From contig UQPV01000002.1 in NCBI GenBank assembly GCA_900543035.1, forward strand, positions 1 through 64,000: a stretch of DNA of 64,000 nucleotides. Reading direction: 5' to 3'. Position numbers and translations under genes: made by a program. This DNA is from an uncultured Solobacterium sp. Its GTDB lineage: Bacteria > Bacillota_I > Bacilli_A > Erysipelotrichales > Erysipelotrichaceae. The notes under the pieces were generated by a model. It made no database searches. It was not told the DNA's origin and worked only from the letters and a program-made list of their open reading frames with translations. Position 1 is the stretch's first letter; every line of letters starts with the position of its first letter. Below are positions 1 to 64,000 of this stretch, piece after piece.

Positions 1-2
1 CA

Positions 3-800
3 AGCGCAGATGAGCTGAAGGCAGCGAATGAAGCGATGACCAAAGCAGCACAGGAGCTGTGGGAGATCGTCTCCAAGACAGAGCTGAACGCCTTGATCGA
101 AGCCGCAAACGGCTACCTCGATGGGGACTACACGACGGAAAGCCTGGAGGCACTGCAGACAGCGATCGAATCCGCACAGACCGTAGCGATCAATGACAAT
201 GCGACAACGGCAGAAGTCACAGAAGCCATCACGAACCTGAGCGATGCGATCGCCAACCTAAAGACCATCACATTAGATACGAGCGCGCTCGAACATGAGA
301 TCGAGCTCGTCACCGAGATGATCGCGAACCTCGATAACTATGTACCGAGCAGCGTAGAAGGACTGCAGGAGAAGCTGGATGCAGCGAAGACAGCCCTGAG
401 CAACGCAACGACACAGGAAGAGATCGACGAAGCGGCCAAGACGCTGCGTGAAGCACGCCTGAATGCGAGAACGAAGGCCGACACGAGCGCACTGGAAGAG
501 ATCATCGCGTATGCGAACAGCCTTGATCTGCGCAGTTACAGCAAAGATTCCGCAGATGCGGTTCTTGCGCTGGCCAAGCGTGCGCAAGAGATGACCCGTG
601 ATCCAAACATCACTCAGGAGGAGGTCGACGCCCTGGCAGTTGAACTGCAGCGTGCGATCGATGACCTTCATCCTGCTGGCAGCGCAGCCACGAGGGAGCC
701 TGATACTGCAGCAGAAGCGCAGAGCATGCTATTTGGCATCATGCTCATGGGCGCAGCGGCAGGTCTGCTGCGGCTGAGAAGGAAAACGAGCCGTTCCTAG
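3..800 (+). CDS. FIVAR-repeat surface protein, C-terminal part
   Basis: The reading frame is open from the window edge, so only the last ~265 residues of a larger extracellular protein are seen. Three consecutive ~70-residue helical modules of FIVAR type (about 30-100, 105-170 and 170-235 of the visible part) are rich in Ala, Glu, Asn and Thr. The C-terminus has the layout of a sortase signal: a P-x-T motif (EPDTA), a hydrophobic helix (SMLFGIMLMGAAAGLL) and a basic tail (RLRRK). The usual first Leu is Glu and the last Gly is Ala. FIVAR modules are common in cell-wall-anchored sugar-binding or glycosidase proteins of Gram-positives. The enzymatic part, if any, lies outside the window. A terminator follows directly. 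Confidence 0.8.
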   Translation, partial: SADELKAANEAMTKAAQELWEIVSKTELNALIEAANGYLDGDYTTESLEALQTAIESAQTVAINDNATTAEVTEAITNLSDAIANLKTITLDTSALEHEIELVTEMIANLDNYVPSSVEGLQEKLDAAKTALSNATTQEEIDEAAKTLREARLNARTKADTSALEEIIAYANSLDLRSYSKDSADAVLALAKRAQEMTRDPNITQEEVDALAVELQRAIDDLHPAGSAATREPDTAAEAQSMLFGIMLMGAAAGLLRLRRKTSRS

Positions 801-811
801 CTCATTCAACT

Positions 812-853
812 GAAACGCGGATATGCATCACGCACATCGGCGTTTCTTTTTTC
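812..853 (+). terminator. Terminator of the FIVAR protein gene
   Basis: GAAACGC pairs with GCGTTTC around an inner GATATGC/GCACATC stem and is followed by TTTTTTC. Confidence 0.75.
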
Positions 854-870
854 TTCGCTGTAAAACTTCA

Positions 871-899
871 TTGAAACTGACTGGAAAACTGTGTAAAAT
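871..899 (+). promoter_or_regulatory. Promoter of metY-metA
   Basis: TTGAAA (871-876), 17-bp spacer, TAAAAT (894-899). The transcript would have a leader of only ~25 nt, too short for a SAM riboswitch or S-box, and none is visible. Confidence 0.6.
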
Positions 900-930
900 G
901 ATACACGAGAAAGAAAGGAGCTTTCATGAA

Positions 931-2196
931 ATGAAACCTGAAACATTATGCCTGCATGCAGGATATCATCCGAAAAACGCGGAACCGCGTGTGGTCCCGA
1001 TCGTACAGAGCACCACATATGTATATGATTCGACCGAAGAGGTCGCGTCGGTCTTCGATGAGCCGACCAAGTCACTGATCTATTCCCGCTTTGCCAACCC
1101 GACCGTCATGGCCGTGGAAGACAAGATTGCGGAACTGGAGGGCGGCGTCGGCGCGATGTGCACCACCTCCGGTCAGGCTGCCACGCTGCTTTCCATCCTG
1201 AACATCTGCAAGGCGGGAGACAGCTTCATCAGCACCACCGAGATCTACGGCGGAACCGTCAACCTGTTTTCCTTCACGCTGAAAAAGCTCGGGATCGAAT
1301 GCATCTTCGTCGATGCCAATGCCAGCGATGAAGAGATCGACAAGGCATTCCAGCCCAACACGAAAGCCGTCTTCGGCGAGACGATCGCCAACCCGGCACT
1401 GACGGTGCTGGACATCAGCCGGTTTGCGGACATCGCGCACCGTCACGGCGTCCCGCTCATCGTGGACAACACCTTCGCCACGCCGGTGCTGTGCCGTCCT
1501 TTTGACTTCGGGGCAGACATCGTCATCCATTCGACTTCCAAATATATGGACGGCCATGCCGTACAGGTCGGCGGCGTCATCGTCGACAGCGGAAAATTCG
1601 ACTGGAACAATGGCAATTTCCCGGAACTGACCGAACCGGATGAATCTTATCACGGCTTGATCTATACCGAAACTTACGGCAACAAAGCATACATCATCAA
1701 GGCGCGCATGCAGCTGATGCGTGATTTCGGCGTCTACCCGGCTGCGCATTCCGCCTTCCTGCTCAACCTCGGCCTGGAAACGCTGGCCGTTCGCATGAAA
1801 CAGTATTGCGAGAACGCGATGAGCGTTGCCCGCTTCCTGGAGAGCCAGGAACAAGTGGAAAGCGTCACTTATCCGGGGCTTGAATCTGATGCCAACCATG
1901 CTTTGGCGCAGAAATACCTGAAAGGAGCAAGCGGCGTCATCTCCTTTGAGATGAAAGGCGGCAGAGAAGCAGCGATGAAGTTCATGAACGCCTTGAAGCT
2001 CGCTTCCAATGAAGTGCATGTGGCCGATATCCGCACCTGCGTGCTGCATCCGGCCAGCGAAACACATCGTCAGCTTACCGATCAGCAGCTGAAGGATGCC
2101 GGCATCAGCGGCGGCATGATCCGCTTCTCCGTCGGATTGGAAAACATCGACGATATCCTGGATGACCTGAAACAGGCCTTTGCCGCCATCGCGTAA
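931..2196 (+). CDS. metY: O-acetylhomoserine sulfhydrylase (Cys/Met metabolism PLP enzyme)
   Basis: A 421-residue PLP enzyme that would convert O-acetylhomoserine plus sulfide to homocysteine in the cytoplasm. The N-terminus (TLCLHAGY, then VPIVQSTTYVYDS) and the Schiff-base motif HSTSKYMDGH with Lys204 are typical of the MetY/MetB/MetC family. The length and SRFANPT segment fit MetY better than cystathionine gamma-synthase. The start at 931 is chosen because AAAGGAG lies 10 nt upstream; an in-frame ATG at 823 precedes the promoter. metA follows after 12 nt, and its predicted acetyl-CoA specificity supports the substrate. A different gamma-replacement or gamma-elimination activity cannot be excluded by sequence alone. 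Confidence 0.88.
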   Translation: MKPETLCLHAGYHPKNAEPRVVPIVQSTTYVYDSTEEVASVFDEPTKSLIYSRFANPTVMAVEDKIAELEGGVGAMCTTSGQAATLLSILNICKAGDSFISTTEIYGGTVNLFSFTLKKLGIECIFVDANASDEEIDKAFQPNTKAVFGETIANPALTVLDISRFADIAHRHGVPLIVDNTFATPVLCRPFDFGADIVIHSTSKYMDGHAVQVGGVIVDSGKFDWNNGNFPELTEPDESYHGLIYTETYGNKAYIIKARMQLMRDFGVYPAAHSAFLLNLGLETLAVRMKQYCENAMSVARFLESQEQVESVTYPGLESDANHALAQKYLKGASGVISFEMKGGREAAMKFMNALKLASNEVHVADIRTCVLHPASETHRQLTDQQLKDAGISGGMIRFSVGLENIDDILDDLKQAFAAIA

Positions 2197-2208
2197 GGAG
2201 GCGGGCGC

Positions 2209-3147
2209 ATGCCGATCAACATCCCCAACGGCCTTCCCGCAAAGGCCATCCTGGAAAGTGAGAAGATCTTCGCGCTGGAAGAAGACATCGCGAAGAAACA
2301 GGACATCCGGCCGCTGAAGGTGGCCATCCTCAACCTGATGCCGAAAAAGATCGAGACAGAGACGCAGATCCTGCGCCTCATCAGTAAGTCTCCCCTGCAG
2401 GTGGATATCGATTTCATGAAAGTTTCCTCTCACCGCTCCAAGAACACCAGCGCGGACCATCTGGTGAAGTTCTATGATAACTTCGATGTGCTGCGCAGAA
2501 ACTATTATGACGGGCTGATCATCACCGGAGCGCCGGTGGAGCATCTGCCTTATGAAGAAGTCGATTACTGGGAGGAGCTGTGCGGCATCATGGACTGGAG
2601 CCGCACACATGTGTACTCCACCATGCACATCTGCTGGGGCGCGCAGGCCGGACTGTATTATCACTACGGCATCGACAAGCACCTGCTTCCGCAAAAGATG
2701 TTCGGCATCTTTCCCCAGAAGCTGTGTGATGAATATAACTTTCTGACCAATGGGTTTGACGAGATCCACATGACCCCGCATTCCCGCCATACCGCCATCG
2801 ATGAGGAACAGCTGAAACGGGCAGAAGGGCTGGAAGTGCTCTCTTGTTCTGAAATCAGCGGCACCAACATCTGCGCGACTGCCGACTTCCGGCAGATCTT
2901 CATCCTCGGTCACTTGGAATACGGCGTGGAAACGCTCGCCCAGGAATATTTCCGCGATCTCGCTCAGCACAAGCCGATCCAGATCCCGGTCAATTATTTC
3001 CCGGATGACGACCCTTCCCGTCCCCCGGTGCTCACTTGGCGCTCTCATGCCAATCTGCTGTACCGCAACTGGCTCAACTATGTCTATCAGATGACGCCTT
3101 ATCAGCTGAATGAGATCGAAGAGCTGCCTAGACCGAAACACGTATGA
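2209..3147 (+). CDS. metA: Homoserine O-acetyltransferase, MetA family
   Basis: A 312-residue protein of the class-I glutamine-amidotransferase-like MetA family, activating the homoserine hydroxyl for methionine synthesis. The catalytic triad is visible: Cys142 in HICWGAQAG, and His235 and Glu237 in GHLEYG. Residue 111 is Glu (TGAPVEHLPY); in characterised MetA enzymes Glu at 111 selects acetyl-CoA and Gly selects succinyl-CoA. The product would therefore be O-acetylhomoserine, the substrate of the neighbouring metY. AAGGAGGCGGGCGC precedes the ATG. The two genes form a two-gene operon closed by a strong terminator. Confidence 0.93.
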   Translation: MPINIPNGLPAKAILESEKIFALEEDIAKKQDIRPLKVAILNLMPKKIETETQILRLISKSPLQVDIDFMKVSSHRSKNTSADHLVKFYDNFDVLRRNYYDGLIITGAPVEHLPYEEVDYWEELCGIMDWSRTHVYSTMHICWGAQAGLYYHYGIDKHLLPQKMFGIFPQKLCDEYNFLTNGFDEIHMTPHSRHTAIDEEQLKRAEGLEVLSCSEISGTNICATADFRQIFILGHLEYGVETLAQEYFRDLAQHKPIQIPVNYFPDDDPSRPPVLTWRSHANLLYRNWLNYVYQMTPYQLNEIEELPRPKHV

Positions 3148-3152
3148 ATCAC

Positions 3153-3197
3153 AAAAGGAGCGTTCACACTCGATCAGAAGTGAACGCTCCTTTTTTT
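3153..3197. terminator. Bidirectional terminator between metA and the Lrp-type gene
   Basis: AGGAGCGTTCAC pairs perfectly with GTGAACGCTCCT, with A-runs on the left and T-runs on the right, so it can serve both convergent genes. Confidence 0.9.
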
Positions 3198-3660
3198 ACA
3201 GCCGCAGTCCCTTGACATCCTTGATGCGCGAGAGGATCGTGCTGCAGCTGCACGCCACGATGCCCGGAAGCCGGTCGATCTTTTCAACGATCAGCTTTTC
3301 CATCTCTTCATGCGACGCGGCGAGGGCATGCACATGAAGACGGTTGCGGCCTGTTACCCGATAGATCTGCGTGACGATCGGTTCCTGGTTCAGGATCTCA
3401 CATACCTCCTGCAGCGATCCTGGTGCCGTCTCCAGTTCGATGTAACAAGAGATCGACCCGCTGATCTTCTGCGGATCGATGATCGTCGTATATCCTTCGA
3501 TGATGCCCTTTTGTTCCAGCGCCTGCACCCTGAGCTTCACTGCCACCCGGGAAAGGCCGATCTGCTTGCCGATATCAGAGTAGGACATGCGGGCATTGCG
3601 GATCAGCAGCTTCACGATCTTCTGATCTGTTTCATCCAGTCCATCCAGAAACACAGGCAT
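3196..3660 (-). CDS. Lrp/AsnC family transcriptional regulator
   Basis: 154 residues: an N-terminal winged helix-turn-helix (about 8-65; DETDQKIVKLLIRNARMSY then IGLSRVAVKLRVQALEQKGII) and a C-terminal RAM ligand-binding domain (about 70-150). Proteins of this family sense amino acids and act as dimers or octamers. It is convergent with metY-metA, so control of methionine genes is possible but not shown by the sequence. AGAAAGGAAG lies just upstream of the ATG. The promoter faces the MATE exporter gene, which is another candidate target. Confidence 0.88.
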   Translation of the reverse strand: MPVFLDGLDETDQKIVKLLIRNARMSYSDIGKQIGLSRVAVKLRVQALEQKGIIEGYTTIIDPQKISGSISCYIELETAPGSLQEVCEILNQEPIVTQIYRVTGRNRLHVHALAASHEEMEKLIVEKIDRLPGIVACSCSTILSRIKDVKGLRL

Positions 3661-3799
3661 CTTCCTTTCTGTTCATCTATGGCTCATTATACCGGGAAGC
3701 GCTGATCTGCGTCAAGACGGAAGATTGACAGCAGACAGCATCCGCCCTATAATATTTTCGAATGTTAATTATCAGATTTACAAACGAAAGAGGTGTGCC

Positions 3800-5140
3800 A
3801 TGAATCATGATCTGACCAACGGCCCGATCATCCGGACGATGCTGCGTTTTGCCTTGCCGATGATCCTGGGCGATCTCTTGCAGCAATGTTACAACATCGC
3901 CGATACGCTGATCGTCGGACGTGTCCTGGGCGCAGACGCATTGGCCGCCGTCGGTTCCGCCTTTTCGCTGATGACCTTTCTCACTTCTATCCTGCTGGGG
4001 CTGGCCATGGGCAGCGGCACCGTCTTCTCCATCCGATTCGGACAGAAAAAAACGGACGCGCTGAAGGAATGCGTCCTGGCATCGTTTGTCCTGTTAGGGA
4101 GCGTCACCTTGATCCTGAACGTGCTCGTCTACCTGGGCATCGACTGGATCATCCAGATCCTGCAGATCCCGCAAAGCCTGGTCAAGATGATGCATGACTA
4201 CCTCATCGTGATCTTTGCCGGCCTGGCTGCCATCTTTCTCTATAATTTCTTCGCTGCCCTGCTGCGCTCTCTGGGCAATTCCATCATCCCGCTTGTCTTT
4301 CTCGCAGTTTCTGCCGTGCTCAACATCGTGCTGGACCTGTGGTTCGTCGCCGGGCTTCACCGCAGCGTGGCCGGCGCCGCAGAAGCGACCGTCCTCTCCC
4401 AATACGTCTCCGGCATCGGCATCGCCCTGTACACCGCTCTGCGCTTTCCGCAGCTGTTTCACCGCGGAGACGGACGGATCCGGCTGCGCCTTTCCCGCAT
4501 CCGGGAGATCACTGGATTTTCCGCGCTCACCTGCCTGCAGCAATCCATCATGAACCTGGGCATCCTGGCCGTCCAGGGGCTGGTCAACAGCTTCGGTCCT
4601 GCCATCATGGCTGCTTTCGCGGCCGGTGTAAAGATCGACGCCTTTGCCTATCTGCCTGTTCAAGACTTCGGCAACGCGTTCTCCATCTTCATCGCGCAAA
4701 ACTATGGCGCCGGCAGACACCAGCGCATCAGAAAAGGCATCCGCGCCGCTATGCTGACCACGGCGGTCTTCGGCACGCTCATCTCCGCCGGTGTCATCGT
4801 GTTCGCCCAGCCGCTGATGACGATGTTCATCGACGGCGCGCAGACCGCGATCATCACAGAGGGCGTACGCTATCTGCGCATCGAAGGCGCATTCTATCCG
4901 CTGATCGGCCTGTTGTTTTTGTTCTACGGCATATACCGCGCCCTTGGCCGTCCCGGCATGTCCCTGCTGCTCACCATCGCCTCCTTAGGCAGCCGCGTCT
5001 TCCTCGCTTATGCCCTTTCTTCTCTTCCCGGCATCGGCGTCACCGGCATCTGGTGGTCCGTTCCTATCGGCTGGCTGCTGGCAGATCTTTTGGGCCTTGC
5101 CTGCTGGCCGCTGCTGAAAGACAAGCTGCGGCAGGCATGA
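3800..5140 (+). CDS. MATE family multidrug/solute exporter
   Basis: A 446-residue polytopic membrane protein with about 12 hydrophobic segments. The N-terminal signature NGPIIRTMLRFALPMILGDLLQQCYNIADTLIVGR (positions 5-40, described in part) is typical of the Na+/H+-driven MATE group found in Bacillota (NorM/DinF-like). The start at 3800 follows GAAAGAGGTG; an earlier in-frame ATG at 3725 lacks a ribosome binding site. The substrate cannot be inferred. It is divergent from the Lrp-type regulator and convergent with tsaC. Confidence 0.88.
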   Translation: MNHDLTNGPIIRTMLRFALPMILGDLLQQCYNIADTLIVGRVLGADALAAVGSAFSLMTFLTSILLGLAMGSGTVFSIRFGQKKTDALKECVLASFVLLGSVTLILNVLVYLGIDWIIQILQIPQSLVKMMHDYLIVIFAGLAAIFLYNFFAALLRSLGNSIIPLVFLAVSAVLNIVLDLWFVAGLHRSVAGAAEATVLSQYVSGIGIALYTALRFPQLFHRGDGRIRLRLSRIREITGFSALTCLQQSIMNLGILAVQGLVNSFGPAIMAAFAAGVKIDAFAYLPVQDFGNAFSIFIAQNYGAGRHQRIRKGIRAAMLTTAVFGTLISAGVIVFAQPLMTMFIDGAQTAIITEGVRYLRIEGAFYPLIGLLFLFYGIYRALGRPGMSLLLTIASLGSRVFLAYALSSLPGIGVTGIWWSVPIGWLLADLLGLACWPLLKDKLRQA

Positions 5141-5152
5141 GGCAAACGGCGC

Positions 5153-5761
5153 TCAGCGCGCTAACGCTTCCTCGATCTGCGCTTTGGTGATCGGCCCTTC
5201 TCGAAGCACCTTCACCTCATCTTGGCTCAGATCGATGATCGTGCTGGCGCTCATGCATCCGCAAGTGCCTTTCACGATGCCATCGATCCGGCCATCCAGC
5301 TGACGCATCACTTCCTCGAAGGTCGTGCCTGTCGCTTCTCCGCTGCGGTTGGCGCTGCTGACGAGCATCGGCGCCCCGCATCCGGCGATCAGCGCCAGCA
5401 CGAACGCATCATCCGGCATGCGCACGCCGATCGTCTCCCAGCCATTGGTCATGTATTCCGGCAGATCGGCCTGCCGCTTCATCACCATGGTCAGCGCGCC
5501 GGGCAAGAATGCCTCAGCGATCTTTTCGGCCCGCTCATCCACACAGGCCACGGTCCGCAGCTGTTCCACGCTTGCCACCATGGTCGGGATCGGCTTGCTG
5601 TCCGGCCTGCCCTTCGCCGCCTTCAGCCGCTCCAGCGCCTGCGCATCCGTGCTGATCACGCCAAGGCCATAGACCGTATCCGTCGGAAAGGCGATCGTCT
5701 GTCCCGCCTGAACTGCCGCGATGATCTCAGACAGCTGTTCCTTCTCATAAATGATCGTCAT
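5153..5761 (-). CDS. tsaC: Threonylcarbamoyl-AMP synthase (Sua5/YrdC/YwlC)
   Basis: 202 residues. Makes threonylcarbamoyl-adenylate from Thr, bicarbonate and ATP for the t6A37 modification of ANN-decoding tRNAs. The YrdC fold signature is clear: FPTDTVYGLG near residue 25, then KGRPDSKPIP, and VSSANRSGEATG with STIIDLS near the C-terminus. It is the short form without the extra Sua5 domain. The start at 5761 is supported by AAAGGAGG 8 nt upstream, rather than the ATG seven codons earlier. Its neighbour mnmE also acts on tRNA. Confidence 0.93.
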   Translation of the reverse strand: MTIIYEKEQLSEIIAAVQAGQTIAFPTDTVYGLGVISTDAQALERLKAAKGRPDSKPIPTMVASVEQLRTVACVDERAEKIAEAFLPGALTMVMKRQADLPEYMTNGWETIGVRMPDDAFVLALIAGCGAPMLVSSANRSGEATGTTFEEVMRQLDGRIDGIVKGTCGCMSASTIIDLSQDEVKVLREGPITKAQIEEALAR

Positions 5762-5900
5762 GTACGTTCCTCCTTTATCCATGAATACCGGCGATCTGCC
5801 GTTTCATCTTCTCTTCTTGTGTCTTCTCTATTGTAATGCTTTTTGTCCTGCACATCCAGCTTCCACAGCCAAAAACCAGATTTCCGCTCTGTGCGCGCTA

Positions 5901-5929
5901 TTGACTTTCCTTTTCCTGCTTGCTAGGAT
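5901..5929 (+). promoter_or_regulatory. Promoter of mnmE-tatD
   Basis: TTGACT (5901-5906), 17-bp spacer, TAGGAT (5924-5929), about 30 bp before the mnmE start. Confidence 0.55.
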
Positions 5930-5959
5930 GTAGAAAGATCAAAAAGGGGAGGAATGCAC

Positions 5960-7291
5960 ATGCTCAATGATACCATCGCGGCCATCTCCACTGCTTTGCA
6001 AGACGGCGCGATCTCCATCATCCGCATCAGCGGCGAACAAGCCATCGAGATCGCAGACCGCCTGTTTGACCGCAGCCTGCAAAACAAAGCCTCACACACC
6101 GTGACCTATGGCTTCATCATCGATCCGCATACGGGAAAGCAGGTGGACGAAGTGCTCATCTCCGTGTTCCGCGCGCCGCGCACATATACCCGGGAAGACA
6201 TCGTAGAGATCAGCTGCCACGGCGGCAGATGCGTCACCTCCATGATCCTGCAGCTCGTGCTGGCACAGGGCGCACGGCTTGCCAGGGCCGGGGAATTTAC
6301 CCAGCGCGCCTTCCTCAACGGGCGCATCGACCTGACCCAGGCCGAAGCGGTCAACGACATGATCCAGGCGCAGACCCGGGAAAATGCCGAGCTGGCCGTG
6401 CAGGGCATCCGCGGCAGCGTGCGTAAGCTGCTCGATCCGTTGATCCAGTCCCTGCTGGATATGATCGCGAACATCGAAGTCAACATCGATTATCCAGAAT
6501 ACGAAGACATCGAGGAAGTCACGCAGGAAAAGCTCATGCCTGCCGCGCTTCGCTGGCTGCAGGACATCGACACGATCCTGAAGCGGGCACACAGCGGGCA
6601 GATCATCCGCGAGGGGATCCGCACCGCCATCGTAGGACGGCCAAACGTCGGCAAAAGCTCCCTGCTCAACGCTCTTCTGGAAGAGGAAAAGGCCATCGTG
6701 ACCGATATCGCCGGCACCACCAGAGACATCGTCGAAGGACAGATCATGCTCGACGGTCTGCGGCTGAACCTGATCGATACGGCCGGCATCCGCCCGACCG
6801 AGGATGTGATCGAAAAGATCGGCATCGAAAAGAGCTATCAGATCATGGATCATGCCGATCTGGTCATCGTGGTGCTGGATGGCAGCGTGCCGCTTCAGGA
6901 CGAAGATCAGGCATTGCTGGACATGACCAGCCTGCGCACCCGCATCGTCGTCTGGAACAAGGCCGACCTCAACGCGGACCATGAAGGCATCTGCATCAGC
7001 GCCAAAAACGCGGACATCACGGGGCTGACCCAGGAGATCCACCGCCTCTTCGACGAGCACCGCATCGTATTGGAACAGCCATCGCTGGCCAACGAACGGC
7101 AGATCTCGCTGATGCTCATGGCCAAGAGCGCCATGCTTCATGCGATCGACGCCATGGAGAAAGGCATGGAGCTTGAGCTCGTGGAGATCGACCTGCAGGA
7201 ATGCTATACCTCATTAAAAGAGATCCTGGGCGAAGTGCACCGCGAAGATCTGCTGGACACGCTGTTTGCGAACTTCTGCCTGGGCAAATAG
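5960..7291 (+). CDS. mnmE: tRNA modification GTPase MnmE
   Basis: 443 residues. With MnmG it installs the (carboxymethyl)aminomethyl group on U34 of tRNAs. Domains in order: N-terminal folate-binding domain (1-118, with ISIIRISG), helical domain, an inserted G domain (about 220-380; GRPNVGKSS from residue 226, DTAG, NKAD) and the C-terminal FCLGK that carries the catalytic Cys. The ATG at 5960 is preferred to 5954 because GGGGAGGA would sit only 1 nt from the earlier codon. The partner gene mnmG is in the same window but far away (49046-50896), not adjacent as in many Bacillota. tatD follows after 14 nt. Confidence 0.96.
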   Translation: MLNDTIAAISTALQDGAISIIRISGEQAIEIADRLFDRSLQNKASHTVTYGFIIDPHTGKQVDEVLISVFRAPRTYTREDIVEISCHGGRCVTSMILQLVLAQGARLARAGEFTQRAFLNGRIDLTQAEAVNDMIQAQTRENAELAVQGIRGSVRKLLDPLIQSLLDMIANIEVNIDYPEYEDIEEVTQEKLMPAALRWLQDIDTILKRAHSGQIIREGIRTAIVGRPNVGKSSLLNALLEEEKAIVTDIAGTTRDIVEGQIMLDGLRLNLIDTAGIRPTEDVIEKIGIEKSYQIMDHADLVIVVLDGSVPLQDEDQALLDMTSLRTRIVVWNKADLNADHEGICISAKNADITGLTQEIHRLFDEHRIVLEQPSLANERQISLMLMAKSAMLHAIDAMEKGMELELVEIDLQECYTSLKEILGEVHREDLLDTLFANFCLGK

Positions 7292-7305
7292 AAAGGATAG
7301 ACGCA

Positions 7306-8070
7306 ATGATCACTTATCTGGATTCACACTGTCACATTACCAGCGATCGCCTGTACGCGCGCATCGATGAGATCCTGGAAAACTGCCATGCGCATCAGGT
7401 CGGCGAGCTGCTCGTCATCTGCTGTCAGCATGAGGAATATCTGCGTGCGATGCAGCTGAAACAGCAGCATCCCTTCATCCATGTCGCCTATGGCTTCTAT
7501 CCCTGCGACACCAGCGATCTGCAAGAGAGCGACTGGGCGCGCCTGGAAGAGATCTGCCGCACACATCAGGTCGATGTCATCGGCGAGATCGGCCTGGACC
7601 ATCATTATGACGACACCGACAAAGAGAAGCAGCATGACGCGCTGATCCGGCAGCTGAAGCTGGCGGCAGAATGCGATCTGCCCATCAGCATCCACATGCG
7701 CGACGCCACGGCAGACTGCCTGGACCTGCTCAAGACATACGCGAAGACGCCCTTCGTGATGCACTGCTTCAGCGGCAGCGTAGAAACAGCCATGGAAGTC
7801 GTGCGCATGGGCGGCTACATCTCCTTTGCCGGACCGCTCACCTTCAAGAACGCCCGCGCGCTGCCAGAGGTCGCCAAGATCGTTCCGGCAGAGCGCATCC
7901 TGTGTGAGACCGACTGTCCTTACCTGACGCCGGTCCCGCATCGCGGCAAGGAAAATGAGCCGATGTACGTCCGCTTCACATTCGATAAGATCTGTGAACT
8001 GCGCAATGCCGATCCACAGCGCATGAGCGAACAGATCTTGCAAAACTATCATCGCTTTCTGGGCAAGTAA
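7306..8070 (+). CDS. tatD: TatD family metal-dependent hydrolase
   Basis: 254 residues of the TIM-barrel TatD DNase family. Metal ligands appear as DSHCH near the N-terminus, GEIGLDHH, HMRDA, MHCFSG and ETDCPYLTP. Members are 3'-5' exonucleases or D-aminoacyl-tRNA deacylase-like enzymes; the exact activity here is unknown. It begins 14 nt after mnmE with GAAAGGATAG as ribosome binding site, so it is co-transcribed. Confidence 0.9.
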   Translation: MITYLDSHCHITSDRLYARIDEILENCHAHQVGELLVICCQHEEYLRAMQLKQQHPFIHVAYGFYPCDTSDLQESDWARLEEICRTHQVDVIGEIGLDHHYDDTDKEKQHDALIRQLKLAAECDLPISIHMRDATADCLDLLKTYAKTPFVMHCFSGSVETAMEVVRMGGYISFAGPLTFKNARALPEVAKIVPAERILCETDCPYLTPVPHRGKENEPMYVRFTFDKICELRNADPQRMSEQILQNYHRFLGK

Positions 8071-8095
8071 AAAATCCGGTCATCCCGGATTTTTT
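8069..8095. terminator. Bidirectional terminator after tatD
   Basis: AAAAATCCGG and CCGGATTTTT pair around a short loop. The T-run serves tatD and the A-run serves the convergent ArsC-family gene. Confidence 0.85.
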
Positions 8096-8451
8096 CATGC
8101 CTTCACTGCCGCTTCATAGGCCGCTTCGCGATAGCCGGCCAATACGCCATCTTCCCAGACCAGCAGCGGACGCTTGATGAGCATGCCGTTTCTGCTCAGC
8201 AGATCCAGCTGTTCATCCTCGCTCATCTGCAAACGGCGCTCCTTCATGTTGAGCTCCTTGTACAGGCGTCCCGACACATTATACAGCTGCTTGAGCTCGA
8301 GCCCGCCGCGCCTGATCCACTCCCGCAGCTCCTCCGCCGTGGGCGTCTGCGTCACGATATCGCGGGTCTCAAACGATGCGCCAAGCTCTTCCAGCTTCTT
8401 TTTCGCCTTCTGGCAAGTCGAACATTTCGGATACCAGATCAATGTCATCAT
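8095..8451 (-). CDS. ArsC/Spx-family thioredoxin-fold protein
   Basis: About 118 residues with an N-terminal CSTCQKAK motif after MTLIWYP and the RPLLV segment (KRPLLVWEDG) near residue 95. This is the ArsC/YffB/Spx superfamily. The CxxC and the general pattern match uncharacterised YffB/YusI-like reductases more than Spx, since the Spx-specific RPI/RNA-polymerase contact features are not evident. GAGGTGA precedes the ATG at 8451; a GTG at 8460 is also possible. It may be a glutathione-independent thiol reductase, or a Spx-like regulator. Confidence 0.8.
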   Translation of the reverse strand: MMTLIWYPKCSTCQKAKKKLEELGASFETRDIVTQTPTAEELREWIRRGGLELKQLYNVSGRLYKELNMKERRLQMSEDEQLDLLSRNGMLIKRPLLVWEDGVLAGYREAAYEAAVKA

Positions 8452-8540
8452 CTTTCTCACCTCGCCTTCATTGTAGCACAGTCAGGCTTTTTTCTCCTCA
8501 TCTTTCATGATATACTGAACAGCACAGAAGGAGTGATCAC

Positions 8541-9950
8541 ATGGATTTTACAGAGCTGAAGCTGAAGAGCGAGCTGCGGCAGACCCTCTCGCGCATGAAT
8601 TATACGACCCTGACGCCGATCCAGGAGCGATGCATCCCACCACTGTTAGCAGGCGAGAGCCTCATCGCCCAATCCCGGACCGGAAGCGGCAAGACGCTCG
8701 CGTATGCGCTGCCTTTGCTGGAGAAGATCCGCTTCGAGACCTTCCTGCCCCAGGCGCTCATCCTCGTCCCCACCAGAGAGCTGGCGCTGCAAGTTCAACA
8801 GACGCTGGATAATGTCGGCATGTACTGCCGGACCCGTCATCTTTTGTTGATCGGCAGACAGCCATTTCGCTTTCAGCGTGAGGACCTCAAGCAGCGCACC
8901 CATGTGATCATCGCCACGCCGGGGCGCCTGCTGCAGCATATGCAGGAAGGAACGGTCGATCTTTCCGGTCTGTCCATGCTCGTGATCGACGAGGCCGATG
9001 AGATGTTCCGCCTCGGCTTCCGCAAGAGCCTGAACGCGATCCTGCACCGGCTTCCCGCCCCGCTGCAGCGCGCCTGCTTTTCTGCCACGTATCCCGATTC
9101 CGTCACGGACTTCCTGCAAGAGCATTTCGCCGATGTGCCCAGGCTGATGCAGCCTCGCCAGCAGCTCCCGGTCCAGCTGAAGCAGCATTTCATGAAGGTC
9201 TCGCCTCAGGCGCGCCTCGCTGTGCTCCCGGATGTGCTCGCTTCTTTCCCATTGCGCCGCTGCATCATGTTCGTGAACACGATCGAAACAGCGGACTTCC
9301 TGTGCGAGACGCTGCAAAAAAGCGGGATCCTATGTGATACGCTGCATGGCGCCATGATGCAGGAAGAGCGTTTCGACACCCTGCAGGCTTTCCGCGATGG
9401 CACGCTGCGCATGCTCATCGCCACCAATGTAGCGGCCCGCGGTCTCGACATCCCAAATGTCTCTCTCATCCTGAACTATGACTTTCCGCTCAATGCAGAA
9501 ATCTACATCCACCGGGTCGGCCGAAGCGCGCGCATGGAAGCAGAAGGCGCCGCCCTTTCCTTCCTCACGCCCCGCGATCAGGAAGTCTACCGTCAGCTGC
9601 GCGCCGATTTCCCCGGCTTGGAGGATCCAGAGTGGGCCCCCGATCCGCAATGGCATGATCAGCTGACGCAGCCCCTGCCCAAAGAAGAGAAACGGGAAGA
9701 CGCCCTGCGCGCAGAAAAGATGAAGCTGTGCGTCTTTGCCGGGAAGAGCCGGAAGCTGCGCCCCGGCGATCTGGTCGGCGCCATCTGCGGGATCGACGGC
9801 GTAACGGCCGAAGACATCGGCGTCATCGACATCCAGGAGCACCACGCCTTCGTGGAGATCCTGCATGGCAAAGGTGGAACCGTCCTGCAGGCGCTGCAGA
9901 CGCGCACCATCAAGAATCGAAAGATCAAGGTGGAAGAAGCCAGATCATAA
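8541..9950 (+). CDS. DEAD-box RNA helicase with DbpA-like RNA-binding tail
   Basis: 469 residues. Motifs in order: Q motif (LTPIQE), motif I SRTGSGKT, Ia PTRELALQ, TPGR, DEAD in VIDEADEMFRLGF, SAT, then ARGLDIP and HRVGRSAR. Residues ~395-465 (KLCVFAGKSRKLRPGDLVGA...) form a DbpA/YxiN-type RNA-recognition domain, which in known members targets 23S rRNA hairpin 92 during 50S assembly. The last motif reads HRVGRSAR where most family members have HRIGRTGR. AAGGAG precedes the ATG. It is monocistronic and convergent with the deacetylase gene. Confidence 0.92.
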   Translation: MDFTELKLKSELRQTLSRMNYTTLTPIQERCIPPLLAGESLIAQSRTGSGKTLAYALPLLEKIRFETFLPQALILVPTRELALQVQQTLDNVGMYCRTRHLLLIGRQPFRFQREDLKQRTHVIIATPGRLLQHMQEGTVDLSGLSMLVIDEADEMFRLGFRKSLNAILHRLPAPLQRACFSATYPDSVTDFLQEHFADVPRLMQPRQQLPVQLKQHFMKVSPQARLAVLPDVLASFPLRRCIMFVNTIETADFLCETLQKSGILCDTLHGAMMQEERFDTLQAFRDGTLRMLIATNVAARGLDIPNVSLILNYDFPLNAEIYIHRVGRSARMEAEGAALSFLTPRDQEVYRQLRADFPGLEDPEWAPDPQWHDQLTQPLPKEEKREDALRAEKMKLCVFAGKSRKLRPGDLVGAICGIDGVTAEDIGVIDIQEHHAFVEILHGKGGTVLQALQTRTIKNRKIKVEEARS

Positions 9951-9951
9951 C

Positions 9952-9970
9952 GGCCCGCAAGACGCGGGCC
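9952..9970. terminator. GC-rich hairpin between helicase and deacetylase genes
   Basis: GGCCCGC pairs with GCGGGCC around a 5-nt loop, directly after the helicase stop. No T-run follows on either strand, so it may be a weak terminator or a 3'-end stabiliser. Confidence 0.5.
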
Positions 9971-9974
9971 ATGT

Positions 9975-10754
9975 TCAGTTATTGATGTGATGATGGAATA
10001 CCGGCGTCAGCTCATCGATGACGCGGAACTCATATCCCTGATCCCGGATATACGATAAGATCTGCGGAAGCGCCTTGACGCTTGCTTCGTTGCCTGCGCC
10101 ATCATGCATCAGCAGCATCACCACCGGCTGTTCCCCGATCTCACGCTTGGCCTGTTCGACGAGCTGTTGGGCAGAGAGAGAGGTATCGCCGTCCCCATTG
10201 GTGGCGTTCCAGTCATAATAGGCATACTGCTTCTGCTCGGCTTCTTCGGCCAGCTGGCTCATGATGCCTTGCGCATAGCGCTGAGAGATCGTATTGCTCG
10301 TTCCGCCAGGAAAGCGCAGGATCGACGTGCGTGATCCACACTGCTCCTCGATGATCTTCTGCATCTTTTCCACATCATCCCAATAAGATGCGCTGTCGGC
10401 ATAGATCTGATCATAGCGATGAGAATACGTATGCACGCCGATGGCATGCCCCGCTTCTTTCTCGGCGCGGATCAGGTGCAGATAGTCGCTGAACTCTGCC
10501 GTGACGAAGAAGGTCGCTTTTGCATCATATTCTTCCAGGATATCTAAGACGGCCTGGGTATTCTGGCTCGGCCCATCATCAAAGGTCAGATACATGATCT
10601 TCTTGCCTTCATCCTCCTGCACCACCACTGGTTCGCTTTCCAGATAGACCGCGCTGTTTTCCTGTCCCTTTTCCACCATGATGCACATCAGCCAGGCAAA
10701 CAGCACGAAGCAGATGCCGGCAAATAACAGCCTGATCTTTCCTGATCTGTCCAT
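9975..10754 (-). CDS. Membrane-anchored polysaccharide deacetylase
   Basis: About 259 residues. An N-terminal transmembrane segment (about 8-28) places the enzyme outside the membrane. The NodB domain has motif 1 TFDDGP, motif 2 HTYSH (metal His residues), motif 3 RFPGG and motif 5 LMHDG. Such enzymes remove acetyl groups from peptidoglycan GlcNAc/MurNAc or other surface glycans. The start at 10754 follows GAGGTG; an in-frame GTG at 10763 is an alternative. The gene stands alone. Confidence 0.88.
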   Translation of the reverse strand: MDRSGKIRLLFAGICFVLFAWLMCIMVEKGQENSAVYLESEPVVVQEDEGKKIMYLTFDDGPSQNTQAVLDILEEYDAKATFFVTAEFSDYLHLIRAEKEAGHAIGVHTYSHRYDQIYADSASYWDDVEKMQKIIEEQCGSRTSILRFPGGTSNTISQRYAQGIMSQLAEEAEQKQYAYYDWNATNGDGDTSLSAQQLVEQAKREIGEQPVVMLLMHDGAGNEASVKALPQILSYIRDQGYEFRVIDELTPVFHHHINN

Positions 10755-10932
10755 ACGCAACACCTCAGGGATAGTATCTGTCGATGTCCTTGTTCTATCC
10801 TTCCATTATTTCAACCAATTTTTCCCTGTCGTCTTGAAGAGGATCACCGCTTGCACTATCCTGAAGGCAGCAGGGATGATTCCCCCCTTTCATACTATCT
10901 TTGGCTATGGATACCTTTCTATCTCGTGAGCG

Positions 10933-10955
10933 CACGGCTTCGGCCGTGTGCTTTT
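10933..10955 (+). terminator. UUCG-loop hairpin of unclear origin
   Basis: CACGGC-TTCG-GCCGTG followed by TGCTTTT. No plus-strand gene is visible upstream, so it either ends an unseen short transcript or stops read-through ahead of the promoter at ~10950-10980. Confidence 0.4.
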
Positions 10956-10998
10956 CATTTTCTCCGCGAACCGTTATAATGGAACCGAAGGTGATCCC

Positions 10999-11772
10999 AT
11001 GAACATTGACACACATCTCATCGAGCGCTATCTGCAGGATGAACCCGTATACGCTAACGCGGATGCCTGGATCTTCCGCAACACGGACCCCATCGATCCT
11101 CGGCGTCACGATGTCGTGCATGAGCTTTGCCGGCAGGTCTGCGGCCTGCGCTGGCCCTGTTTCAACCCGGCGCTGCATGCCCGGTTGTTTCCGCACCTGG
11201 ATGCGGTCCTGGAGGAGATGACCATCATCCTGATCGCGGCAGCATCGGATGTCCCGACCTATCTTTGCGAGCATGATGGTCAACAGCACCTGGTCATCGA
11301 TCTCATCCAGGTCGCCAATCTCACCCGCATCGTTCCTGCGATGATGCACATCATCTGCAATTTCATCAGTCTGACCTGTGCGCAGCGATGCATCGCGAGC
11401 GACTTTCCCGGATCTCCGGCTTCTTATGCGCAGCAGCTTGATCTCTGTTGCTTCCGGGATGGCTTGGCCAACTGGCTGGCCTGGGGCAGCGATGCACAGG
11501 ATTATCAGTTCCAGGACGGTCTGCTGAAGAACGCAATGCGCTTGCTCAACGAGGCATACGGCGAAAGCGACCCTGCGCTCCAGCGCCTCATCCTCACTCG
11601 CGTTCCGGCCTTGCCTTTCTGGAAGCAGTTTCCGCTCGTGGCCGGCATGCTCACGTTCCATGATGTGTATCAGCGCGGCGGCATCGAAGCGGTCCATGCG
11701 CTGTATCGATCCGGATGGCAGGAGTTCTGTCCGCGCATCATCCAGAAAAAAACATCAGCCGAAGCCGACTGA
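10999..11772 (+). CDS. Protein of unknown function (257 aa)
   Basis: No family was recognised. It is a soluble, mostly helical protein without signal peptide, rich in Cys (CRQVCGLRWPCF near residue 45-55, IICNFISLTCAQRC near 125, DLCCF near 155), Trp and His. The pattern of a hydrophobic helix MMHIICNF near the middle recalls zinc-peptidase folds, but no HExxH is present, so no activity is claimed. Start chosen at 10999 with GAAGGTGA upstream and TATAAT at 10975-10980. It is convergent with prs and shares a bidirectional terminator with it. Confidence 0.75.
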   Translation: MNIDTHLIERYLQDEPVYANADAWIFRNTDPIDPRRHDVVHELCRQVCGLRWPCFNPALHARLFPHLDAVLEEMTIILIAAASDVPTYLCEHDGQQHLVIDLIQVANLTRIVPAMMHIICNFISLTCAQRCIASDFPGSPASYAQQLDLCCFRDGLANWLAWGSDAQDYQFQDGLLKNAMRLLNEAYGESDPALQRLILTRVPALPFWKQFPLVAGMLTFHDVYQRGGIEAVHALYRSGWQEFCPRIIQKKTSAEAD

Positions 11773-11781
11773 TGCTTTTTT
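11744..11781. terminator. Bidirectional terminator between unknown gene and prs
   Basis: CATCAGCCG pairs with CGACTGATG (one G-T), with A7 before and T6 after. Confidence 0.85.
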
Positions 11782-11789
11782 ATGTATCT

Positions 11790-12746
11790 TTATTTAGCGA
11801 AAACGGAGAGGACCTCGCTGACCGGACGGTCTTCTTCCATGGCGCGGATGACGCCGCCCAGGATCGGGCCGACAGACAGGACGGTCATCTTGTCATACAG
11901 CTTTTCCTTTTCGGTCTGATCGATCGTATTCGTGCAGATGAAGCCGGCCAGGTCGGCAGCCTTCAGCCGGTCGATCGCCGGGCCGCTGAGCACGCCGTGC
12001 ACGCAGCTTGCATAGATGGCCTTCGCCCCTTTGTCCCTCAGCATCTGGATGCCGGAAACGAGCGTGCCCGCCGTATCGACGATATCGTCCACGATGATCG
12101 CGGTCTTGCCGTCTACTTCACCGATCAGGTTCATCGCCTCAGCCACATTCGGCTTCGGGCGGCGCTTGTCGATGATCGCGATCGGCGCATGCAGGATCTC
12201 CGCCAGACGGCGCGCACGGGTCACTCCGCCATGATCAGGAGAAACGACGACGATCTCCCCGAGATCCTTTTTCTGGAAATACTTGCCGATGATGCTGATG
12301 GCGCTGATGTCATCCGCCGGGATATCGAAGAATCCCTGGATCTGCGTCGCATGCAGCTCCATCGTGATCACGCGGTTAGCACCGGCAGTCTCTAACAGCG
12401 ATGCGACCAGCTTGGATGTGATCGGCTGACGCGGTCTTGCCTTGCGGTCCTGACGCGCATAGCCGAAATACGGCATGATCACCGTGATGTGAGACGCGCT
12501 GGCACGCTTGCAGGCATCGATGGCGATCAGCACTTCCATCAGGTTGCTGGATACAGGGTTGCAAGTGGACTGAATGATATACACATGCTTTCCGCGTACG
12601 GATTCTCCCAGTTCGACCATGATCTCTCCATCCGCAAAATGCTTGACCTCGCTCTTGCCCAGCGGGATGCCCAGTTCAGTGACCACTTCGTTTGCGAGAT
12701 TGATGCTAGAAGTTAATGCGATGACGATTGTCTTGTCCATTTCCAT
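11790..12746 (-). CDS. prs: Ribose-phosphate pyrophosphokinase
   Basis: 318 residues, class I PRPP synthase making PRPP from ribose 5-phosphate and ATP for purine, pyrimidine, NAD, His and Trp synthesis. Visible are the flexible-loop region MPYFGYARQDRKARPRQPI, the ATP/metal motif ELHA, VVSPDHGGVTRAR and the PRPP loop VDDIVDTAGTL. It lies 17 nt after glmU, the conserved glmU-prs order of Bacillota. PRPP feeds the purine genes at 54855-62223. Confidence 0.96.
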   Translation of the reverse strand: MEMDKTIVIALTSSINLANEVVTELGIPLGKSEVKHFADGEIMVELGESVRGKHVYIIQSTCNPVSSNLMEVLIAIDACKRASASHITVIMPYFGYARQDRKARPRQPITSKLVASLLETAGANRVITMELHATQIQGFFDIPADDISAISIIGKYFQKKDLGEIVVVSPDHGGVTRARRLAEILHAPIAIIDKRRPKPNVAEAMNLIGEVDGKTAIIVDDIVDTAGTLVSGIQMLRDKGAKAIYASCVHGVLSGPAIDRLKAADLAGFICTNTIDQTEKEKLYDKMTVLSVGPILGGVIRAMEEDRPVSEVLSVFAK

Positions 12747-12763
12747 GTTTACTGTTTCCTCTC

Positions 12764-14119
12764 TTATTTATTTTTATATTTTGTTCCATAGCCGGCCTTG
12801 TTTTCCTGACGGCTGCGGGCGATGCCCATATCGCCGTCCGCAACAGGATCCGTGATGGTCGATCCGGCCGCCAGCAGTGCGTTTTCCCCGATGGTCACCG
12901 GGGCGATCAGATTGCAGTTGCTGCCGATGAAGGCACCGTCCTTGATGATCGTTCGGTATTTGTTCTTGCCGTCATAGTTCACGGTCACGACGCCGCAGCC
13001 GAAATTCACGCCGCTGCCGACATCCGCGTCGCCCACATAAGTCAGATGCGCACATTTGCTTCCCTTGCCGAAATGCGAATTCTTGAATTCGACGAAGTTG
13101 CCGATCCGGCAGTCTTCCGCGATCTCCGTATGATTGCGCAGATGGCTCATCGGTCCGATGGTCGTCCTGGCGCCCACGCTGCTCTCCACGATCTTGCTGG
13201 AGTCGATGCAGACCTCATCCGCGATCACGGCGTTGCGCAAAAATGAATTGGATAAGATGGTCACGCGCTCACCGATGACCGTGTCTCCCTGGATGATGAC
13301 ATTCGGATAGATGACCGTATCTGCGCCGATCTTCACGCCGACATCGATATATACCGTCTCCGGGTCAATGATCGTTACGCCGTTGCGCATATGTCGCTCA
13401 CACTCATGCCGCGTCATCCACTTCTGGGCCTTTGCCAGGTCGATGCGGTCATTGACGCCCATCGTTTCCTGCGGGTCATCCGCGACAAGCGCGTTCACGC
13501 GCAGCCCGCACTGATTGAAGATCGCCACCAGGTCAGTCAGATAATACTCCTGCTGCGCGTTGTCATTGCGGATCTCCTTGAGATGCGCAAACAGCAGCCG
13601 GTTCTTGAAACAGAAGATGCCTGTGTTGATCTCGGTCACGGCCAGTTCCTGCGGCGTGCAGTCCTTGGCTTCCACGATCCGTTCGACATACCCTTCTGCA
13701 TTACGGATGATCCTTCCATACCGCTCTCCGTCCGGGAGCACGGCAGTCAGCACGGTCATCTCGCTGTCCGCATTGGCAGCGAACACCCGATCGATGGTCT
13801 CGCTTTGAATGCAGGGGCCGTCCCCGTTGAGGATCAGCGTATCGCCATCCAGATCTGCCAGACACTGTGCCTGCATGACGGCATGCCCGGTCCCCAGCTG
13901 AGGCTCCTGCACGGCATAGCGCACACTGTCTCCCAGATATTCCCTGACGCTTTCTGCGCCATGACCGACAACGACCACGATGTTGTCTACGCCTGCCTTT
14001 CGCAGGCTGCAGACAATATGCCCGATCATCGGCTTATTGGACACTGGATGCATGACTTTGTTCAATGCTGATTTCATTCTGGTACCCTTGCCTGCCGCAA
14101 GGATGATTGCTGAACGCAT
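12764..14119 (-). CDS. glmU: Bifunctional GlcNAc-1-P uridyltransferase / GlcN-1-P acetyltransferase
   Basis: 451 residues. The N-terminal pyrophosphorylase domain (1-230) starts with AIILAAGKGTRMKS and has LNGDGP; the C-terminal left-handed beta helix (250-440) shows hexapeptide repeats and the acetyl-CoA site region near HLTYVGDADVG. It makes UDP-GlcNAc for peptidoglycan and teichoic acids. The start at 14119 is supported by GGAGGTAGTGGAA; an in-frame ATG at 14134 overlaps the binding site. It is followed by prs in one operon. Confidence 0.96.
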   Translation of the reverse strand: MRSAIILAAGKGTRMKSALNKVMHPVSNKPMIGHIVCSLRKAGVDNIVVVVGHGAESVREYLGDSVRYAVQEPQLGTGHAVMQAQCLADLDGDTLILNGDGPCIQSETIDRVFAANADSEMTVLTAVLPDGERYGRIIRNAEGYVERIVEAKDCTPQELAVTEINTGIFCFKNRLLFAHLKEIRNDNAQQEYYLTDLVAIFNQCGLRVNALVADDPQETMGVNDRIDLAKAQKWMTRHECERHMRNGVTIIDPETVYIDVGVKIGADTVIYPNVIIQGDTVIGERVTILSNSFLRNAVIADEVCIDSSKIVESSVGARTTIGPMSHLRNHTEIAEDCRIGNFVEFKNSHFGKGSKCAHLTYVGDADVGSGVNFGCGVVTVNYDGKNKYRTIIKDGAFIGSNCNLIAPVTIGENALLAAGSTITDPVADGDMGIARSRQENKAGYGTKYKNK

Positions 14120-14169
14120 TTCCACTACCTCCATTATCTTCCTTTGTTTATTTTACCAAAATTCATAGG

Positions 14170-14216
14170 CAAAAAAAAGCCATACCGCTCATTTACCCAC
14201 ATAACGTGGGGGGGCT
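14170..14216 (-). terminator. Second hairpin with T-run upstream of glmU
   Basis: On the minus strand AGCC...GGCT encloses CCCAC/GTGGG and is followed by eight T. It could back up the terminator of the membrane protein gene, or act in the glmU leader. Confidence 0.45.
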
Positions 14217-14259
14217 CTTTCTTATCATATGCAGATTTCTGTCAGTTCATCTGCACAAA

Positions 14260-14291
14260 ACGAGAAAACCGCAGGCTCATACGCCTGCGGC
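14260..14291 (-). terminator. Terminator of the membrane coiled-coil gene
   Basis: CCGCAGGC pairs with GCCTGCGG directly after the stop codon, followed by TTTTCTCGTTTT on the minus strand. Confidence 0.8.
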
Positions 14292-14294
14292 TGT

Positions 14295-15548
14295 CTACTG
14301 CAACTGATCAAGCCGGCTTTGCAGCTCGCTGATCTGGCTCTGCAGATTCTTGATCTGTGTATTGTAATTCTGGATCTCTCTGGACAACGATGTGTTCAGC
14401 GAATTGTAGTTGCTCTCCGCATCATTCATGGCCTGCTCTGCCTGCTGCGCTTCCTGCCCCAGCTCGCTCCACTGCGTGTTCAGCTCATTGAGCTGGCCTT
14501 CCAGTTCGCTTCTGGTCTCTTCATCCGTTGCCGCATCATAAGCATTCTGCACCGTTGTGATCTGATCGCTGAGCGAGCGCAGACGGGTCTCGTAGTTGCC
14601 GTTTTCGTATGCGGTGCGCGCCTCATTGTAAGCAGACTGTGCCTGCGAGAGCTGCGTATTCGCATCATCGATCCGGCTCTGATAGCTGGCGATCTGGTCC
14701 TGATAAGCGCTGATCTGGCCGTTGATCTCCGCGATCTCCCGGTTATTGTTCGTGCTCGGCGTCGTCGTATCGCTCTTTTGATCATCACCGCTTCCGGCCT
14801 GATCATACGCGTCCTGCAATGCGTTATACGCCTCATCGACAGCGTCCTGCGTGGCGTCTTCATCGTCGAACATCGCTTTCGCCTCTTCCAGCGCATTCTG
14901 CAGCGCCGTCCATTCATCCTCCGTATAATCGTTTTGATCCAGCTCTTCCAGCTGCGTGATCAGGTTTTCCAGCCTGCTCTTGTCCGTGCCGTCATCTCCG
15001 CCTGTAGAAACGACCGCGAAGATGATACCGATGATGATGCCGATGACGACCACCGCCGCGATGACGATCGTGATGATCTTATTGAATCGGCTTGCCTCTT
15101 CCTCGCTGACCTCGGCGCCGACAGAAGATTTCTTCTTTTTCTTTTTCTTCTCTGCCTTTTTGTCCTGCTTCTGGCGCTCTTCTTCCTCCACCAGCCGCTT
15201 CATCTCATCTTCGCTGATGATGACCGTCGCATTGGCCTCATCCTCAGCGGGCTCCTCCTCGGGCGCCTTTTCCTGCCTGGGAATGACCGAGACCTTGGTC
15301 TGTTCCAGCTCTTCTGTCTCTTTCTTTTCCTCTTGCATGGCTTTCAGCTGCTCGATGGACGTCTTCGCTTCTTCCGGCTCTTCCTGTATCTGCCCGCGCT
15401 CTTTCAACTCTTCCTGCTGCGCGCTGCTCGCTTCTTTCTTTTTCTTGAATTCCTGGATCCGCTGATGCAGCTCGTCCTGTTCGTCGAAATCCTTGAGAAT
15501 ATCGTCCAGATCCTCCTGCGGACCGTCCTGATTCTTTTTATCCAACAT
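14295..15548 (-). CDS. Single-pass membrane protein with charged cytoplasmic region and extracellular coiled coil
   Basis: 417 residues with three parts. Residues 1-160 are extremely Glu/Lys-rich and end in a lysine tract before the membrane (positive-inside). A transmembrane helix follows (about 165-190, IITIVIAAVVVIGIIIGIIFAVV). The outside part holds one FIVAR-like helical module (about 200-260), a Ser/Thr/Asn linker, then a long heptad-type coiled coil (about 280-417) of Gln, Ser and Asn-rich helices. There is no signal peptide. The layout suggests a scaffold linking the cytoplasm to the wall; no function is known. AGGAGGTGCAGGT precedes the ATG. The final residue is reached without an anchor. 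Confidence 0.8.
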   Translation of the reverse strand: MLDKKNQDGPQEDLDDILKDFDEQDELHQRIQEFKKKKEASSAQQEELKERGQIQEEPEEAKTSIEQLKAMQEEKKETEELEQTKVSVIPRQEKAPEEEPAEDEANATVIISEDEMKRLVEEEERQKQDKKAEKKKKKKKSSVGAEVSEEEASRFNKIITIVIAAVVVIGIIIGIIFAVVSTGGDDGTDKSRLENLITQLEELDQNDYTEDEWTALQNALEEAKAMFDDEDATQDAVDEAYNALQDAYDQAGSGDDQKSDTTTPSTNNNREIAEINGQISAYQDQIASYQSRIDDANTQLSQAQSAYNEARTAYENGNYETRLRSLSDQITTVQNAYDAATDEETRSELEGQLNELNTQWSELGQEAQQAEQAMNDAESNYNSLNTSLSREIQNYNTQIKNLQSQISELQSRLDQLQ

Positions 15549-15646
15549 ACCTGCACCTCCTGAAGGTCATCCCTATTCTATCACAAGATGGAGAGGCACA
15601 CTACACAAAATCATAACAATCGCCCTCTGCTGCATCTACCGCATAG

Positions 15647-15671
15647 AAAATGCGAGACTGACTCTCGCATT
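15647..15671 (-). terminator. Terminator of the cold-shock protein gene
   Basis: AATGCGAGA pairs with TCTCGCATT, overlapping the stop codon, followed by TTTTCT on the minus strand. Confidence 0.7.
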
Positions 15672-15867
15672 AGATCTTTCTCACATTCTGCGCCTGTGGG
15701 CCGCGTTCGCTGTGCAGCACATCAAAGCTTACCCGCTCTCCCTGTTCCAGGATCCTGAAGCCGTCCATCAGGATCTGCGTGTAATGCACAAAGATGTCTC
15801 GATCTTCTTCATCGGTGATGAATCCATATCCTTTATCTTTATTGAACCATTTTACCGTGCCTTCCAT
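15670..15867 (-). CDS. csp: Cold-shock domain protein
   Basis: 65 residues, a single OB-fold cold-shock domain that binds single-stranded RNA/DNA. RNP1 reads KGYGFIT and RNP2 reads DIFVHYT, where most members have VFVHFS. The start at 15867 follows GGAAGGAGGGGG. The first 29 nt overlap the end of comFC in another frame, so the gene is translationally close to the competence operon. Other family members act as RNA chaperones in growth and cold shock. Confidence 0.93.
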   Translation of the reverse strand: MEGTVKWFNKDKGYGFITDEEDRDIFVHYTQILMDGFRILEQGERVSFDVLHSERGPQAQNVRKI

Positions 15868-16525
15868 CTTTCCCCCTCCTTCCTGCAAAATGTCGAAGCG
15901 GCTGAGCCATCGTCTCAAACAACAGCGGATGAGCACAACATGTCACTGCTTCCACCTTAATCGTATGCTCCTTCAGCAGCTGATATGCATGCTTCAGCGT
16001 CGCGCCGGTCGTACAGACATCATCGATCAGCACGACACGCCCTGAGGGCAGCGGGTATTCCTCCTTCAGCCGGATGACCGTGCTGATCTGCGTGCGATGA
16101 ACGCGGTCCATGGATGACTGCTTATGATCGTCAGTCTTATAAAACGGCTCATACAGCATCATCCCGCTGTCCGCCAGCATGCGCCGCAGCGGACTGAATC
16201 CGCGTGTCATGCGGCGCTCGTCGCTGCTGGGCATCAGCACCCACTGCCATCGCCGGTATCTTCTCTTCATCTGCTTCATCACCTGCGAGAAGAACACCGG
16301 AGCAAGCGCGATGTCCCGCCCTTCCTTGAACTGAAACAGCAGCGATTCCATGAACTCGTCGTAACGATAATACGCGGTGAGCGGCAGATCATCCAGATGA
16401 AGATGCCTTGGCTCCGGGCGCAGGCGCATCAGGCATTCGTTGCACAGCTCCTCTTCCTGTAACAGCCATTGGACGAACGTATACTGTCCTTCAAGCGGCT
16501 TCAGGCAGATCCGGCATCTGGGCAT
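15839..16525 (-). CDS. comFC: ComF family phosphoribosyltransferase-like protein
   Basis: About 228 residues. An N-terminal zinc-finger-like segment (CRICLKPLEG...ELCNECL) precedes a PRTase fold whose PRPP loop is VVLIDDVCTTGATL near residue 175. ComFC works with ComFA in DNA uptake of naturally competent Bacillota; it is also found in non-competent species. The ATG at 16525 overlaps the 3' end of comFA by 25 nt, and the 3' end overlaps csp. Confidence 0.88.
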   Translation of the reverse strand: MPRCRICLKPLEGQYTFVQWLLQEEELCNECLMRLRPEPRHLHLDDLPLTAYYRYDEFMESLLFQFKEGRDIALAPVFFSQVMKQMKRRYRRWQWVLMPSSDERRMTRGFSPLRRMLADSGMMLYEPFYKTDDHKQSSMDRVHRTQISTVIRLKEEYPLPSGRVVLIDDVCTTGATLKHAYQLLKEHTIKVEAVTCCAHPLLFETMAQPLRHFAGRRGKDGRHGKMVQ

Positions 16526-17679
16526 AACGTCGCGTTCATCCTTTCCAGCTCGCGGATGCACTGTTTGAGATCTTCGCTCTTCTGCGTGCACAGAAACAAT
16601 CCCCGCCCGTCAGGAAAATCGATGTTCCTGCCGGCACGGCCGATCATCTGGATCAAGCTGGCCGCGGTGAAGACCGGATGCTCCCCATGCAGCACCGCCA
16701 CCTGCACATCAGGGATGGTGATGCCGCGCTCGAGCACGGTCGTGGCAAAGAGCACTTCCTTCTGCTGGCGGCGGTATCCTGCTAAGACCTCATCCCTGTC
16801 CTCGCTTTGGGAAGAGAGCGCCGCGCAGGAAAACAGCGGGCGAAACAGCATCGCCAGCCGCTTAGACATGGCGATGGTGGGGACAAAGACAAGCGTCTGC
16901 TTATGCTGCAGGTGATTCTGATGCAGAAAGCGGATCAACAGCGCATAGAGGACAAAGGAAGGCGCACAGACCAGCTTAGGCACGATCAGCGGATGACGGT
17001 GCGGACGTTCAAACAGCGTGACCATCTTCAGCCGGCCGGCTTCCACATCGGCGAGCATCTCCTCATCCGGCGTGGCCGTCAGATAGAGCAGCTGCCCGCT
17101 GCAGGCCTGCATGGCGATCGCCTTCAGCATGTCATTGCCCCGATAAGGAAACGCATCCACCTCATCCATGATGAGCAGATCGAAACAGTCCGGGTAGCGG
17201 TACAGCTGATGCATCGTGCAGACGACGAGATCGGCATAGACCTGATCCGTATGCCCTTCGCACACCGCCCTCACCTCCAGGTCGGGAAATGCCTTGTGCA
17301 TGCGCTCTGCGATCTCGAGCACGACCTGACGGCGGGCGATCGCAAAGCCGACACGCTTTCCCCGGGCGAAATATTGGCGGATCGCCTCCATGGTCAGCTC
17401 GGTCTTGCCCGCCCCGGTCGCCGCATAGATCAGCACATCATGGCCGCCGTTCAGCCCCTCCATCACCTCATCCACCGTCCGTTTCTGCGCCGCGGTCAGC
17501 GGATACTTGAGATGATATTCACAATGGATCACGCGTTTCTCCCATTTAGGCGGGATCGGACGCTGCCCGGCATCGATGCGGCCAAAGGCGATGCAGCGGC
17601 GGCAGTACCAGACCCCCTCATCATTCCAGAAATACTCTGGGTCCGCATTGCCGCAGCGCAGGCATGTTCTCTCTTCCAT
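16501..17679 (-). CDS. comFA: ComFA-like DNA helicase/translocase
   Basis: 392 residues, superfamily 2 helicase. N-terminal zinc ribbon with two CxxC pairs (CLRCGN, CRRC), then Walker A AATGAGKTE, DEVD Walker B (LIMDEVDAFPY), TATP, and motif VI QMIGRAGR. ComFA is a cytosolic ATPase that drives transforming ssDNA into the cell. It is slightly short compared with B. subtilis ComFA. The start at 17679 uses GAGGAGAGGATGAG. Only comFA/comFC are present here; no pilus or ComEC genes are in the window. Confidence 0.88.
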   Translation of the reverse strand: MEERTCLRCGNADPEYFWNDEGVWYCRRCIAFGRIDAGQRPIPPKWEKRVIHCEYHLKYPLTAAQKRTVDEVMEGLNGGHDVLIYAATGAGKTELTMEAIRQYFARGKRVGFAIARRQVVLEIAERMHKAFPDLEVRAVCEGHTDQVYADLVVCTMHQLYRYPDCFDLLIMDEVDAFPYRGNDMLKAIAMQACSGQLLYLTATPDEEMLADVEAGRLKMVTLFERPHRHPLIVPKLVCAPSFVLYALLIRFLHQNHLQHKQTLVFVPTIAMSKRLAMLFRPLFSCAALSSQSEDRDEVLAGYRRQQKEVLFATTVLERGITIPDVQVAVLHGEHPVFTAASLIQMIGRAGRNIDFPDGRGLFLCTQKSEDLKQCIRELERMNATLCPDAGSA

Positions 17680-17738
17680 CTCATCCTCTCCTCTGCCCCT
17701 CCTATACGCCTGCTTCTTTTGCTCCCCTGATCGGCGGC

Positions 17739-17770
17739 AAAAAAAAGCTCCTGTCGATGACAAAAGCTTT
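17739..17770 (-). terminator. Terminator after galE
   Basis: On the minus strand AAAGCTTTTGTC pairs with GACAGGAGCTTT (G-T pairs), followed by eight T. Confidence 0.75.
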
Positions 17771-17775
17771 GATGT

Positions 17776-18786
17776 TTACTGTTGTTTTGCCTTACAGGCA
17801 AAGTGCCAGGCATCCGCACACATTTCCTCAAGGCCCTTTTCGGCCTTCCAGCCCAGCTCACGCTGCGCTTTCTCTGTGCTGGCATAACATGTGGCGATAT
17901 CGCCCGGGCGCCGCGCATCGATCTGATAAGGCACCTCGAGCGCATTGACGCGGGCAAAGGTGTGAACGACCTCCAGCACGCTGTAGCCATTGCCGGTGCC
18001 CAGGTTGTACGCATCGATGCCGATGTGCTCGCGAAGCAGCTTGTCCACGGCATTGACATGGCCCTTGGCCAGATCGACCACATGGATATAGTCGCGCACC
18101 CCGGTGCCGTCCGGCGTATCATAATCATTGCCGAACACATGCAGCAGCGGCAGCTCCCCTGCGGCCACCTTGACGATATAGGGCATCAGGTTGTTGGGGA
18201 TATCGTTGGGGCTCTCCCCCAGCAGACCGCTCTTATGTGCGCCGATCGGATTGAAGTAACGCAGCAGCGCGATGTTCCACTCCGCATCCGAAACATGCAG
18301 ATCGCGCAGGATCTGTTCGATCATCAGCTTGGTCGTGCCATACGGATTGGTCGTCGGCCCAAGACGACATTCCTCATCGATCGGCACCCGCTGCGGATCG
18401 CCATATACCGTGGCGCTGGAAGAGAATACCAGACGCCGGCAGCCATGTCTGCGCATCACCTTGCACAGGTTCAGCGTGCTCATCAGATTGTTCTCATAAT
18501 ACATCAGCGGCTTGGCCACCGATTCCCCGACTGCCTTATATCCGGCAAAGTGGATCACCGCATCGATCTTGTGTTCGGTGAAGATCCGCTCAAGCGCCTG
18601 CTCATCCAGACAGTCCTCCTCATAAAAGGAGACATGATGTCCGCTGATCTGCTCGATGCGCTGTGCGACCTCTCGCTTCGAGTTATACAGATTGTCGATG
18701 ATCACGACCTCATAGCCGGCATCCAGCAGTTCCACACATGTATGGGAACCGATGAATCCGGTCCCTCCGGTAACCAGTATCTTCAT
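17776..18786 (-). CDS. galE: UDP-glucose 4-epimerase
   Basis: 336 residues, extended short-chain dehydrogenase. NAD-binding GGTGFIGSH at the N-terminus, catalytic Ser in SSSATVYG, YxxxK as YGTTK, and YFNPIGAH match GalE. It interconverts UDP-Glc/UDP-Gal or UDP-GlcNAc/UDP-GalNAc for galactose use and surface polymers. Its start overlaps the stop of the upstream aminotransferase by 4 nt (ATGA). Confidence 0.94.
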   Translation of the reverse strand: MKILVTGGTGFIGSHTCVELLDAGYEVVIIDNLYNSKREVAQRIEQISGHHVSFYEEDCLDEQALERIFTEHKIDAVIHFAGYKAVGESVAKPLMYYENNLMSTLNLCKVMRRHGCRRLVFSSSATVYGDPQRVPIDEECRLGPTTNPYGTTKLMIEQILRDLHVSDAEWNIALLRYFNPIGAHKSGLLGESPNDIPNNLMPYIVKVAAGELPLLHVFGNDYDTPDGTGVRDYIHVVDLAKGHVNAVDKLLREHIGIDAYNLGTGNGYSVLEVVHTFARVNALEVPYQIDARRPGDIATCYASTEKAQRELGWKAEKGLEEMCADAWHFACKAKQQ

Positions 18787-20000
18787 TTGTTCTCATCCTT
18801 TCCCGAATCTGTCGGCTTCATTATATCAGATCCGCCAGAAAACAAACAGCTGCGGGCAAGCCGCTGTGCAGCTTCTTCAATTTGTTCGTCAGAAATGACC
18901 AGCGCGATGCGCACATGCCGGCGGCCTTCCGCACCGAATTCTGTTCCCGGGGTCACGACGATGCCGCATTCCGCAAGCAGGCTCAGCGCAAACTGTTCGC
19001 TGTCCGCAAAGGCATCCGGGATCCTGGCCCACACGAACATGGTGGCGGCGCTCGGCCTGATCACCCATCCGGCTTCCCCGAAGCGGCGCACGAGCAGATC
19101 GCGGCGATGCTCGTAAGCCTTTCGCGTCGTCTCCACACAGTTCTGATCCGCTTCCAGCGCAGCGATGCCAGCCTGCTGCACCGGCAGGAAGATGCCATAG
19201 TCCATATTGGATTTCAGCCGGTGATACCCGGCGATCAGCTCACGGTTGCCCACACAGACGCCCAGGCGTGCCCCAGCCATGCCGTAAGTCTTGGAGAAGG
19301 AATTCAGTTCCACGCCCACATCCTTGGCTCCGGGATAAGAGAGGAAGCTCTTTCCCCGCTTGCCGTCAAATACCAGCTCGCTGTAAGCATTGTCATGCAG
19401 GACAGCGATGTCCCATCGCTTGGCAAAGGCGATCAGCTCCGTATAAAAGCGGTCGTCCGCAACGGCTCCGGTCGGATTGTTCGGATAAGAGACGATCATC
19501 AGCACAGCTTTCTTCGCCACTTCTTCGCTGATCTCATCGAAGCGGATCAGGAAATCATTTTCCTCTTTCATGGGCATGAACCGCACATCCGCGCCGGCCA
19601 GCTTCGGTCCTTGCGCGAAAATCGGATAATATGGATCAGGCACAAGGACGATATCACCCGGATCACACAAGGTCAGTGCGATGTTGGCCAAGGCTTCCTG
19701 AGAGCCCTGCAGCGTGATCACCTCGCTGCAAGGATCCAGCTCTACATCATAGCGCCTGCGATACCAGTCTGTGATCGCCTGCTGCAGCCGCGGCAGATCA
19801 TGGATCGCATAGCGGTAATTGGCGGGATCCTCTGCCGCCTTCAACAGCGCCTCCATGATATGCGGGGCAGGTGCGATATCCGGCGATCCGATGGAAAAGT
19901 CGATGATCTTCTCTCCCTTTTCCTGCAGCCGCCGCTTCTCCTCATCCAGTCGGGAAAAGACCGAAGGGCGGAAATACTTCATCCTCTCTGCGCTCTTCAT
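18783..20000 (-). CDS. Class I/II PLP-dependent aminotransferase
   Basis: 405 residues, fold type I. NNPTGA (VSYPNNPTGAV) and the Schiff-base motif SFSKTYGMAGARLG are clear. The N-terminus (FDFSIGSPDIAP-like) and length resemble the LL-diaminopimelate aminotransferase / AspC-like group, so L-lysine/peptidoglycan diaminopimelate synthesis or amino-acid transamination are both possible. The tail after ~390 (SGGSDIMKPTDSGKDENK) is hydrophilic and poorly conserved in the family. It heads a two-gene operon with galE. Confidence 0.85.
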   Translation of the reverse strand: MKSAERMKYFRPSVFSRLDEEKRRLQEKGEKIIDFSIGSPDIAPAPHIMEALLKAAEDPANYRYAIHDLPRLQQAITDWYRRRYDVELDPCSEVITLQGSQEALANIALTLCDPGDIVLVPDPYYPIFAQGPKLAGADVRFMPMKEENDFLIRFDEISEEVAKKAVLMIVSYPNNPTGAVADDRFYTELIAFAKRWDIAVLHDNAYSELVFDGKRGKSFLSYPGAKDVGVELNSFSKTYGMAGARLGVCVGNRELIAGYHRLKSNMDYGIFLPVQQAGIAALEADQNCVETTRKAYEHRRDLLVRRFGEAGWVIRPSAATMFVWARIPDAFADSEQFALSLLAECGIVVTPGTEFGAEGRRHVRIALVISDEQIEEAAQRLARSCLFSGGSDIMKPTDSGKDENK

Positions 20001-20021
20001 CTCATCACTCCTCTCTCCTTA

Positions 20022-20051
20022 TTAAAAAGCGGACCGCGCAGAGCGCAGTCC
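20022..20051 (-). terminator. Terminator after rpmE
   Basis: GGACTGCGC pairs with GCGCGGTCC, followed on the minus strand by GCTTTTTAATAA. Confidence 0.8.
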
Positions 20052-20065
20052 TGTTCAGTCGTGTC

Positions 20066-20269
20066 TTACTTGAGTCCGTACTTTTTGTTGAACTTCTCAA
20101 TGCGTCCCTGTGCTGCCGCAAAACGCTGACGTCCCGTATAGAACGGATGGCAGTTTGAGCAGGTATCCACACGCAGTGACTTGGATGTTGAACCAGTCTC
20201 GAATTCTGCGCCGCAGGAAGTGCATTTTACCATCACGCGATGGTATTCCGGATGAATTCCCTTTTTCAT
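20066..20269 (-). CDS. rpmE: 50S ribosomal protein L31 (zinc-binding form)
   Basis: 67 residues. CTSC and [12 protein letters not shown] hold the zinc-type cysteines, and the C-terminus FNKKYGLK is diagnostic. The ATG at 20269 is preferred to one two codons upstream because AAGGAG is then about 9 nt away. The zinc form is usually expressed under zinc-sufficient conditions; no cysteine-free paralog is in this window. Confidence 0.95.
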
Positions 20270-20427
20270 ATTCATACTCTCCTTCCGCCTTAGACCTCTG
20301 TTGGGTCCAAAGTAAGTGCTTATATATTGTAACAGACAGCCCCGGCTCACGCAACCTTTTTTTACGCACTTCAGCCACTTTTTCCACGGTTCTGTGATAA
20401 AATAGAACACAGGAAAGAGGGATGCTC

Positions 20428-20955
20428 ATGAACAGACTGATCGCTCATTTCAGCACGATCACGCGCCATAAGATGAAGGTGAGCGCGCTGTGTTTCCGCT
20501 GCGGCCTTTATGCGCAGGGGATCCGCCACGACCTGTCAAAATACAGCCCGATCGAATTCTGCGCCGGCGTGCGCTATTATCAGGGCAACCGCAGTCCCAT
20601 CGACCGGGAAAAAGAAGTGCTCGGCTATTCGCTGGGCTGGCTCCATCACAAAGGACGAAACATGCACCATTGGGAATATTGGCTGGATAACGGCCCCAAA
20701 GGCGTGCATCCCATCCGCATGCCGGTCAACTATGTCGTCGAGATGTTCTGCGACCGCGTAGCAGCCTCACAGATCTACATGAAAGAGCAATATGACGATT
20801 CCAGCGCGCTGAATTACTACCTCAACGGGAGAAAGCGGATCATGATCCATCCGGAGACGGACCGGCTGATCCTGCACATGCTCACTTACCTGAGCGAGCA
20901 CGGCCTGGATGCCGCCATCGCCCATATCCGCAAAGATATCCTCAAGAACAGCTGA
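20428..20955 (+). CDS. DUF5662 family protein
   Basis: 175 residues. The family pattern is visible: an N-terminal amphipathic helix, IRHDLSKYSPIEF near residue 35, then the His/Trp-rich stretch GWLHHKGRNMHHWEYW near residue 75, and a Met-rich C-terminal helix. The His clusters suggest metal binding and an HD-like fold, but the biochemical role is unknown. GAAAGAGG precedes the ATG at 20428. It is divergent from rpmE and stands alone. Confidence 0.8.
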   Translation: MNRLIAHFSTITRHKMKVSALCFRCGLYAQGIRHDLSKYSPIEFCAGVRYYQGNRSPIDREKEVLGYSLGWLHHKGRNMHHWEYWLDNGPKGVHPIRMPVNYVVEMFCDRVAASQIYMKEQYDDSSALNYYLNGRKRIMIHPETDRLILHMLTYLSEHGLDAAIAHIRKDILKNS

Positions 20956-20968
20956 CGCTGTTTTTTTT
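20947..20968 (+). terminator. Terminator of the DUF5662 gene
   Basis: AACAGC pairs with GCTGTT around the stop codon, followed by eight T. Confidence 0.75.
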
Positions 20969-21617
20969 ATTCCTGCGGCCAGCGGTAATGGCCGATCACT
21001 TCGTGTCTCTTCAGCTCATCGGCCTCACGCGCGCCCCATCCGTCAAAATGGAGGATGAACGGGAAACCGTCGGCATTGCGCAGATCGCTGCACAGCGCGA
21101 TGTGCTCATCATAGATGACGATATCCCCCGGCTGCCACGCTTGCGGGTCTTCGGCGCTTGGATCAAGCGTAAGCGCATGACGGTCAAAGAACACCCGAAG
21201 ATTGCGCACCCGGCGAAAATCGATGTTGGGATCCGCCGTCTCTGTGCCATACACCTGAGGATCGGCCGCGATGTCTTCATCGACCATATCCTTCAGCGTA
21301 TACCCTGCATGCGCAAAGGCATGCCAGATGACATCGGTGCAGACGCCATGTTCATCATCCGGATAGCCGCCCGCATAATATATGCTCTGATAGAGCGGGC
21401 CGCTTTCCACATAAGCGCGTGCTCCGGCCACAAAGTCATGATAGTCATCCGTCCCATTGCCGTTTTCATCGCGCGTTGAATACAGCTCCTCGATGCCGAG
21501 CTGTTCGGCGGTATATCCTTCCGGATAGATATCCATGACCTGCCAGATCATGTATCCTGCCGCACAAAGACAAAGAAGGATCACGCCCATCACGATCCTC
21601 CTCACTGTCTTCTTCAT
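20967..21617 (-). CDS. DUF1287 family extracytoplasmic protein
   Basis: 216 residues. A signal-anchor helix (about 7-27) is followed by a secreted domain with the DUF1287 hallmarks: an ARAYVESGPLYQSIYYAGGYP segment, VCTDVIWHAFAHAG with an invariant Cys, and GDIVIYDEHIALCSD near the end. The Cys-His pattern resembles papain-like/NlpC-type folds, so amidase or peptidase activity is plausible but unproved. The start overlaps the parB stop by 4 nt (ATGA), so it is the last gene of the rsmG-noc-parA-parB operon. Confidence 0.8.
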   Translation of the reverse strand: MKKTVRRIVMGVILLCLCAAGYMIWQVMDIYPEGYTAEQLGIEELYSTRDENGNGTDDYHDFVAGARAYVESGPLYQSIYYAGGYPDDEHGVCTDVIWHAFAHAGYTLKDMVDEDIAADPQVYGTETADPNIDFRRVRNLRVFFDRHALTLDPSAEDPQAWQPGDIVIYDEHIALCSDLRNADGFPFILHFDGWGAREADELKRHEVIGHYRWPQE

Positions 21618-22498
21618 ACGCCCTCGTCCAGTCCGCCGATCATCTCCAGGATCCGGTTGAGGTCATCATCGCCGTCGTAACGGATGACGATCTGGCCGTT
21701 CGCCACCTTCACCGTGGTCTGAAACCGTTCCTGAAGCCGGTGCTCGACTGCTTCCATGTGGATATCGCGCGCCTTTTCCCTTTTCTTCGGCTTCGGCTGC
21801 ACCATGCCTTTCACCAGCTTTTCCACCGCGCGCACGCTCATCTGCTCACGGATGGCCTTCTGCGCGACTTCTTCCATCAGCGCCTCATCCTCAAGGGAGA
21901 GCAGAGCGCGGACATGTCCCATGGACAGCTCATGCGCCGTCACATGCTGCTGCAGACGCACCGGCAGCTTCAGCAGGCGCATCATGTTGGCGACATGCTC
22001 ACGCGACTTGCCGATGCGGCGGGCAAGCTCTTCTTGTGTATATCCGACTTTCTGGATCAGCTTTTCATATGCCTTCGCTTCCTCGATGGCATTGAGGTCT
22101 TCCCGCTGGATATTCTCCAGCAGTGCGATCTCCATCATCTGCTGATCATCAAACTCCATCTCGATGGCGGGGATCTTCTTGATCCCGGCCAGACGGCAGG
22201 CGCGCAGGCGCCGCTCTCCGGCGATCAGCTCATAACCACCCAGCGAACGCTTGACCAGGATCGGCGTGAATACGCCATGCTGGCGGATGGAATCAGCCAG
22301 TTCCCGCAGGCGCCCCTCATCAAATGTCTTGCGCGGCTGATACGGGTTAGGGCGGACATCGTCGATCGAGACCTCAAAGCGCCCGCTGACATGCGTATCG
22401 CTCTTTCCCTGCTGGATATCCTCCAGCACATCGTTGACATCTTCGCCAAAGATGGCCGCCAGGCCCTTGCCCAGGCGCGCTTCGCTTTTCTTTGCCAT
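21614..22498 (-). CDS. parB: Chromosome partitioning protein ParB/Spo0J
   Basis: 294 residues. Domains: N-terminal CTP-binding/ParB domain with NPYQPR (about 50) and GERRLRA (about 95), ENIQRED, a central helix-turn-helix (RRIGKSREHVANMMRLLKL) and a C-terminal dimer domain. It loads at parS sites and spreads to recruit SMC. parA is 2 nt upstream. I saw no copy of the canonical parS palindrome in the window. It differs clearly from its paralog Noc at 23295. Confidence 0.94.
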   Translation of the reverse strand: MAKKSEARLGKGLAAIFGEDVNDVLEDIQQGKSDTHVSGRFEVSIDDVRPNPYQPRKTFDEGRLRELADSIRQHGVFTPILVKRSLGGYELIAGERRLRACRLAGIKKIPAIEMEFDDQQMMEIALLENIQREDLNAIEEAKAYEKLIQKVGYTQEELARRIGKSREHVANMMRLLKLPVRLQQHVTAHELSMGHVRALLSLEDEALMEEVAQKAIREQMSVRAVEKLVKGMVQPKPKKREKARDIHMEAVEHRLQERFQTTVKVANGQIVIRYDGDDDLNRILEMIGGLDEGV

Positions 22499-22499
22499 A

Positions 22500-23276
22500 T
22501 TACACCTGCTTCCTGTTTCGCTTCACCACTTCATTGGCCAGCCCCGCATAGGCCTTGGCTCCCTCACAGCGGACATCATACTCAAAGATGGACTTTCCGC
22601 GGGAAGGAGATTCGCTCAGCTTGACATTGCGGGGAATATAATGATGATACACCCGGTCCTTGAAATGCTGTCGAACTTCCTGCTGGACCTCGACAGACAG
22701 CTTTGTCCGCGCATCATACATGGTCAGCAGCACCCCTTCGATCATCAGATCCGGGTTAAAGAGCTGCTGGACGAGACGGATCGTCAGCAGCAGCTGCGTG
22801 ACGCCCTCCAGCGCATAATATTCACACTGCACCGGGATCATCACCGAATCAGCCGCGGTGAGCGCATTGGTGTTGAGCAGGCCCAGCGAAGGCGGACAGT
22901 CGATGATGATGTAATCATAACGCGCCTTGATCGGATCGAGCTTCTTTTTCAGCAGCTCTTCCTTGCCGCCCTCAAAGCGCACCATTTCCAGATCGGCGCC
23001 GGCCAGGGCGATGTTCGCCGGAATGATGTCGATCGGCGGCTTGCTCAGATGTTCGATGACATCATCCGCCTCATAATCTTCCATCAGCAGATTATATACG
23101 GTCGGCTGACCATCCTCCCTGCTTGCCCCGACCCCTTGTGAGGCATTGCCCTGCGGGTCGAAATCGACCAGCAGCACCTTATTGCGCAGATATCCCAGGC
23201 CGGCGGCCAGATTGATGGCTGTCGTCGTCTTTCCGACTCCGCCCTTCTGGTTTGATATCGCAATGATTTTTCCCAT
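22500..23276 (-). CDS. parA: Chromosome partitioning ATPase ParA/Soj
   Basis: 258 residues. Deviant Walker A KGGVGKTTT at the N-terminus, Walker A' DFDPQGNAS and Walker B IIDCPPSLG identify the Soj subgroup without an N-terminal DNA-binding domain. It forms ATP-dependent dimers on DNA and, in B. subtilis, also regulates DnaA. It sits between noc and parB with an 18-nt gap to noc. Confidence 0.95.
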   Translation of the reverse strand: MGKIIAISNQKGGVGKTTTAINLAAGLGYLRNKVLLVDFDPQGNASQGVGASREDGQPTVYNLLMEDYEADDVIEHLSKPPIDIIPANIALAGADLEMVRFEGGKEELLKKKLDPIKARYDYIIIDCPPSLGLLNTNALTAADSVMIPVQCEYYALEGVTQLLLTIRLVQQLFNPDLMIEGVLLTMYDARTKLSVEVQQEVRQHFKDRVYHHYIPRNVKLSESPSRGKSIFEYDVRCEGAKAYAGLANEVVKRNRKQV

Positions 23277-23294
23277 GTTCTCACGTCCTTCTGT

Positions 23295-24059
23295 CTACTT
23301 TGGAAAACGCAGCGTCACCACGACCTCATCTTCCGTCTCTTTTGTTTCGCTGCTGATGTCGATGCCGCTCTTCTGGATCATGCCGACCGCCTGCTCGATG
23401 GTGTTCAGGCCGATGCGGATGTTCCGGGTCAGCCCCTTCAGCATCTTCTTTTCTTTCTTCTCCTTCGGCTCGCTTTCCTTCTGGATCAGCTTTTCGCTCT
23501 GGGCCACCGTCAGCCCCTTTTTCACGATGGTATCCAGCACGTGCTTCTGCTCCTCCTTCGGCACGCTGAGCAATGCCCGCGCATGACGCTCCGTGATCTG
23601 ACGGGCGCTGACTGCCTGCTGCACTTCCTCTTCCAGCTGCAGCAGGCGGATCTTGTTGGCCACCGCGCTCTGGCTCTTGCCGACCTTCAGCGCCAGCTGA
23701 GACTGGCTGATGCCGGAGGTCTTCATGATCTGCACATACGCTTTCGCTTCTTCGATGGCGCTCAGGTTCTCACGCTGGATGTTCTCGACCAGCGCCATCT
23801 CCGCCATCTGCACTTCGTCGGCGTCGATGACGATGACCGGGATATCCAGCATGCCGGCGATCTTCATCGCCCGATATCTCCTCTCTCCGGCCACGATCTC
23901 ATAGCCGTCGTTTTCCTTTCTGACCGTGATCGGGTGAATCAGTCCGTTTTCCCGAATGGACTGTGACAGCTCCATCAGCGCCTCATCGTCGAACTCCACA
24001 CGGGGCTGATACGGATTCGGCCTGATTTCATCAATGGATACGACCTTGCTCTCTCTCAT
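23295..24059 (-). CDS. noc: Nucleoid occlusion protein Noc (ParB paralog)
   Basis: 254 residues with the ParB fold: IRPNPYQPRVEF, GERRYRAMKIAG, ENIQRENL and helix-turn-helix SQLALKVGKSQSAVANKIRLL. Position between rsmG and parA is the classic Noc location. Noc binds NBS sites, spreads with CTP, attaches to membrane and blocks division over the chromosome. The start at 24059 uses TAGGAGATGATAGA and agrees with the amphipathic N-terminus expected for Noc being short here (MRESKVVSIDEI). A matching NBS lies at 24915-24928. Confidence 0.9.
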   Translation of the reverse strand: MRESKVVSIDEIRPNPYQPRVEFDDEALMELSQSIRENGLIHPITVRKENDGYEIVAGERRYRAMKIAGMLDIPVIVIDADEVQMAEMALVENIQRENLSAIEEAKAYVQIMKTSGISQSQLALKVGKSQSAVANKIRLLQLEEEVQQAVSARQITERHARALLSVPKEEQKHVLDTIVKKGLTVAQSEKLIQKESEPKEKKEKKMLKGLTRNIRIGLNTIEQAVGMIQKSGIDISSETKETEDEVVVTLRFPK

Positions 24060-24070
24060 TCTATCATCTC

Positions 24071-24775
24071 CTACAGCGGGTGTTTCTTGATCTGTCCGAA
24101 ATTGCGCGGATACTTTTTCGGCGTGGAGCGCACCTTGCGAAAGATCAGGTTGATCCGTTCCGCGCCGTCGCTCAGCACGCTCTTTTCGCTTCGCTCCAGC
24201 ACTGCGCCCAGCTCGCTGAGCGCATGCGCAGATGCCTCTGCTTCTTCCATGCCGCCCGGCCCTTTCATGGCGATGAACAGCCCGCCCTTTTCCACCAACG
24301 GCAGGCACAGCTCGCACAGCACAGGAAGCGCGGCCACGGCACGGGCGCTCACCGCAGGAAAGCTCTCCCGGTGTTCCCGGGCATGATCCTCTGCCCGCGC
24401 ATGGATACAGTGCACATTCTTCAGCCCCAGCTGCGCGCACAGATGATTCAGAAAAAGGATCCGCTTGTTCAGGGGCTCCAGGATCGTCACGTCGAGATCA
24501 GGGCGCATGATCTTCAGCGGGATGCTGGGAAAGCCGGCCCCCGCGCCGACATCGCAGAGATGCGTCAGCTCAAGGTCCAGAAAAGGAAGCAGCGAGTCGA
24601 GAAAATGCTTCTCATACACCTCTGCTTCTGCCGTGATCGCGGTCAGGTTCATCTTCTGATTCCACTCTGCCAGCTCCTTCACATACCGGTCAAACTGCGC
24701 CATCTGCACATCGCTCGGCTGCTGCCCATGATCCTTCAGGATCTGAATGAACGTCTCTCTCGTAAATGATCGCAT
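24071..24775 (-). CDS. rsmG: 16S rRNA (guanine527-N7)-methyltransferase
   Basis: 234 residues. The SAM site appears as DVGAGAGFPSIPLKI near residue 75, preceded by NLTAI and HFLDSL, with SARAVA and KG further on. It methylates G527 of 16S rRNA; loss gives low-level streptomycin resistance. It is the first gene of the operon, with TATAAT (minus strand, 24796-24801) close upstream. mnmE/mnmG, often next to it, are elsewhere. Confidence 0.95.
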   Translation of the reverse strand: MRSFTRETFIQILKDHGQQPSDVQMAQFDRYVKELAEWNQKMNLTAITAEAEVYEKHFLDSLLPFLDLELTHLCDVGAGAGFPSIPLKIMRPDLDVTILEPLNKRILFLNHLCAQLGLKNVHCIHARAEDHAREHRESFPAVSARAVAALPVLCELCLPLVEKGGLFIAMKGPGGMEEAEASAHALSELGAVLERSEKSVLSDGAERINLIFRKVRSTPKKYPRNFGQIKKHPL

Positions 24776-24914
24776 ACGATACCCCCAGTGGCTTTATTAT
24801 AACAAACTTCCCCCTCAATCAAAATAGTAAGTTTACCCGTTTATCCTTTCCGCCCCTCTTGCATCGGCTTTCCCAAGCTCTGCCGATCCTGTATCATTTT
24901 GCGGATCTTTCTCG

Positions 24915-24928
24915 ATTTCCCGGGAAAA
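24915..24928. promoter_or_regulatory. Noc binding site (NBS)
   Basis: ATTTCCCGGGAAAA matches the B. subtilis NBS consensus ATTTCCCGGGAAAT at 13 of 14 positions; the inner 12 bp are a perfect palindrome. It lies ~140 bp upstream of rsmG-noc. Confidence 0.75.
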
Positions 24929-25135
24929 CACGCATGAAAAAGGGATGATATCATTACCATCCCGCATATGTCTTCACATTGCTGTGCCGCTTATTCACCG
25001 TCCATGCATCATTTCCCGTCCAGACCGTACGTTTGCTCTGGCATGTTCCTTGCGGATGATCTGCACTTCGTCATTCCCTGGAATGTGATCCATGTCCGTC
25101 TGTCTTTCTGCGGTCGACCCGCTTAAACTGAAACC

Positions 25136-25158
25136 GTCATCTTCCCACCGCTCTCTTT
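25136..25158 (+). repeat. 23-nt repeat, copy A
   Basis: Identical in sequence and orientation to 27556-27578; it begins GTCATCTTCCCACC and ends CTCTCTTT. Both copies lie in gene-free DNA. Confidence 0.7.
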
Positions 25159-25301
25159 ATCACAGATCCCTGTCTGCACCTTTATTTTATGTCATGCTGG
25201 GCAAAAGACAATAAAAATGGAAAAATCGGAAACAAATCAGGAAAAATCTTCATCTGGATGTGATAAGATAACGGCAGCTTGATCTTGACAGGAGGTTTAT
25301 G

Positions 25302-26279
25302 ATGAAAAATATCGTGATCATCGCCACCGGAGGCACCATCGCCGGAAGCGGAGATGCCGGCAAAGCAGCCGATTATCAGGCCGGACGCATCAGCGTGTCC
25401 GACATCCTGGAGAGCGTGCCCTCCATCCGATCGCTCGCTCATCTGAAGACCGTGCAGATGTGCAACATCGACAGCAACGACATGGATGAGGAGAGATGGA
25501 TCGCCTTGCGCGACCTGATCGACGCTTACGGCGCGGATCCGGATGTAGACGGCATCGTCGTCACCCATGGCACAGATACGCTGGAAGAGACCGCATTCTT
25601 CCTCAACCTCACGCTGCGCCATGATCTTCCCGTCGTCCTGACTGGTTCCATGCGTCCGGCGACCGCTGCCAGCGCCGATGGACCGATGAACCTGTATCAG
25701 GCAGTAGCGCTCGCCTGCAGCGAGGAAGCGCGCGGCGCCGGCGTGCTCGCCGTGTTTTCCGACACGATCTATTCCGGGCGCGACATCCGCAAGAGCAACA
25801 GCTATAAGACCGATGCCTTCGAGATCGGACATTTCGGCTCGCTGGGCTATATGCGCGATGATCAGGTGTGCTTTCTCAGCCGCAGCCGCCGTCCCAGGAC
25901 ATGTTCCTCTCCCTTCTCCGGCATGGAGATCACCCACCTTCCCCGCGTCAGCATCGCCTACTGGCACTGCGGCGCAGACATCGGCATCCTGGACCATATG
26001 TGCGAACACAGCGACGGCGTCGTCTTAGCCGGCAGCGGAAGCGGAAATTATGGCAGCGCCTGGCAGACGCATCTGCATGAGCTGGCTTCCCGCCATTTCA
26101 TCGTGCGCGCCAGCCGCGTACCGCAGGGCATCGTCTTCGATTCCCCGATCTTCGATCCGCAGGGCGACACGATCCCCGCCTATACATTCTCTCCGCACAA
26201 AGCCAGGATCCTGCTCATGCTTGCGCTGTTAAAGACGAGAGACCGCAAAGAGATCCGCAGGCTTTTCGCAATCTGTTAG
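25302..26279 (+). CDS. L-asparaginase (type II-like fold, no signal peptide)
   Basis: 325 residues. Active-site triads are visible: first Thr in TGGTIAGSG near residue 10, THGTDT near residue 87 (Thr-Asp), and Lys region GSMRPATAASADGP near 115. CNIDSNDMD corresponds to the Ser/Asp substrate loop. The sequence resembles AnsB-type enzymes, but there is no secretion signal, so Asn hydrolysis to Asp and ammonia is probably cytoplasmic. GGAGG sits 7 nt before ATG 25302; 25299 is an alternative. Monocistronic. Confidence 0.9.
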   Translation: MKNIVIIATGGTIAGSGDAGKAADYQAGRISVSDILESVPSIRSLAHLKTVQMCNIDSNDMDEERWIALRDLIDAYGADPDVDGIVVTHGTDTLEETAFFLNLTLRHDLPVVLTGSMRPATAASADGPMNLYQAVALACSEEARGAGVLAVFSDTIYSGRDIRKSNSYKTDAFEIGHFGSLGYMRDDQVCFLSRSRRPRTCSSPFSGMEITHLPRVSIAYWHCGADIGILDHMCEHSDGVVLAGSGSGNYGSAWQTHLHELASRHFIVRASRVPQGIVFDSPIFDPQGDTIPAYTFSPHKARILLMLALLKTRDRKEIRRLFAIC

Positions 26280-26334
26280 ATTACTTTCGATCTCTGGCTT
26301 TGTCACAATTTCATAAGCATCAGATCCAAAAAAG

Positions 26335-26376
26335 CGAATGGCGCTTCACTTCAATACAGTGCAGCGCCATTTTCGC
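26335..26376. terminator. Long hairpin between asparaginase and ferredoxin genes
   Basis: AATGGCGCT..CACT pairs with AGTG..AGCGCCATT. On the minus strand it is followed by CGCTTTTTT, so it mainly ends the ferredoxin transcript. Confidence 0.8.
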
Positions 26377-26415
26377 ATCTTGCTGGTTTGATTTCGTTAC
26401 GATCAATATTTTGTC

Positions 26416-26613
26416 TTATTTCATTTTGATTGCCCCTGCCGGACAGGTGTCTATGCAGATCCCGCACCCGATACATTCGCCAGGGTCCGTGATATGAGGA
26501 TACATATACGCTCCTCTTTTTTTCATTACTATGCAGAGTGTCGGGCAAACTTCTACACAGGCCTCACACCTCGTACAATACTGATAGTCAAATTCCACGA
26601 TTGAATCATCCAT
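26416..26613 (-). CDS. 2[4Fe-4S] ferredoxin
   Basis: 65 residues with two cluster motifs: CTRCEACVEVCP and CIGCGICIDTCP (the first has CxxCxxCxxxCP spacing, as does the second). It is a small electron carrier. The spacer between the motifs (residues 25-45, LCIVMKKRGAYMYPHITDPG) is longer than in clostridial ferredoxins and resembles subunits that pair with oxidoreductases. No partner enzyme is adjacent. GATAGGAGG precedes the ATG. The gene is visibly more AT-rich than its neighbours. Confidence 0.9.
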   Translation of the reverse strand: MDDSIVEFDYQYCTRCEACVEVCPTLCIVMKKRGAYMYPHITDPGECIGCGICIDTCPAGAIKMK

Positions 26614-26783
26614 TTTTTTCCTCCTATCTCTCCTTATTCGGATCTTCTCAGTACATTTTGATACATGCTAAAAAGTTCACCAGCAATTTCATCATTCCGC
26701 ATGAGTTTTCTTCATGAACGTGATATTTAACATCTCTCTTTGTTTCCACGCACATGCTTGAAATATGTCTGCTTTTTTATTTC

Positions 26784-26913
26784 GCTTTACCAACGATTTG
26801 GTGATTTACTGTTTTTCAAGCAATGAAACAAGCTTACAAAATCAATAAAATGTCATAATTTTGATGTCGAATACATTGTTCAAACTGTTGAGTCACCATT
26901 ATGATGGTTAAGC
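26784..26913. repeat. 130-bp palindromic MITE-like element, copy 1
   Basis: Starts GCTTTACCAACGATTTGG and ends with TGATGGTTAAGC. It is about 90% identical to 33039-33168 over the same 130-bp length and in the same orientation. The ends are inverted repeats of about 26 bp, and an inner AACAATG-like/CATTGTT pair continues the fold. Confidence 0.85.
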
Positions 26914-27239
26914 CTTTTATTTTACACTATCCCATCGATACGCTTGATCCACCCTTCCTTGTTCTGCATATTTTGTAAATTTTTCGAGATTCGTTGCTCG
27001 AACTCAGCAAGTTATTTTAAATGTCAGATATCTATGTCCAGCATTATTCCATATCTGCTTATTCTTTATGTTCTGTCCAAACTGCATGATCGCATAAAGC
27101 ACTTTTCAATCTTTTTACGTTGCAAAAGAACAGCACCTCATCGGATTCTTTCTTGTATTTGGGTAGTTTCATTATTCTCAAGTTTAGTTTTAGTAGCTAT
27201 TAAGAATACGTATATACCCAAAGCTCAGAAAGAACCACT

Positions 27240-27540
27240 CATCGCGCTGTCCTTTTTGTTTGACTCTTCAATTTTTGGGTTTCCATCATCCCGTGACATC
27301 TTTTCTTCCTTGTCATTTCCGATTGGAACCGCTGTTTATCACGTTTCTTCATGGCCGCCTATGATATCGTTGCTTCTGTTCTGCGGCAGCTCGTCAAACG
27401 ATCCTGCCTTTCTATGATCAGCTTCCATGAAGTCCGTGCATCCGGATGTTGTTTCCCGTCGGTATGTTCCCATACCCTCAGGCATTCCCTCTGGTGTATC
27501 CCTCACCATAGCGTTGAACTTTGCCGGATGTTATCAATCA
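27240..27540 (-). pseudogene. Possible decayed coding remnant
   Basis: Reading the minus strand, one frame gives a hydrophilic run including TDFMEADHRKAGSFDELPQN, then two adjacent stops, then VPIGNDKEEKMSRDDGNPKI in the same frame. Composition looks like real protein, but there is no start, no recognisable family and several stops. It may equally be chance. Confidence 0.3.
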
Positions 27541-27555
27541 CCGGCTCTTTAAATT

Positions 27556-27578
27556 GTCATCTTCCCACCGCTCTCTTT
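27556..27578 (+). repeat. 23-nt repeat, copy B
   Basis: Second copy of the element at 25136-25158, same orientation, 2.4 kb away. Confidence 0.7.
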
Positions 27579-27664
27579 TGATATCTTTTCTTTCTGATTC
27601 CATTATATACAGAAAGCGGGATATGTGCACTGTGATGGAAAATCAGGTCTGTTTTCCGGAAAGA

Positions 27665-28348
27665 TCAGCACTGCAGCCGTTTTCTCTCCATGATGCCCAG
27701 AAACTGCTGCTTTCGCGAGCGGGCAAGCGGCAGGCGGTCCTGCTGATCCATGAGCACCGTATCGCTCTCCACGCCGAACACATGATGCATATTGACCAGA
27801 AATGAGGCATGGATGCGTTCAAACCCATACGGCGCAAAGCGCTCCGCCATGTCATTCATGCTGGCGCGTTCGCTGAACAGCCCTCTTCTGGTATGGAAAC
27901 AGACGAGCTTGTCTTCCTTCGACAGATAATAGATATCATTCATGCTCAGGATCACTTTCACATTGTTATAGGAGAAGACGTATTCCTCTTTTCCGCGCAG
28001 GCGTCTGTCCACCTTCGGATACTGCTCCCGCAGTTCCTGGATGATCCGTTTCTCATGCAGGAAGAAGGTGCGCTCACTGTTCTGTGCTTCGATCTCGTCT
28101 CCCTCATGCAGCACATAGATCACGACTCGATCTTCATACGGCCTGACAAAGACGCTCTCTGCCCGCTGTGTAGCGAACATGGCCTTGAGGATGACGATGT
28201 CATACTCTTCTCCCCGCTGTGCCGCAGCCAGCTCGCTCGCCTTCAGAAACGGGCGAAACAGCCACTCTTCCTGATGAAGCAGCTTTCCCAATTCATAAAT
28301 GATCGCCTTCGCTGTGCGTTCATCTTCCAAAATTGCGATCCGGATCAT
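27665..28348 (-). CDS. LytTR-family regulator with degenerate receiver domain
   Basis: 227 residues. Residues 1-110 have a receiver-like start (IAILEDERTAKA) but the phosphoacceptor position reads YDIVILKAM, with Lys55 instead of Asp, and the conserved Thr/Lys end of the domain is not evident. Residues ~125-222 form a LytTR DNA-binding domain (DIYYLSKEDKLVCFHT, FERIHASFLVNM, LPLARSRKQQF). LytTR proteins bind paired direct repeats and often control virulence, competence or wall genes. No histidine kinase is next to it, so it is probably an orphan regulated by other means. It is divergent from the CBM9 lipoprotein and shares its cre-containing control region. Confidence 0.85.
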   Translation of the reverse strand: MIRIAILEDERTAKAIIYELGKLLHQEEWLFRPFLKASELAAAQRGEEYDIVILKAMFATQRAESVFVRPYEDRVVIYVLHEGDEIEAQNSERTFFLHEKRIIQELREQYPKVDRRLRGKEEYVFSYNNVKVILSMNDIYYLSKEDKLVCFHTRRGLFSERASMNDMAERFAPYGFERIHASFLVNMHHVFGVESDTVLMDQQDRLPLARSRKQQFLGIMERKRLQC

Positions 28349-28406
28349 CTCATCACCTGCCTTCTCCTGATGCCCTTCTTTATTATAACAGAATCAGCAA
28401 CAGAAT

Positions 28407-28420
28407 TGTTAGCGTTTACA
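28407..28420. promoter_or_regulatory. CcpA cre site 1
   Basis: The minus-strand reading TGTAAACGCTAACA fits the cre consensus TGWAANCGNTNWCA at every position. It lies just upstream of the LytTR gene promoter (minus-strand TATAAT near 28382-28388). Confidence 0.75.
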
Positions 28421-28461
28421 TTATTTCTTTTTTCACCTCTGCGGATATGGCGATAATTTGT

Positions 28462-28475
28462 TGTAAACGCTTACT
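28462..28475. promoter_or_regulatory. CcpA cre site 2
   Basis: TGTAAACGCTTACT fits the cre consensus except the last base. It sits 8 bp upstream of the -35 of the lipoprotein promoter, 55 bp from cre site 1. Confidence 0.7.
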
Positions 28476-28482
28476 TTTGCTG

Positions 28483-28511
28483 TTGTGATGTGTTTTCCGC
28501 TGCGTTATAAT
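28483..28511 (+). promoter_or_regulatory. Promoter of the CBM9 lipoprotein gene
   Basis: TTGTGA (28483-28488), 17-bp spacer, TATAAT (28506-28511). Confidence 0.65.
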
Positions 28512-28546
28512 GAAAGTGACAATTATGGCAAGGAAGGAGGATATTT

Positions 28547-29329
28547 ATGAAAAAGCTTTGCCGTTATGCCGCTTTATCTTCTCTCGCGGCCGCGATGCTC
28601 ATGAGCACCGGCTGCACCAGCACCACCGACGACGCATCATCTTCCACGATCGCTTATAATGAAGCGACGACACCGCATTACGATGTCGTCCTGCGCGAAG
28701 ATGCCGCAGCCATCGATGGAAACCTCGATGATGCCGTATGGGCGGACGTTCCGTCCATCAGCGGCGGTTTCCACTTCCCATGGGATACGAAGGAAGCTCC
28801 GCTGACCGTATTCAAGGGATACCACGACGGAACCGACTTCTACTTCTGCTTCGAAGTGCATGACGAAAATGTCGTCAGCGAAGAAGAGTGGAAAGAAGAC
28901 GAGAGCACCGTGGATAACGAAGACCGCGTAGAATTGTTCCTGGCCGGCGGCAGCATCGATAAACCGACGACAGAGGGCATGCCGCTCTACTATGGCGTGG
29001 AGATCGACCCGCAAGGAAGAGTGCATGACTACTCCATCGAATACTACCGTCACTTTGACGGCACCTGGAACCTGGAAGGCCTGGACAGCGCAGGCGTCGC
29101 TACGGATGACGGCTACATCGTCGAAGGAAAAGTGCCGATGGCTTCCCTGCAGGATCTGGATCTGATCCATGACAATGTCATGCGTGCCGGCGTATACCGC
29201 GCCGAATTCTCTCTGCCTGCAGAAGATGGCGAGCTTGTTCAGGAATGGATCTCCTGGATCGACCCGAAGACCGAAGCACCGGACTACCATGTCGATTCTT
29301 CATTCGGTGAATTCCGTTTCCTGCAATAA
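28547..29329 (+). CDS. Lipoprotein with CBM9-like carbohydrate-binding domain
   Basis: 260 residues. A lipoprotein signal with lipobox MSTGC places Cys24 as the acylated residue. After a Ser/Thr linker, residues ~48-260 form a family-9 carbohydrate-binding fold (AIDGNLDDAVWADVP, then DGTDFYFCFEVHDENV, EDRVELFL, and the C-terminal SFGEFRF), usually found attached to xylanases or in sugar-capture lipoproteins. Here it is a stand-alone protein on the outer face of the membrane. Two cre sites suggest carbon catabolite control. The ribosome binding site AAGGAGG is strong and a terminator follows. Confidence 0.85.
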   Translation: MKKLCRYAALSSLAAAMLMSTGCTSTTDDASSSTIAYNEATTPHYDVVLREDAAAIDGNLDDAVWADVPSISGGFHFPWDTKEAPLTVFKGYHDGTDFYFCFEVHDENVVSEEEWKEDESTVDNEDRVELFLAGGSIDKPTTEGMPLYYGVEIDPQGRVHDYSIEYYRHFDGTWNLEGLDSAGVATDDGYIVEGKVPMASLQDLDLIHDNVMRAGVYRAEFSLPAEDGELVQEWISWIDPKTEAPDYHVDSSFGEFRFLQ

Positions 29330-29368
29330 ATAAACAAAGGGCTGAACGTTCCAGCTCCTTTCCCGAAC

Positions 29369-29413
29369 ACCAGAGACAATGGCTGCAAAGACCGTTGTCT
29401 CTGGTCTTTTTTC
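29369..29413 (+). terminator. Terminator of the CBM9 lipoprotein gene
   Basis: ACCAGAGACAA pairs with TTGTCTCTGGT, followed by CTTTTTTC. Confidence 0.9.
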
Positions 29414-29432
29414 TGACACGATCCCTGTCATG

Positions 29433-29456
29433 CAAAAAGGCCGGGAACTTCCCGGC
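29433..29456 (-). terminator. Terminator after murA
   Basis: GCCGGGAAGTTCCCGGC palindrome followed by CTTTTTG on the minus strand. Confidence 0.85.
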
Positions 29457-29494
29457 ACTTGATCGATCGCTCTAGGCGGGCTTCCATGCCACGC

Positions 29495-30760
29495 TCAATC
29501 GATCGTCTCTCTCCAGATATTTGCGCCCAGACTGCTCAGTTTGCCATCCAGGTTCTCATATCCTCTGTCAATATGATAGATATCATGAATTTCCGTGATG
29601 CCATCAGCGATCAGTCCGGCAACGACCAGCGCCGCGCCGCAGCGAAGGTCCGTCGCGGTCACTTCCGTTCCGCTCAGCCTGCTGGGCCCGTTGACAAAAC
29701 AGCTCGGCACCATCACATCGATGTTCGCCCCCATCTTGTTGAGCTCTGCGCAATGTTTGAACCGCTCCGGATAGATGGTCTCGGTGATGATGGACTGACC
29801 CTGCGCCTGCGTCAGCAAAGTGGTCAGCGGCTGCTGGATATCGGTGGCAAAGCCCGGATACGGCTTGGTCTTGATGGCCGTGCCTTTCAGCGATCCGCGC
29901 ATGCCGCGCACCCTGACGCGGTCGACCTCTACTTCCATCTCGATGCCGATCTCATCCAGCTTCATCAGCAGCGCGTCGAGATGCTGCGGGATGATGTTTT
30001 CGATCACCATCTCGTCTGCGGCCGCGGCAGCCAGCACCACATAGGTCGCCGCCTCTATCCTGTCCGGGATGATCTCATGATAACAGCCCATCAGCCGGTC
30101 TACGCCGTCAATGGTGATCACGCTCGTACCCATGCCGCGGATGTGCGCGCCCATCTTGTTGAGCATCGTCGCGATATCGATGATCTCCGGCTCCTTGGCC
30201 GCGTTCTCGATGGTCGTCCTGCCTCTGGCATAGACCGCCGCCATCATGATGTTGATGGTCGCACCCACACTGGAAATATCGAGGAAGATCTTATTGCCGA
30301 CCAGCTCCTTTGCCTCGATGATATAGCATCCCTTCTCATAAGTGACGCTTGCGCCAAGCGCTTCAAATCCCTTCAGATGAAGGTCGATGGGCCTGGGGCC
30401 GAGATAGCATCCCCCAGGCATCTTCATCTCCACTTTTCCATACTTGCCCAAAAGCGCGCCCATAAAGTAATATGAGGCACGCAGTTTGGATACGGATTCA
30501 CTGACCATCGGACGGTTCTCCATCTCCGTCGGGTCAATGATGATGATATCGTCAGACTGTTTTTTAACAGCCACGCCTAATTCGTTCAATAATACGGATA
30601 AAGAATGAACGTCCGAGATGTTGGGCACACCACAGATCGTAACCGGTCCATGCGCCAGCACCGCCGCCGGAATCAATGCCACTGTCGCATTTTTCGATCC
30701 GCTGATGCGGACAGATCCGTGCAGCCGATGACCTCCTTCAATCTTGATAACTTCTTCCAT
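29495..30760 (-). CDS. murA: UDP-N-acetylglucosamine 1-carboxyvinyltransferase
   Basis: 421 residues, EPSP-synthase-like fold. First committed step of peptidoglycan synthesis: transfers enolpyruvate from PEP to UDP-GlcNAc. The catalytic Cys118 lies in MPGGCYLGPRPIDLH; a Cys here means the enzyme should be sensitive to fosfomycin. Other family signatures are SGSKNATVAL near the N-terminus and DLRCGAALVVAGL near the C-terminus. Starts 215 bp from the divergent DUF1846 gene. Its substrate supply is linked to glmU in this window. Confidence 0.96.
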   Translation of the reverse strand: MEEVIKIEGGHRLHGSVRISGSKNATVALIPAAVLAHGPVTICGVPNISDVHSLSVLLNELGVAVKKQSDDIIIIDPTEMENRPMVSESVSKLRASYYFMGALLGKYGKVEMKMPGGCYLGPRPIDLHLKGFEALGASVTYEKGCYIIEAKELVGNKIFLDISSVGATINIMMAAVYARGRTTIENAAKEPEIIDIATMLNKMGAHIRGMGTSVITIDGVDRLMGCYHEIIPDRIEAATYVVLAAAAADEMVIENIIPQHLDALLMKLDEIGIEMEVEVDRVRVRGMRGSLKGTAIKTKPYPGFATDIQQPLTTLLTQAQGQSIITETIYPERFKHCAELNKMGANIDVMVPSCFVNGPSRLSGTEVTATDLRCGAALVVAGLIADGITEIHDIYHIDRGYENLDGKLSSLGANIWRETID

Positions 30761-30926
30761 TTTGGAGATTCTCCTTCCGTGGTCTGAAAACCTATTCTAT
30801 TATAAAACATTTTATGATTGAAAGCCATACTGTGTGTAAATTTAGTCCAAACGTCGCGCTTTCCGCAGACCGGTACGATTTTTCCCGATTTTGATTTCTT
30901 TCGTAGTATGTTACTGGTTTTTTTGC

Positions 30927-30932
30927 TATAAT
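30927..30932 (+). promoter_or_regulatory. -10 element of the DUF1846 gene
   Basis: TATAAT in GCTATAATAGC; no good -35 hexamer at the usual spacing was seen. Confidence 0.5.
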
Positions 30933-30975
30933 AGCGGAAGTGTTTAAAACGGCATGTACGAAAGGGGATATATAG

Positions 30976-32463
30976 ATGAACAACATCGCGTTTGACAATG
31001 ACCGGTATCTGAAGATGCAGTCTGCTCACATCATGGAACGGATCCATTCCTTTGACAACAAGCTGTATCTCGAGTTTGGCGGAAAGCTGTTTGATGACAA
31101 CCACGCCTCACGCGTCCTTCCCGGCTTTCAGCCTGACAGCAAGCTCAAGATGCTGCTGGAGCTGAAGGAGCATGTGGAAGTCGTGATCGCCATCTGTGCG
31201 AGCGACATCGAAAAGAGCAAGCTGCGCAATGACCTGGGCATCACCTATGACGAGGAAGTGCTGCGCCTGATCGACGCGTTCCGCTCCGTCGGCCTCTATG
31301 TGGGCAGCGTCGTGCTGACCCGTTATGACAAGCAGGCCCGCGCCGAGGCTTTCCGGCAGCGCCTGCAGCGCTTGGGCGTGCCGGTCTACCTGCATTATGC
31401 GATCGAAGGCTACCCCAACGATGTGGAACACATCATCTCCGATCAAGGATTCGGCATCAATGACTACATCGAGACATCCAAGCCGCTGGTCGTCGTCACC
31501 GCGCCGGGACCAGGCTCAGGCAAGATGGCCACCTGCCTTTCCCAGCTTTATCATGAGCACAAGCGGGGCATCAAGGCCGGCTATGCCAAGTTTGAGACCT
31601 TCCCAATCTGGAACCTGCCGCTGAAGCATCCGGTCAACCTGGCCTATGAGGCGGCTACCGCAGACCTCAATGACATCAACATGATCGACCCGTTCCATCT
31701 GGAAGCCTATGGCGAGACCACGGTCAATTACAACCGCGATGTAGAGATCTTCCCGGTCCTGCGCGCCATGTTCACTTCGATCTACGGGGAAAGCCCATAC
31801 CGTTCCCCGACCGATATGGGCGTCAATATGGCGGGAAACTGCATCGTCGATGACGAGGCTGCCCGCATGGCCAGCGCCAAGGAGATCGTCCGCCGCCTGT
31901 ATCAGGCCCGCATGGATCTCAAGCGCGGACGCGCCAGCGAAGAAGTCGTAGAAAAGATCCAGCTGATCATGTCGCAGGCAGACATCACCAAATCGGCCCG
32001 TCCTTGCATTCAGGCCGCAAGAGACAGAGCGGAGGAGACCGGCGGACCGGCAGTCGCCATCGAACTGGGAGACGGCCGCATCGTCACCGGCAGGACGACC
32101 GATCTGCTCGGCGCCAGCAGCGCCGCCCTGCTCAACGCCTTAAAGACGCTGGCAGACATCAACGACAGCATCCCGCTGATCTCTCCCAGCATCATCGAGC
32201 CGATCCAGAAGCTGAAAGTGAGCACGCTGGGCAACCGTAATCCGCGTCTGCACACTGACGAGGTCTTGATCGCCCTGTCCATCTCAGCGACGACCAACCC
32301 GCTCTCTCACCTGGCGATGCAGCAGCTGGAAAAGCTGAAGCACTGCGATGTGCACAGCTCCGTCATCCTCTCCGATGTGGACAGCGACACCTTCCGCCGG
32401 CTGCACATGTATCTGACTTGCGAAGACCGCTATCAGAGCGACGATTCACTGTATCATAAATAG
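30976..32463 (+). CDS. DUF1846 family protein
   Basis: 495 residues, as long as other DUF1846 members. The N-terminus FDNDRYLKMQSAHIMERI, the loop VTAPGPGSGKMATCLSQLYHE (P-loop-like, around residue 178) and the centre TDMGVNMAGNCIVDD are strongly conserved in this family. The fold combines a nucleotide-binding-like domain with a C-terminal alpha/beta part. Function is unknown; it is widespread in anaerobic Bacillota. AAAGGGGATATATAG precedes the start. It is monocistronic. Confidence 0.88.
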   Translation: MNNIAFDNDRYLKMQSAHIMERIHSFDNKLYLEFGGKLFDDNHASRVLPGFQPDSKLKMLLELKEHVEVVIAICASDIEKSKLRNDLGITYDEEVLRLIDAFRSVGLYVGSVVLTRYDKQARAEAFRQRLQRLGVPVYLHYAIEGYPNDVEHIISDQGFGINDYIETSKPLVVVTAPGPGSGKMATCLSQLYHEHKRGIKAGYAKFETFPIWNLPLKHPVNLAYEAATADLNDINMIDPFHLEAYGETTVNYNRDVEIFPVLRAMFTSIYGESPYRSPTDMGVNMAGNCIVDDEAARMASAKEIVRRLYQARMDLKRGRASEEVVEKIQLIMSQADITKSARPCIQAARDRAEETGGPAVAIELGDGRIVTGRTTDLLGASSAALLNALKTLADINDSIPLISPSIIEPIQKLKVSTLGNRNPRLHTDEVLIALSISATTNPLSHLAMQQLEKLKHCDVHSSVILSDVDSDTFRRLHMYLTCEDRYQSDDSLYHK

Positions 32464-32470
32464 ATCACAC

Positions 32471-32493
32471 AGACGGGCAGGTCCCGTCTTTTT
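32471..32493 (+). terminator. Terminator of the DUF1846 gene
   Basis: AGACGGG pairs with CCCGTCT, then TTTT. Confidence 0.75.
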
Positions 32494-32539
32494 GTATGCA
32501 GCGGCTGACAACAAAGCACAGCCAATCGCCAAAAAGCCC

Positions 32540-32567
32540 TTTACATCTGAATGGAATCTGTTATACT
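32540..32567 (+). promoter_or_regulatory. Promoter of the small membrane protein gene
   Basis: TTTACA (32540-32545), 16-bp spacer, TATACT (32562-32567). Confidence 0.65.
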
Positions 32568-32573
32568 GGATGC

Positions 32574-32591
32574 AGTTAGTTAAAGCTAACT
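32574..32591. promoter_or_regulatory. Inverted repeat downstream of the promoter, operator candidate
   Basis: AGTTAG-N6-CTAACT begins 6 bp after the -10 element, covering the expected transcription start, the usual site for a repressor. The TTAG/CTAA arms recall DtxR-family boxes, but the match is partial. Confidence 0.45.
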
Positions 32592-32603
32592 CGCGGGGGA
32601 AAT

Positions 32604-32948
32604 ATGAACAATGTGATCATCAGCCATCTGCTGGCAGCCGCATCGATCATCTTATTGGTGATCTGCATCCTGCCGCGCAGAAAGCCAGTGACCCGTTCCG
32701 CAATGATCGCGCATGCGCTCTGCGGCATCGCGCTCGCCGTCCTTGCCCTGCTCCATGGCCTGCTTGCCAATGACACCCCTGCCATGCTGAGCGGAAAGAT
32801 CGCTTGGATCGCGCTGATGCTGCTCTTGCTGAGTGCGATGCCTAAGTCACTGCGAAGAAAAGCCGAATGGATGAAGATCCACCGCACGCTTTCTGTCTGT
32901 GTCTTCCTGCTGATCCTCGTGCATATCCTGCATGCCGTGCTGATCTGA
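32604..32948 (+). CDS. Small polytopic membrane protein with conserved His residues
   Basis: 114 residues with four predicted transmembrane helices (about 5-23, 34-53, 64-81, 95-113). His residues occur within or near helices (AHALCG, LLHGLL, IHRTLS, LVHILHAV), a pattern like small cytochrome b-type heme proteins or ferric-reductase-like domains. No family can be named with confidence. It has its own promoter and a palindromic operator candidate, and precedes a 130-bp repeat element. Confidence 0.75.
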   Translation: MNNVIISHLLAAASIILLVICILPRRKPVTRSAMIAHALCGIALAVLALLHGLLANDTPAMLSGKIAWIALMLLLLSAMPKSLRRKAEWMKIHRTLSVCVFLLILVHILHAVLI

Positions 32949-33038
32949 ACAAACCAATTCCTTTCTTGTAACAGCCTGCGGATCAGCGGCTGCCACAGAC
33001 ATTCATCGAAAAGGATCCAGAGGGATCTTTTTCTTTTG

Positions 33039-33168
33039 GCTTAACCAACAGTTTGGTGACTTAATACTTTTCAAACAATGAAACAAGCTTACAAAGTCAA
33101 TAAAGTATCATAATTTTGATGCCGAATACATTGTTCAAACTGTTGAGTCACCATTTTGATGGTTAAGC
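33039..33168. repeat. 130-bp palindromic MITE-like element, copy 2
   Basis: Starts GCTTAACCAACAGTTTGG and ends CCATTTTGATGGTTAAGC. The left 26 bp match the inverted right end at 21 of 26 positions, including perfect GCTTAACCA/TGGTTAAGC tips and GGTGACT/AGTCACC. Same length and orientation as copy 1. No transposase frame is inside. Confidence 0.88.
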
Positions 33169-33190
33169 TTTTCTTTTTACGCATGATCCC

Positions 33191-33217
33191 AAAAGAAAAA
33201 GGGAACCGCAGTTCCCT
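33191..33217 (-). terminator. Terminator after the aldolase gene
   Basis: GGGAACTGCGGTTCCC hairpin followed by TTTTTCTTTT on the minus strand. Confidence 0.85.
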
Positions 33218-33228
33218 CATGTTGATCT

Positions 33229-34095
33229 TTATTCAGCCTTTCCAGCAGAACCGAACTGATTCATCATAGCGATGACCTTTGCCTTGATGGCATCAGCGCC
33301 CGGCTTCAGCAGCTTACGCGGGTCATAGCCCTTGCCTTCCTGGTCTTTTCCTTCTTCGATGTACTTACGCGTTGCGGCAGCGAACTCCAGCTGCAGCTCC
33401 GTGTTGACATTGATCTTGGATACGCCCAGCGTGATCGCCTTAGCGATCTGATCTGCAGGGATACCGGATCCGCCATGCAGTACCAGCGGCTTTCCGTTCG
33501 TTACAGCCTGGATCTCTGCCAGACGGTCAAAGCTCAGACCTGCCCAGTTTGCCGGATACTTTCCGTGGATGTTTCCGATACCTGCTGCCAGGAAGTCAAC
33601 GCCCAGCTCAGCGATGGTCTTGCATTCCTGCGGATCAGCCAGTTCACCGGCAGAAACGACACCGTCTTCTTCACCGCCGATACCACCGACTTCGCACTCG
33701 ATGGACAGTCCCTTGGAATGTGCCAGTTCGATCATTTCCTTGGATTTTGCCAGATTCTCTTCAAAGTCATAGTGAGATCCGTCAAACATTACAGAGGTGA
33801 ATCCCGCTTCGATGCACGCCTTAGCGCCTTCATAAGAACCGTGATCCAGGTGCAGGGCAACAGGTACGGTAATGCCCATGCTGTCGTGGATCTCCTTCAC
33901 CATGGCAACAACCGTCTTGAATCCGCACATGTACTTTGCAGCGCCTTCAGATACACCTAACATGACCGGTGACTTTGCTTCCTCGGCTGCAGCCAGGATG
34001 GACTTTGTCCACTCGAGGTTGTTGATGTTGAACGCACCGATGGCATAATGCCCTTCATGAGCCTTGTTAATCATTTCAGTTGCTGATACTAACAT
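33229..34095 (-). CDS. fba: Class II fructose-bisphosphate aldolase
   Basis: 288 residues. Zinc-binding and catalytic motifs: HLDHGS (catalytic Asp, zinc His), GNIHGKYP and LHGGSG. Cleaves fructose 1,6-bisphosphate to DHAP and glyceraldehyde 3-phosphate in glycolysis. The short FbaA-type length and absence of a tagatose-specific signature fit the glycolytic enzyme. It is single, with its own terminator and a TATAAT upstream of AAGGAGG. It would act downstream of the PfkB kinase at 44287. Confidence 0.94.
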   Translation of the reverse strand: MLVSATEMINKAHEGHYAIGAFNINNLEWTKSILAAAEEAKSPVMLGVSEGAAKYMCGFKTVVAMVKEIHDSMGITVPVALHLDHGSYEGAKACIEAGFTSVMFDGSHYDFEENLAKSKEMIELAHSKGLSIECEVGGIGGEEDGVVSAGELADPQECKTIAELGVDFLAAGIGNIHGKYPANWAGLSFDRLAEIQAVTNGKPLVLHGGSGIPADQIAKAITLGVSKINVNTELQLEFAAATRKYIEEGKDQEGKGYDPRKLLKPGADAIKAKVIAMMNQFGSAGKAE

Positions 34096-34206
34096 AATTA
34101 TTAATCCTCCTTAATATGTGTTTCACACCTATTATAATACTTCATTTTGCCCTGTTTGTTAAGTGCCGCGTCCTAAATTTCGAACAAAGTTTTCACCATG
34201 CAGAAA

Positions 34207-34224
34207 GGACCGGTTTCCCGGTCC
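34207..34224 (-). terminator. Terminator after rpoE
   Basis: GGACCGG pairs with CCGGTCC, followed by TTTCTGC on the minus strand. Confidence 0.7.
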
Positions 34225-34234
34225 CTCACTGGTC

Positions 34235-34549
34235 TTATTCCACCTCAGCGTGATCCTCATGGTCCTCATCGAACCCGTCATCGCTGTCCTCATCGATAAT
34301 GATCGAGCTTGTGTCCACAACGCTCTCGTTGTATGTGTGTCTGGAACGAAGGTCCCACTTGTTTTCGAGCACATTCACGAAACGGTCGTCGAGAGAAAGA
34401 TCCCCGTAAAACTGTGCGATGTTGTCTTCTTCCTGCGCAGGCGTGAATCCCATGATCTCACTGACTTCCTGCCACAGCTTCAGAAACACGACCGGTTTTT
34501 TCTTTCTCGTCATCAGGTCAAAAGCAACATCAACCATCGATTTTTTCAT
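34235..34549 (-). CDS. rpoE: RNA polymerase delta subunit
   Basis: 104 residues. An N-terminal HARE-HTH domain (about 1-70: VDVAFDLMTRKKKPVVFLKLW...IAQFYGDLSLDDRFV...WDLRSRH) is followed by a short acidic tail (about 85-104, IIIDEDSDDGFDEDHEDHAEVE). B. subtilis delta has a much longer acidic tail, so the tail here is reduced. Delta increases promoter selectivity and RNA polymerase recycling. It lies 11 nt after argS, in one operon with the DUF1934 gene. Confidence 0.88.
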   Translation of the reverse strand: MKKSMVDVAFDLMTRKKKPVVFLKLWQEVSEIMGFTPAQEEDNIAQFYGDLSLDDRFVNVLENKWDLRSRHTYNESVVDTSSIIIDEDSDDGFDEDHEDHAEVE

Positions 34550-34560
34550 GTTGAATCCTC

Positions 34561-36204
34561 CTACATCTTTTCAGGCGCTTCCACGCCGATCAGTTCAAGC
34601 GCATTGCCCAGTGTGATCCTGGCTGCCTTCACCAGATCAAGACGCTGCGCACTCAGTTCCATATCCTCGCGGTCGATCACCTTGCAAGCGTTGTAAAAGC
34701 TGTGGAACTTCTGTGCCAGCTTCTGAATGTAGTTGCACACCTTATGCGGCGCGCGCAGTCTGGCGGCCTCGCTCACCACGCTGGTGAACTCGTTGATATA
34801 CTTCATCAGGTCCGCTTCCTTCTCATGCGTCAGCCGCTCATAGGATGATGCTTCCGGCACATCCTGCGCCTGACGCAGGATGGAGCACATGCGCGCATGC
34901 GCATACTGTGCATAATAGACCGGGTTGTCATTGCTCTGTGAGCGTGCCAGGCCCAGGTCGAAATCCAGATGCGTATCCAGCGCGCGCTGCACGAAGAAAT
35001 AACGTGCCGCATCTACGCCGACCTCATCGCACAGCTCGCGGATGGTGACGGCATTGCCCAGGCGCTTGCTCATCTTGACTTCCTGTCCGTTCTCCACCAG
35101 ACGGACCATCTGAATGATGTCTACCGCAAGGCGCTCCGGATCATTGCCCAGCGCCGCGATGCTCGCCTTCAGGCGCGGGACATAGCCATGGTGATCCGCA
35201 CCGAAGAAATCCACGAGCAGATCATATCCGCGGTCCATCTTGTCCTTATGATATGCGATATCCGGTACGAGGTATGTGTAAGAGCCGTCTGTTTTGCGCA
35301 GGACACGGTCCTTATCATCGCCAAAGCGAGTCGTTTCGAACCACAACGCGCCCTCTTTTTCATAAGTGAGCCCTTTTTCCTTGAGCACCTCGAGCGCTGC
35401 TTCCACCTTGCCGGCATCACGGATCGCCTGCTCGCTGCTCCACACATCAAAATGCACCCGGTAATAGTCCAGATCCTTACGGATCTTCTCCAGTTCAAAT
35501 TCGATGCCCTTCTGCTTGAAGAACGCCAGATTTTCCTCTGTCTCCTCCGCGTAGGCATCCTGATGCGCCTTGGCCAGGCTGACGGCGATCTCTTTGACAT
35601 CCTCGCCATGATAGCCGTCTTCCGGAAGTGAAAAAGGAAGTCCCAGATATTCGCGGTAGCGCGCCTGCAGCGATTTACCCAGATTGATGATCTGGTTTCC
35701 GGCATCATTGACATAATATTCCCTGGTCACATCGTAACCGCTCGCCTTCATCAGCCGGGTCACGCTGTCTCCCCATGCCGCTCCGCGGGCATGACCGAGA
35801 TGCAGGTTTCCGGTCGGATTGGCGGATACATATTCCACATTGACCTTCATCTGCGCGCCGCTGTCGTTTGTCCCATAATCTTTGCCCATCTGCAGGACCT
35901 TGCCGATGACCGTCGTCAGCGAATCACGGTTCATCGTGAAATTGATGAAGCCCGGTCCGGCGATCTCATAAGAGCGTACGCCCGCTTCCTGCAGGTCAAA
36001 ATGCTTCATCAGCTCCTCGGCGATCATGCGCGGATTGCGATGAAGCGTCCTGGTCAGCTGCATCGCCGTATTGCAGGCATAATCTCCGTGGCTTTTGTCT
36101 CTGGGAATCTCGATCACGACCTGATCCCCGCTGAAATCGATATCGAACGCCGCAGTGACGGCACGGCTGACCGCCGACTTGAGTCCGTCTTCAATCTGAT
36201 TCAT
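34561..36204 (-). CDS. argS: Arginyl-tRNA synthetase
   Basis: 547 residues, class I synthetase. HIGH motif ANPTGNLHLGHARG near residue 125, KMSKR motif with KRLGN near residue 370, N-terminal Add1 domain and a C-terminal DALR anticodon domain (NYIQKLAQKFHSFYN). No T-box was seen upstream; the gene overlaps the DUF1934 gene by 14 nt, so expression is probably coupled. The DUF1934-argS-rpoE order is conserved in Bacillota. Confidence 0.96.
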   Translation of the reverse strand: MNQIEDGLKSAVSRAVTAAFDIDFSGDQVVIEIPRDKSHGDYACNTAMQLTRTLHRNPRMIAEELMKHFDLQEAGVRSYEIAGPGFINFTMNRDSLTTVIGKVLQMGKDYGTNDSGAQMKVNVEYVSANPTGNLHLGHARGAAWGDSVTRLMKASGYDVTREYYVNDAGNQIINLGKSLQARYREYLGLPFSLPEDGYHGEDVKEIAVSLAKAHQDAYAEETEENLAFFKQKGIEFELEKIRKDLDYYRVHFDVWSSEQAIRDAGKVEAALEVLKEKGLTYEKEGALWFETTRFGDDKDRVLRKTDGSYTYLVPDIAYHKDKMDRGYDLLVDFFGADHHGYVPRLKASIAALGNDPERLAVDIIQMVRLVENGQEVKMSKRLGNAVTIRELCDEVGVDAARYFFVQRALDTHLDFDLGLARSQSNDNPVYYAQYAHARMCSILRQAQDVPEASSYERLTHEKEADLMKYINEFTSVVSEAARLRAPHKVCNYIQKLAQKFHSFYNACKVIDREDMELSAQRLDLVKAARITLGNALELIGVEAPEKM

Positions 36205-36580
36205 GTTGATTCTCCCTCACTTCCAGTTCAAAGCTTTCACACGCAGAGCCCATCGTCAGGACATCGTAGACGATCCGCACCCGGCCGTCCTCCTGTTCCA
36301 GGCTGTGTGTGTATATCTCCAGCGGCACCGTGCCGATCTCGCTTCCCGCGTGCGCACGGGTCTTGTGCCCCGCGCGGAACATCATCGTCACAGACAGTGA
36401 CGAGATGCTTTCCAGCACGGCCGCCTGTTCATATAGATAAAGGGTGACAGAACGATCCGCGCACTGCATGCTGATGCGCCTGCCTCTGGCAGTCTTCGTT
36501 TCCGCAGCTTCGCCGCTGTGCTGCCACAGCGTCTCGCGGTTTGCTCTGTTCCTCTGTATCATCGTGATATCCCGTTTCAT
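36191..36580 (-). CDS. DUF1934 family protein (YwiB-like)
   Basis: 129 residues, lipocalin-like beta barrel family with YwiB of B. subtilis. The pattern LYLYEQ-x-LESISSLSVTMMFRAGHKTRAH and the C-terminal IVYDVLTMGSACESFELEVRE agree with the family. Function is unknown, but the position directly upstream of argS is conserved. GGAGGCTT precedes the ATG at 36580. It heads the argS-rpoE operon. Confidence 0.85.
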   Translation of the reverse strand: MKRDITMIQRNRANRETLWQHSGEAAETKTARGRRISMQCADRSVTLYLYEQAAVLESISSLSVTMMFRAGHKTRAHAGSEIGTVPLEIYTHSLEQEDGRVRIVYDVLTMGSACESFELEVRENQHESD

Positions 36581-36729
36581 AAGCCTCCGTTACATGACAT
36601 CATGAGCATTATATCAGAAACCTTATAATACGCAAGCTTTTATTTTGCCAAATGAACGCGTTTGCCGCTCATCCCTGCAGCGATGTTTAAAACAGCCGTT
36701 CATGAACACAATAACACTGGGGTGATGCC

Positions 36730-38586
36730 ATGAAAAAGGCAGCGAAGATCACAGCCTGGATATTGTTCATTCTGGTGAGCGCCATTCTCCTTATATATAC
36801 ATATGCGCTGATCGCACCGCTCTCGCTCAGCGAACAGCGCCATCACATCACATTATATGACCGCAATGGCGACATCCTGTACGAGAGCAACTTCGGCGAA
36901 GATATGGAATGGACCGATCTCGAAGACATCCCACAACAAGTGCAGGACGCCTTCGTCGCCGTGGAAGACCGCCGTTTCTACCTGCACATGGGCTTTGACC
37001 CGATCCGCATCGTCTCCGCGCTGCGAAACAACATGCACAGCGACACCTTGCAAGGCGGATCGACCATCACGCAGCAATATGCCAAAAACCTGTTTCTGAC
37101 CAATGAGCAGACGCTGCAGCGCAAGATCGAGGAGTTTTTCTATGCGGTCCGTCTCGAGATGCATTACAGCAAGGCAGACATCCTGGAAGGCTACCTCAAC
37201 ACCCTGTATTTCGGCCATGGCATCTACGGCATCAGCGAGGCCTCTTCTTATTATTTCGGCAAAGACATGGATGAGCTGAGCGCCGGCGAGCTGGCCATGC
37301 TGGTCGGCGTGGTCAACGGTCCCGGCGCCTTCTCCCCCTATCTGCATTATGAAAACGCCATCAGCCGCCAGCAGACCGTGCTGCAAGTGCTCAAAGATGA
37401 ACAGGTGATCGATGAAGCGGCATATGAAGAAGCCATGAACGAAGAGCTGGTCATCCTCGACCACCGCGATGATGAACAAGAAGACGATATCCGCGCATAT
37501 TACATCGACGCCGTCCTCGCTGAGCTTTCTGCCATGAACCTGACCAAGGACCAGCTCGATGTCTATACATATTTCGACCCGCAGGCAAGCCGCGCGCTCT
37601 ACCTTTCGCTGCAGGAGAATCTGGGCAGCGACAGCGAGATGCAGGCCGCCGCGGTCATCCTCGAGCCATTCACCGATCATATCCTGGCCATGGCCGGCGG
37701 CAAGAGCTACACGGAATCCCAATACAACCGCGCCCTGCACGCCGAGCGGCAGATCGCCAGCACCATCAAGCCGCTGCTGTATTACTGTGCGCTCCAGCAA
37801 GGCTTCACGCCGTCCACCACCTTCATCTCTCAGCCGACGACCTTCCAGCTGGGCGACAACGAGACTTACGCGCCGGGGAACTATGGCGATCAATACCCAT
37901 ATCGGGAGATCTCGATGATCAACGCCATCGGCATGTCAGACAACATCTACGCCGTGAAGACCCATCTGTTCCTCGGCACGCAGACGCTGCAGCATGCCCT
38001 GGCGCAATATGGCATCACCGCGGATGACAACGCTTCGCTGGCCCTGGGCACCGTATCGCTCAATGTCTGCGAGCTCGCTTCGATCTATAACAGCTTCGCT
38101 TCCGAAGGGCTGTATGCCCAGCCGCAGCTGATATCCGGCATCCGCAGCAAAGAAACATGGATCATGCAGGATGAGACGCAGATGAAGCAGCTGCTGAAGC
38201 GGGATGAGACGCTCATGCTCAGCCAGCTGCTCACTGCGACCTATGACCCGAAGAACATCACTTACGCTTACCCTTCCATGCTGGGCTCAGCGCCCGATGT
38301 GCCCACGGCCGTCAAGTCAGGCACCAGCGACTGGGACTCGCTGTGCGCCGGCTACAACCCGCAGTACACCCTCGTCATCTGGAGCGGCTACGACGATAAC
38401 CGCACGCTGGAAAAAGCAGACATGAGCCATGCACGGAAGATCTTCCAGGCCACCTTCGACCGCCTGTATGAAGGACGGGAAGGCCCATGGTATGAACGCC
38501 CGGATACGCTGGAAGAACGGCGGGTAGACCCCGTCAGCGGAGAGCCCTCATCTCAAGGCAGCGTATACTGGTATAAGAAGGAATGA
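36730..38586 (+). CDS. Class A penicillin-binding protein (bifunctional)
   Basis: 618 residues. An N-terminal membrane anchor (about 8-30) precedes a GT51 glycosyltransferase domain with the catalytic Glu79 in AVEDRRFY and GGSTITQQYAKN. The transpeptidase domain has the SxxK motif STIK (Ser344, Lys347), SDN near 403 in place of the usual SxN variants, and KSGT (Lys529). It polymerises and cross-links peptidoglycan. It is shorter than PBP1a of B. subtilis and lacks the C-terminal extension. GGTGATGCC precedes the ATG. The next gene encodes a wall hydrolase. Confidence 0.94.
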   Translation: MKKAAKITAWILFILVSAILLIYTYALIAPLSLSEQRHHITLYDRNGDILYESNFGEDMEWTDLEDIPQQVQDAFVAVEDRRFYLHMGFDPIRIVSALRNNMHSDTLQGGSTITQQYAKNLFLTNEQTLQRKIEEFFYAVRLEMHYSKADILEGYLNTLYFGHGIYGISEASSYYFGKDMDELSAGELAMLVGVVNGPGAFSPYLHYENAISRQQTVLQVLKDEQVIDEAAYEEAMNEELVILDHRDDEQEDDIRAYYIDAVLAELSAMNLTKDQLDVYTYFDPQASRALYLSLQENLGSDSEMQAAAVILEPFTDHILAMAGGKSYTESQYNRALHAERQIASTIKPLLYYCALQQGFTPSTTFISQPTTFQLGDNETYAPGNYGDQYPYREISMINAIGMSDNIYAVKTHLFLGTQTLQHALAQYGITADDNASLALGTVSLNVCELASIYNSFASEGLYAQPQLISGIRSKETWIMQDETQMKQLLKRDETLMLSQLLTATYDPKNITYAYPSMLGSAPDVPTAVKSGTSDWDSLCAGYNPQYTLVIWSGYDDNRTLEKADMSHARKIFQATFDRLYEGREGPWYERPDTLEERRVDPVSGEPSSQGSVYWYKKE

Positions 38587-38611
38587 TCCGCAATATTGCC
38601 CTGTTTTTTGT

Positions 38612-38679
38612 ACTTTTTAGCGAGACATGTGCACTTTTTAGCGGTTTTATTTGTACCAATCTTACAACAATGTTATACT
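38612..38679 (+). promoter_or_regulatory. Promoter module of hydrolase A with 21-bp-spaced repeats
   Basis: Two perfect ACTTTTTAGC repeats start at 38612 and 38633 (21 bp apart). An extended -10 TGTTATACT ends at 38679, 41 bp after the second repeat's start. The stretch from the second repeat to the -10 aligns without gaps with 45327-45373. Confidence 0.7.
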
Positions 38680-38715
38680 GGACGCGTCGGAACAAGAAAA
38701 TACGAGGTGAAACGA

Positions 38716-39858
38716 ATGAATTTCTTAGAGAAACACAGCAAGAAGATCGCTGTCGCACTCTGTTTCGCAACATGCGTGCCAGTGGTTTCTGCTGTATACG
38801 CCTTTGAAGCACAGCCGGGATGGCATGGCGAAGGCAGCGACAGATATTACATTCTTGAAACATCGCGCGAACAGGCCGTCGGATGGCTGAAGCTGGACGA
38901 AGGAACATACTACTTCAACGATGAAGCAGATATGCAGTTCGGATGGCAGGAGATCGACGGCGCGAAATATTATTTCGATGAGAGCGGAAAGATGACCGTC
39001 GGCGAAGCAGAGGTCGACGGTGTGGCCTACCTGTTTCAGGAAGACGGCAAGATGCTGAGCGGATGGAATGACGATCATCTGTATGGAGAGAACGGCTATC
39101 CGCTGACCAACCAGTTCCTGGAACTGAAGGACGGCACCGTTTACTATCTGGATGAAAACGGCAAGAAAGCGACCGGATGGCAGACCATCGATGACAAGCG
39201 CTATTATTTCCAAGAAGACGGAACGCTTGCACGCGACATGGTGCGTGAAGGCAAAGAAGTGTATTATCTGAACGAAGACGGCTATGTGTACACCGGATGG
39301 CGTAATGTCAATGGCAATTCCTATTACTTTGACAAATACGGCATGATGTACACAGACATGAGCGCGGAGATCGACGGCGAAGAGTATGTCTTCGACAGCA
39401 ACGGCGTAGCGACGAGCAAAGCTGACCTCGAGAAGGCAGAAGCAGAAGCAGAAGCACAGGCCGATCAGGAAACGCAGAGCAGCAGCTCTTCTTCCTATGG
39501 CGGTTCAACGTCCAGCTCTGGTGCGCAGAGCTCCAGCGCGAACAGAAATGGGATCGTCCAGGCAGCGCTGGCACAGGTCGGCAACATTCAGGACTGCACG
39601 ATGCTGGTGACCAACGCGCTGGCAGCCAACGGCATCTACTACCACGGCTGGCCTTCAGGCTATCTGTCACTGGGTACGGTGACGAATGATCCGACCCCGG
39701 GCGATCTGATCTACTACGCGGACGGCGGCATGGGCATGGCGCACATCGCCGTATACATCGGAAATGGACAGGCCGTACACGGCGGATACAACGGCAACCA
39801 GACCGTGGTATCCACGGTCAATGTGGGATCTGGCCCAGTATACATCCGTTTGAACTGA
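38716..39858 (+). CDS. Secreted NlpC/P60-like cell-wall hydrolase with GW-type repeats (A)
   Basis: 380 residues. A signal peptide (about 1-29, cleavage near VYAFEAQ) is followed by about nine 19-21-residue cell-wall-binding repeats (for example GWQTIDDKRYYFQEDGTL), similar to choline-binding or glucan-binding repeats. A low-complexity linker (about 240-280, Glu/Ala then Ser) leads to the catalytic domain: Cys294 in DCTMLV, His343 in MAHIAV and His355 in AVHGGY. The fold matches NlpC/P60/CHAP amidase-endopeptidases that cut peptidoglycan peptides. The start at 38716 follows GAGGTGA. A close paralog lies at 45402. Confidence 0.88.
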   Translation: MNFLEKHSKKIAVALCFATCVPVVSAVYAFEAQPGWHGEGSDRYYILETSREQAVGWLKLDEGTYYFNDEADMQFGWQEIDGAKYYFDESGKMTVGEAEVDGVAYLFQEDGKMLSGWNDDHLYGENGYPLTNQFLELKDGTVYYLDENGKKATGWQTIDDKRYYFQEDGTLARDMVREGKEVYYLNEDGYVYTGWRNVNGNSYYFDKYGMMYTDMSAEIDGEEYVFDSNGVATSKADLEKAEAEAEAQADQETQSSSSSSYGGSTSSSGAQSSSANRNGIVQAALAQVGNIQDCTMLVTNALAANGIYYHGWPSGYLSLGTVTNDPTPGDLIYYADGGMGMAHIAVYIGNGQAVHGGYNGNQTVVSTVNVGSGPVYIRLN

Positions 39859-39863
39859 TCAAT

Positions 39864-39912
39864 AAGCTGAATGCTGCTCATCAGATCATGATGCTGCGCT
39901 TCAGCTTTTTTT
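39864..39912 (+). terminator. Terminator of hydrolase A
   Basis: AAGCTGAA pairs with TTCAGCTT around a second ATGCTG/ATGCTG region, followed by seven T. Confidence 0.75.
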
Positions 39913-40054
39913 GATGCGCAAGATCATTGACCGCCGCATGGCCGGCAATCCCGCTCACCAGAAGCGATGCGGGCATTTGGTGACAGATACGACCTCATCC
40001 TGCGTGCTGGATCGTAAGCACAGACCTTATTTCCTCACTTTGCCTTAAGGCGAT

Positions 40055-40097
40055 AAAAAGGACAGGTCCTTACTCAATGTAAGATCCTGTCCTTTTC
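40055..40097 (-). terminator. Terminator of the PTS operon
   Basis: AAAAGGACAGG pairs with CCTGTCCTTTT on the minus strand, ending TTTTTATC. Confidence 0.85.
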
Positions 40098-40112
40098 CTT
40101 TGCTCAGACTGA

Positions 40113-41972
40113 TCAGATCAGCTGACTCATGATCCATTCTTTATCATCAGTCGTCTTCATCTTTTCCAATACGGCGGCATCATCGAGCGCGGTGCAGACT
40201 TTGGCCAGCACTTCCATATGTTCACCGCCCATACCGGCAATACCGATGACGAGCTGTGCTTTCTCCTCGCCGAAATCAATGCCTTCCGGATACTGAAGCA
40301 ATACGATGCCTGTCTTATGGATGATCCCGGCATCATGCGTAGTGCCATGCGGGATAGCAAGCCCCATGCCGATATATGTCGTCACGATCTTCTCTCGCTC
40401 CAACATGGCCGGGATATACGCTTCATCCACATATCCCAGCTCATGCAGCAGCTCTCCGGCTGCCTGGATGGCTTCTTCTTTGGAAACGGATCTCAGATTG
40501 AGACGGATGCCTTCGGGGATCAGGATATCCTTGTTGCCTGCCGCAGCACCTTCTTCCGGCTCTTGATCATCGCTCTCTACCATCAGCTGATCGCCGGTAG
40601 ACAGCTGGAAGAACAGATCATCCAGTGCAGGATCCGCAAGGAAATTGCCGATGGTGATCAACTTGGCCTGCGGGGCAGATTCCCGGGCACGCTGTGCCAA
40701 TACCGCCTGTACGATGGCAATATCACAGTCAGATGGAATATTATCTACCGAAGTGTTGATGACCGTGATATCCGGGCGCACAGCTTTCAGACGATTGCGG
40801 AACTTGGTCGCGCCCATCGCTGAAGAGCCCATGCCCGCGTCACAAGCAAACACGATCTTTTTCGCGGTCACCACATCGATGAACTGTCCTTTTGACTGTG
40901 CCTTCATCTCCTGCATCTGGCCTTTGGCGTTCTCCAGGCTCTGTGTGCCGCGCGCATTGGCCAGCTTGACCAGCGGACATGCCACGGCAAAGGAGACACC
41001 GGCTGCGATGACCACGCCCAGCAGCGTCGGGATCATCGATCCGGTAGGGGCCATGGACGCAAAGGCGATGATCGATCCAGGCGAGGCCGGTCCGACCAGC
41101 CCGCATCCCATGAGCGAGTAAAATGCGATGGCGCACATATTCCCTACGATCGGCGCGATGATGATGATCGGATTCATCAAGATATACGGGAAATAGATCT
41201 CGTGGATGCCGCCCAGGAAATGGATGATGATGGCGCCTGGCGCAGAATCACGCGTCGTCTTATCTGTCGAACACAGCCAGTATGCCAGCAATACGCCAAG
41301 ACCCGGTCCCGGATTGGCCTCCAGCATATACATGATAGATTGTCCGGCTTGCGCTGCCTGTTCCACGCCGATCGGCGTAAAGATGCCATGATTGAGCGCA
41401 TTGTTGAGAAACAAGACTTTGGCTGGTTCCACAAAGATGGACACCAGCGGCAAGAGCCCATATTCCAGCAAGATGCCAACTCCGGCACTGAGCATGCTGA
41501 GGATGCCGGTCATGAGCGGACCGATGAAATAATACCCCAAGATAGCGAGGATCATGCCAAGGATACCGACTGAGAAATTGTTGATGAGCATCTCAAAGCC
41601 GGCTGGCATATGTCCCTCCATCAGCTGATCAAATTTCTTGATCACCCAGCCCGCAAACGGTCCCATGATCATGGCAGCCATCAGCATCGGCTGTCCATCC
41701 ACACCGCCAACTCCGGCGATGCATCCGACAATGGCGATCGCGCCGATGACCATGCCGCGTTCCTTGGCGATCATCTTGCCGCCGGTCGCAGCGATCAAGA
41801 TCGGAAGCAGATAAGTGAGCATATACGGCTGTATCGATGCCAGCTGCTCATTAGGCAGCCAGCCGTCGGCGATAAATAATGCGGTGATGAATCCCCAGGC
41901 AATGAACGCGCCGATGTTAGGCATGACCATTGCGGATAGAAATTTTCCAAACTTCTGAAGTGCTGTTTTCAT
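40113..41972 (-). CDS. mtlA: PTS system EIICBA, mannitol family
   Basis: 619 residues in MtlA order: membrane IIC domain (1-335, with the family loop GGIHEIYFPY), a IIB domain with the phosphorylated Cys in VFACDAGMGSSA, and a IIA domain with the active His in GLAIPHGT. It imports and phosphorylates a hexitol, most likely mannitol, though related members take other polyols. The start at 41972 follows GAGAGG. It is the third gene of an operon (dehydrogenase-deoR-EIICBA), with no MtlD, unlike typical mannitol operons. Confidence 0.9.
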   Translation of the reverse strand: MKTALQKFGKFLSAMVMPNIGAFIAWGFITALFIADGWLPNEQLASIQPYMLTYLLPILIAATGGKMIAKERGMVIGAIAIVGCIAGVGGVDGQPMLMAAMIMGPFAGWVIKKFDQLMEGHMPAGFEMLINNFSVGILGMILAILGYYFIGPLMTGILSMLSAGVGILLEYGLLPLVSIFVEPAKVLFLNNALNHGIFTPIGVEQAAQAGQSIMYMLEANPGPGLGVLLAYWLCSTDKTTRDSAPGAIIIHFLGGIHEIYFPYILMNPIIIIAPIVGNMCAIAFYSLMGCGLVGPASPGSIIAFASMAPTGSMIPTLLGVVIAAGVSFAVACPLVKLANARGTQSLENAKGQMQEMKAQSKGQFIDVVTAKKIVFACDAGMGSSAMGATKFRNRLKAVRPDITVINTSVDNIPSDCDIAIVQAVLAQRARESAPQAKLITIGNFLADPALDDLFFQLSTGDQLMVESDDQEPEEGAAAGNKDILIPEGIRLNLRSVSKEEAIQAAGELLHELGYVDEAYIPAMLEREKIVTTYIGMGLAIPHGTTHDAGIIHKTGIVLLQYPEGIDFGEEKAQLVIGIAGMGGEHMEVLAKVCTALDDAAVLEKMKTTDDKEWIMSQLI

Positions 41973-42023
41973 ATGATATCCTCTCCAGAGAATGCCGGGG
42001 TGCCGCTCCATCAGCCATAGCCG

Positions 42024-42785
42024 CTAGTAAACAGCTACGCCCAGCTCCTCACATTTCTCTTTAAACGCTTGCGGAAGTTCATTGTCACAGATCACAGCGT
42101 GCGCATCCTGAAGCTGACAGATCGTATACGTTCCCCGTTGACCGATCTTGGAGGAGTCCATCAGCACGATGATCTTTTTCGTGCGTGCGATGACCGTGCG
42201 CTTGAGCAGTGCGTCCTCCAGCGATTCACAAGTAAATCCTGTCTCTTGATCAAATCGGGTCACGCCGATAAAAGCAATATCAAAATTGACCTTCTGCAGG
42301 CTTTGTATCGCTTCGCTGCCATTGACGCTCAGGCTGCGGCAATTCACGCTTCCTCCGACCAATGAGATATGTGACTGTTCCAGCCGTGCCATCTCAATGG
42401 CACATGTCAGTCCGCTGGTAAAGAACATATCCGGCTGATCCTTGAGGATATGCGCAAGCATGGTCGTAGTGCTGCCAGAATCAAAGAATATGGTCCGGTT
42501 TGCCTCCACGAATGCCAGCGCCTTTTTCGCGATCACGCGCTTTGCTTCGGTATTGCGAACGAATCGCTTTTTCAGCACGTCATCATTGCCGACCACCTGA
42601 TCGATAGATTTCGCACCGCCATGGATGCGGACCAGCTGTCTGTTCTGATCCAGCACTTTCAGATCGGTCCGCAAGGTCATTTCCGATACCGATGGGAACC
42701 GTTCCTTAAGCTGCGCAAAAGTGACGCTTTCCCGTTCATTGACAAATGCGACGATCTCGCTGCGTCTTTGTTCCATTACTTCCAT
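42024..42785 (-). CDS. DeoR family transcriptional regulator
   Basis: 253 residues. N-terminal winged HTH (RRSEIVAFVNERESVTFAQL...MTLRTDLKVLDQNRQLVRIHGGA) and the C-terminal sugar-phosphate-binding domain (FDSGSTTTMLA, FIGVTRFDQETGF, MDSSKIGQRGTY). Such repressors sense phosphorylated intermediates of sugar pathways. It lies between the dehydrogenase and PTS genes and probably acts on the inverted repeats in the 44118-44286 region. The start at 42785 is set 10 nt from GGAG; 42794 is an alternative with too little spacing. Confidence 0.9.
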   Translation of the reverse strand: MEVMEQRRSEIVAFVNERESVTFAQLKERFPSVSEMTLRTDLKVLDQNRQLVRIHGGAKSIDQVVGNDDVLKKRFVRNTEAKRVIAKKALAFVEANRTIFFDSGSTTTMLAHILKDQPDMFFTSGLTCAIEMARLEQSHISLVGGSVNCRSLSVNGSEAIQSLQKVNFDIAFIGVTRFDQETGFTCESLEDALLKRTVIARTKKIIVLMDSSKIGQRGTYTICQLQDAHAVICDNELPQAFKEKCEELGVAVY

Positions 42786-42854
42786 TCTGTTCATGCTCCT
42801 TTCACCTTGTCGTGTTAATTCTTATTATACACGAGGCGTTCGGAGTTGAACAAA

Positions 42855-44117
42855 TCATTCACTGATAAAATGAGCCAGCAGATACTCCTCTGCTTCTGGG
42901 CACCACAGCCCTTTATGTGCATCGACGATATCTGCCAATGCGGCAAAGCGCGGATCATCCTTACCTTTGTCACGCAGCTCGCTCAACGCGGTCAGCGGCA
43001 TGTTGAGATGTGTGTAGATCAGCTTTTTTCCGCCTGGGATCTTAGGCAGGTTCAGCGTCGTTTCCGCCGCGGAATCCAGTCCGCCGATATGCGTCACCAT
43101 GACTGCAGGATCGATGCGTTTCTCCGCGGTAAGACGCAGTGACTCGATCATATCCTCGGTATTGCCTCCGGTCGTGCCCATGACATGTGTAGAGTTGTAA
43201 TGCACATCATAGAAATTCATCTTAGCGCTGAATTGCTTATCAGTCGGTCCGGCAAAGAAATTCAGGCAGCCGTCTCGGCCGAGGACAGCGCTGGACAGTT
43301 CTACCACTGAGGCGATCGGCGCATAACAGAATACATCGTCAAAGCCATCTCCCCCGCTGATCTCGCGCAGGCTGGCAGCCGGATCATCCATATCAGCAGT
43401 ATTGACGAAATGCAGCTCGATGCCCTCTGCAGCCGCTTCTTCGATCGGAAACAGATGCTTCGCGCGATCCAGACGTTCCTGATTGATGTCTGTCACGACG
43501 ATCATGCCCGGACGTCTGTCGCAGTGCAGCGCATAAGTCAGCGCACCCAGTCCCATCGGCCCGGCGCCAGCAAGGATAGCGAGCTTTCCTCCTTCACGGA
43601 TGCCCATCTCATGATGGTATACCCCCATCTTCGTATGATAGGCGGCATGGAATGCGCCGATGCTGCAGGACATTGGCTCTGCCAGCGATGCTTCATAATA
43701 TGCGCGTCCCTTATATTCCAGCAGACAGCCCAATTCCATCACTTCAGGCGGAATGATGCAATACGTGGTGTCGCCGCCGAAGAACTCATAGGAATAGCCC
43801 GGGCTCCACATCGTCCCTTTATAATTCAGGGCCGGCTGCAATGTGAACTTCATGCCCGGCTTGAACCGATCCTGGTGCTTCTTTCCTACTTTGATGATGT
43901 CTCCTGCCATCTCATGTCCCATGATGGCAGGATGATCCGCCACATCTTCATGCACGCGCTTGTGCGCGGTGCCCAGGATGGCACATTTGTAGGTGGACAT
44001 ACAAACGCTGTCGGATACTACTTTTACCAGGATCTCATCATCCTTGATCTCGGGCAGCTCGAATTCTTCCAGCCGCAGGTCGTTCGCTCCATGTAATCTG
44101 ACTGCTTTAGCTTTCAT
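42855..44117 (-). CDS. Zinc-dependent medium-chain dehydrogenase (SorE-like)
   Basis: 420 residues. The GroES-like N-terminal domain has a Cys in DSVCMSTYKCA and the zinc/catalytic HEMAGDI; the Rossmann domain starts with AGAGPMGLGALTYAL. It lacks the four-Cys structural zinc lobe of yeast-type enzymes. The protein resembles L-sorbose-1-phosphate reductase SorE and related hexitol-phosphate dehydrogenases, so it would interconvert a hexitol phosphate and a ketose phosphate. It is the first gene of the PTS operon, which supports a sugar-phosphate substrate. The exact sugar is unknown. Confidence 0.8.
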   Translation of the reverse strand: MKAKAVRLHGANDLRLEEFELPEIKDDEILVKVVSDSVCMSTYKCAILGTAHKRVHEDVADHPAIMGHEMAGDIIKVGKKHQDRFKPGMKFTLQPALNYKGTMWSPGYSYEFFGGDTTYCIIPPEVMELGCLLEYKGRAYYEASLAEPMSCSIGAFHAAYHTKMGVYHHEMGIREGGKLAILAGAGPMGLGALTYALHCDRRPGMIVVTDINQERLDRAKHLFPIEEAAAEGIELHFVNTADMDDPAASLREISGGDGFDDVFCYAPIASVVELSSAVLGRDGCLNFFAGPTDKQFSAKMNFYDVHYNSTHVMGTTGGNTEDMIESLRLTAEKRIDPAVMVTHIGGLDSAAETTLNLPKIPGGKKLIYTHLNMPLTALSELRDKGKDDPRFAALADIVDAHKGLWCPEAEEYLLAHFISE

Positions 44118-44144
44118 TTCAAAAACTCCTTTCTGTATATAATT

Positions 44145-44164
44145 GTTGAATCAAAAGCTTCAAC
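44145..44164. promoter_or_regulatory. Operator candidate of the dehydrogenase operon
   Basis: GTTGAA-N8-TTCAAC lies immediately downstream of the -10 element of the minus-strand promoter, a typical repressor position. Confidence 0.6.
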
Positions 44165-44167
44165 CAT

Positions 44168-44195
44168 ATAATATCACGATTTTGCACTCTGTCAA
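44168..44195 (-). promoter_or_regulatory. Promoter of the dehydrogenase-deoR-PTS operon
   Basis: Minus strand TTGACA (44190-44195), 16-bp spacer, TATTAT (44168-44173). Confidence 0.75.
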
Positions 44196-44217
44196 CTGTT
44201 ATTTCGAAAATTATTAT

Positions 44218-44246
44218 TTGACTTTCAACAATGTTGGTGCTATGCT
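44218..44246 (+). promoter_or_regulatory. Promoter of the PfkB kinase gene
   Basis: TTGACT (44218-44223), 17-bp spacer, TATGCT (44241-44246). The spacer contains CAACA-a-TGTTG (44226-44236), which shares half-sites with the operator at 44145-44164. Confidence 0.7.
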
Positions 44247-44286
44247 GATGATGAAGAGGCCAACATCGTGGCATAGGAGGAAGAAC

Positions 44287-45201
44287 ATGATTTATACGGT
44301 AACGTTCAATCCATCGCTCGACTACATCATCCGGGTGAATGATTTCAGCACTGGCACCATCAATAAGACGACTTTTGAAAAGCTTCTCCCTGGCGGAAAA
44401 GGAATCAATGTATCCATCGTCCTTGCTAACCTGGGTCATGAAAGCACCGCCCTGGGCTTTGTAGCCGGATTTACCGGAGAAGAGATCGAAGCTCGGCTGA
44501 AGCAATTTGGATGCGGCATCGATTTCATCAAAGTTCAAGACGGGCTTTCACGAATCAACGTCAAGATGAAGTCACAAGAAGAAACAGAGATCAACGGACA
44601 AGGACCGCGAATCAATGAAGGAGAACTGGAAACGCTGTTTGCTAAGATCGACGCTATCCGCGATGAGGACATGCTCGTGATTTCCGGCAGCATCCCCACT
44701 TCTCTGCCAGACGATATGTATGAGCGCATCATGAAGCGCATGCAAGGCAAGCGCACACGTGTGATCGTAGATGCAGCCGGCAGTTTGATGATGAAGGTGC
44801 TGCAATTCCACCCATTCCTGATCAAGCCGAACCATCATGAGCTGGGCGATCTGTTTGGCGTAAAGCTCACCACGCCGCAGGAGGTCATCCCTTATGCCCG
44901 CAAGCTGCAAAAGCTGGGCGCACGCAACGTGCTGGTCTCCATGGCCAAGGCCGGCGCCGTGCTGCTGGATGAGCATGGCCAAACACACATGAGCCCGGCG
45001 CCGCAAGGCACGCTGGTCAACTCTGTAGGTGCAGGCGACTCCATGGTCGCTGGTTTCCTATCCGGCTATCTCGAATCAGATGGGGACCATGCATATGCGC
45101 TGCGAAAAGGGATCGCCGCCGGCAGCGCCAGTGCATTCTCTGAAGATCTTGCCACTGCCAGGGAGGTCAGCATGCTGCTCAGCCGCATGAATGCCTCCTG
45201 A
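44287..45201 (+). CDS. PfkB family sugar-phosphate kinase, 1-phosphofructokinase type
   Basis: 304 residues. N-terminal FNPSLDYIIRV and GGKGINVS match the FruK/LacC branch of the PfkB family; the C-terminal VNSVGAGDSMVAGF holds the catalytic Asp and anion hole. Likely reactions are fructose 1-phosphate or tagatose 6-phosphate plus ATP to the bisphosphate. It is divergent from the PTS operon and shares operator half-sites with it, which suggests a common pathway. The start at 44287 follows GGAGGAAGAAC. The aldolase at 33229 could take the product. Confidence 0.85.
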   Translation: MIYTVTFNPSLDYIIRVNDFSTGTINKTTFEKLLPGGKGINVSIVLANLGHESTALGFVAGFTGEEIEARLKQFGCGIDFIKVQDGLSRINVKMKSQEETEINGQGPRINEGELETLFAKIDAIRDEDMLVISGSIPTSLPDDMYERIMKRMQGKRTRVIVDAAGSLMMKVLQFHPFLIKPNHHELGDLFGVKLTTPQEVIPYARKLQKLGARNVLVSMAKAGAVLLDEHGQTHMSPAPQGTLVNSVGAGDSMVAGFLSGYLESDGDHAYALRKGIAAGSASAFSEDLATAREVSMLLSRMNAS

Positions 45202-45220
45202 TCAGCGCAAACACACACAG

Positions 45221-45246
45221 GCCGCACGATCGACATGCGGCTTTTC
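45221..45246 (+). terminator. Terminator of the PfkB kinase gene
   Basis: GCCGCA pairs with TGCGGC, followed by TTTT. Confidence 0.7.
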
Positions 45247-45305
45247 CGTTATTCAATATTCTTAAAAAAATTCAAAAAAATCCTTTATTTGACATCAATT
45301 TTTGC

Positions 45306-45373
45306 ATTTTTCAACGCATTATTTATACTTTTTAGCCATTTCCTTTGCAGCCATCTTACAAAAATGTTATACT
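45306..45373 (+). promoter_or_regulatory. Promoter module of hydrolase B with 21-bp-spaced repeats
   Basis: ACTTTTTAGC at 45327 is preceded 21 bp upstream by the weaker ATTTTTCAAC (45306, 7 of 10 matches). The extended -10 TGTTATACT ends at 45373, 41 bp after the second repeat's start, exactly as at hydrolase A. Confidence 0.68.
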
Positions 45374-45401
45374 GCTTTTCGGTCAAAATGAGGTGAACAG
45401 A

Positions 45402-46433
45402 ATGAATCTTTTAGAGAAACATGGCAGGAAGATCGCGCTGGCGCTCTGCTTCGCGACATGCATTCCCGTCATCTCCACCGTTTACGCCTACGAAGCACAG
45501 CCGGGATGGCATGGCGAAGGCGCTGAGCGATACTATGTTCTCGAAACGACCAGGGAACAGGCCACAGGATGGCTGAAGCTGGACGAAGGGACATATTACT
45601 TCAACGAGACCGGCGAAATGATGACCGGATGGCAGACCATCGGCGATTTCCGTTATTATTTTGATGCAGATGGAAAGATGGCCGCCGGCGAACGGACCAT
45701 TGACGAAACCGACTGGTATTTCCAGGAAGACGGCCGTCTGCTGAGCGGATGGCAAGACGATACCCTGTATGATGCGCACGGCTATCTGATCACATCCCGT
45801 TTCATCACCACAGAAGAGGGCACCCTCTATGTGAATGCGGACGGCAGAAAGGTGAGCGGATGGCAGACCATCGACGGCAGCCGCTATTATTTTGATGAAC
45901 ATGGCATCCGCCAGAGCGGCACGATCGAAGTGAACGGCGAGACGTATGTGCTCGATGAGGACGGCGTCCTGCAGACCGGCTGGTCTGATGATCACGCCCA
46001 TTACCGCGACGCATACGGAAAGATCGTCAAAAACACGACCATGGAGATCGACGGCATGACATATATCTTCGATGAAGAAGGCAACGCCATGGATGAAGAA
46101 GAAGCGCGCAGGCAGGAACGTGCCGGGATCGCGGAGGCCGCGCTGGCACAGGTCGGCACGGCACAAGACTGCACGATGCTGGTGAGCAACGCATTGGCCG
46201 CCAATGGCATTTATTACCATGGATGGCCGGCTGGCTACCTCTCTTTGGGCACAGTGACCGACGACCCGCAGCCAGGCGATCTGATCTATTATGCCGACGG
46301 CGGCATGGGCATGGCCCACATCGCCGTATATATCGGCAACGGACAGGCCGTGCATGGCGGCTACAACGGCAGTGAGACCGTAGTGGCCAGCGCTTATCTC
46401 GGCTCAGGCCCCGTATTCATCCGCATCGGATAA
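45402..46433 (+). CDS. Secreted NlpC/P60-like cell-wall hydrolase with GW-type repeats (B)
   Basis: 343 residues, a paralog of the protein at 38716 in all parts: near-identical signal peptide and first 50 residues (EAQPGWHGEG), cell-wall-binding repeats (GWQTIDGSRYYFDEHGI), and the catalytic domain with Cys257 in DCTMLV and His306 in MAHIAV. It lacks the Ser-rich linker; a short Glu/Arg stretch (about 235-250) joins the domains. The start at 45402 follows GAGGTGA. The conserved catalytic domain but divergent repeat array suggests different wall ligands or positions. Confidence 0.88.
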   Translation: MNLLEKHGRKIALALCFATCIPVISTVYAYEAQPGWHGEGAERYYVLETTREQATGWLKLDEGTYYFNETGEMMTGWQTIGDFRYYFDADGKMAAGERTIDETDWYFQEDGRLLSGWQDDTLYDAHGYLITSRFITTEEGTLYVNADGRKVSGWQTIDGSRYYFDEHGIRQSGTIEVNGETYVLDEDGVLQTGWSDDHAHYRDAYGKIVKNTTMEIDGMTYIFDEEGNAMDEEEARRQERAGIAEAALAQVGTAQDCTMLVSNALAANGIYYHGWPAGYLSLGTVTDDPQPGDLIYYADGGMGMAHIAVYIGNGQAVHGGYNGSETVVASAYLGSGPVFIRIG

Positions 46434-46455
46434 AAACCGCGTCTGCGGTTTTTTT
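46433..46455 (+). terminator. Terminator of hydrolase B
   Basis: AAAACCGC pairs with GCGGTTTT, followed by TTT. Confidence 0.8.
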
Positions 46456-46531
46456 ACAGTTACGCAGGATTGTCCATGCCCTTTTCCCGTTTCAGCGATT
46501 ATAATGAAGACCGTCAGAAAGAGGGATGCTC

Positions 46532-47329
46532 ATGATCAGACTTCTGGCCGTCGATATGGACGGCACATGCCTGAATCGCAAAAACCAGATCAGCGAACAG
46601 AACATGGCGGCTCTGCGCCGCCTTGTGCAAAGCGGCATACAGATCGTGCCGGCCAGCGGCAGGGCCTGCACATGCCTTCCGCATCAGCTGCGCGCCGCGC
46701 CGCTGCTCTTCCGCTATGCCATCACATCCAACGGCGCCCGGGTGGATGATGTCCGCGGACACTGTCTGTTCTGCCAGGAGATCTATCCCGATACCGCCCT
46801 GTCCCTGCTCAGCGACTGCCAGACGCTGCGCATCGGCGTCAGCGCCCATATCTGCAGAGCATACCTCCTGCAAGGGCGTCTGCTGCAGATGATGGGCAAG
46901 GCCGTCTATGGAAAAGATGCAGAGCAGGCGCGCTGTGTGCCCGATCTCCGCCCGCTCATCAAGCAGAGCCGCGGAGTGGAAGAGCTTCAGTTTTATTTTT
47001 TCAGCCGGACAGCCAGAGAAGCGCTGCGGCAGATCCTCTCCTATTATCCCACGCTGAATGCCGCTTACTCTTCTTCCTATGTGGAAATCTTTTCCGCCGA
47101 GGCATCGAAGGGCAAGGCGCTCTCAGCCCTTGCCCAGCACCTTCATCTCGATCGTTCCCAGATCGCCTGCATCGGCGACAGCGAGAATGATCTCAGCATG
47201 TTCGAGGCCGCCGGCACACGCTTTGCCGTGGGTAACGCGATCGACGCGCTGAAACAGCAGGCAGATCATGTGCTGCCCGACCGCGATCACGACCCGATCG
47301 CCGCTGCGGCCGCCATCTTAGGCATATAA
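46532..47329 (+). CDS. HAD superfamily Cof-type phosphatase
   Basis: 265 residues. Motif I DMDGTCLN (Asp8, Asp10), motif II SGR region, the Lys before motif IV (EASKGKALS) and motif IV GDSENDLSMF, with a C2B cap in the centre. Cof-type enzymes dephosphorylate sugar phosphates, FMN or PLP; the substrate here is unknown. AAAGAGG precedes the ATG at 46532, which is preferred to 46526. Convergent with the HD hydrolase gene. Confidence 0.9.
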   Translation: MIRLLAVDMDGTCLNRKNQISEQNMAALRRLVQSGIQIVPASGRACTCLPHQLRAAPLLFRYAITSNGARVDDVRGHCLFCQEIYPDTALSLLSDCQTLRIGVSAHICRAYLLQGRLLQMMGKAVYGKDAEQARCVPDLRPLIKQSRGVEELQFYFFSRTAREALRQILSYYPTLNAAYSSSYVEIFSAEASKGKALSALAQHLHLDRSQIACIGDSENDLSMFEAAGTRFAVGNAIDALKQQADHVLPDRDHDPIAAAAAILGI

Positions 47330-47364
47330 AAAGCGAAGCACGAGCGCGCTTCGCTTTTTATATG
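47329..47364. terminator. Bidirectional terminator between HAD and HD genes
   Basis: AAAAAGCGAAG pairs with CTTCGCTTTTT; A- and T-runs on both sides serve both genes. Confidence 0.9.
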
Positions 47365-48584
47365 CCGATCTCCTTAGGAAAATAAATCAGCTCCTGTCCG
47401 CTGAATTCCGCCTCGGTGAGCGCGCGGACGATCGTGCTCTTTTCCGAGAGCTCATGCAGCGATCCATCCTCGCTGACGATCCAGATCACATGTGTGCCGC
47501 CGCGCCCCTGGTATGGAGAATACGGCTTTTGGACGACATGGTCCTTGACGACATAATAGCGCGGATCATAGCCGCTCTCCCGCGCCTTCCGGCGGATCTT
47601 CTCCAGCTGTGACTCATCCTCATATTCCACATAGTCAAACAAGCGGCGGCTGCGGGCCCTGGATGCCAGATCGCGCAGCACAGGATCATCGCCATGCTCC
47701 AGCAGGGAGAAGCCATAAAGCGCGGCAGACTCATCCAGCACATACAGATCCTCGATGCCTGCCGGCGCATCCTGCAAAAATGGCACGAACATCTCCAGGC
47801 GGGAAAACGCATCCGCATCCTTCTGCCACTGTTCCTTCATCCGGCGAAAGATCATCGTGATGATCGTCTCATAGCTGCGGGCGACCGGATGCAGGTAGAC
47901 CTGCCAGTACATATGATAACGCGCCATGATATAATCCTCCACGCTGTGGATGCCGCTCTCCTTGACGGCCATCCGCCCGCCGCGCACACGGATGGTGCGC
48001 AGGATCCGCTCCATATCAAAGGTGCCATAGCTGGTGCCGGTGAAATATGCATCTCTCAGCAGATAATCCATGCGGTCGGCGTCCAGCTGTCCGCTGACGA
48101 GCTGATTGAGCAGATCGTTGGGATGCCGGTAAGCGATGATGGCCGCGATATCCTGCGGCAGCCTGGGATCAGCGTCCGCCAGCACTTGGTGGATCTCACT
48201 GTCTTCCAGCAGGATGCGCTGAGTGAACGTCTCATGCCGGCAGCTGCTCACGGATTCAAACGCATGAGAGAACGGACCGTGTCCGATGTCATGCAAAAGC
48301 CCTGCCAGCATGGCCGTGCATTTCTCATATTCGCTGAAAGATTCCGCGATATCCGGGATCTCCCGCACCATGCGCCTGACGATCTCATAGACTCCCAGCG
48401 AGTGAGAAAACCGCGTATGCTCTGCCGTATGATACACCTGAAAGTCGCCGCCCAGCTGATGGATGCGGCGCAGACGCTGAAATTCCCGCGTGTTGAGACA
48501 GTCCCACACCACCTTCAGGTCGATATGGATATATCCGTGGATCGGATCACGGAGCACTTTTACTTCTGGCGTTCGTTCAAGCAT
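47358..48584 (-). CDS. HD-domain phosphohydrolase (YwfO/dGTPase-like)
   Basis: 408 residues. HD motif pieces: RFSHSLGVYEIV, GLLHDIGHGPFSHAFE and the later LDADRMDYLLRDAY, the pattern of the SAMHD1/dGTPase-like group including B. subtilis YwfO. Such enzymes hydrolyse dNTPs or related nucleotides. AGGAGGTGATGGC precedes the ATG. The N-terminus overlaps the 3' end of the NUDIX gene by 25 nt, so the two are co-expressed, a plausible pair for nucleotide pool cleaning. Confidence 0.9.
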   Translation of the reverse strand: MLERTPEVKVLRDPIHGYIHIDLKVVWDCLNTREFQRLRRIHQLGGDFQVYHTAEHTRFSHSLGVYEIVRRMVREIPDIAESFSEYEKCTAMLAGLLHDIGHGPFSHAFESVSSCRHETFTQRILLEDSEIHQVLADADPRLPQDIAAIIAYRHPNDLLNQLVSGQLDADRMDYLLRDAYFTGTSYGTFDMERILRTIRVRGGRMAVKESGIHSVEDYIMARYHMYWQVYLHPVARSYETIITMIFRRMKEQWQKDADAFSRLEMFVPFLQDAPAGIEDLYVLDESAALYGFSLLEHGDDPVLRDLASRARSRRLFDYVEYEDESQLEKIRRKARESGYDPRYYVVKDHVVQKPYSPYQGRGGTHVIWIVSEDGSLHELSEKSTIVRALTEAEFSGQELIYFPKEIGI

Positions 48585-48970
48585 GCCATCACCTCCTGCA
48601 GACAGTCGAGGATCTTGCGGTCAGCGGGCTGAAAGCCATAGCGGTACACTTCTCCATAGTGCACCCATCTGCCTTCGCTGTGGGCGCTCAGCCGCATGTC
48701 TTCCGCTGCGCTGCGGCACAGAAAGGCGCTGACATGGATCCGGCAGCCTTCCTGCTCATCCATCACATCGCACAGAAAGCGCTCTGCTTCGGCGTGAATG
48801 CCGAGCTCTTCTGCCAGTTCGCGCTCGATGGCCTCGCTGTGTGTCTCGCCGCTTTCCACTTTCCCGCCGGGAAACTCCCATATCCCGGCCGCCTGTCCTT
48901 CTCCGCGTCTGGCGATGAACACCTGATCTGCCTTATGCAGGATGCCGCAGACCACTTCCAGCTGTTTCAT
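48560..48970 (-). CDS. NUDIX hydrolase (MutT-like)
   Basis: 136 residues. The NUDIX box is complete: GGKVESGETHSEAIERELAEELG, with the preceding GIWEFPGG typical of MutT-type 8-oxo-dGTP or CTP pyrophosphatases. Length and the simple domain fit MutT/YeaB-like sanitising enzymes. AAGGAAGGTGG precedes the ATG. Its gene overlaps the following HD hydrolase gene. Confidence 0.9.
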   Translation of the reverse strand: MKQLEVVCGILHKADQVFIARRGEGQAAGIWEFPGGKVESGETHSEAIERELAEELGIHAEAERFLCDVMDEQEGCRIHVSAFLCRSAAEDMRLSAHSEGRWVHYGEVYRYGFQPADRKILDCLQEVMACLNERQK

Positions 48971-49002
48971 CTGACCACCTTCCTTCTCGTTCCATTATAT
49001 CA

Positions 49003-49037
49003 TAAAACGGCGCATGTCCTTCACGACAGCGCCGTTT
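49003..49037 (-). terminator. Terminator after mnmG
   Basis: AAACGGCGC pairs with GCGCCGTTT, then TTATGATAT on the minus strand. It sits in the short gap before the NUDIX gene. Confidence 0.65.
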
Positions 49038-49045
49038 CCCATATG

Positions 49046-50896
49046 TCAATCTTTTTTCTGCAGCACTATGGCCAGCACGGCGATGTCCGCCGGATTGACC
49101 CCGGAGATCCGCGAAGCCTGTCCCAGCGTCATCGGCCGGATCTCGCTCAGCTTCTGCCGCGCCTCCAAAGAGAGATGCGCCATCTGTTGATAGTCGATAT
49201 CTCTGGGGATCTTCATCTGATCCATCGCCCGCAGATGTCTGGCATCGCGGCGGGCCTTCTGGATATAGCCTTCATATTTGATCTCGATCTCGATCTGCCG
49301 GGCAGCCTTCTCTTCCACTTGCATGCCGGTATACGGCTGCAGCGCCGCCAAGGTGATGTTCGGCCGCTTTAACAGATCACGCACGCTGATGCCCTCTTTC
49401 AGCGGTTCATAGCCGATCGCGCGCAGATAATCGTTCACTTCTGACTTCGGCGTGAAACGGATCTCTTCGCACTGCTTCATCCCCTCCGCGATGCGCCGTT
49501 TCTTCTCCTGGAAGCGGGCATAGCGCGCCTCGCTGATCAGCCCATAGGCATGGCCGTATTCGCTCAGCCGCATATCTGCGTTATCATGGCGCAGCAGCAG
49601 GCGGTATTCGGCCCGGGACGTCAACAGCCGGTATGGCTCCTTCGTCCCTTTGGTCACCAGATCATCGATCATGACGCCGATATATGCCTCGTCGCGGCGC
49701 AGCACGAGCGCTTCTTTGCCCAGCAGGCGCGAAGCAGCGTTGATACCGGCGATGAGCCCCTGTGCGGCCGCCTCTTCATATCCGCTCGTCCCGTTGATCT
49801 GCCCTGCCGTATACAAGTTTTCCACCAGCTTGTTTTCCAGCGTCGGATAACACTGCAGCGGATCGATGGCGTCATATTCGATCGCATAGGCATATTTATC
49901 GATGACACAGTGCTCCAGCCCCGGCAGGCTGTGCAGCATCGCTTCCTGGACATCGTGGGGCATCGAAGTGGAGAAGCCTTGGATATAGGTCGTATCCAGC
50001 GAACGGCTCTCCGGCTCAAGGAAGATCTGATGACGCGGCTTGTCCGCAAAGCGCACCAGCTTATCCTCGATGCTCGGGCAATAACGCGGTCCTACGCCCT
50101 TGACCAGCCCGGAATACATCGCAGAGTCCTCCAGGTGATCACGGATGATCTGATGGGTCTGCGGGGTCGTATAGGTCAGATAGCAGACCGCTTGCTCTGC
50201 AAAAGGAAGGATGGCGGTCGTATCCTCGCTGAAGCAGACAAAATCATCTGTGCCAGGCTGCACCGCAGTCTTCGTGAAATCGATCGAATCGCTCTTCACC
50301 CGAGCCGGCGTACCGGTCTTCAAGCGGAAGGTACGGATCCCCAGATCGCGCAGGCTCTGCGAGAGCGCATCCGTGGTCGGTTCTCCCTCCGGTCCCCCGG
50401 ACACTGCGCGATGGCCCACCAGGATAGTAGAGCTCATGAAGGTCCCGCTGGTGATGATCAGCGCACGGCACATTTCCACATGCCCATCCTGTAGCTGCAC
50501 GCCCTTCACCTTGCCATCGGATGCGATGACCCGCTCCACACACTGTTCCCTCACCTGCAGATGTTCCTGATGCAGCAGGACATCCTGCATGTATTTCCGA
50601 TAGGCGATCTTGTCGCTTTGCACGCGCAGGCTCTGTACGCCTGGCCCTTTGGTCGTGTTGAGCATCTTGAACTGCAGCGCGGTCGCGTCCGCCGCCCGGC
50701 CCATCTCTCCGCCTAACGCATCGATCTCCCGCACGACGATACCTTTCGCCGGTCCGCCGACACTGGGATTGCACGGCATAGAGCCGATCATGTCGATGTG
50801 CATCGTAAACAGCACCGTTTCCATCCCCATGCGGGAAGCAGCCAGCGCGGCCTCGATGCCGGCATGCCCGCCTCCGATCACAATGATATCCACCAT
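49046..50896 (-). CDS. mnmG: tRNA uridine-5-carboxymethylaminomethyl synthesis enzyme MnmG
   Basis: 616 residues, flavoprotein. The FAD motif VIGGGHAGIEAALAASRMG starts at residue 5; GPRYCPSIEDK and QINGTSGYEEAAAQGL are diagnostic, and the C-terminal helical domain ends ISGVNPADIAVL. Works with MnmE (5960) to modify U34. The start at 50896 follows GTGAGGAAC; an upstream frame to 51013 lacks conservation. Its separation from mnmE and rsmG is unusual for Bacillota. Confidence 0.95.
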   Translation of the reverse strand: MVDIIVIGGGHAGIEAALAASRMGMETVLFTMHIDMIGSMPCNPSVGGPAKGIVVREIDALGGEMGRAADATALQFKMLNTTKGPGVQSLRVQSDKIAYRKYMQDVLLHQEHLQVREQCVERVIASDGKVKGVQLQDGHVEMCRALIITSGTFMSSTILVGHRAVSGGPEGEPTTDALSQSLRDLGIRTFRLKTGTPARVKSDSIDFTKTAVQPGTDDFVCFSEDTTAILPFAEQAVCYLTYTTPQTHQIIRDHLEDSAMYSGLVKGVGPRYCPSIEDKLVRFADKPRHQIFLEPESRSLDTTYIQGFSTSMPHDVQEAMLHSLPGLEHCVIDKYAYAIEYDAIDPLQCYPTLENKLVENLYTAGQINGTSGYEEAAAQGLIAGINAASRLLGKEALVLRRDEAYIGVMIDDLVTKGTKEPYRLLTSRAEYRLLLRHDNADMRLSEYGHAYGLISEARYARFQEKKRRIAEGMKQCEEIRFTPKSEVNDYLRAIGYEPLKEGISVRDLLKRPNITLAALQPYTGMQVEEKAARQIEIEIKYEGYIQKARRDARHLRAMDQMKIPRDIDYQQMAHLSLEARQKLSEIRPMTLGQASRISGVNPADIAVLAIVLQKKD

Positions 50897-51050
50897 GTTC
50901 CTCACCTGACTTTTCCATACTATTATACTCGTGAACGATAGAAAGCAAAAGAGCAAAAAAAAGATATGGCCCATACATTTCCCATAATGTTCACATGTCC
51001 ACCACACTGTCATTGCTTCAACCGCTTACAATGAAAGAAGGAGGATTGAG

Positions 51051-52688
51051 ATGAATCGGAAAATCTTATTCACTTTCTGCGGCAGCCTGCTTTTTGCCGC
51101 GCTATGCGGATGCATGGCTCAAACAAATGAACCAGTAGAAACCGTAACCATCGACCCAGATATCGAAATGATCGACATCGATACAGAGACTGACGGCTTC
51201 ACCTACTATGACCTGGATGTACAAGAAGAGATCCAGTCACAGATCGATGCGTTCAAATCCGAAACACACACGATGGAAGACCCGTTGCTCATCTTCGACC
51301 CATATGGCACAAACACCACATCCTTATACATCTGGTTTGAAGAGGAAGAAGCCAGTGTGCTTTCCTATACGATCCAATGTGAGGGATACGAAAACTTCAG
51401 CCGCACGCTGTACAGCGACAGTGATGATAACATCAGCACGGCCCATGAACATCAGCTGATCGGACTTGTTCCGGGCGAGACCAATACCATCACCCTTTCG
51501 GCTGCAAACAGCAACGGCACGCTGCTTGAACAAGTGGAGTTCACGGTAGAGGCGCCGCAGCTCAGCTCTGGCTATCCGACCCAGATCGAAAAAAGCACGG
51601 AAAACGATGCAGAACTCACTGATGGCCTGTATATGACCTTCGGCCTGAATTACAGCTACGACGGTTATTCATTCCTTATCGATAATGATGGCACCGTGCG
51701 CGGAGAACTGCCCTTGGACGGCGACATGATCGAAAATGTCATGTTTTATAACGACACCATGTTTTATTCTGTCAATCTGTCCAAGGCCGTGCGGGTAGAC
51801 CGGCTGGGCAAAGTCATCGCGGTCTATGAATTCCCGGAATACGATCTTCATCATGATTACGCGCTCAACGATGATGGCGAGATCATCGCACTAGCTACCG
51901 AGTATGCCAAAGAAAGCGTAGAAGACATCATCATCTCCATCGACCTGGAAAGCGGCGATGTCAACAAGATCATTGACTTTGATGAAGTCATGGGAGATTA
52001 CAAAGCATTGACCCAGCCATATTCTGCCGACAGCCTGTGGGGCTCGCAAGACTGGGACTGGCTGCACTTCAATTCCATCCAGCTGGTCAACGAGGATGAG
52101 ATGATCCTCAGCTCACGGGAAACCTCGACGATCATGAAGTTTGACGATATTTATGATGACATCACGATCGATTATTTCATCGGTCCGGAAAATGTATGGG
52201 CAGATACCGCTTATTCCCAGTATCTGCTCACAAAAGATGGCAATTTCACCAATTCGGCCGGACAGCACAATGTCGTCTATGAAACAGATGACAGCCTGGA
52301 AGAAGGGCAATATTATCTGTATTTCTATAATAACAACTTCTGGAGCTATGAAAGCCGGATCGAATCGATCAGCGGCTCAGAAGGTAATTCCACATCATTT
52401 CAGGACGATGGCAATTCCATCTCTTATTACACCCGCTATCTCGTCGATGAGAATGAATGCACTTATCAACTGGTCGATTCCTTATCGGTTCCTTATTCCA
52501 GCATCGTATCCAGCGTACAATGGTATGGAGATGAGTTGATCGTCAACAGCGGCATGCGTACCGAATTCTATGTCTATGACACGGACGGACAGCTGCTCGC
52601 CTCTTACGCCTACAATGATATGGATGAGAGCATTTTCCTGGGCTATCGGATCTACAAATACAGCTTCAACGATTTCTGGTTTGCCTGA
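51051..52688 (+). CDS. Aryl-sulfotransferase (ASST) lipoprotein
   Basis: 545 residues. The lipobox LCGC makes Cys21 the likely acylated residue, so the enzyme sits outside the membrane. A short beta-sandwich (about 65-170) precedes the six-bladed propeller of bacterial arylsulfate sulfotransferases: GYSFLIDNDGTVRG, HHDYALNDDGEIIALA (His267/His268), DWLHFNSIQLVNEDEMILSSRETS (His339, Arg356). The family moves sulfate between phenols through a sulfo-His without PAPS. The final catalytic His of the E. coli enzyme could not be placed with certainty. GGAGGATTGAG precedes the ATG; a terminator follows. Confidence 0.85.
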   Translation: MNRKILFTFCGSLLFAALCGCMAQTNEPVETVTIDPDIEMIDIDTETDGFTYYDLDVQEEIQSQIDAFKSETHTMEDPLLIFDPYGTNTTSLYIWFEEEEASVLSYTIQCEGYENFSRTLYSDSDDNISTAHEHQLIGLVPGETNTITLSAANSNGTLLEQVEFTVEAPQLSSGYPTQIEKSTENDAELTDGLYMTFGLNYSYDGYSFLIDNDGTVRGELPLDGDMIENVMFYNDTMFYSVNLSKAVRVDRLGKVIAVYEFPEYDLHHDYALNDDGEIIALATEYAKESVEDIIISIDLESGDVNKIIDFDEVMGDYKALTQPYSADSLWGSQDWDWLHFNSIQLVNEDEMILSSRETSTIMKFDDIYDDITIDYFIGPENVWADTAYSQYLLTKDGNFTNSAGQHNVVYETDDSLEEGQYYLYFYNNNFWSYESRIESISGSEGNSTSFQDDGNSISYYTRYLVDENECTYQLVDSLSVPYSSIVSSVQWYGDELIVNSGMRTEFYVYDTDGQLLASYAYNDMDESIFLGYRIYKYSFNDFWFA

Positions 52689-52691
52689 ATG

Positions 52692-52717
52692 ACCGTGCAT
52701 GACGCACGGTTTTTTTA
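52692..52717 (+). terminator. Terminator of the ASST gene
   Basis: ACCGTGC pairs with GCACGGT, then T6. Confidence 0.85.
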
Positions 52718-53281
52718 TACCAGCTGCTGCAAAGCATAGAGTCCTGCCTGCAAAGCGCCAGCCAGCACCATGACCAGGATCGGGCTGCAGCGCTTTTTCC
52801 TCAGCAGCCAGAGACAGCCCAAAAAGAGCGCGATCCCTTCGATGCGCACAGCATCAAGACGCAATGCGCTGTCCTGAAAGATGACCGGGATGAGCATGGT
52901 CAGGCCAGCTGTCGCAATCAAGGCGATCACCGCGGGACGCAATGTGCCCAGCACGGTGCGGATCACGCTGAGATCTCGGTATTTCAAATAAAAGTATGCC
53001 AACAGAGTCACGATGATGCAGGAAGGCAGGACACAGCCCAGCGTTGCCGTTACGGCGCCGGCGATCCCATCGATCTTCAGGCCGACGAACGTCGCGCTGT
53101 TGATGGCGATCGGTCCCGGCGTCATCTGCGAGATGGTGATGAGATGGTTGAATTCATCCGGGCTGAGCCAGTGATGCAGCGAGACGATCTGATTCTGAAT
53201 GAGCGGCAATGCCGCATATCCGCCGCCGAAGCTGAAGGCGCCGATGATGACGAAGCTGATGAACAGCGAAACGAGGATCAT
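52715..53281 (-). CDS. Chromate transporter, half protein 2 (short-chain ChrA)
   Basis: 188 residues, about six membrane segments. The ChrA hallmark FSFGGGYAALPLIQ near the N-terminus and the MTPGPIAINSATFVG segment are clear. Short ChrA proteins work in pairs of opposite membrane topology. It overlaps the partner gene by ATGA, so stoichiometric translation is likely. Chromate is the tested substrate in a few cases; the natural anion is unknown. Confidence 0.9.
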   Translation of the reverse strand: MILVSLFISFVIIGAFSFGGGYAALPLIQNQIVSLHHWLSPDEFNHLITISQMTPGPIAINSATFVGLKIDGIAGAVTATLGCVLPSCIIVTLLAYFYLKYRDLSVIRTVLGTLRPAVIALIATAGLTMLIPVIFQDSALRLDAVRIEGIALFLGCLWLLRKKRCSPILVMVLAGALQAGLYALQQLV

Positions 53282-53838
53282 GCGCTCACCTTCTTTCTTC
53301 CGGCGATGCTGCGGATCACCCCGATCACGATGCAGGCAAAGATGATGATCACCACATTGACGCCGAAGAACTGGTTGAGCGCAAAAGCAGCGAGCAGCAC
53401 CGTGATATCCAATGCATTGTGTTCCCGAACGACACCGGCGCTCATGTCCCATACCACAGCGGCGATGAGCGCAGCGACCCCGGCCTGCATGCCGTCAAGA
53501 ACAGTGCTGACCCAGATATTATCGGCAAACGCATCATAGAACAGCGAGATCAGCGAGAGGATGAGAAAAGGCGGAAGGATGGTGCCGGCGACGCTGACGA
53601 GCACGCCTGGGATCTTCGCCAGCTTGTAGCCGACGACAATGGCCCCATTGACCGCGATCGGCCCCGGCGCAGACTGAGCAATGGCAGTCATATCCAGCAT
53701 TTCCTCCTCTTCGATCCAGTGATATCGATCCACGAAGCGCTCTTTCATCAACGTAACGATGACATACCCTCCGCCAAAGGTAAACGCGCTCAGCATGAAG
53801 GTAGAGGAAAACAGTTTCCAAAGCCTTCCTTTTTCCAT
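53278..53838 (-). CDS. Chromate transporter, half protein 1 (short-chain ChrA)
   Basis: 186 residues with FTFGGGYVIVTLMKERFV near the N-terminus and SAPGPIAVNGAIVVGYK, the same repeat as in its partner. The start at 53838 is chosen because AAGGGGG would be only 2 nt from ATG 53844. Divergent from the LysR regulator, which is probably its controller. Confidence 0.9.
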   Translation of the reverse strand: MEKGRLWKLFSSTFMLSAFTFGGGYVIVTLMKERFVDRYHWIEEEEMLDMTAIAQSAPGPIAVNGAIVVGYKLAKIPGVLVSVAGTILPPFLILSLISLFYDAFADNIWVSTVLDGMQAGVAALIAAVVWDMSAGVVREHNALDITVLLAAFALNQFFGVNVVIIIFACIVIGVIRSIAGRKKVSA

Positions 53839-53895
53839 ATACATTCCCCCTTGTCCCTTTCATTATACGGCGGGATATTCTATAATGAAAATAGT

Positions 53896-53917
53896 ATTAT
53901 CAAATGATGTTCATAAT
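53896..53917. promoter_or_regulatory. LysR-type binding site candidate
   Basis: ATTAT-N12-ATAAT inverted repeat in the divergent region, 22 bp before the LysR start; it fits the T-N11-A form loosely. Confidence 0.4.
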
Positions 53918-53938
53918 GATTTTATAATAGGAGGACCA

Positions 53939-54817
53939 ATGAATTTTCGTTCTTTAGCCATCTTCACGGCTGTCTGTGAAGAGAAAAGCATGACTGCCGC
54001 AGCCCGCCGGCTGCACTTAGCTCAGCCTTCCGTATCGCTTGCCATACGGGAGCTGGAAACCGAATATGACTGTGTCTTTTTTGAACGGCTGTCCAAGCGG
54101 CTCTATCTGACCGAAGCAGGACAGCGCTTCTATGCCTATGCCCAACGCATCCTGGCCCTTCAGGAGGAGATGGATGTCTGCTTTCATGAGCGGACATACG
54201 AAAGGCAGCTGCGGATCGGCTCCAGCATCACCATCGCATCCACCGTGCTCTTCCCGCTTCTGCGTGACTTCTGCCAGCAGCACCCGGCAGTGCAGCTGCA
54301 CACCAAGGTGCTGAGCACCTATACGGTGGAAAGCGCCGTCCTGGACAATCAGCTCGATCTGGCGCTGATCGAAGGGACGCCGCGCAATGACGCGCTCACC
54401 GTCATTCCCCTGTGTGAAGACCAGATGGCGCTGGTCTGCGCCCCAGACCATCCGTTAGCCAAACAAGGCGAAACCGACCTCGCCGCATTGCAAGATCTGC
54501 CATTCCTCACCCGGGAGGAAAACAGCGCGACCCGCAGCATCACCGAAAGCCTGTTCACGCTGCACCACCTGAAGCTGCGCCCGGCAGTGGAATCCGTCAG
54601 TAACCACGCGCTCATCGAAGCGCTGCGAAACGGCATGGGCGTCTCCATCCTGCCGCGCCGCCTGCTCATCCCCTATCTGAATGCGCATGAGCTGTGCGAG
54701 ATCACGCTGAAGGATCAGCCGCTCAACCGCGAATGGTACCTGATCCATCACTCCCGCAAGGCCCTCACTGCACCGATGCAGGAATTCATCCGCTTCTTAC
54801 AACAGACAACATGGTAA
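53939..54817 (+). CDS. LysR family transcriptional regulator
   Basis: 292 residues. N-terminal winged HTH (FTAVCEEKSMTAAARRLHLAQPSVSLAIRELE) and a periplasmic-binding-like effector domain (about 90-290). Divergent position next to the ChrA pair suggests it regulates them, as LysR proteins commonly do. GGAGGACCA precedes the ATG at 53939. The effector cannot be inferred. Confidence 0.92.
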   Translation: MNFRSLAIFTAVCEEKSMTAAARRLHLAQPSVSLAIRELETEYDCVFFERLSKRLYLTEAGQRFYAYAQRILALQEEMDVCFHERTYERQLRIGSSITIASTVLFPLLRDFCQQHPAVQLHTKVLSTYTVESAVLDNQLDLALIEGTPRNDALTVIPLCEDQMALVCAPDHPLAKQGETDLAALQDLPFLTREENSATRSITESLFTLHHLKLRPAVESVSNHALIEALRNGMGVSILPRRLLIPYLNAHELCEITLKDQPLNREWYLIHHSRKALTAPMQEFIRFLQQTTW

Positions 54818-54851
54818 AAAAACAGAGGCTTATATGAAAGCCCCTGTTTTC
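54816..54851 (-). terminator. Terminator of the pur operon
   Basis: AAAACAGGGGCTT pairs with AAGCCTCTGTTTT, followed by TTT on the minus strand; the stem also has a T-run on the plus side, so it may serve the LysR gene as well. Confidence 0.85.
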
Positions 54852-54854
54852 GTC

Positions 54855-56387
54855 TTAGTGTTTGAAATGACGGATACCGGTGTAGACCATGGCGATGCCG
54901 TATTCGTTGCATACGTCGATGGACAGCTGATCCTTGATGGATCCGCCCGGCTGGATGATGGCGGTCACGCCTGCCTTGACGGCTTCTTCTACCGTATCCG
55001 GCATCGGGAAGAACGCATCGGACGCCATGACGGAGCCCTTGGACTTTTCGCCGGCTTCTTCGATGGCGATCTTCGCTGCGCCGACGCGGTTCATCTGTCC
55101 TGCGCCGACACCGATCGTCATGTTGTCCTTCGCCAGGACGATGGCGTTGGACTTCACGTGCTTGACGACCTTCCAGGCGAACAGCAGCTGCTCGATCTCT
55201 TCATCGGTCGGCTTGCGGTTCGTCACACAGCGCAGATCATCTGCCGTGATCTGCTTCGTATCCATATCCTGAACGAGCAGGCCGTCCATGACATTGGTCA
55301 CCTTGTACTTGGCTGTCGGTTCCAGCGCAGTGTCCAGCGTCATCAGGCGGATGTTCTTTTTCTTGGAGAGGATCTCAAACGCTTCCGGCTCGAAGCCAGG
55401 CGCGATGATGATCTCCAGGAAGATCTTGGACAGCTTCTCTGCCAGCGCGACGCTCACCGGAGCGTTCAGTGCCACGATGCCGCCGAAGATGGAGACCGGA
55501 TCGGCTTCATATGCCTTGTCCCAGGCAGCCTCGATGGTATCGCCGATTCCTACGCCGCAAGGATTCATGTGCTTGACACCGACTGCGGCCGGCTGTCCTT
55601 CGAAATCCTTCAGGATCTCGATGGCCGCATTGCCGTCCTGGATATTGTTATACGAAAGCTCTTTGCCATGCAGCTGCGTAGCGTTGGCCAGTGAATACTG
55701 CGGATGCATGTTCTTGTAGAACGCCGCGCTCTGATGCGGGTTTTCTCCATAACGCAGATCCTGCACCTTATCATAAGTGATCGTGAAGCTTTCCGGATAT
55801 TTCTCTCCCGTTTTTGCGGTCAGATATTCCGCAATCATCGCATCATAGCGGGCAGTGTGGCGGAAGACCTTTGCGGCCAGGAATTCCCGGGTAACCGGGC
55901 AAGTCTCGCCGTTTTCCTGCAGTTCCTTCAATACGGCATCATAATCGTTCGGATCACAGATGACCGGAATGGACTTATAGTTCTTTGCGGCGCTTCTCAG
56001 CATGCTCGGGCCGCCGATATCGATGTTCTCGATGACTTCCTCATGCGTGACGCCCGGCTTCTGCACGGTCTCCTTGAACGGATACAGGTTTACACAGACC
56101 AGGTCGATCAGCTCGATGCCCAGCTCCTTGAGCTGTGCCATATGGCTCTCGTTATCGCGTACGCCCAGCAGCGCGCCGTGCACCTTCGGATGCAGCGTCT
56201 TCACGCGGCCGTCCATGATCTCCGGGAAGCCGGTCACATCAGAGATGGAGATGGTCGGAATGCCGGCAGCGTCCAGCGCTTTTTTCGTTCCGCCCGTGGA
56301 GATGATCTCATAGCCGAGATCATGCAGACCGCGGACAAAGTCCACTAGTCCGCTCTTATCAGATACACTGACCAAAGCACGTTTCAT
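54855..56387 (-). CDS. purH: Bifunctional AICAR transformylase / IMP cyclohydrolase
   Basis: 510 residues. The N-terminal IMP cyclohydrolase domain ([25 protein letters not shown]) is followed by the AICAR transformylase domain (about 200-510; [21 protein letters not shown], catalytic Lys-His pair in NPCG and NALRC-like region, [19 protein letters not shown]). Last two steps to IMP. Its start overlaps the purN stop by 4 nt. Confidence 0.96.
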
Positions 56388-56971
56388 GATTTACCCTCCT
56401 CGATTTCTTCACAGATCTGTTTCACGACTTGCGGAAACAGCTCATATTCCAGCGCATGCACATGTGTCTCCAGCGTTTCCAATGACCATGCCGGATCGAT
56501 GGCAAGCTTTTTCTGCGCGATGATGTCTCCGGTATCGATGCCCTCATCGACATAATGCACGGTGACGCCGGTATAAGGCACCTTCGCCTCATAGGCATCC
56601 CGGATGCCGTGCGCGCCCGGGAAAGCCGGCAGATAAGCCGGATGGATGTTGATGATGCGGCGCGGATAATGCGTCAGCAGCTCCTCGCCGATGAAGCGCA
56701 TATACCCGGCCAGGATGATCAGCTGCACGCCTTTTTCCTCCAGGTGACGGCGGATCTCCTGCTCATACTCTTTCTTGCCTGCGTACGCTTTGGGATTCAC
56801 ATAGATATGATCGATGCCCAGACGATCGGCGCGTTCCCTTGCCTTGGCGTTTTCCTTATCGACGACAAGCAGTTCGCAGACCGCGTTGGGAATCGTTCCA
56901 TCCTGCATCCGCAGCACCAGATTTTCAAAGTTCGTTCCGCTTCCGGAAGCGAAGATGGCCGTCTTTACCAT
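56384..56971 (-). CDS. purN: Phosphoribosylglycinamide formyltransferase
   Basis: 195 residues, folate-dependent PurN. The substrate region [11 protein letters not shown] and the catalytic [17 protein letters not shown] (Asn, His) with [13 protein letters not shown] (Asp) are present. Overlaps purM (ATGGTAA) and purH (ATGA) at either end. Confidence 0.95.
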
Positions 56972-57996
56972 TTCAGGTCCACGCTTCCTGATGCCGTGAC
57001 TTCACCGATGACATAGGAAGGCTCATCGATCTCTGCCAGCAGTGAGCGCACGGTCTCCACATCGGCCTTGTCCACTGCGAGGATGAAGCCGATGCCCATG
57101 TTGAAGACGTTGCACATTTCCTGCGGCGCGATGTTGCCGGTAGAAGCAATCAGCTCGAAGATCGGCTTGGACGGGAAGGCGTTCATGTCGATGGTCACGC
57201 CCTGTCCTTCCTTGAGCATGCGCGGCACGTTCTCATAGAAGCCGCCGCCGGTGATGTGACTCATGCCCTTGATGTCCACTTTGCCCAGCAGATGCTTGAT
57301 GGCCTTCACATAGATCTTGGTCGGGGTGAGCAGCTCCTCGCCCAGCGTCTTTCCATCAAACGCGTCATAGCGCTCATGCAGGTCGAGCTTGGCGTCCTTG
57401 AGCAGCACCTTGCGGATCAGGGAGAAGCCGTTGGAATGGCAGCCGGAGCTGGGCAGACCGATGAGCACATTGCCTTCGGCGATCTTCTGCCCGTCCAGCA
57501 GATTGCATTTGTCTACGGCGCCGACACAGAAGCCGGCGATATCATAGTGGCTGACGTCATACATATCCGGCATCTCAGCCGTCTCTCCACCGATCAGGGC
57601 ACATTCCGCCTGCACGCAGCCGTCCGCGACGCCCTTGACGATCTGTTCGATCACCTGCGGGTGGTTCTTGCCCACCGCGATGTAGTCGAGGAAGAACATT
57701 GGCGCAGCGCCCTGGACGAGCACATCATTGACACACATCGCCACCGCATCGATGCCGATGGTGTCATGCTTGTCTGCTTCAAATGCGATCATCAGCTTGG
57801 TGCCGACGCCGTCGGTGCCGCTGACGAGCACAGGTTCCTTGAACCCGTAGCGGGAAAGGTCGAACATGCCGCCGAACGCGCCGATGGAATCGATCGCGCC
57901 CATCGTCTTCGTGCGCGCGACATGACTTTTGATCAGTCGTACGGATTCATAACCGGCTTCCAGATCGACGCCGGCTTCTCTGTATTTATCACTCAT
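56965..57996 (-). CDS. purM: Phosphoribosylformylglycinamidine cyclo-ligase
   Basis: 343 residues of the PurM/SelD fold. Signature [43 protein letters not shown] and [13 protein letters not shown] are present. It makes AIR from FGAM with ATP. AGGAGAAGATGAC precedes the start; purL ends 19 nt upstream. Confidence 0.96.
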
Positions 57997-58014
57997 GTCA
58001 TCTTCTCCTGTCTA

Positions 58015-61000
58015 TCATTTCTGACGGAAATAGTTGACGCCGTTGGCAAAGATGTTCTGTTCCTTATTTCCGTCAATGTTCTGGAACAGTCCTTCCTCAT
58101 AGCGTTCGCTGTGGCCCATCTTGCCCAGGATGCGTCCATCCGGCGAGGTGATGCCCTCGATGGCATAGCTGGATCCGTTGATGTTCCATTCGCCGTTCAT
58201 CGTCGGATCGCCATCCTCATCCACATACTGCGTAGCCACCTGGCCGTTTTCAAACAGCGCCTTGGCCATTTCTTCGCTCACCACGAACTTGCCTTCGCCA
58301 TGGCTCATGGCGATGCTGTGGCACTCGCCCGGCGTGAAGCCGGCCAGCCACGGCGACTTGTTGGAGGTGATCTTCGTCTTCGCCATGTGGGAAACGTGGC
58401 GGTTGATGTCATTGCGGAACAGCGTCGGTGAATCGGCGTTCAGGCTGCTGATATCTCCATAAGGCAGCAGGCCGGACTTGATCAGCGCCTGGAAGCCGTT
58501 GCAGATGCCCAGGATCAGGCCATCGTTGGCCAGCAGCGTCTGCACGGCCGCATTAACCTGCGGGTTGCTGAGGACATTGGCGATGAACTTGCCGCTGCCA
58601 TCCGGTTCGTCTCCGCTGGAGAAACCGCCAACGACCATCAGGATCTGCGCCGAAGCGATCTTTTCGCTCAGCTCCTTCAGGCTGCGCTCGATGCTTTCCA
58701 CATTCAGGTTATTGAAGACGTAAGTCTCGACGATGGCGCCCGCACGCTCAAACTGCTGCGCCGTATCGTATTCGCAGTTCTGACCTGGGAATACCGGAAT
58801 GATGACTTTCGGATGCTCGATCGTCTGCTTCGGCTTCAGCGGCTGTTCGCTCACATATTCCGGCGTCGTGATCTTTTTCTTCTCTTCATCGACGCGTACC
58901 GGATAAACGGCCTCATAACGCTCGCGCCATGCGCGGATCGCCGCGTCGATGGACACCTTCTCGTCATTGAGGACGATGTCATTTTCCTCTGTGGTGATGC
59001 CCAGCAGGGTGAAGGCGTCATCCAGGATGCTCTCATTCGCCTCGACGACGATGCTTCCCGGCATCAGGTCATAGAAGGACGCCTCGCTTCTGCAGGCAGC
59101 GCCGATATGGTTGCCGAAGCTCATCTTGCAGACGGCTTCCGCGATGCCGCCGAATTTTACCGTGGAGGCAGATACGATCGTGCCCTTGCGGATCAGCTCG
59201 CGCACCTTGTCGAAGTTGCTCTTCAGTTCGGTGTAATCCGGGGTGTGATCCGCATGCGGATGATGCGCGATCACATAAATATAGTTTCCGGCTTTCTTGA
59301 ATTCCGGTGAGATGATCTGTTCGCTCTTCGCCGTCGTCACCGCAAAGGTGATCAGCGTCGGCGGGACATGGAGCTGATTGAAGGTTCCGCTCATGGAGTC
59401 CTTTCCGCCGATGGACGGTGTCTCAAAGGCCAGCTGCGCTTCGATCAGACCGAGCAGGGCCTGCATCGGCTTGCCCCACTTCTGCGGATCATCGTGCAGA
59501 CGCTCGAAGTATTCCTGATTGCTCAGGCGGCAGGTGCGGTAATCCCCGCCCATCGCGCTCACGCGCGCCAGCGCTTCAACGACAGAATAGGACGCGCCCA
59601 GATACGGAGAGAAGCGGGCGATATCGGGATCATAGCCATGCGTCATGATCGAGCAAGTGTTCGTAAAGCCGAACACTGGCAGCTTCTGCACGCTGCCTTC
59701 GGTCTCCGTCAGCTGATATTTTCCGCCAAAGGGCATCAGCACGGTCGACTTTCCGATAGAGGCGTCAAACATTTCGGCCATACCGATCTGACAAGCCACA
59801 TTCGGCTTGCGCAGGTTGTCCAGGATGTTGGAGGATACCGGAGCGAACGGGTCATGACCCCTCTCTCCTTCTGCGATCTCCACGTCCTGCACGCCGCGCA
59901 CACCATTGGTATCCAGGAAGGCGCGGGACATGTCCACGATCTTTTCGCCCTGGAAATACATGACCAGACGCGGCTCCTCGGTCACTTCCGCCACGATGCA
60001 GGCATCCAGGTTTTCCTCATAGGCACACTGGCGGAACGCCTCGAAATCGTTCTTCTCGATGAGCACGGCCATGCGTTCCTGTGATTCAGAGATGGCCAGC
60101 TCGGTGCCGCTGAGCCCGGCATATTTGACCGGCACGCTGTCCAGGTTGATGTTCAGCCCGTCTGCCAGTTCGCCTACGGCGACGCTGACGCCGCCGGCGC
60201 CGAAGTCATTGGCCTTCTTGATCATGCGGGTCGCTTTCGGATTGCGGAACAGACGCTGCAGCTTGCGCTCGATCGGCGCGTTTCCTTTCTGCACCTCAGA
60301 GGAGCATTTGGTCAGCGAGGTATCATTATGTTCCTTGGAAGAGCCGGTCGCGCCGCCTACGCCGTCACGGCCAGTCGCACCGCCGATCAGCACGACGATG
60401 TCGCCCGGGCATGGTTTTTCCCGCTTGACGTTTGCCTTCGGGGCAGCGCCGACCACAGCGCCCACTTCCATGCGCTTGGCGACATAGCCCTCATCATAGA
60501 TCTCCTTCACATAGGTCGTCGCTAAGCCGATCTGATTTCCATAAGAGGAATACCCGGCTGCGGCACCCTTGGAGATGCGGCTCTGCGGCAGCTTGTGCTC
60601 CATCGTCTCGCTGATGTCCTTCGTGATGTCGCCCGCGCCGGTGATGCGCATCGCCTGATAGACGTAGCTGCGTCCGGAAAGCGGATCGCGGATCGCGCCG
60701 CCGATGCAGGTGGATGCGCCGCCGAAAGGTTCGATCTCGGTCGGGTGGTTATGCGTCTCATTCTTGAACATGAGCAGCCAGTCTTCTTCTTTGCCGTCCA
60801 CATCGACCTTCACTTCGATCGAGCAGGCGTTGATCTCATCGCTGATCTCCAGATCATCGAGCTTGCCATGCTTGCGCAGGTATTTTCCGCCGATGGTCGC
60901 CATGTCCATGAGCGTCATGACCTTGCGGTTTCCATGCACTTCCTCGCGCAGCTTCAGATAAGTCTCATAAGCGCGCTGTATCGTCTCCTGCAGTTCTCCG

Positions 61001-61710
61001 GCCTTGATGGTCACATTCTGCAGGATGGTCTCAAAGGTCGTATGGCGGCAGTGGTCTGACCAGTATGTATCAAGGACCTTCAGCTCGGTCATCGTCAGAT
61101 CGCGCTGCTCCTCATCGCGGAAATACTTCTGCACGTGCTTCAGGTCAGCCAGGGTCATGGCCAGTCCTTCCTTGACGCGCAGCGCTTCCAGTGCCGCTTC
61201 ATCGAAGCCGATGAACCCTTCGATGACCGGCACCGGCTCGATCTCCACGTCTTCTTCATTGGCGAGCACGCTGAGGTCCTTCTCGCGCATCTCCACCGGG
61301 TTGATCAGATAATGCTTGACTGCCTCCAGCTGCGCATCGCTGACTTCCCCTTCCAGGATGACGATATGTCCGCTCTTGATCACGACATCGCTCTTATTGT
61401 TGAGCAGCATCAGGCACTGCTGAGCGCTGTCGGCACGCTGATCATACTGTCCCGGCAGGCACTCATAAGCCACATATGTCTTGCCTTCCAGATCCAGCGC
61501 GTCGTCGACCTCATCGGTCACGATCTCTGAGAGCACCCTGCGCCGGAGCAGATCGATGTCATGCGCATCTGCATTGAAGACATCGTAAGTGTTGTAGAGG
61601 GTCACGCCGCTGAGTCCGTTCAGGTTCAGGCTGGTCTTCAGCTCATGTCCCAGTGAATCCGCCTCTACGCGGTACGCTTCCTTTTTCTTGACAAAAATGC
61701 GTGTGTTCAT
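58015..61710 (-). CDS. purL: Phosphoribosylformylglycinamidine synthase, large single-chain form
   Basis: 1,231 residues. It fuses the PurS-like N-terminus, two PurL halves (HCRHTTFE near 215, NETHNHPTEIEPF near 310, GGKDSMSG near 790) and a C-terminal class-I glutaminase (PGQNCEYDTA; nucleophile Cys1070 in GICNGFQAL; ECHSIAMSHGEG). Most Bacilli instead have separate PurS, PurQ and PurL. This is the clade found in Erysipelotrichia, Clostridia and some Gram-negatives. Converts FGAR to FGAM. No frameshift was seen. AGGGGAGAAGAG precedes the ATG; the gene follows purE by 12 nt. Confidence 0.95.
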   Translation of the reverse strand: MNTRIFVKKKEAYRVEADSLGHELKTSLNLNGLSGVTLYNTYDVFNADAHDIDLLRRRVLSEIVTDEVDDALDLEGKTYVAYECLPGQYDQRADSAQQCLMLLNNKSDVVIKSGHIVILEGEVSDAQLEAVKHYLINPVEMREKDLSVLANEEDVEIEPVPVIEGFIGFDEAALEALRVKEGLAMTLADLKHVQKYFRDEEQRDLTMTELKVLDTYWSDHCRHTTFETILQNVTIKAGELQETIQRAYETYLKLREEVHGNRKVMTLMDMATIGGKYLRKHGKLDDLEISDEINACSIEVKVDVDGKEEDWLLMFKNETHNHPTEIEPFGGASTCIGGAIRDPLSGRSYVYQAMRITGAGDITKDISETMEHKLPQSRISKGAAAGYSSYGNQIGLATTYVKEIYDEGYVAKRMEVGAVVGAAPKANVKREKPCPGDIVVLIGGATGRDGVGGATGSSKEHNDTSLTKCSSEVQKGNAPIERKLQRLFRNPKATRMIKKANDFGAGGVSVAVGELADGLNINLDSVPVKYAGLSGTELAISESQERMAVLIEKNDFEAFRQCAYEENLDACIVAEVTEEPRLVMYFQGEKIVDMSRAFLDTNGVRGVQDVEIAEGERGHDPFAPVSSNILDNLRKPNVACQIGMAEMFDASIGKSTVLMPFGGKYQLTETEGSVQKLPVFGFTNTCSIMTHGYDPDIARFSPYLGASYSVVEALARVSAMGGDYRTCRLSNQEYFERLHDDPQKWGKPMQALLGLIEAQLAFETPSIGGKDSMSGTFNQLHVPPTLITFAVTTAKSEQIISPEFKKAGNYIYVIAHHPHADHTPDYTELKSNFDKVRELIRKGTIVSASTVKFGGIAEAVCKMSFGNHIGAACRSEASFYDLMPGSIVVEANESILDDAFTLLGITTEENDIVLNDEKVSIDAAIRAWRERYEAVYPVRVDEEKKKITTPEYVSEQPLKPKQTIEHPKVIIPVFPGQNCEYDTAQQFERAGAIVETYVFNNLNVESIERSLKELSEKIASAQILMVVGGFSSGDEPDGSGKFIANVLSNPQVNAAVQTLLANDGLILGICNGFQALIKSGLLPYGDISSLNADSPTLFRNDINRHVSHMAKTKITSNKSPWLAGFTPGECHSIAMSHGEGKFVVSEEMAKALFENGQVATQYVDEDGDPTMNGEWNINGSSYAIEGITSPDGRILGKMGHSERYEEGLFQNIDGNKEQNIFANGVNYFRQK

Positions 61711-61722
61711 TCTCTTCTCCCC

Positions 61723-62223
61723 TTATTTATCCAAGTAGGAATTGGCGAGCACCTTTTCCGCCTGCGCCTTCTTGAAGTCGATGACTTTCTGCATGACAGC
61801 CGGATCGGCCAGACCGATCATCTGCGCGGCCAGGATCGCTGCGTTCTTGGCGCCTGCCTTGCCGATAGCGGTGGTCGCTACCGGGATGCCGCCTGGCATC
61901 TGTACGATAGACAACAGGGAATCCAGCCCGCCCAGCGCGCTTGTCTGCATCGGGACCCCGATGACCGGCAGCGGGGTGCTGCTGGCGATGACGCCCGCCA
62001 GATGCGCCGCGCCTCCGGCTCCCGCGATGAACACGCGGATGCCGTTGTCCATCGCTTCTTCTGCCAGTTTCAGCGTTTCGTTCGGCGTGCGGTGCGCGCT
62101 CAGCACACGGACGACGTAAGGAATGTCAAATTCCTTCAGCATGTCGATGGCTGCCTCCATCGTCGGAAGATCAGACGTGCTTCCCATGACGATGCAGACC
62201 TGTGGTTTTCCTGTTTCGCTCAT
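61723..62223 (-). CDS. purE: N5-CAIR mutase (AIR carboxylase catalytic subunit)
   Basis: 166 residues. GSTSDLPTM binds the phosphate, SAHRTP holds the conserved His, and the glycine-rich loop [14 protein letters not shown] is present. No purK is in the window, so whether it acts on N5-CAIR (class I) or directly on AIR with CO2 (class II) is open. The start at 62223 follows GGAGGAAATGTT. First gene of purE-L-M-N-H, preceded by an unusual leader. Confidence 0.93.
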
Positions 62224-62238
62224 AACATTTCCTCCTTC

Positions 62239-62272
62239 AAAAAATAAAGTGCATGTCAAAACCAACATGCAC
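62239..62272 (-). terminator. Intrinsic terminator within the purE leader (attenuator candidate)
   Basis: Minus strand GTGCATGT pairs with ACATGCAC around TGGTTTTG, then TTTATTTTTT, just 16 nt before the purE start. A second ATGCAC at 62308-62313 can pair with GTGCAT of the terminator's first arm. Confidence 0.75.
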
Positions 62273-62324
62273 GACGAAAACAATTCAGCTGTGATATTAA
62301 TATAGTGCATCTACCTAAGACCAT
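62256..62324 (-). CDS. 22-residue leader ORF upstream of purE
   Basis: Reads MVLGRCTILISQLNCFRRAC then WF and a stop. AGGAGGG stands 7 nt before the ATG, as good as for real genes nearby. The last codons lie in the 5' arm and loop of the terminator, and codons 5-7 contain the antiterminator segment. Three Cys and two Leu-Ile clusters stand out but do not point to an obvious amino-acid signal. The ORF may be translated to couple ribosome movement with termination. Confidence 0.5.
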   Translation of the reverse strand: MVLGRCTILISQLNCFRRACWF

Positions 62325-62440
62325 AAGTAAACCCTCCTATAAAAATATAAAAGACACCCGCCCGCGGAAATCTCCCGCAATTTCATCTGAAATCCCTGTG
62401 TAACGCTCGTCGCGGTCAGGCAGGCTCGCTGTCCGTGAAT

Positions 62441-62469
62441 ATCATACATGAGTTTCCCTTTTCCTGCAA
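62441..62469 (-). promoter_or_regulatory. Promoter of the pur operon
   Basis: Minus strand TTGCAG (62464-62469), 17-bp spacer ending TG, TATGAT (62441-62446). It predicts a leader of about 210 nt before purE. Confidence 0.65.
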
Positions 62470-62486
62470 GGCTTTTTTGCCGTACG

Positions 62487-62522
62487 GAAAAAAAGAGATT
62501 TCTGATCAGGTCCGGAAATCTC
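62487..62522 (-). terminator. Terminator of the DUF4190 gene
   Basis: GAGATTTC pairs with GAAATCTC, followed by seven T on the minus strand; about 125 nt after the stop. Confidence 0.8.
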
Positions 62523-62645
62523 CTTTGTATATCGTTCACTCTCATTCATCACGACCAGTGAGACCGCAGACAATTCAGACAGCGGCCGTGATTGAAAATG
62601 ATCCTCAAGATCAGCCGCTTTGCAGGCCGTCATTCACTTATGACC

Positions 62646-62942
62646 TTAATAATACTCAAGCGAATATGGCAGGCTGTTGACCACATTCACCGCTGTACCA
62701 AACAGGCATGTGCACGCCACGACCATCAGCGCGCAGAGCACCGTGCCGACGATTCCGCAGACGAAACCTGCAGTAGCCAGACCGTTCGGGCCGTTCTTAC
62801 GGACCTTGTTGCCAAGTATGATGGCGATGATGCCGCAAGCCAGGCCGATCACGCCGCCGATGACGCTGAAAAAATAACATACGATAGAAACGATGCCGAG
62901 CACCAGTGAAGCGACGGCTCTTCCATGATCATCTTGATTCAT
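62646..62942 (-). CDS. Small DUF4190-like membrane protein
   Basis: 98 residues with two hydrophobic segments separated by a short charged loop: SLVLGIVSIVCYFFSVIGGVIGLACGIIAIILG (about 12-45) and ATAGFVCGIVGTVLCALMVVACTCLFG (about 55-82). The arrangement (SLVLGI, then GxxxA/GIVG repeats) matches the DUF4190 family of small membrane proteins of unknown role. GGAGGGGAAAACGA precedes the ATG at 62942. It is separated from the ABC permease by 64 bp and may belong with it. Confidence 0.8.
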   Translation of the reverse strand: MNQDDHGRAVASLVLGIVSIVCYFFSVIGGVIGLACGIIAIILGNKVRKNGPNGLATAGFVCGIVGTVLCALMVVACTCLFGTAVNVVNSLPYSLEYY

Positions 62943-63005
62943 TCGTTTTCCCCTCCTTGTCTTTATTCTGACACAGATATGTATCGCGTGCAACCAAAAT
63001 CACCA

Positions 63006-64000
63006 TCATCGTGCCTGCGCGTGCCGCCATACCTTGATGGCCAGCATTTGCGCGCCGATGCCCAAAGGAACATAAAGCAGCGGCAGGAGCGCGAGCAATC
63101 CAGGCAAAAACTGCTCACCGATCCAGATGATATCAGCGCAGCGGGCAAACTGCAGCGGCTGAAACGCAGAGAGGACGATCTGCCAGGCAGAATAGCCATT
63201 GCTTGCCATGAACCACAGGGATCCTGCCAAAAACAAAACGGCCCATGTCTTTGCGCTTGAGAGAAAAGATGATAACAAGATCGTGACAGCACTCACGAAC
63301 CAAACGGCCAGCAGTCCCATCCCTAGCTGCAACGCCAGCAGCTCCCGCATGCTCATCGCGGTATGTGCTTCCAGCGAAAAACCAGCCAGGGCCGCGCTCA
63401 CCGCACCGCCCGACGGGCCAAATTTGATGAGGTTGACCATGAACAGCACCGCATGGATCAGCGCATACAAGACGAGCAAGATGATCGCGCAGGCCAGGAT
63501 GCGGGCAAATGCGTCTTTCTTGCGCCCATGTTGCGAAACCAAGATGAGCGCAGCCGTATCCATGCGCCGTTCCATCGCGAATACCGGCGCGAACAGGATA
63601 ATGACAATGAAGAGAAGCGTGACACATGAGGTCCCGCTGTCATAGATCATCTCATCCCAGAAATCACTGCTTTCCCAGATCAATGGCCGGCCATTTGCAT
63701 AGTCCGACACTGGGCGGATGCGCACATCGCCATCCGCTGTGATCTCCATGAACTGATGCATGACCAGCGTGCTCGCCGCATCGTAATCATAACCGGCCCG
63801 TTCAGGGATCTCCGTATAATAATATGCCTCACCTTGTTGCGCTGCGGCCTTTGCCTTCTGTTCCACTTGATCGATCGTTTCTTGAATCCGGTAATTGCGA
63901 ATGATCGCCGCGATCGTTTCATCGGTGAGCACCCCTTCATAAGGCGCGGCCGTCTGCTTATTTTTCGCTGTGGCCTCCATGCCATATACACATTCCCCAG
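63006..64000 (-). CDS. ABC transporter permease-like protein, N-terminus missing
   Basis: The reading frame stays open to the window edge, so the first membrane helix is lost. Visible: an extracytoplasmic region (VYGMEATAKNKQTAAPYEGVLTD... up to ~115) and then six hydrophobic segments of ABC-2 permease type. The extracytoplasmic start is typical of Bacillota ABC-2 exporters acting with an ATPase encoded next door. The substrate, for example a peptide or lipid, is unknown. No ATPase gene is inside the window. Confidence 0.75.
   Translation of the reverse strand, partial: GECVYGMEATAKNKQTAAPYEGVLTDETIAAIIRNYRIQETIDQVEQKAKAAAQQGEAYYYTEIPERAGYDYDAASTLVMHQFMEITADGDVRIRPVSDYANGRPLIWESSDFWDEMIYDSGTSCVTLLFIVIILFAPVFAMERRMDTAALILVSQHGRKKDAFARILACAIILLVLYALIHAVLFMVNLIKFGPSGGAVSAALAGFSLEAHTAMSMRELLALQLGMGLLAVWFVSAVTILLSSFLSSAKTWAVLFLAGSLWFMASNGYSAWQIVLSAFQPLQFARCADIIWIGEQFLPGLLALLPLLYVPLGIGAQMLAIKVWRHAQAR

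Follow-up and report, generated by a model that had tools for sequence, protein, structure and literature searches.

The window, that is, the whole 64-kb stretch of DNA analysed here, carries two paralogous genes, A and B, for proteins with choline-binding repeats and an NlpC/P60 domain (Table 1). The N terminus of the gene A product is signal-like, as judged by eye, and the protein cluster nearest to gene A is 99% identical to it. Gene A follows a PBP gene; B lies further on, ahead of a HAD-type gene and then an HD-domain gene. Between A and B (40113-45201) there are PTS, DeoR-type regulator, zinc dehydrogenase and PfkB genes. The arrangement of A and B is likely the result of a duplication with insertion.

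Table 1. Features of the hydrolase promoters and of the LytTR gene in the window.
Feature	Position	Strand	Remarks
LytTR-domain protein	27665..28348	-	PF04397 1.6e-14; candidate of the first-pass annotation, unsupported as regulator of these sites
Gene A, distal half-site TTTGTACTTTTTAGC	38607..38621	+	Includes the first 10-bp repeat; independent matrix match 38606-38641, 29.0 bits
Gene A, proximal half-site TGTGCACTTTTTAGC	38628..38642	+	Includes the second 10-bp repeat (38633-38642)
Gene A, weak -35 TTGTAC	38651..38656	+	3/6 matches, 17-bp spacer
Gene A, extended -10 TGTTATACT	38671..38679	+	Identical at B, L002, L004 and L005
Gene A	38716..39858	+	380 aa; choline-binding repeats (PF19127 1.1e-30) and NlpC/P60 (PF00877 1.7e-9)
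Gene B, distal half-site TTTGCATTTTTCAAC	45301..45315	+	Degenerate; matrix match 45300-45335, 32.6 bits, best of the window
Gene B, proximal half-site TTTATACTTTTTAGC	45322..45336	+	
Gene B, -10 TATACT	45368..45373	+	41 bp from the start of the proximal ACTTTTTAGC, like A
Gene B	45402..46433	+	343 aa; paralogue of A, 62% identical; choline-binding repeats and NlpC/P60

The gap of 129 bp between the PBP gene (36730-38586) and gene A houses two copies of ACTTTTTAGC on the forward strand, the first at 38612-38621, with a start-to-start distance of 21 bp. The first-pass annotation had described these as 10-bp direct repeats 21 bp apart, and we confirm this: the window has four exact copies of ACTTTTTAGC against 0.04 expected from shuffles. 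The description is real and also incomplete, as both copies are the 3' portion of ~15-bp direct repeats TTTGYACTTTTTARC with 6 bp between them, and the unit recurs at the paralogue B and in three related genomes. At gene A the two units are identical at 13/15 positions. At gene B the proximal ACTTTTTAGC is identical to that of A; its partner, exactly 21 bp further upstream, is degenerate. The fourth exact copy is found at 26667-26676 on the reverse strand, upstream of a small ORF that looks ferredoxin-like by eye. It has no partner at 21 bp and is absent from the top matrix matches in the window, hence we treat it as chance or as a lone half-site.

Downstream of the gene A operator, the -10 hexamer TATACT (38674-38679) is preceded by TGT and begins 41 bp from the start of the proximal ACTTTTTAGC. 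This distance, noted earlier as fixed for A, holds likewise for B. The operator is followed, after 8 bp, by the -35 position, where TTGTAC agrees with TTGACA at 3/6 positions. The scan of 38560-38760 gave no sigma-70 site reaching 9/12 matches, and therefore the earlier remark that the promoter has no good -35 was right. A candidate WalR-type box in the spacer, TGTAAG-N5-TGCAAA on the opposite strand, was also considered.

To place the promoters in a wider context, we scanned genome contigs with the alignment of A and B and obtained seven hydrolase loci in three Merdibacter-type genomes (G001-G003). One hydrolase locus per genome (L002, L004 and L005) has the same promoter layout as A and B. 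The clearest is L002, with TTTGCACTTTTTAAC, 6 bp and TTTGCACTTTTTAAC again, and it is from these promoters that the unit of ~15 bp follows. The locus L005 belongs to M. massiliensis, where the order argS (-), PBP (+), hydrolase (+) and HD-domain gene (-) matches that of the window; the argS, PBP and HD-domain proteins are 86, 70 and 73% identical, respectively. By these syntenic flanks the counterpart of gene A in M. massiliensis bears the repeat. Two further Merdibacter-type hydrolase genes besides it have the repeats, a weak -35 and the extended -10.

The first-pass annotation had made its case depend on the repeats being present upstream of orthologs in related genomes. They are present by synteny, in M. 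massiliensis; by phylogeny the answer is not clear-cut. In the tree of 12 hydrolases L002, L004 and L005 split from L001, L003 and L006, A pairs with L011 of G001 (100/99), and B is not firmly placed. The upstream sequence of L011 is that of the overlapping contig piece L007 and has no repeat. Thus, with A grouped next to a site-less gene, tree and synteny disagree on the orthology of A.

Several further features of these promoters deserve mention in their own right. The 5' box of the half-site, TTTGYA, recurs at the -35, 22 bp past the proximal half-site (38650-38656 at A and 45344-45349 at B), and this third TTTGYA is common to all five repeat-bearing hydrolase promoters (A, B, L002, L004 and L005). 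It may simply serve as the -35, or provide a third weak contact. The spacer of A (38661-38666), B, L002 and L004 contains CTTACA, and that of L005 contains CTTTCA. At L001, L003 and L006, which belong to the other hydrolase class, CTTACA stands upstream of the -35, within a near-palindrome CTTACAAATTTGCAAG that overlaps it; a second regulator may act on both hydrolase classes. In M. massiliensis a GH84-type protein of 2063 aa (12948-19139, reverse strand of L005) has its own repeat at 19301-19336, less than 10 kb from the hydrolase. The window differs here: after the HD-domain gene (47358-48584) comes gidA (49046-51013), not a GH84-type gene.

The search for the regulator used the genomes of the hydrolase loci (G001-G003) together with their relatives. 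At up to 3 mismatches the pair pattern occurs at six places in G001-G003, and the reversed control pattern at none. Three of the six are hydrolase promoters. Two others, one in each of two genomes, lie between an AraC-family gene and a PTS IIB gene, and the sixth belongs to a CE2-type gene, the protein of which has a signal-like start. Tried on 12 genomes, a looser pattern picked out 32 sites and its reversed control 11; as this is too noisy, the stricter pattern was adopted. Among 60 relatives it yields, at up to 3 mismatches, 19 sites in 12 genomes against 1 control site; 11 of the 12 genomes have the AraC gene and G056 is without it. Among 294 relatives, at up to 2 mismatches, there are 54 sites in 33 genomes against 1 for the reversed pattern.

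The repeat goes together with the AraC-family gene. At E<=1e-70 the protein has 94 matches in 83 of the 294 genomes. All 33 repeat-bearing genomes possess it, 32 at this threshold and the remaining one, G011, at 5.5e-66 (hypergeometric P 4e-19 for the co-occurrence, a value inflated by kinship). Moreover, 23/54 sites precede the AraC gene by 30-389 bp, and all 23 share its strand. The distances were counted with one AraC gene per genome, in 34 entries made up of the 33 repeat-bearing genomes and G017; four genomes, namely G053, G055, G136 and G213, have two AraC matches. In the set of 60 genomes there are 27 AraC matches in 22 genomes (E<=1e-20), one of which is a 69-residue fragment in G048. 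The M. massiliensis protein, encoded at C12:88328-89506 of G003, has an AraC_binding domain (PF02311) and AraC-type helix-turn-helix matches to PF00165 HTH_AraC, in two stretches, and to PF12833 HTH_18. A protein search aimed at the AraC gene of the window's own genome listed seven clusters 74-99% identical to it, with no link from them to the hydrolase cluster nearest to gene A. At one locus, L094 of G027, two divergent copies of the repeat are found upstream of a single AraC gene, oriented at 1078-1112 and, on the opposite strand, at 1400-1434 (31.6 and 18.4 bits).

The same repeat was recovered de novo. Of 46 AraC loci obtained, 45 were used, the fragment L110 being excluded; a further nine (eight redundant and one with 158 bp upstream) were set aside for the motif search, leaving 36 non-redundant loci. 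An initial run on the raw 500-bp upstream regions returned only the coding sequence of a divergent PTS IIB gene, in 20/36 loci, which indicates that AraC and IIB genes are often neighbours. ORFs were then masked, and an expectation-maximisation search on the ORF-free upstream regions gave [A/C]TTTRCACTTTTTA-N8-TTTGYACTTTTTAR, the 21-bp direct repeat. Its likelihood was 438 against 85.5, 98.7, 102.5, 131.7 and 102.5 for five permuted sets, run from fewer starting points. At least 20 bits are reached at 25/36 AraC loci; among the other 11, eight score 11.7-17.8 bits and three, near or below zero, are without a site. A second half-site is found at exactly 21 bp in 16/35 loci and in 0-1 at any of the other offsets between 12 and 44, in a comparison that is partly circular, the half-site matrix being derived from the joint search. 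Each half has 13 informative columns (0.64-2.07 bits) and the gap columns hold at most 0.5 bits. The conserved unit is 13-15 bp. Two direct-repeat half-sites of ~15 bp, ~21 bp apart, are the arrangement of an AraC/XylS-type operator.

The matrix built upstream of the AraC genes contains no window or hydrolase sequence. Applied to the window, it gives its two highest scores at the operators of B and A (Table 1) and 10.4 bits for the third match; the maximum over 120 simulated strands is 10.0 bits. Without the Merdibacter AraC site, i.e. with the 24 other sites of at least 20 bits, the values are 28.3, 28.0 and, for the next match, 9.4. Hydrolase and LytTR loci were scored with the composition of the window and then with that of each locus. 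With own-locus composition L002, L004 and L005 reach 35.1, 29.8 and 30.9 bits, the best of their loci, against simulated maxima of 7.1, 7.7 and 15.2, respectively. The AT-rich scores of 17-19 bits at other loci drop under this treatment. In the matrix scan no full site was found at the other Merdibacter hydrolase loci L001, L003, L006 and L007 (fragment)/L011, nor at L024-L032, the loci of more distant hydrolase relatives. Among the loci scanned, a full site at hydrolase genes is thus confined to the window and the three Merdibacter-type genomes. Separately, L028 of G024 has one perfect half-site TTTGCACTTTTTAG at 2406-2421, 75 bp upstream of a distant hydrolase relative and pointing away from it, with no partner at 21 bp.

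The genes beside the remaining sites indicate what the system serves. Among the 294 genomes, at up to 2 mismatches, 31/54 sites fall outside the AraC upstream regions. Three of these 31 are the hydrolase promoters and 17 lie less than 600 bp from the start of an amino-sugar or glycan gene: PTS IIB (3), AgaS-like (1), GatZ/KbaZ (2), GH84 (2), GH123 (2), GH31-type (1), F5/8C (1) and CE2_N (5). One of the GatZ/KbaZ sites has a class-II aldolase on its other side. Another site is beside a BspA-type LRR protein, seven have no glycan-related gene start nearby, and three further sites, one at a contig edge, were not classified. The looser pattern adds a site beside the alpha-L-fucosidase of G001 (L072). 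The PTS IIB protein of M. massiliensis, the sole IIB scanned, scores above the NCBIfam cut-offs of both galactosamine IIB and N-acetylgalactosamine IIB; the IIC next to it and the AgaS-like isomerase do not reach theirs. In the relatives, not in the window, sites accompany galactosamine PTS, AgaS and tagatose-bisphosphate aldolase genes, as in an aga-type system. This set resembles the aga pathway joined to secreted mucin-type glycosidases. These neighbours speak for amino-sugar and glycan use, not for wall turnover as such, for which a regulator had been envisaged earlier.

Taken as a whole, we suggest that the repeats are a candidate AraC/XylS-type operator of an amino-sugar/mucin-glycan regulon which, in this lineage, includes secreted NlpC/P60 wall hydrolases, and we put the probability of this reading at roughly 0.8. 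The ~15-bp direct repeats TTTGYACTTTTTARC, 21 bp apart, would be the two half-sites. As regulator we consider the AraC-family protein of related Erysipelotrichaceae, with its AraC_binding and AraC-type helix-turn-helix domains, the most likely; its gene often adjoins PTS genes of the galactosamine type and is itself preceded by this repeat. We presume that an orthologue is also present in the genome of the window.

A site upstream of a regulator gene is no proof of autoregulation, and the AraC-family protein is only presumed to bind it, so that a regulator encoded elsewhere could bind the repeat and control the AraC gene together with the glycan and hydrolase genes. We consider this unlikely. 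The site stays with the AraC gene where the neighbourhood changes (at L179 the neighbour is a pantothenate kinase gene), and it accompanies AraC orthologues down to ~40% identity. Moreover, the pairing of an AraC-type helix-turn-helix with direct repeats of 15+6+15 bp is a match already described.

The first-pass annotation had instead drawn on LytTR-type regulators: the protein encoded at 27665-28348, or another of this type, would bind a pair of ~9-bp sites and activate transcription of the hydrolases. In our view this is quite improbable. The LytTR consensus of ~9 bp is [TA][AC][CA]GTTN[AG][TG]; compared by eye, ACTTTTTAG matches 6/8 specified positions, the G not being matched, and the conserved unit is longer, at 13-15 bp. 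The geometry on which the proposal was based does fit. Read as LytTR sites, the gene A repeats are 11 bp apart, within the 11-13 bp of such sites, and lie 8 bp before the -35 of a promoter with an extended -10, as in the systems of PMC6193735. AraC/XylS-type sites, with 15-bp repeats 6 bp apart, fit the same spacing equally well. Since LytTR sites are 9-bp repeats 11-13 bp apart near the -35, geometry alone cannot decide against them. They are disfavoured by unit length and distribution.

As to distribution, ~10 kb separate the LytTR gene from A in the window, and on the M. massiliensis contig its orthologue and the hydrolase are ~12 kb apart. LytTR genes are common: orthologues (E<=1e-30) occur in 14/60 relatives and LytTR-like proteins, other LytTR-domain proteins included (E<=1e-5), in 34/60. 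Of the 11 genomes among the 60 that bear the repeat at up to 2 mismatches, 7 have the LytTR orthologue (P 0.002) and all 11 have the AraC gene. Sorted by gene content, the repeat is found in 7/10 genomes with both genes, 4/12 with AraC only, 0/4 with LytTR only and 0/34 with neither. Thus, the repeat tracks the AraC gene, not the LytTR gene. At the LytTR loci fetched from three relatives there is no site; the best score is 7.4 bits, or 3.9 with own composition. The sites precede the AraC gene and amino-sugar genes. Within the first 130 residues of the LytTR protein of the window, Pfam gives no match to a receiver domain.

That the T-rich repeats, as helix-phased T tracts ahead of a promoter whose -35 is weak, are an UP-like element or curved DNA with no specific regulator is very improbable: TTTGYAC is as informative as the T tract, with G up to 2.07 bits, the sites are as far as 389 bp away from gene starts and occur in both orientations, and their distribution tracks the AraC gene.

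Under the AraC/XylS-type reading, we suggest the following course of events at genes A and B. A dimer of the AraC-family protein presumably sits immediately before the weak -35 and, in response to an amino-sugar signal, would help RNA polymerase onto the extended -10. The position of the operator, 8 bp before a poor -35 and ahead of an extended -10, fits a dimer that recruits polymerase, and we therefore favour activation over repression here. At many PTS and glycosidase genes, unlike at the hydrolase genes, the site lies 99-344 bp upstream and points away, so the mode of action may differ there.

Such an arrangement predicts that a wall hydrolase shares its switch with amino-sugar genes, and thus cutting of peptidoglycan may be turned on together with sugar foraging. 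The place of the hydrolases in a glycan regulon may be due to the choline-binding-type repeats binding glycans, or to peptidoglycan being itself a source of amino sugars. More broadly, we find it nearly as likely as not that an AraC-type sensor of host-mucin amino sugars governs glycan foraging across Erysipelotrichaceae, and that in the Merdibacter lineage secreted NlpC/P60 hydrolases with choline-binding-type repeats were recruited to it, so that peptidoglycan cutting joined mucin feeding. If this is true, the cutting would either remodel the own wall or attack the walls of neighbours for their amino sugars. The analysis names a candidate regulator for the use of amino sugars and mucin-type glycans in a family of gut bacteria, together with a sharply defined operator. 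Among open-licence full texts we found no description of this AraC regulon.

The control of galactosamine and N-acetylgalactosamine genes described so far involves other protein families, namely AgaR1 and AgaR2 of the GntR family in Lactobacillales and AgaR of the DeoR family in E. coli (PMC4694137). The AgaR regulons are similar in gene content, with PTS, isomerase, aldolase and hydrolase genes. However, the sites of AgaR1 and AgaR2 are palindromes of 20 and 18 bp, whereas here there are direct repeats and an AraC-family protein. The strings 'AraC' and 'Erysipel' have no occurrence in the main text of that paper. LytTR systems have two 9-bp direct repeats 11-13 bp apart, mostly ~10 bp upstream of the -35 (PMC6193735). 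HdrR and BrsR of S. mutans are thus similar in having direct repeats at this distance near the -35. In contrast to the present case, their unit is 9 bp and the sites are on the LytTR operons themselves; the LytTR loci examined here are site-free, and the LytTR gene distribution does not match that of the repeat.

In geometry the repeats match the operators of AraC-family regulators. XylS sites are two 15-bp direct repeats with a 6-bp gap (PMC5481539), and the sites of SphR, another AraC-family protein, are 15-bp repeats 6-8 bp apart (PMC3900636). Box A is shared as well, TGCA in XylS and TGYA here. Other details differ: in its 3' half the repeat reads TTTTTARC, where XylS has GGTA. XylS and SphR are Pseudomonas regulators for aromatics and sphingosine, respectively, and their neighbouring genes are unlike those found here. 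XylS at Pm and SphR share with genes A and B a pair of 15-bp direct repeats close upstream of the promoter.
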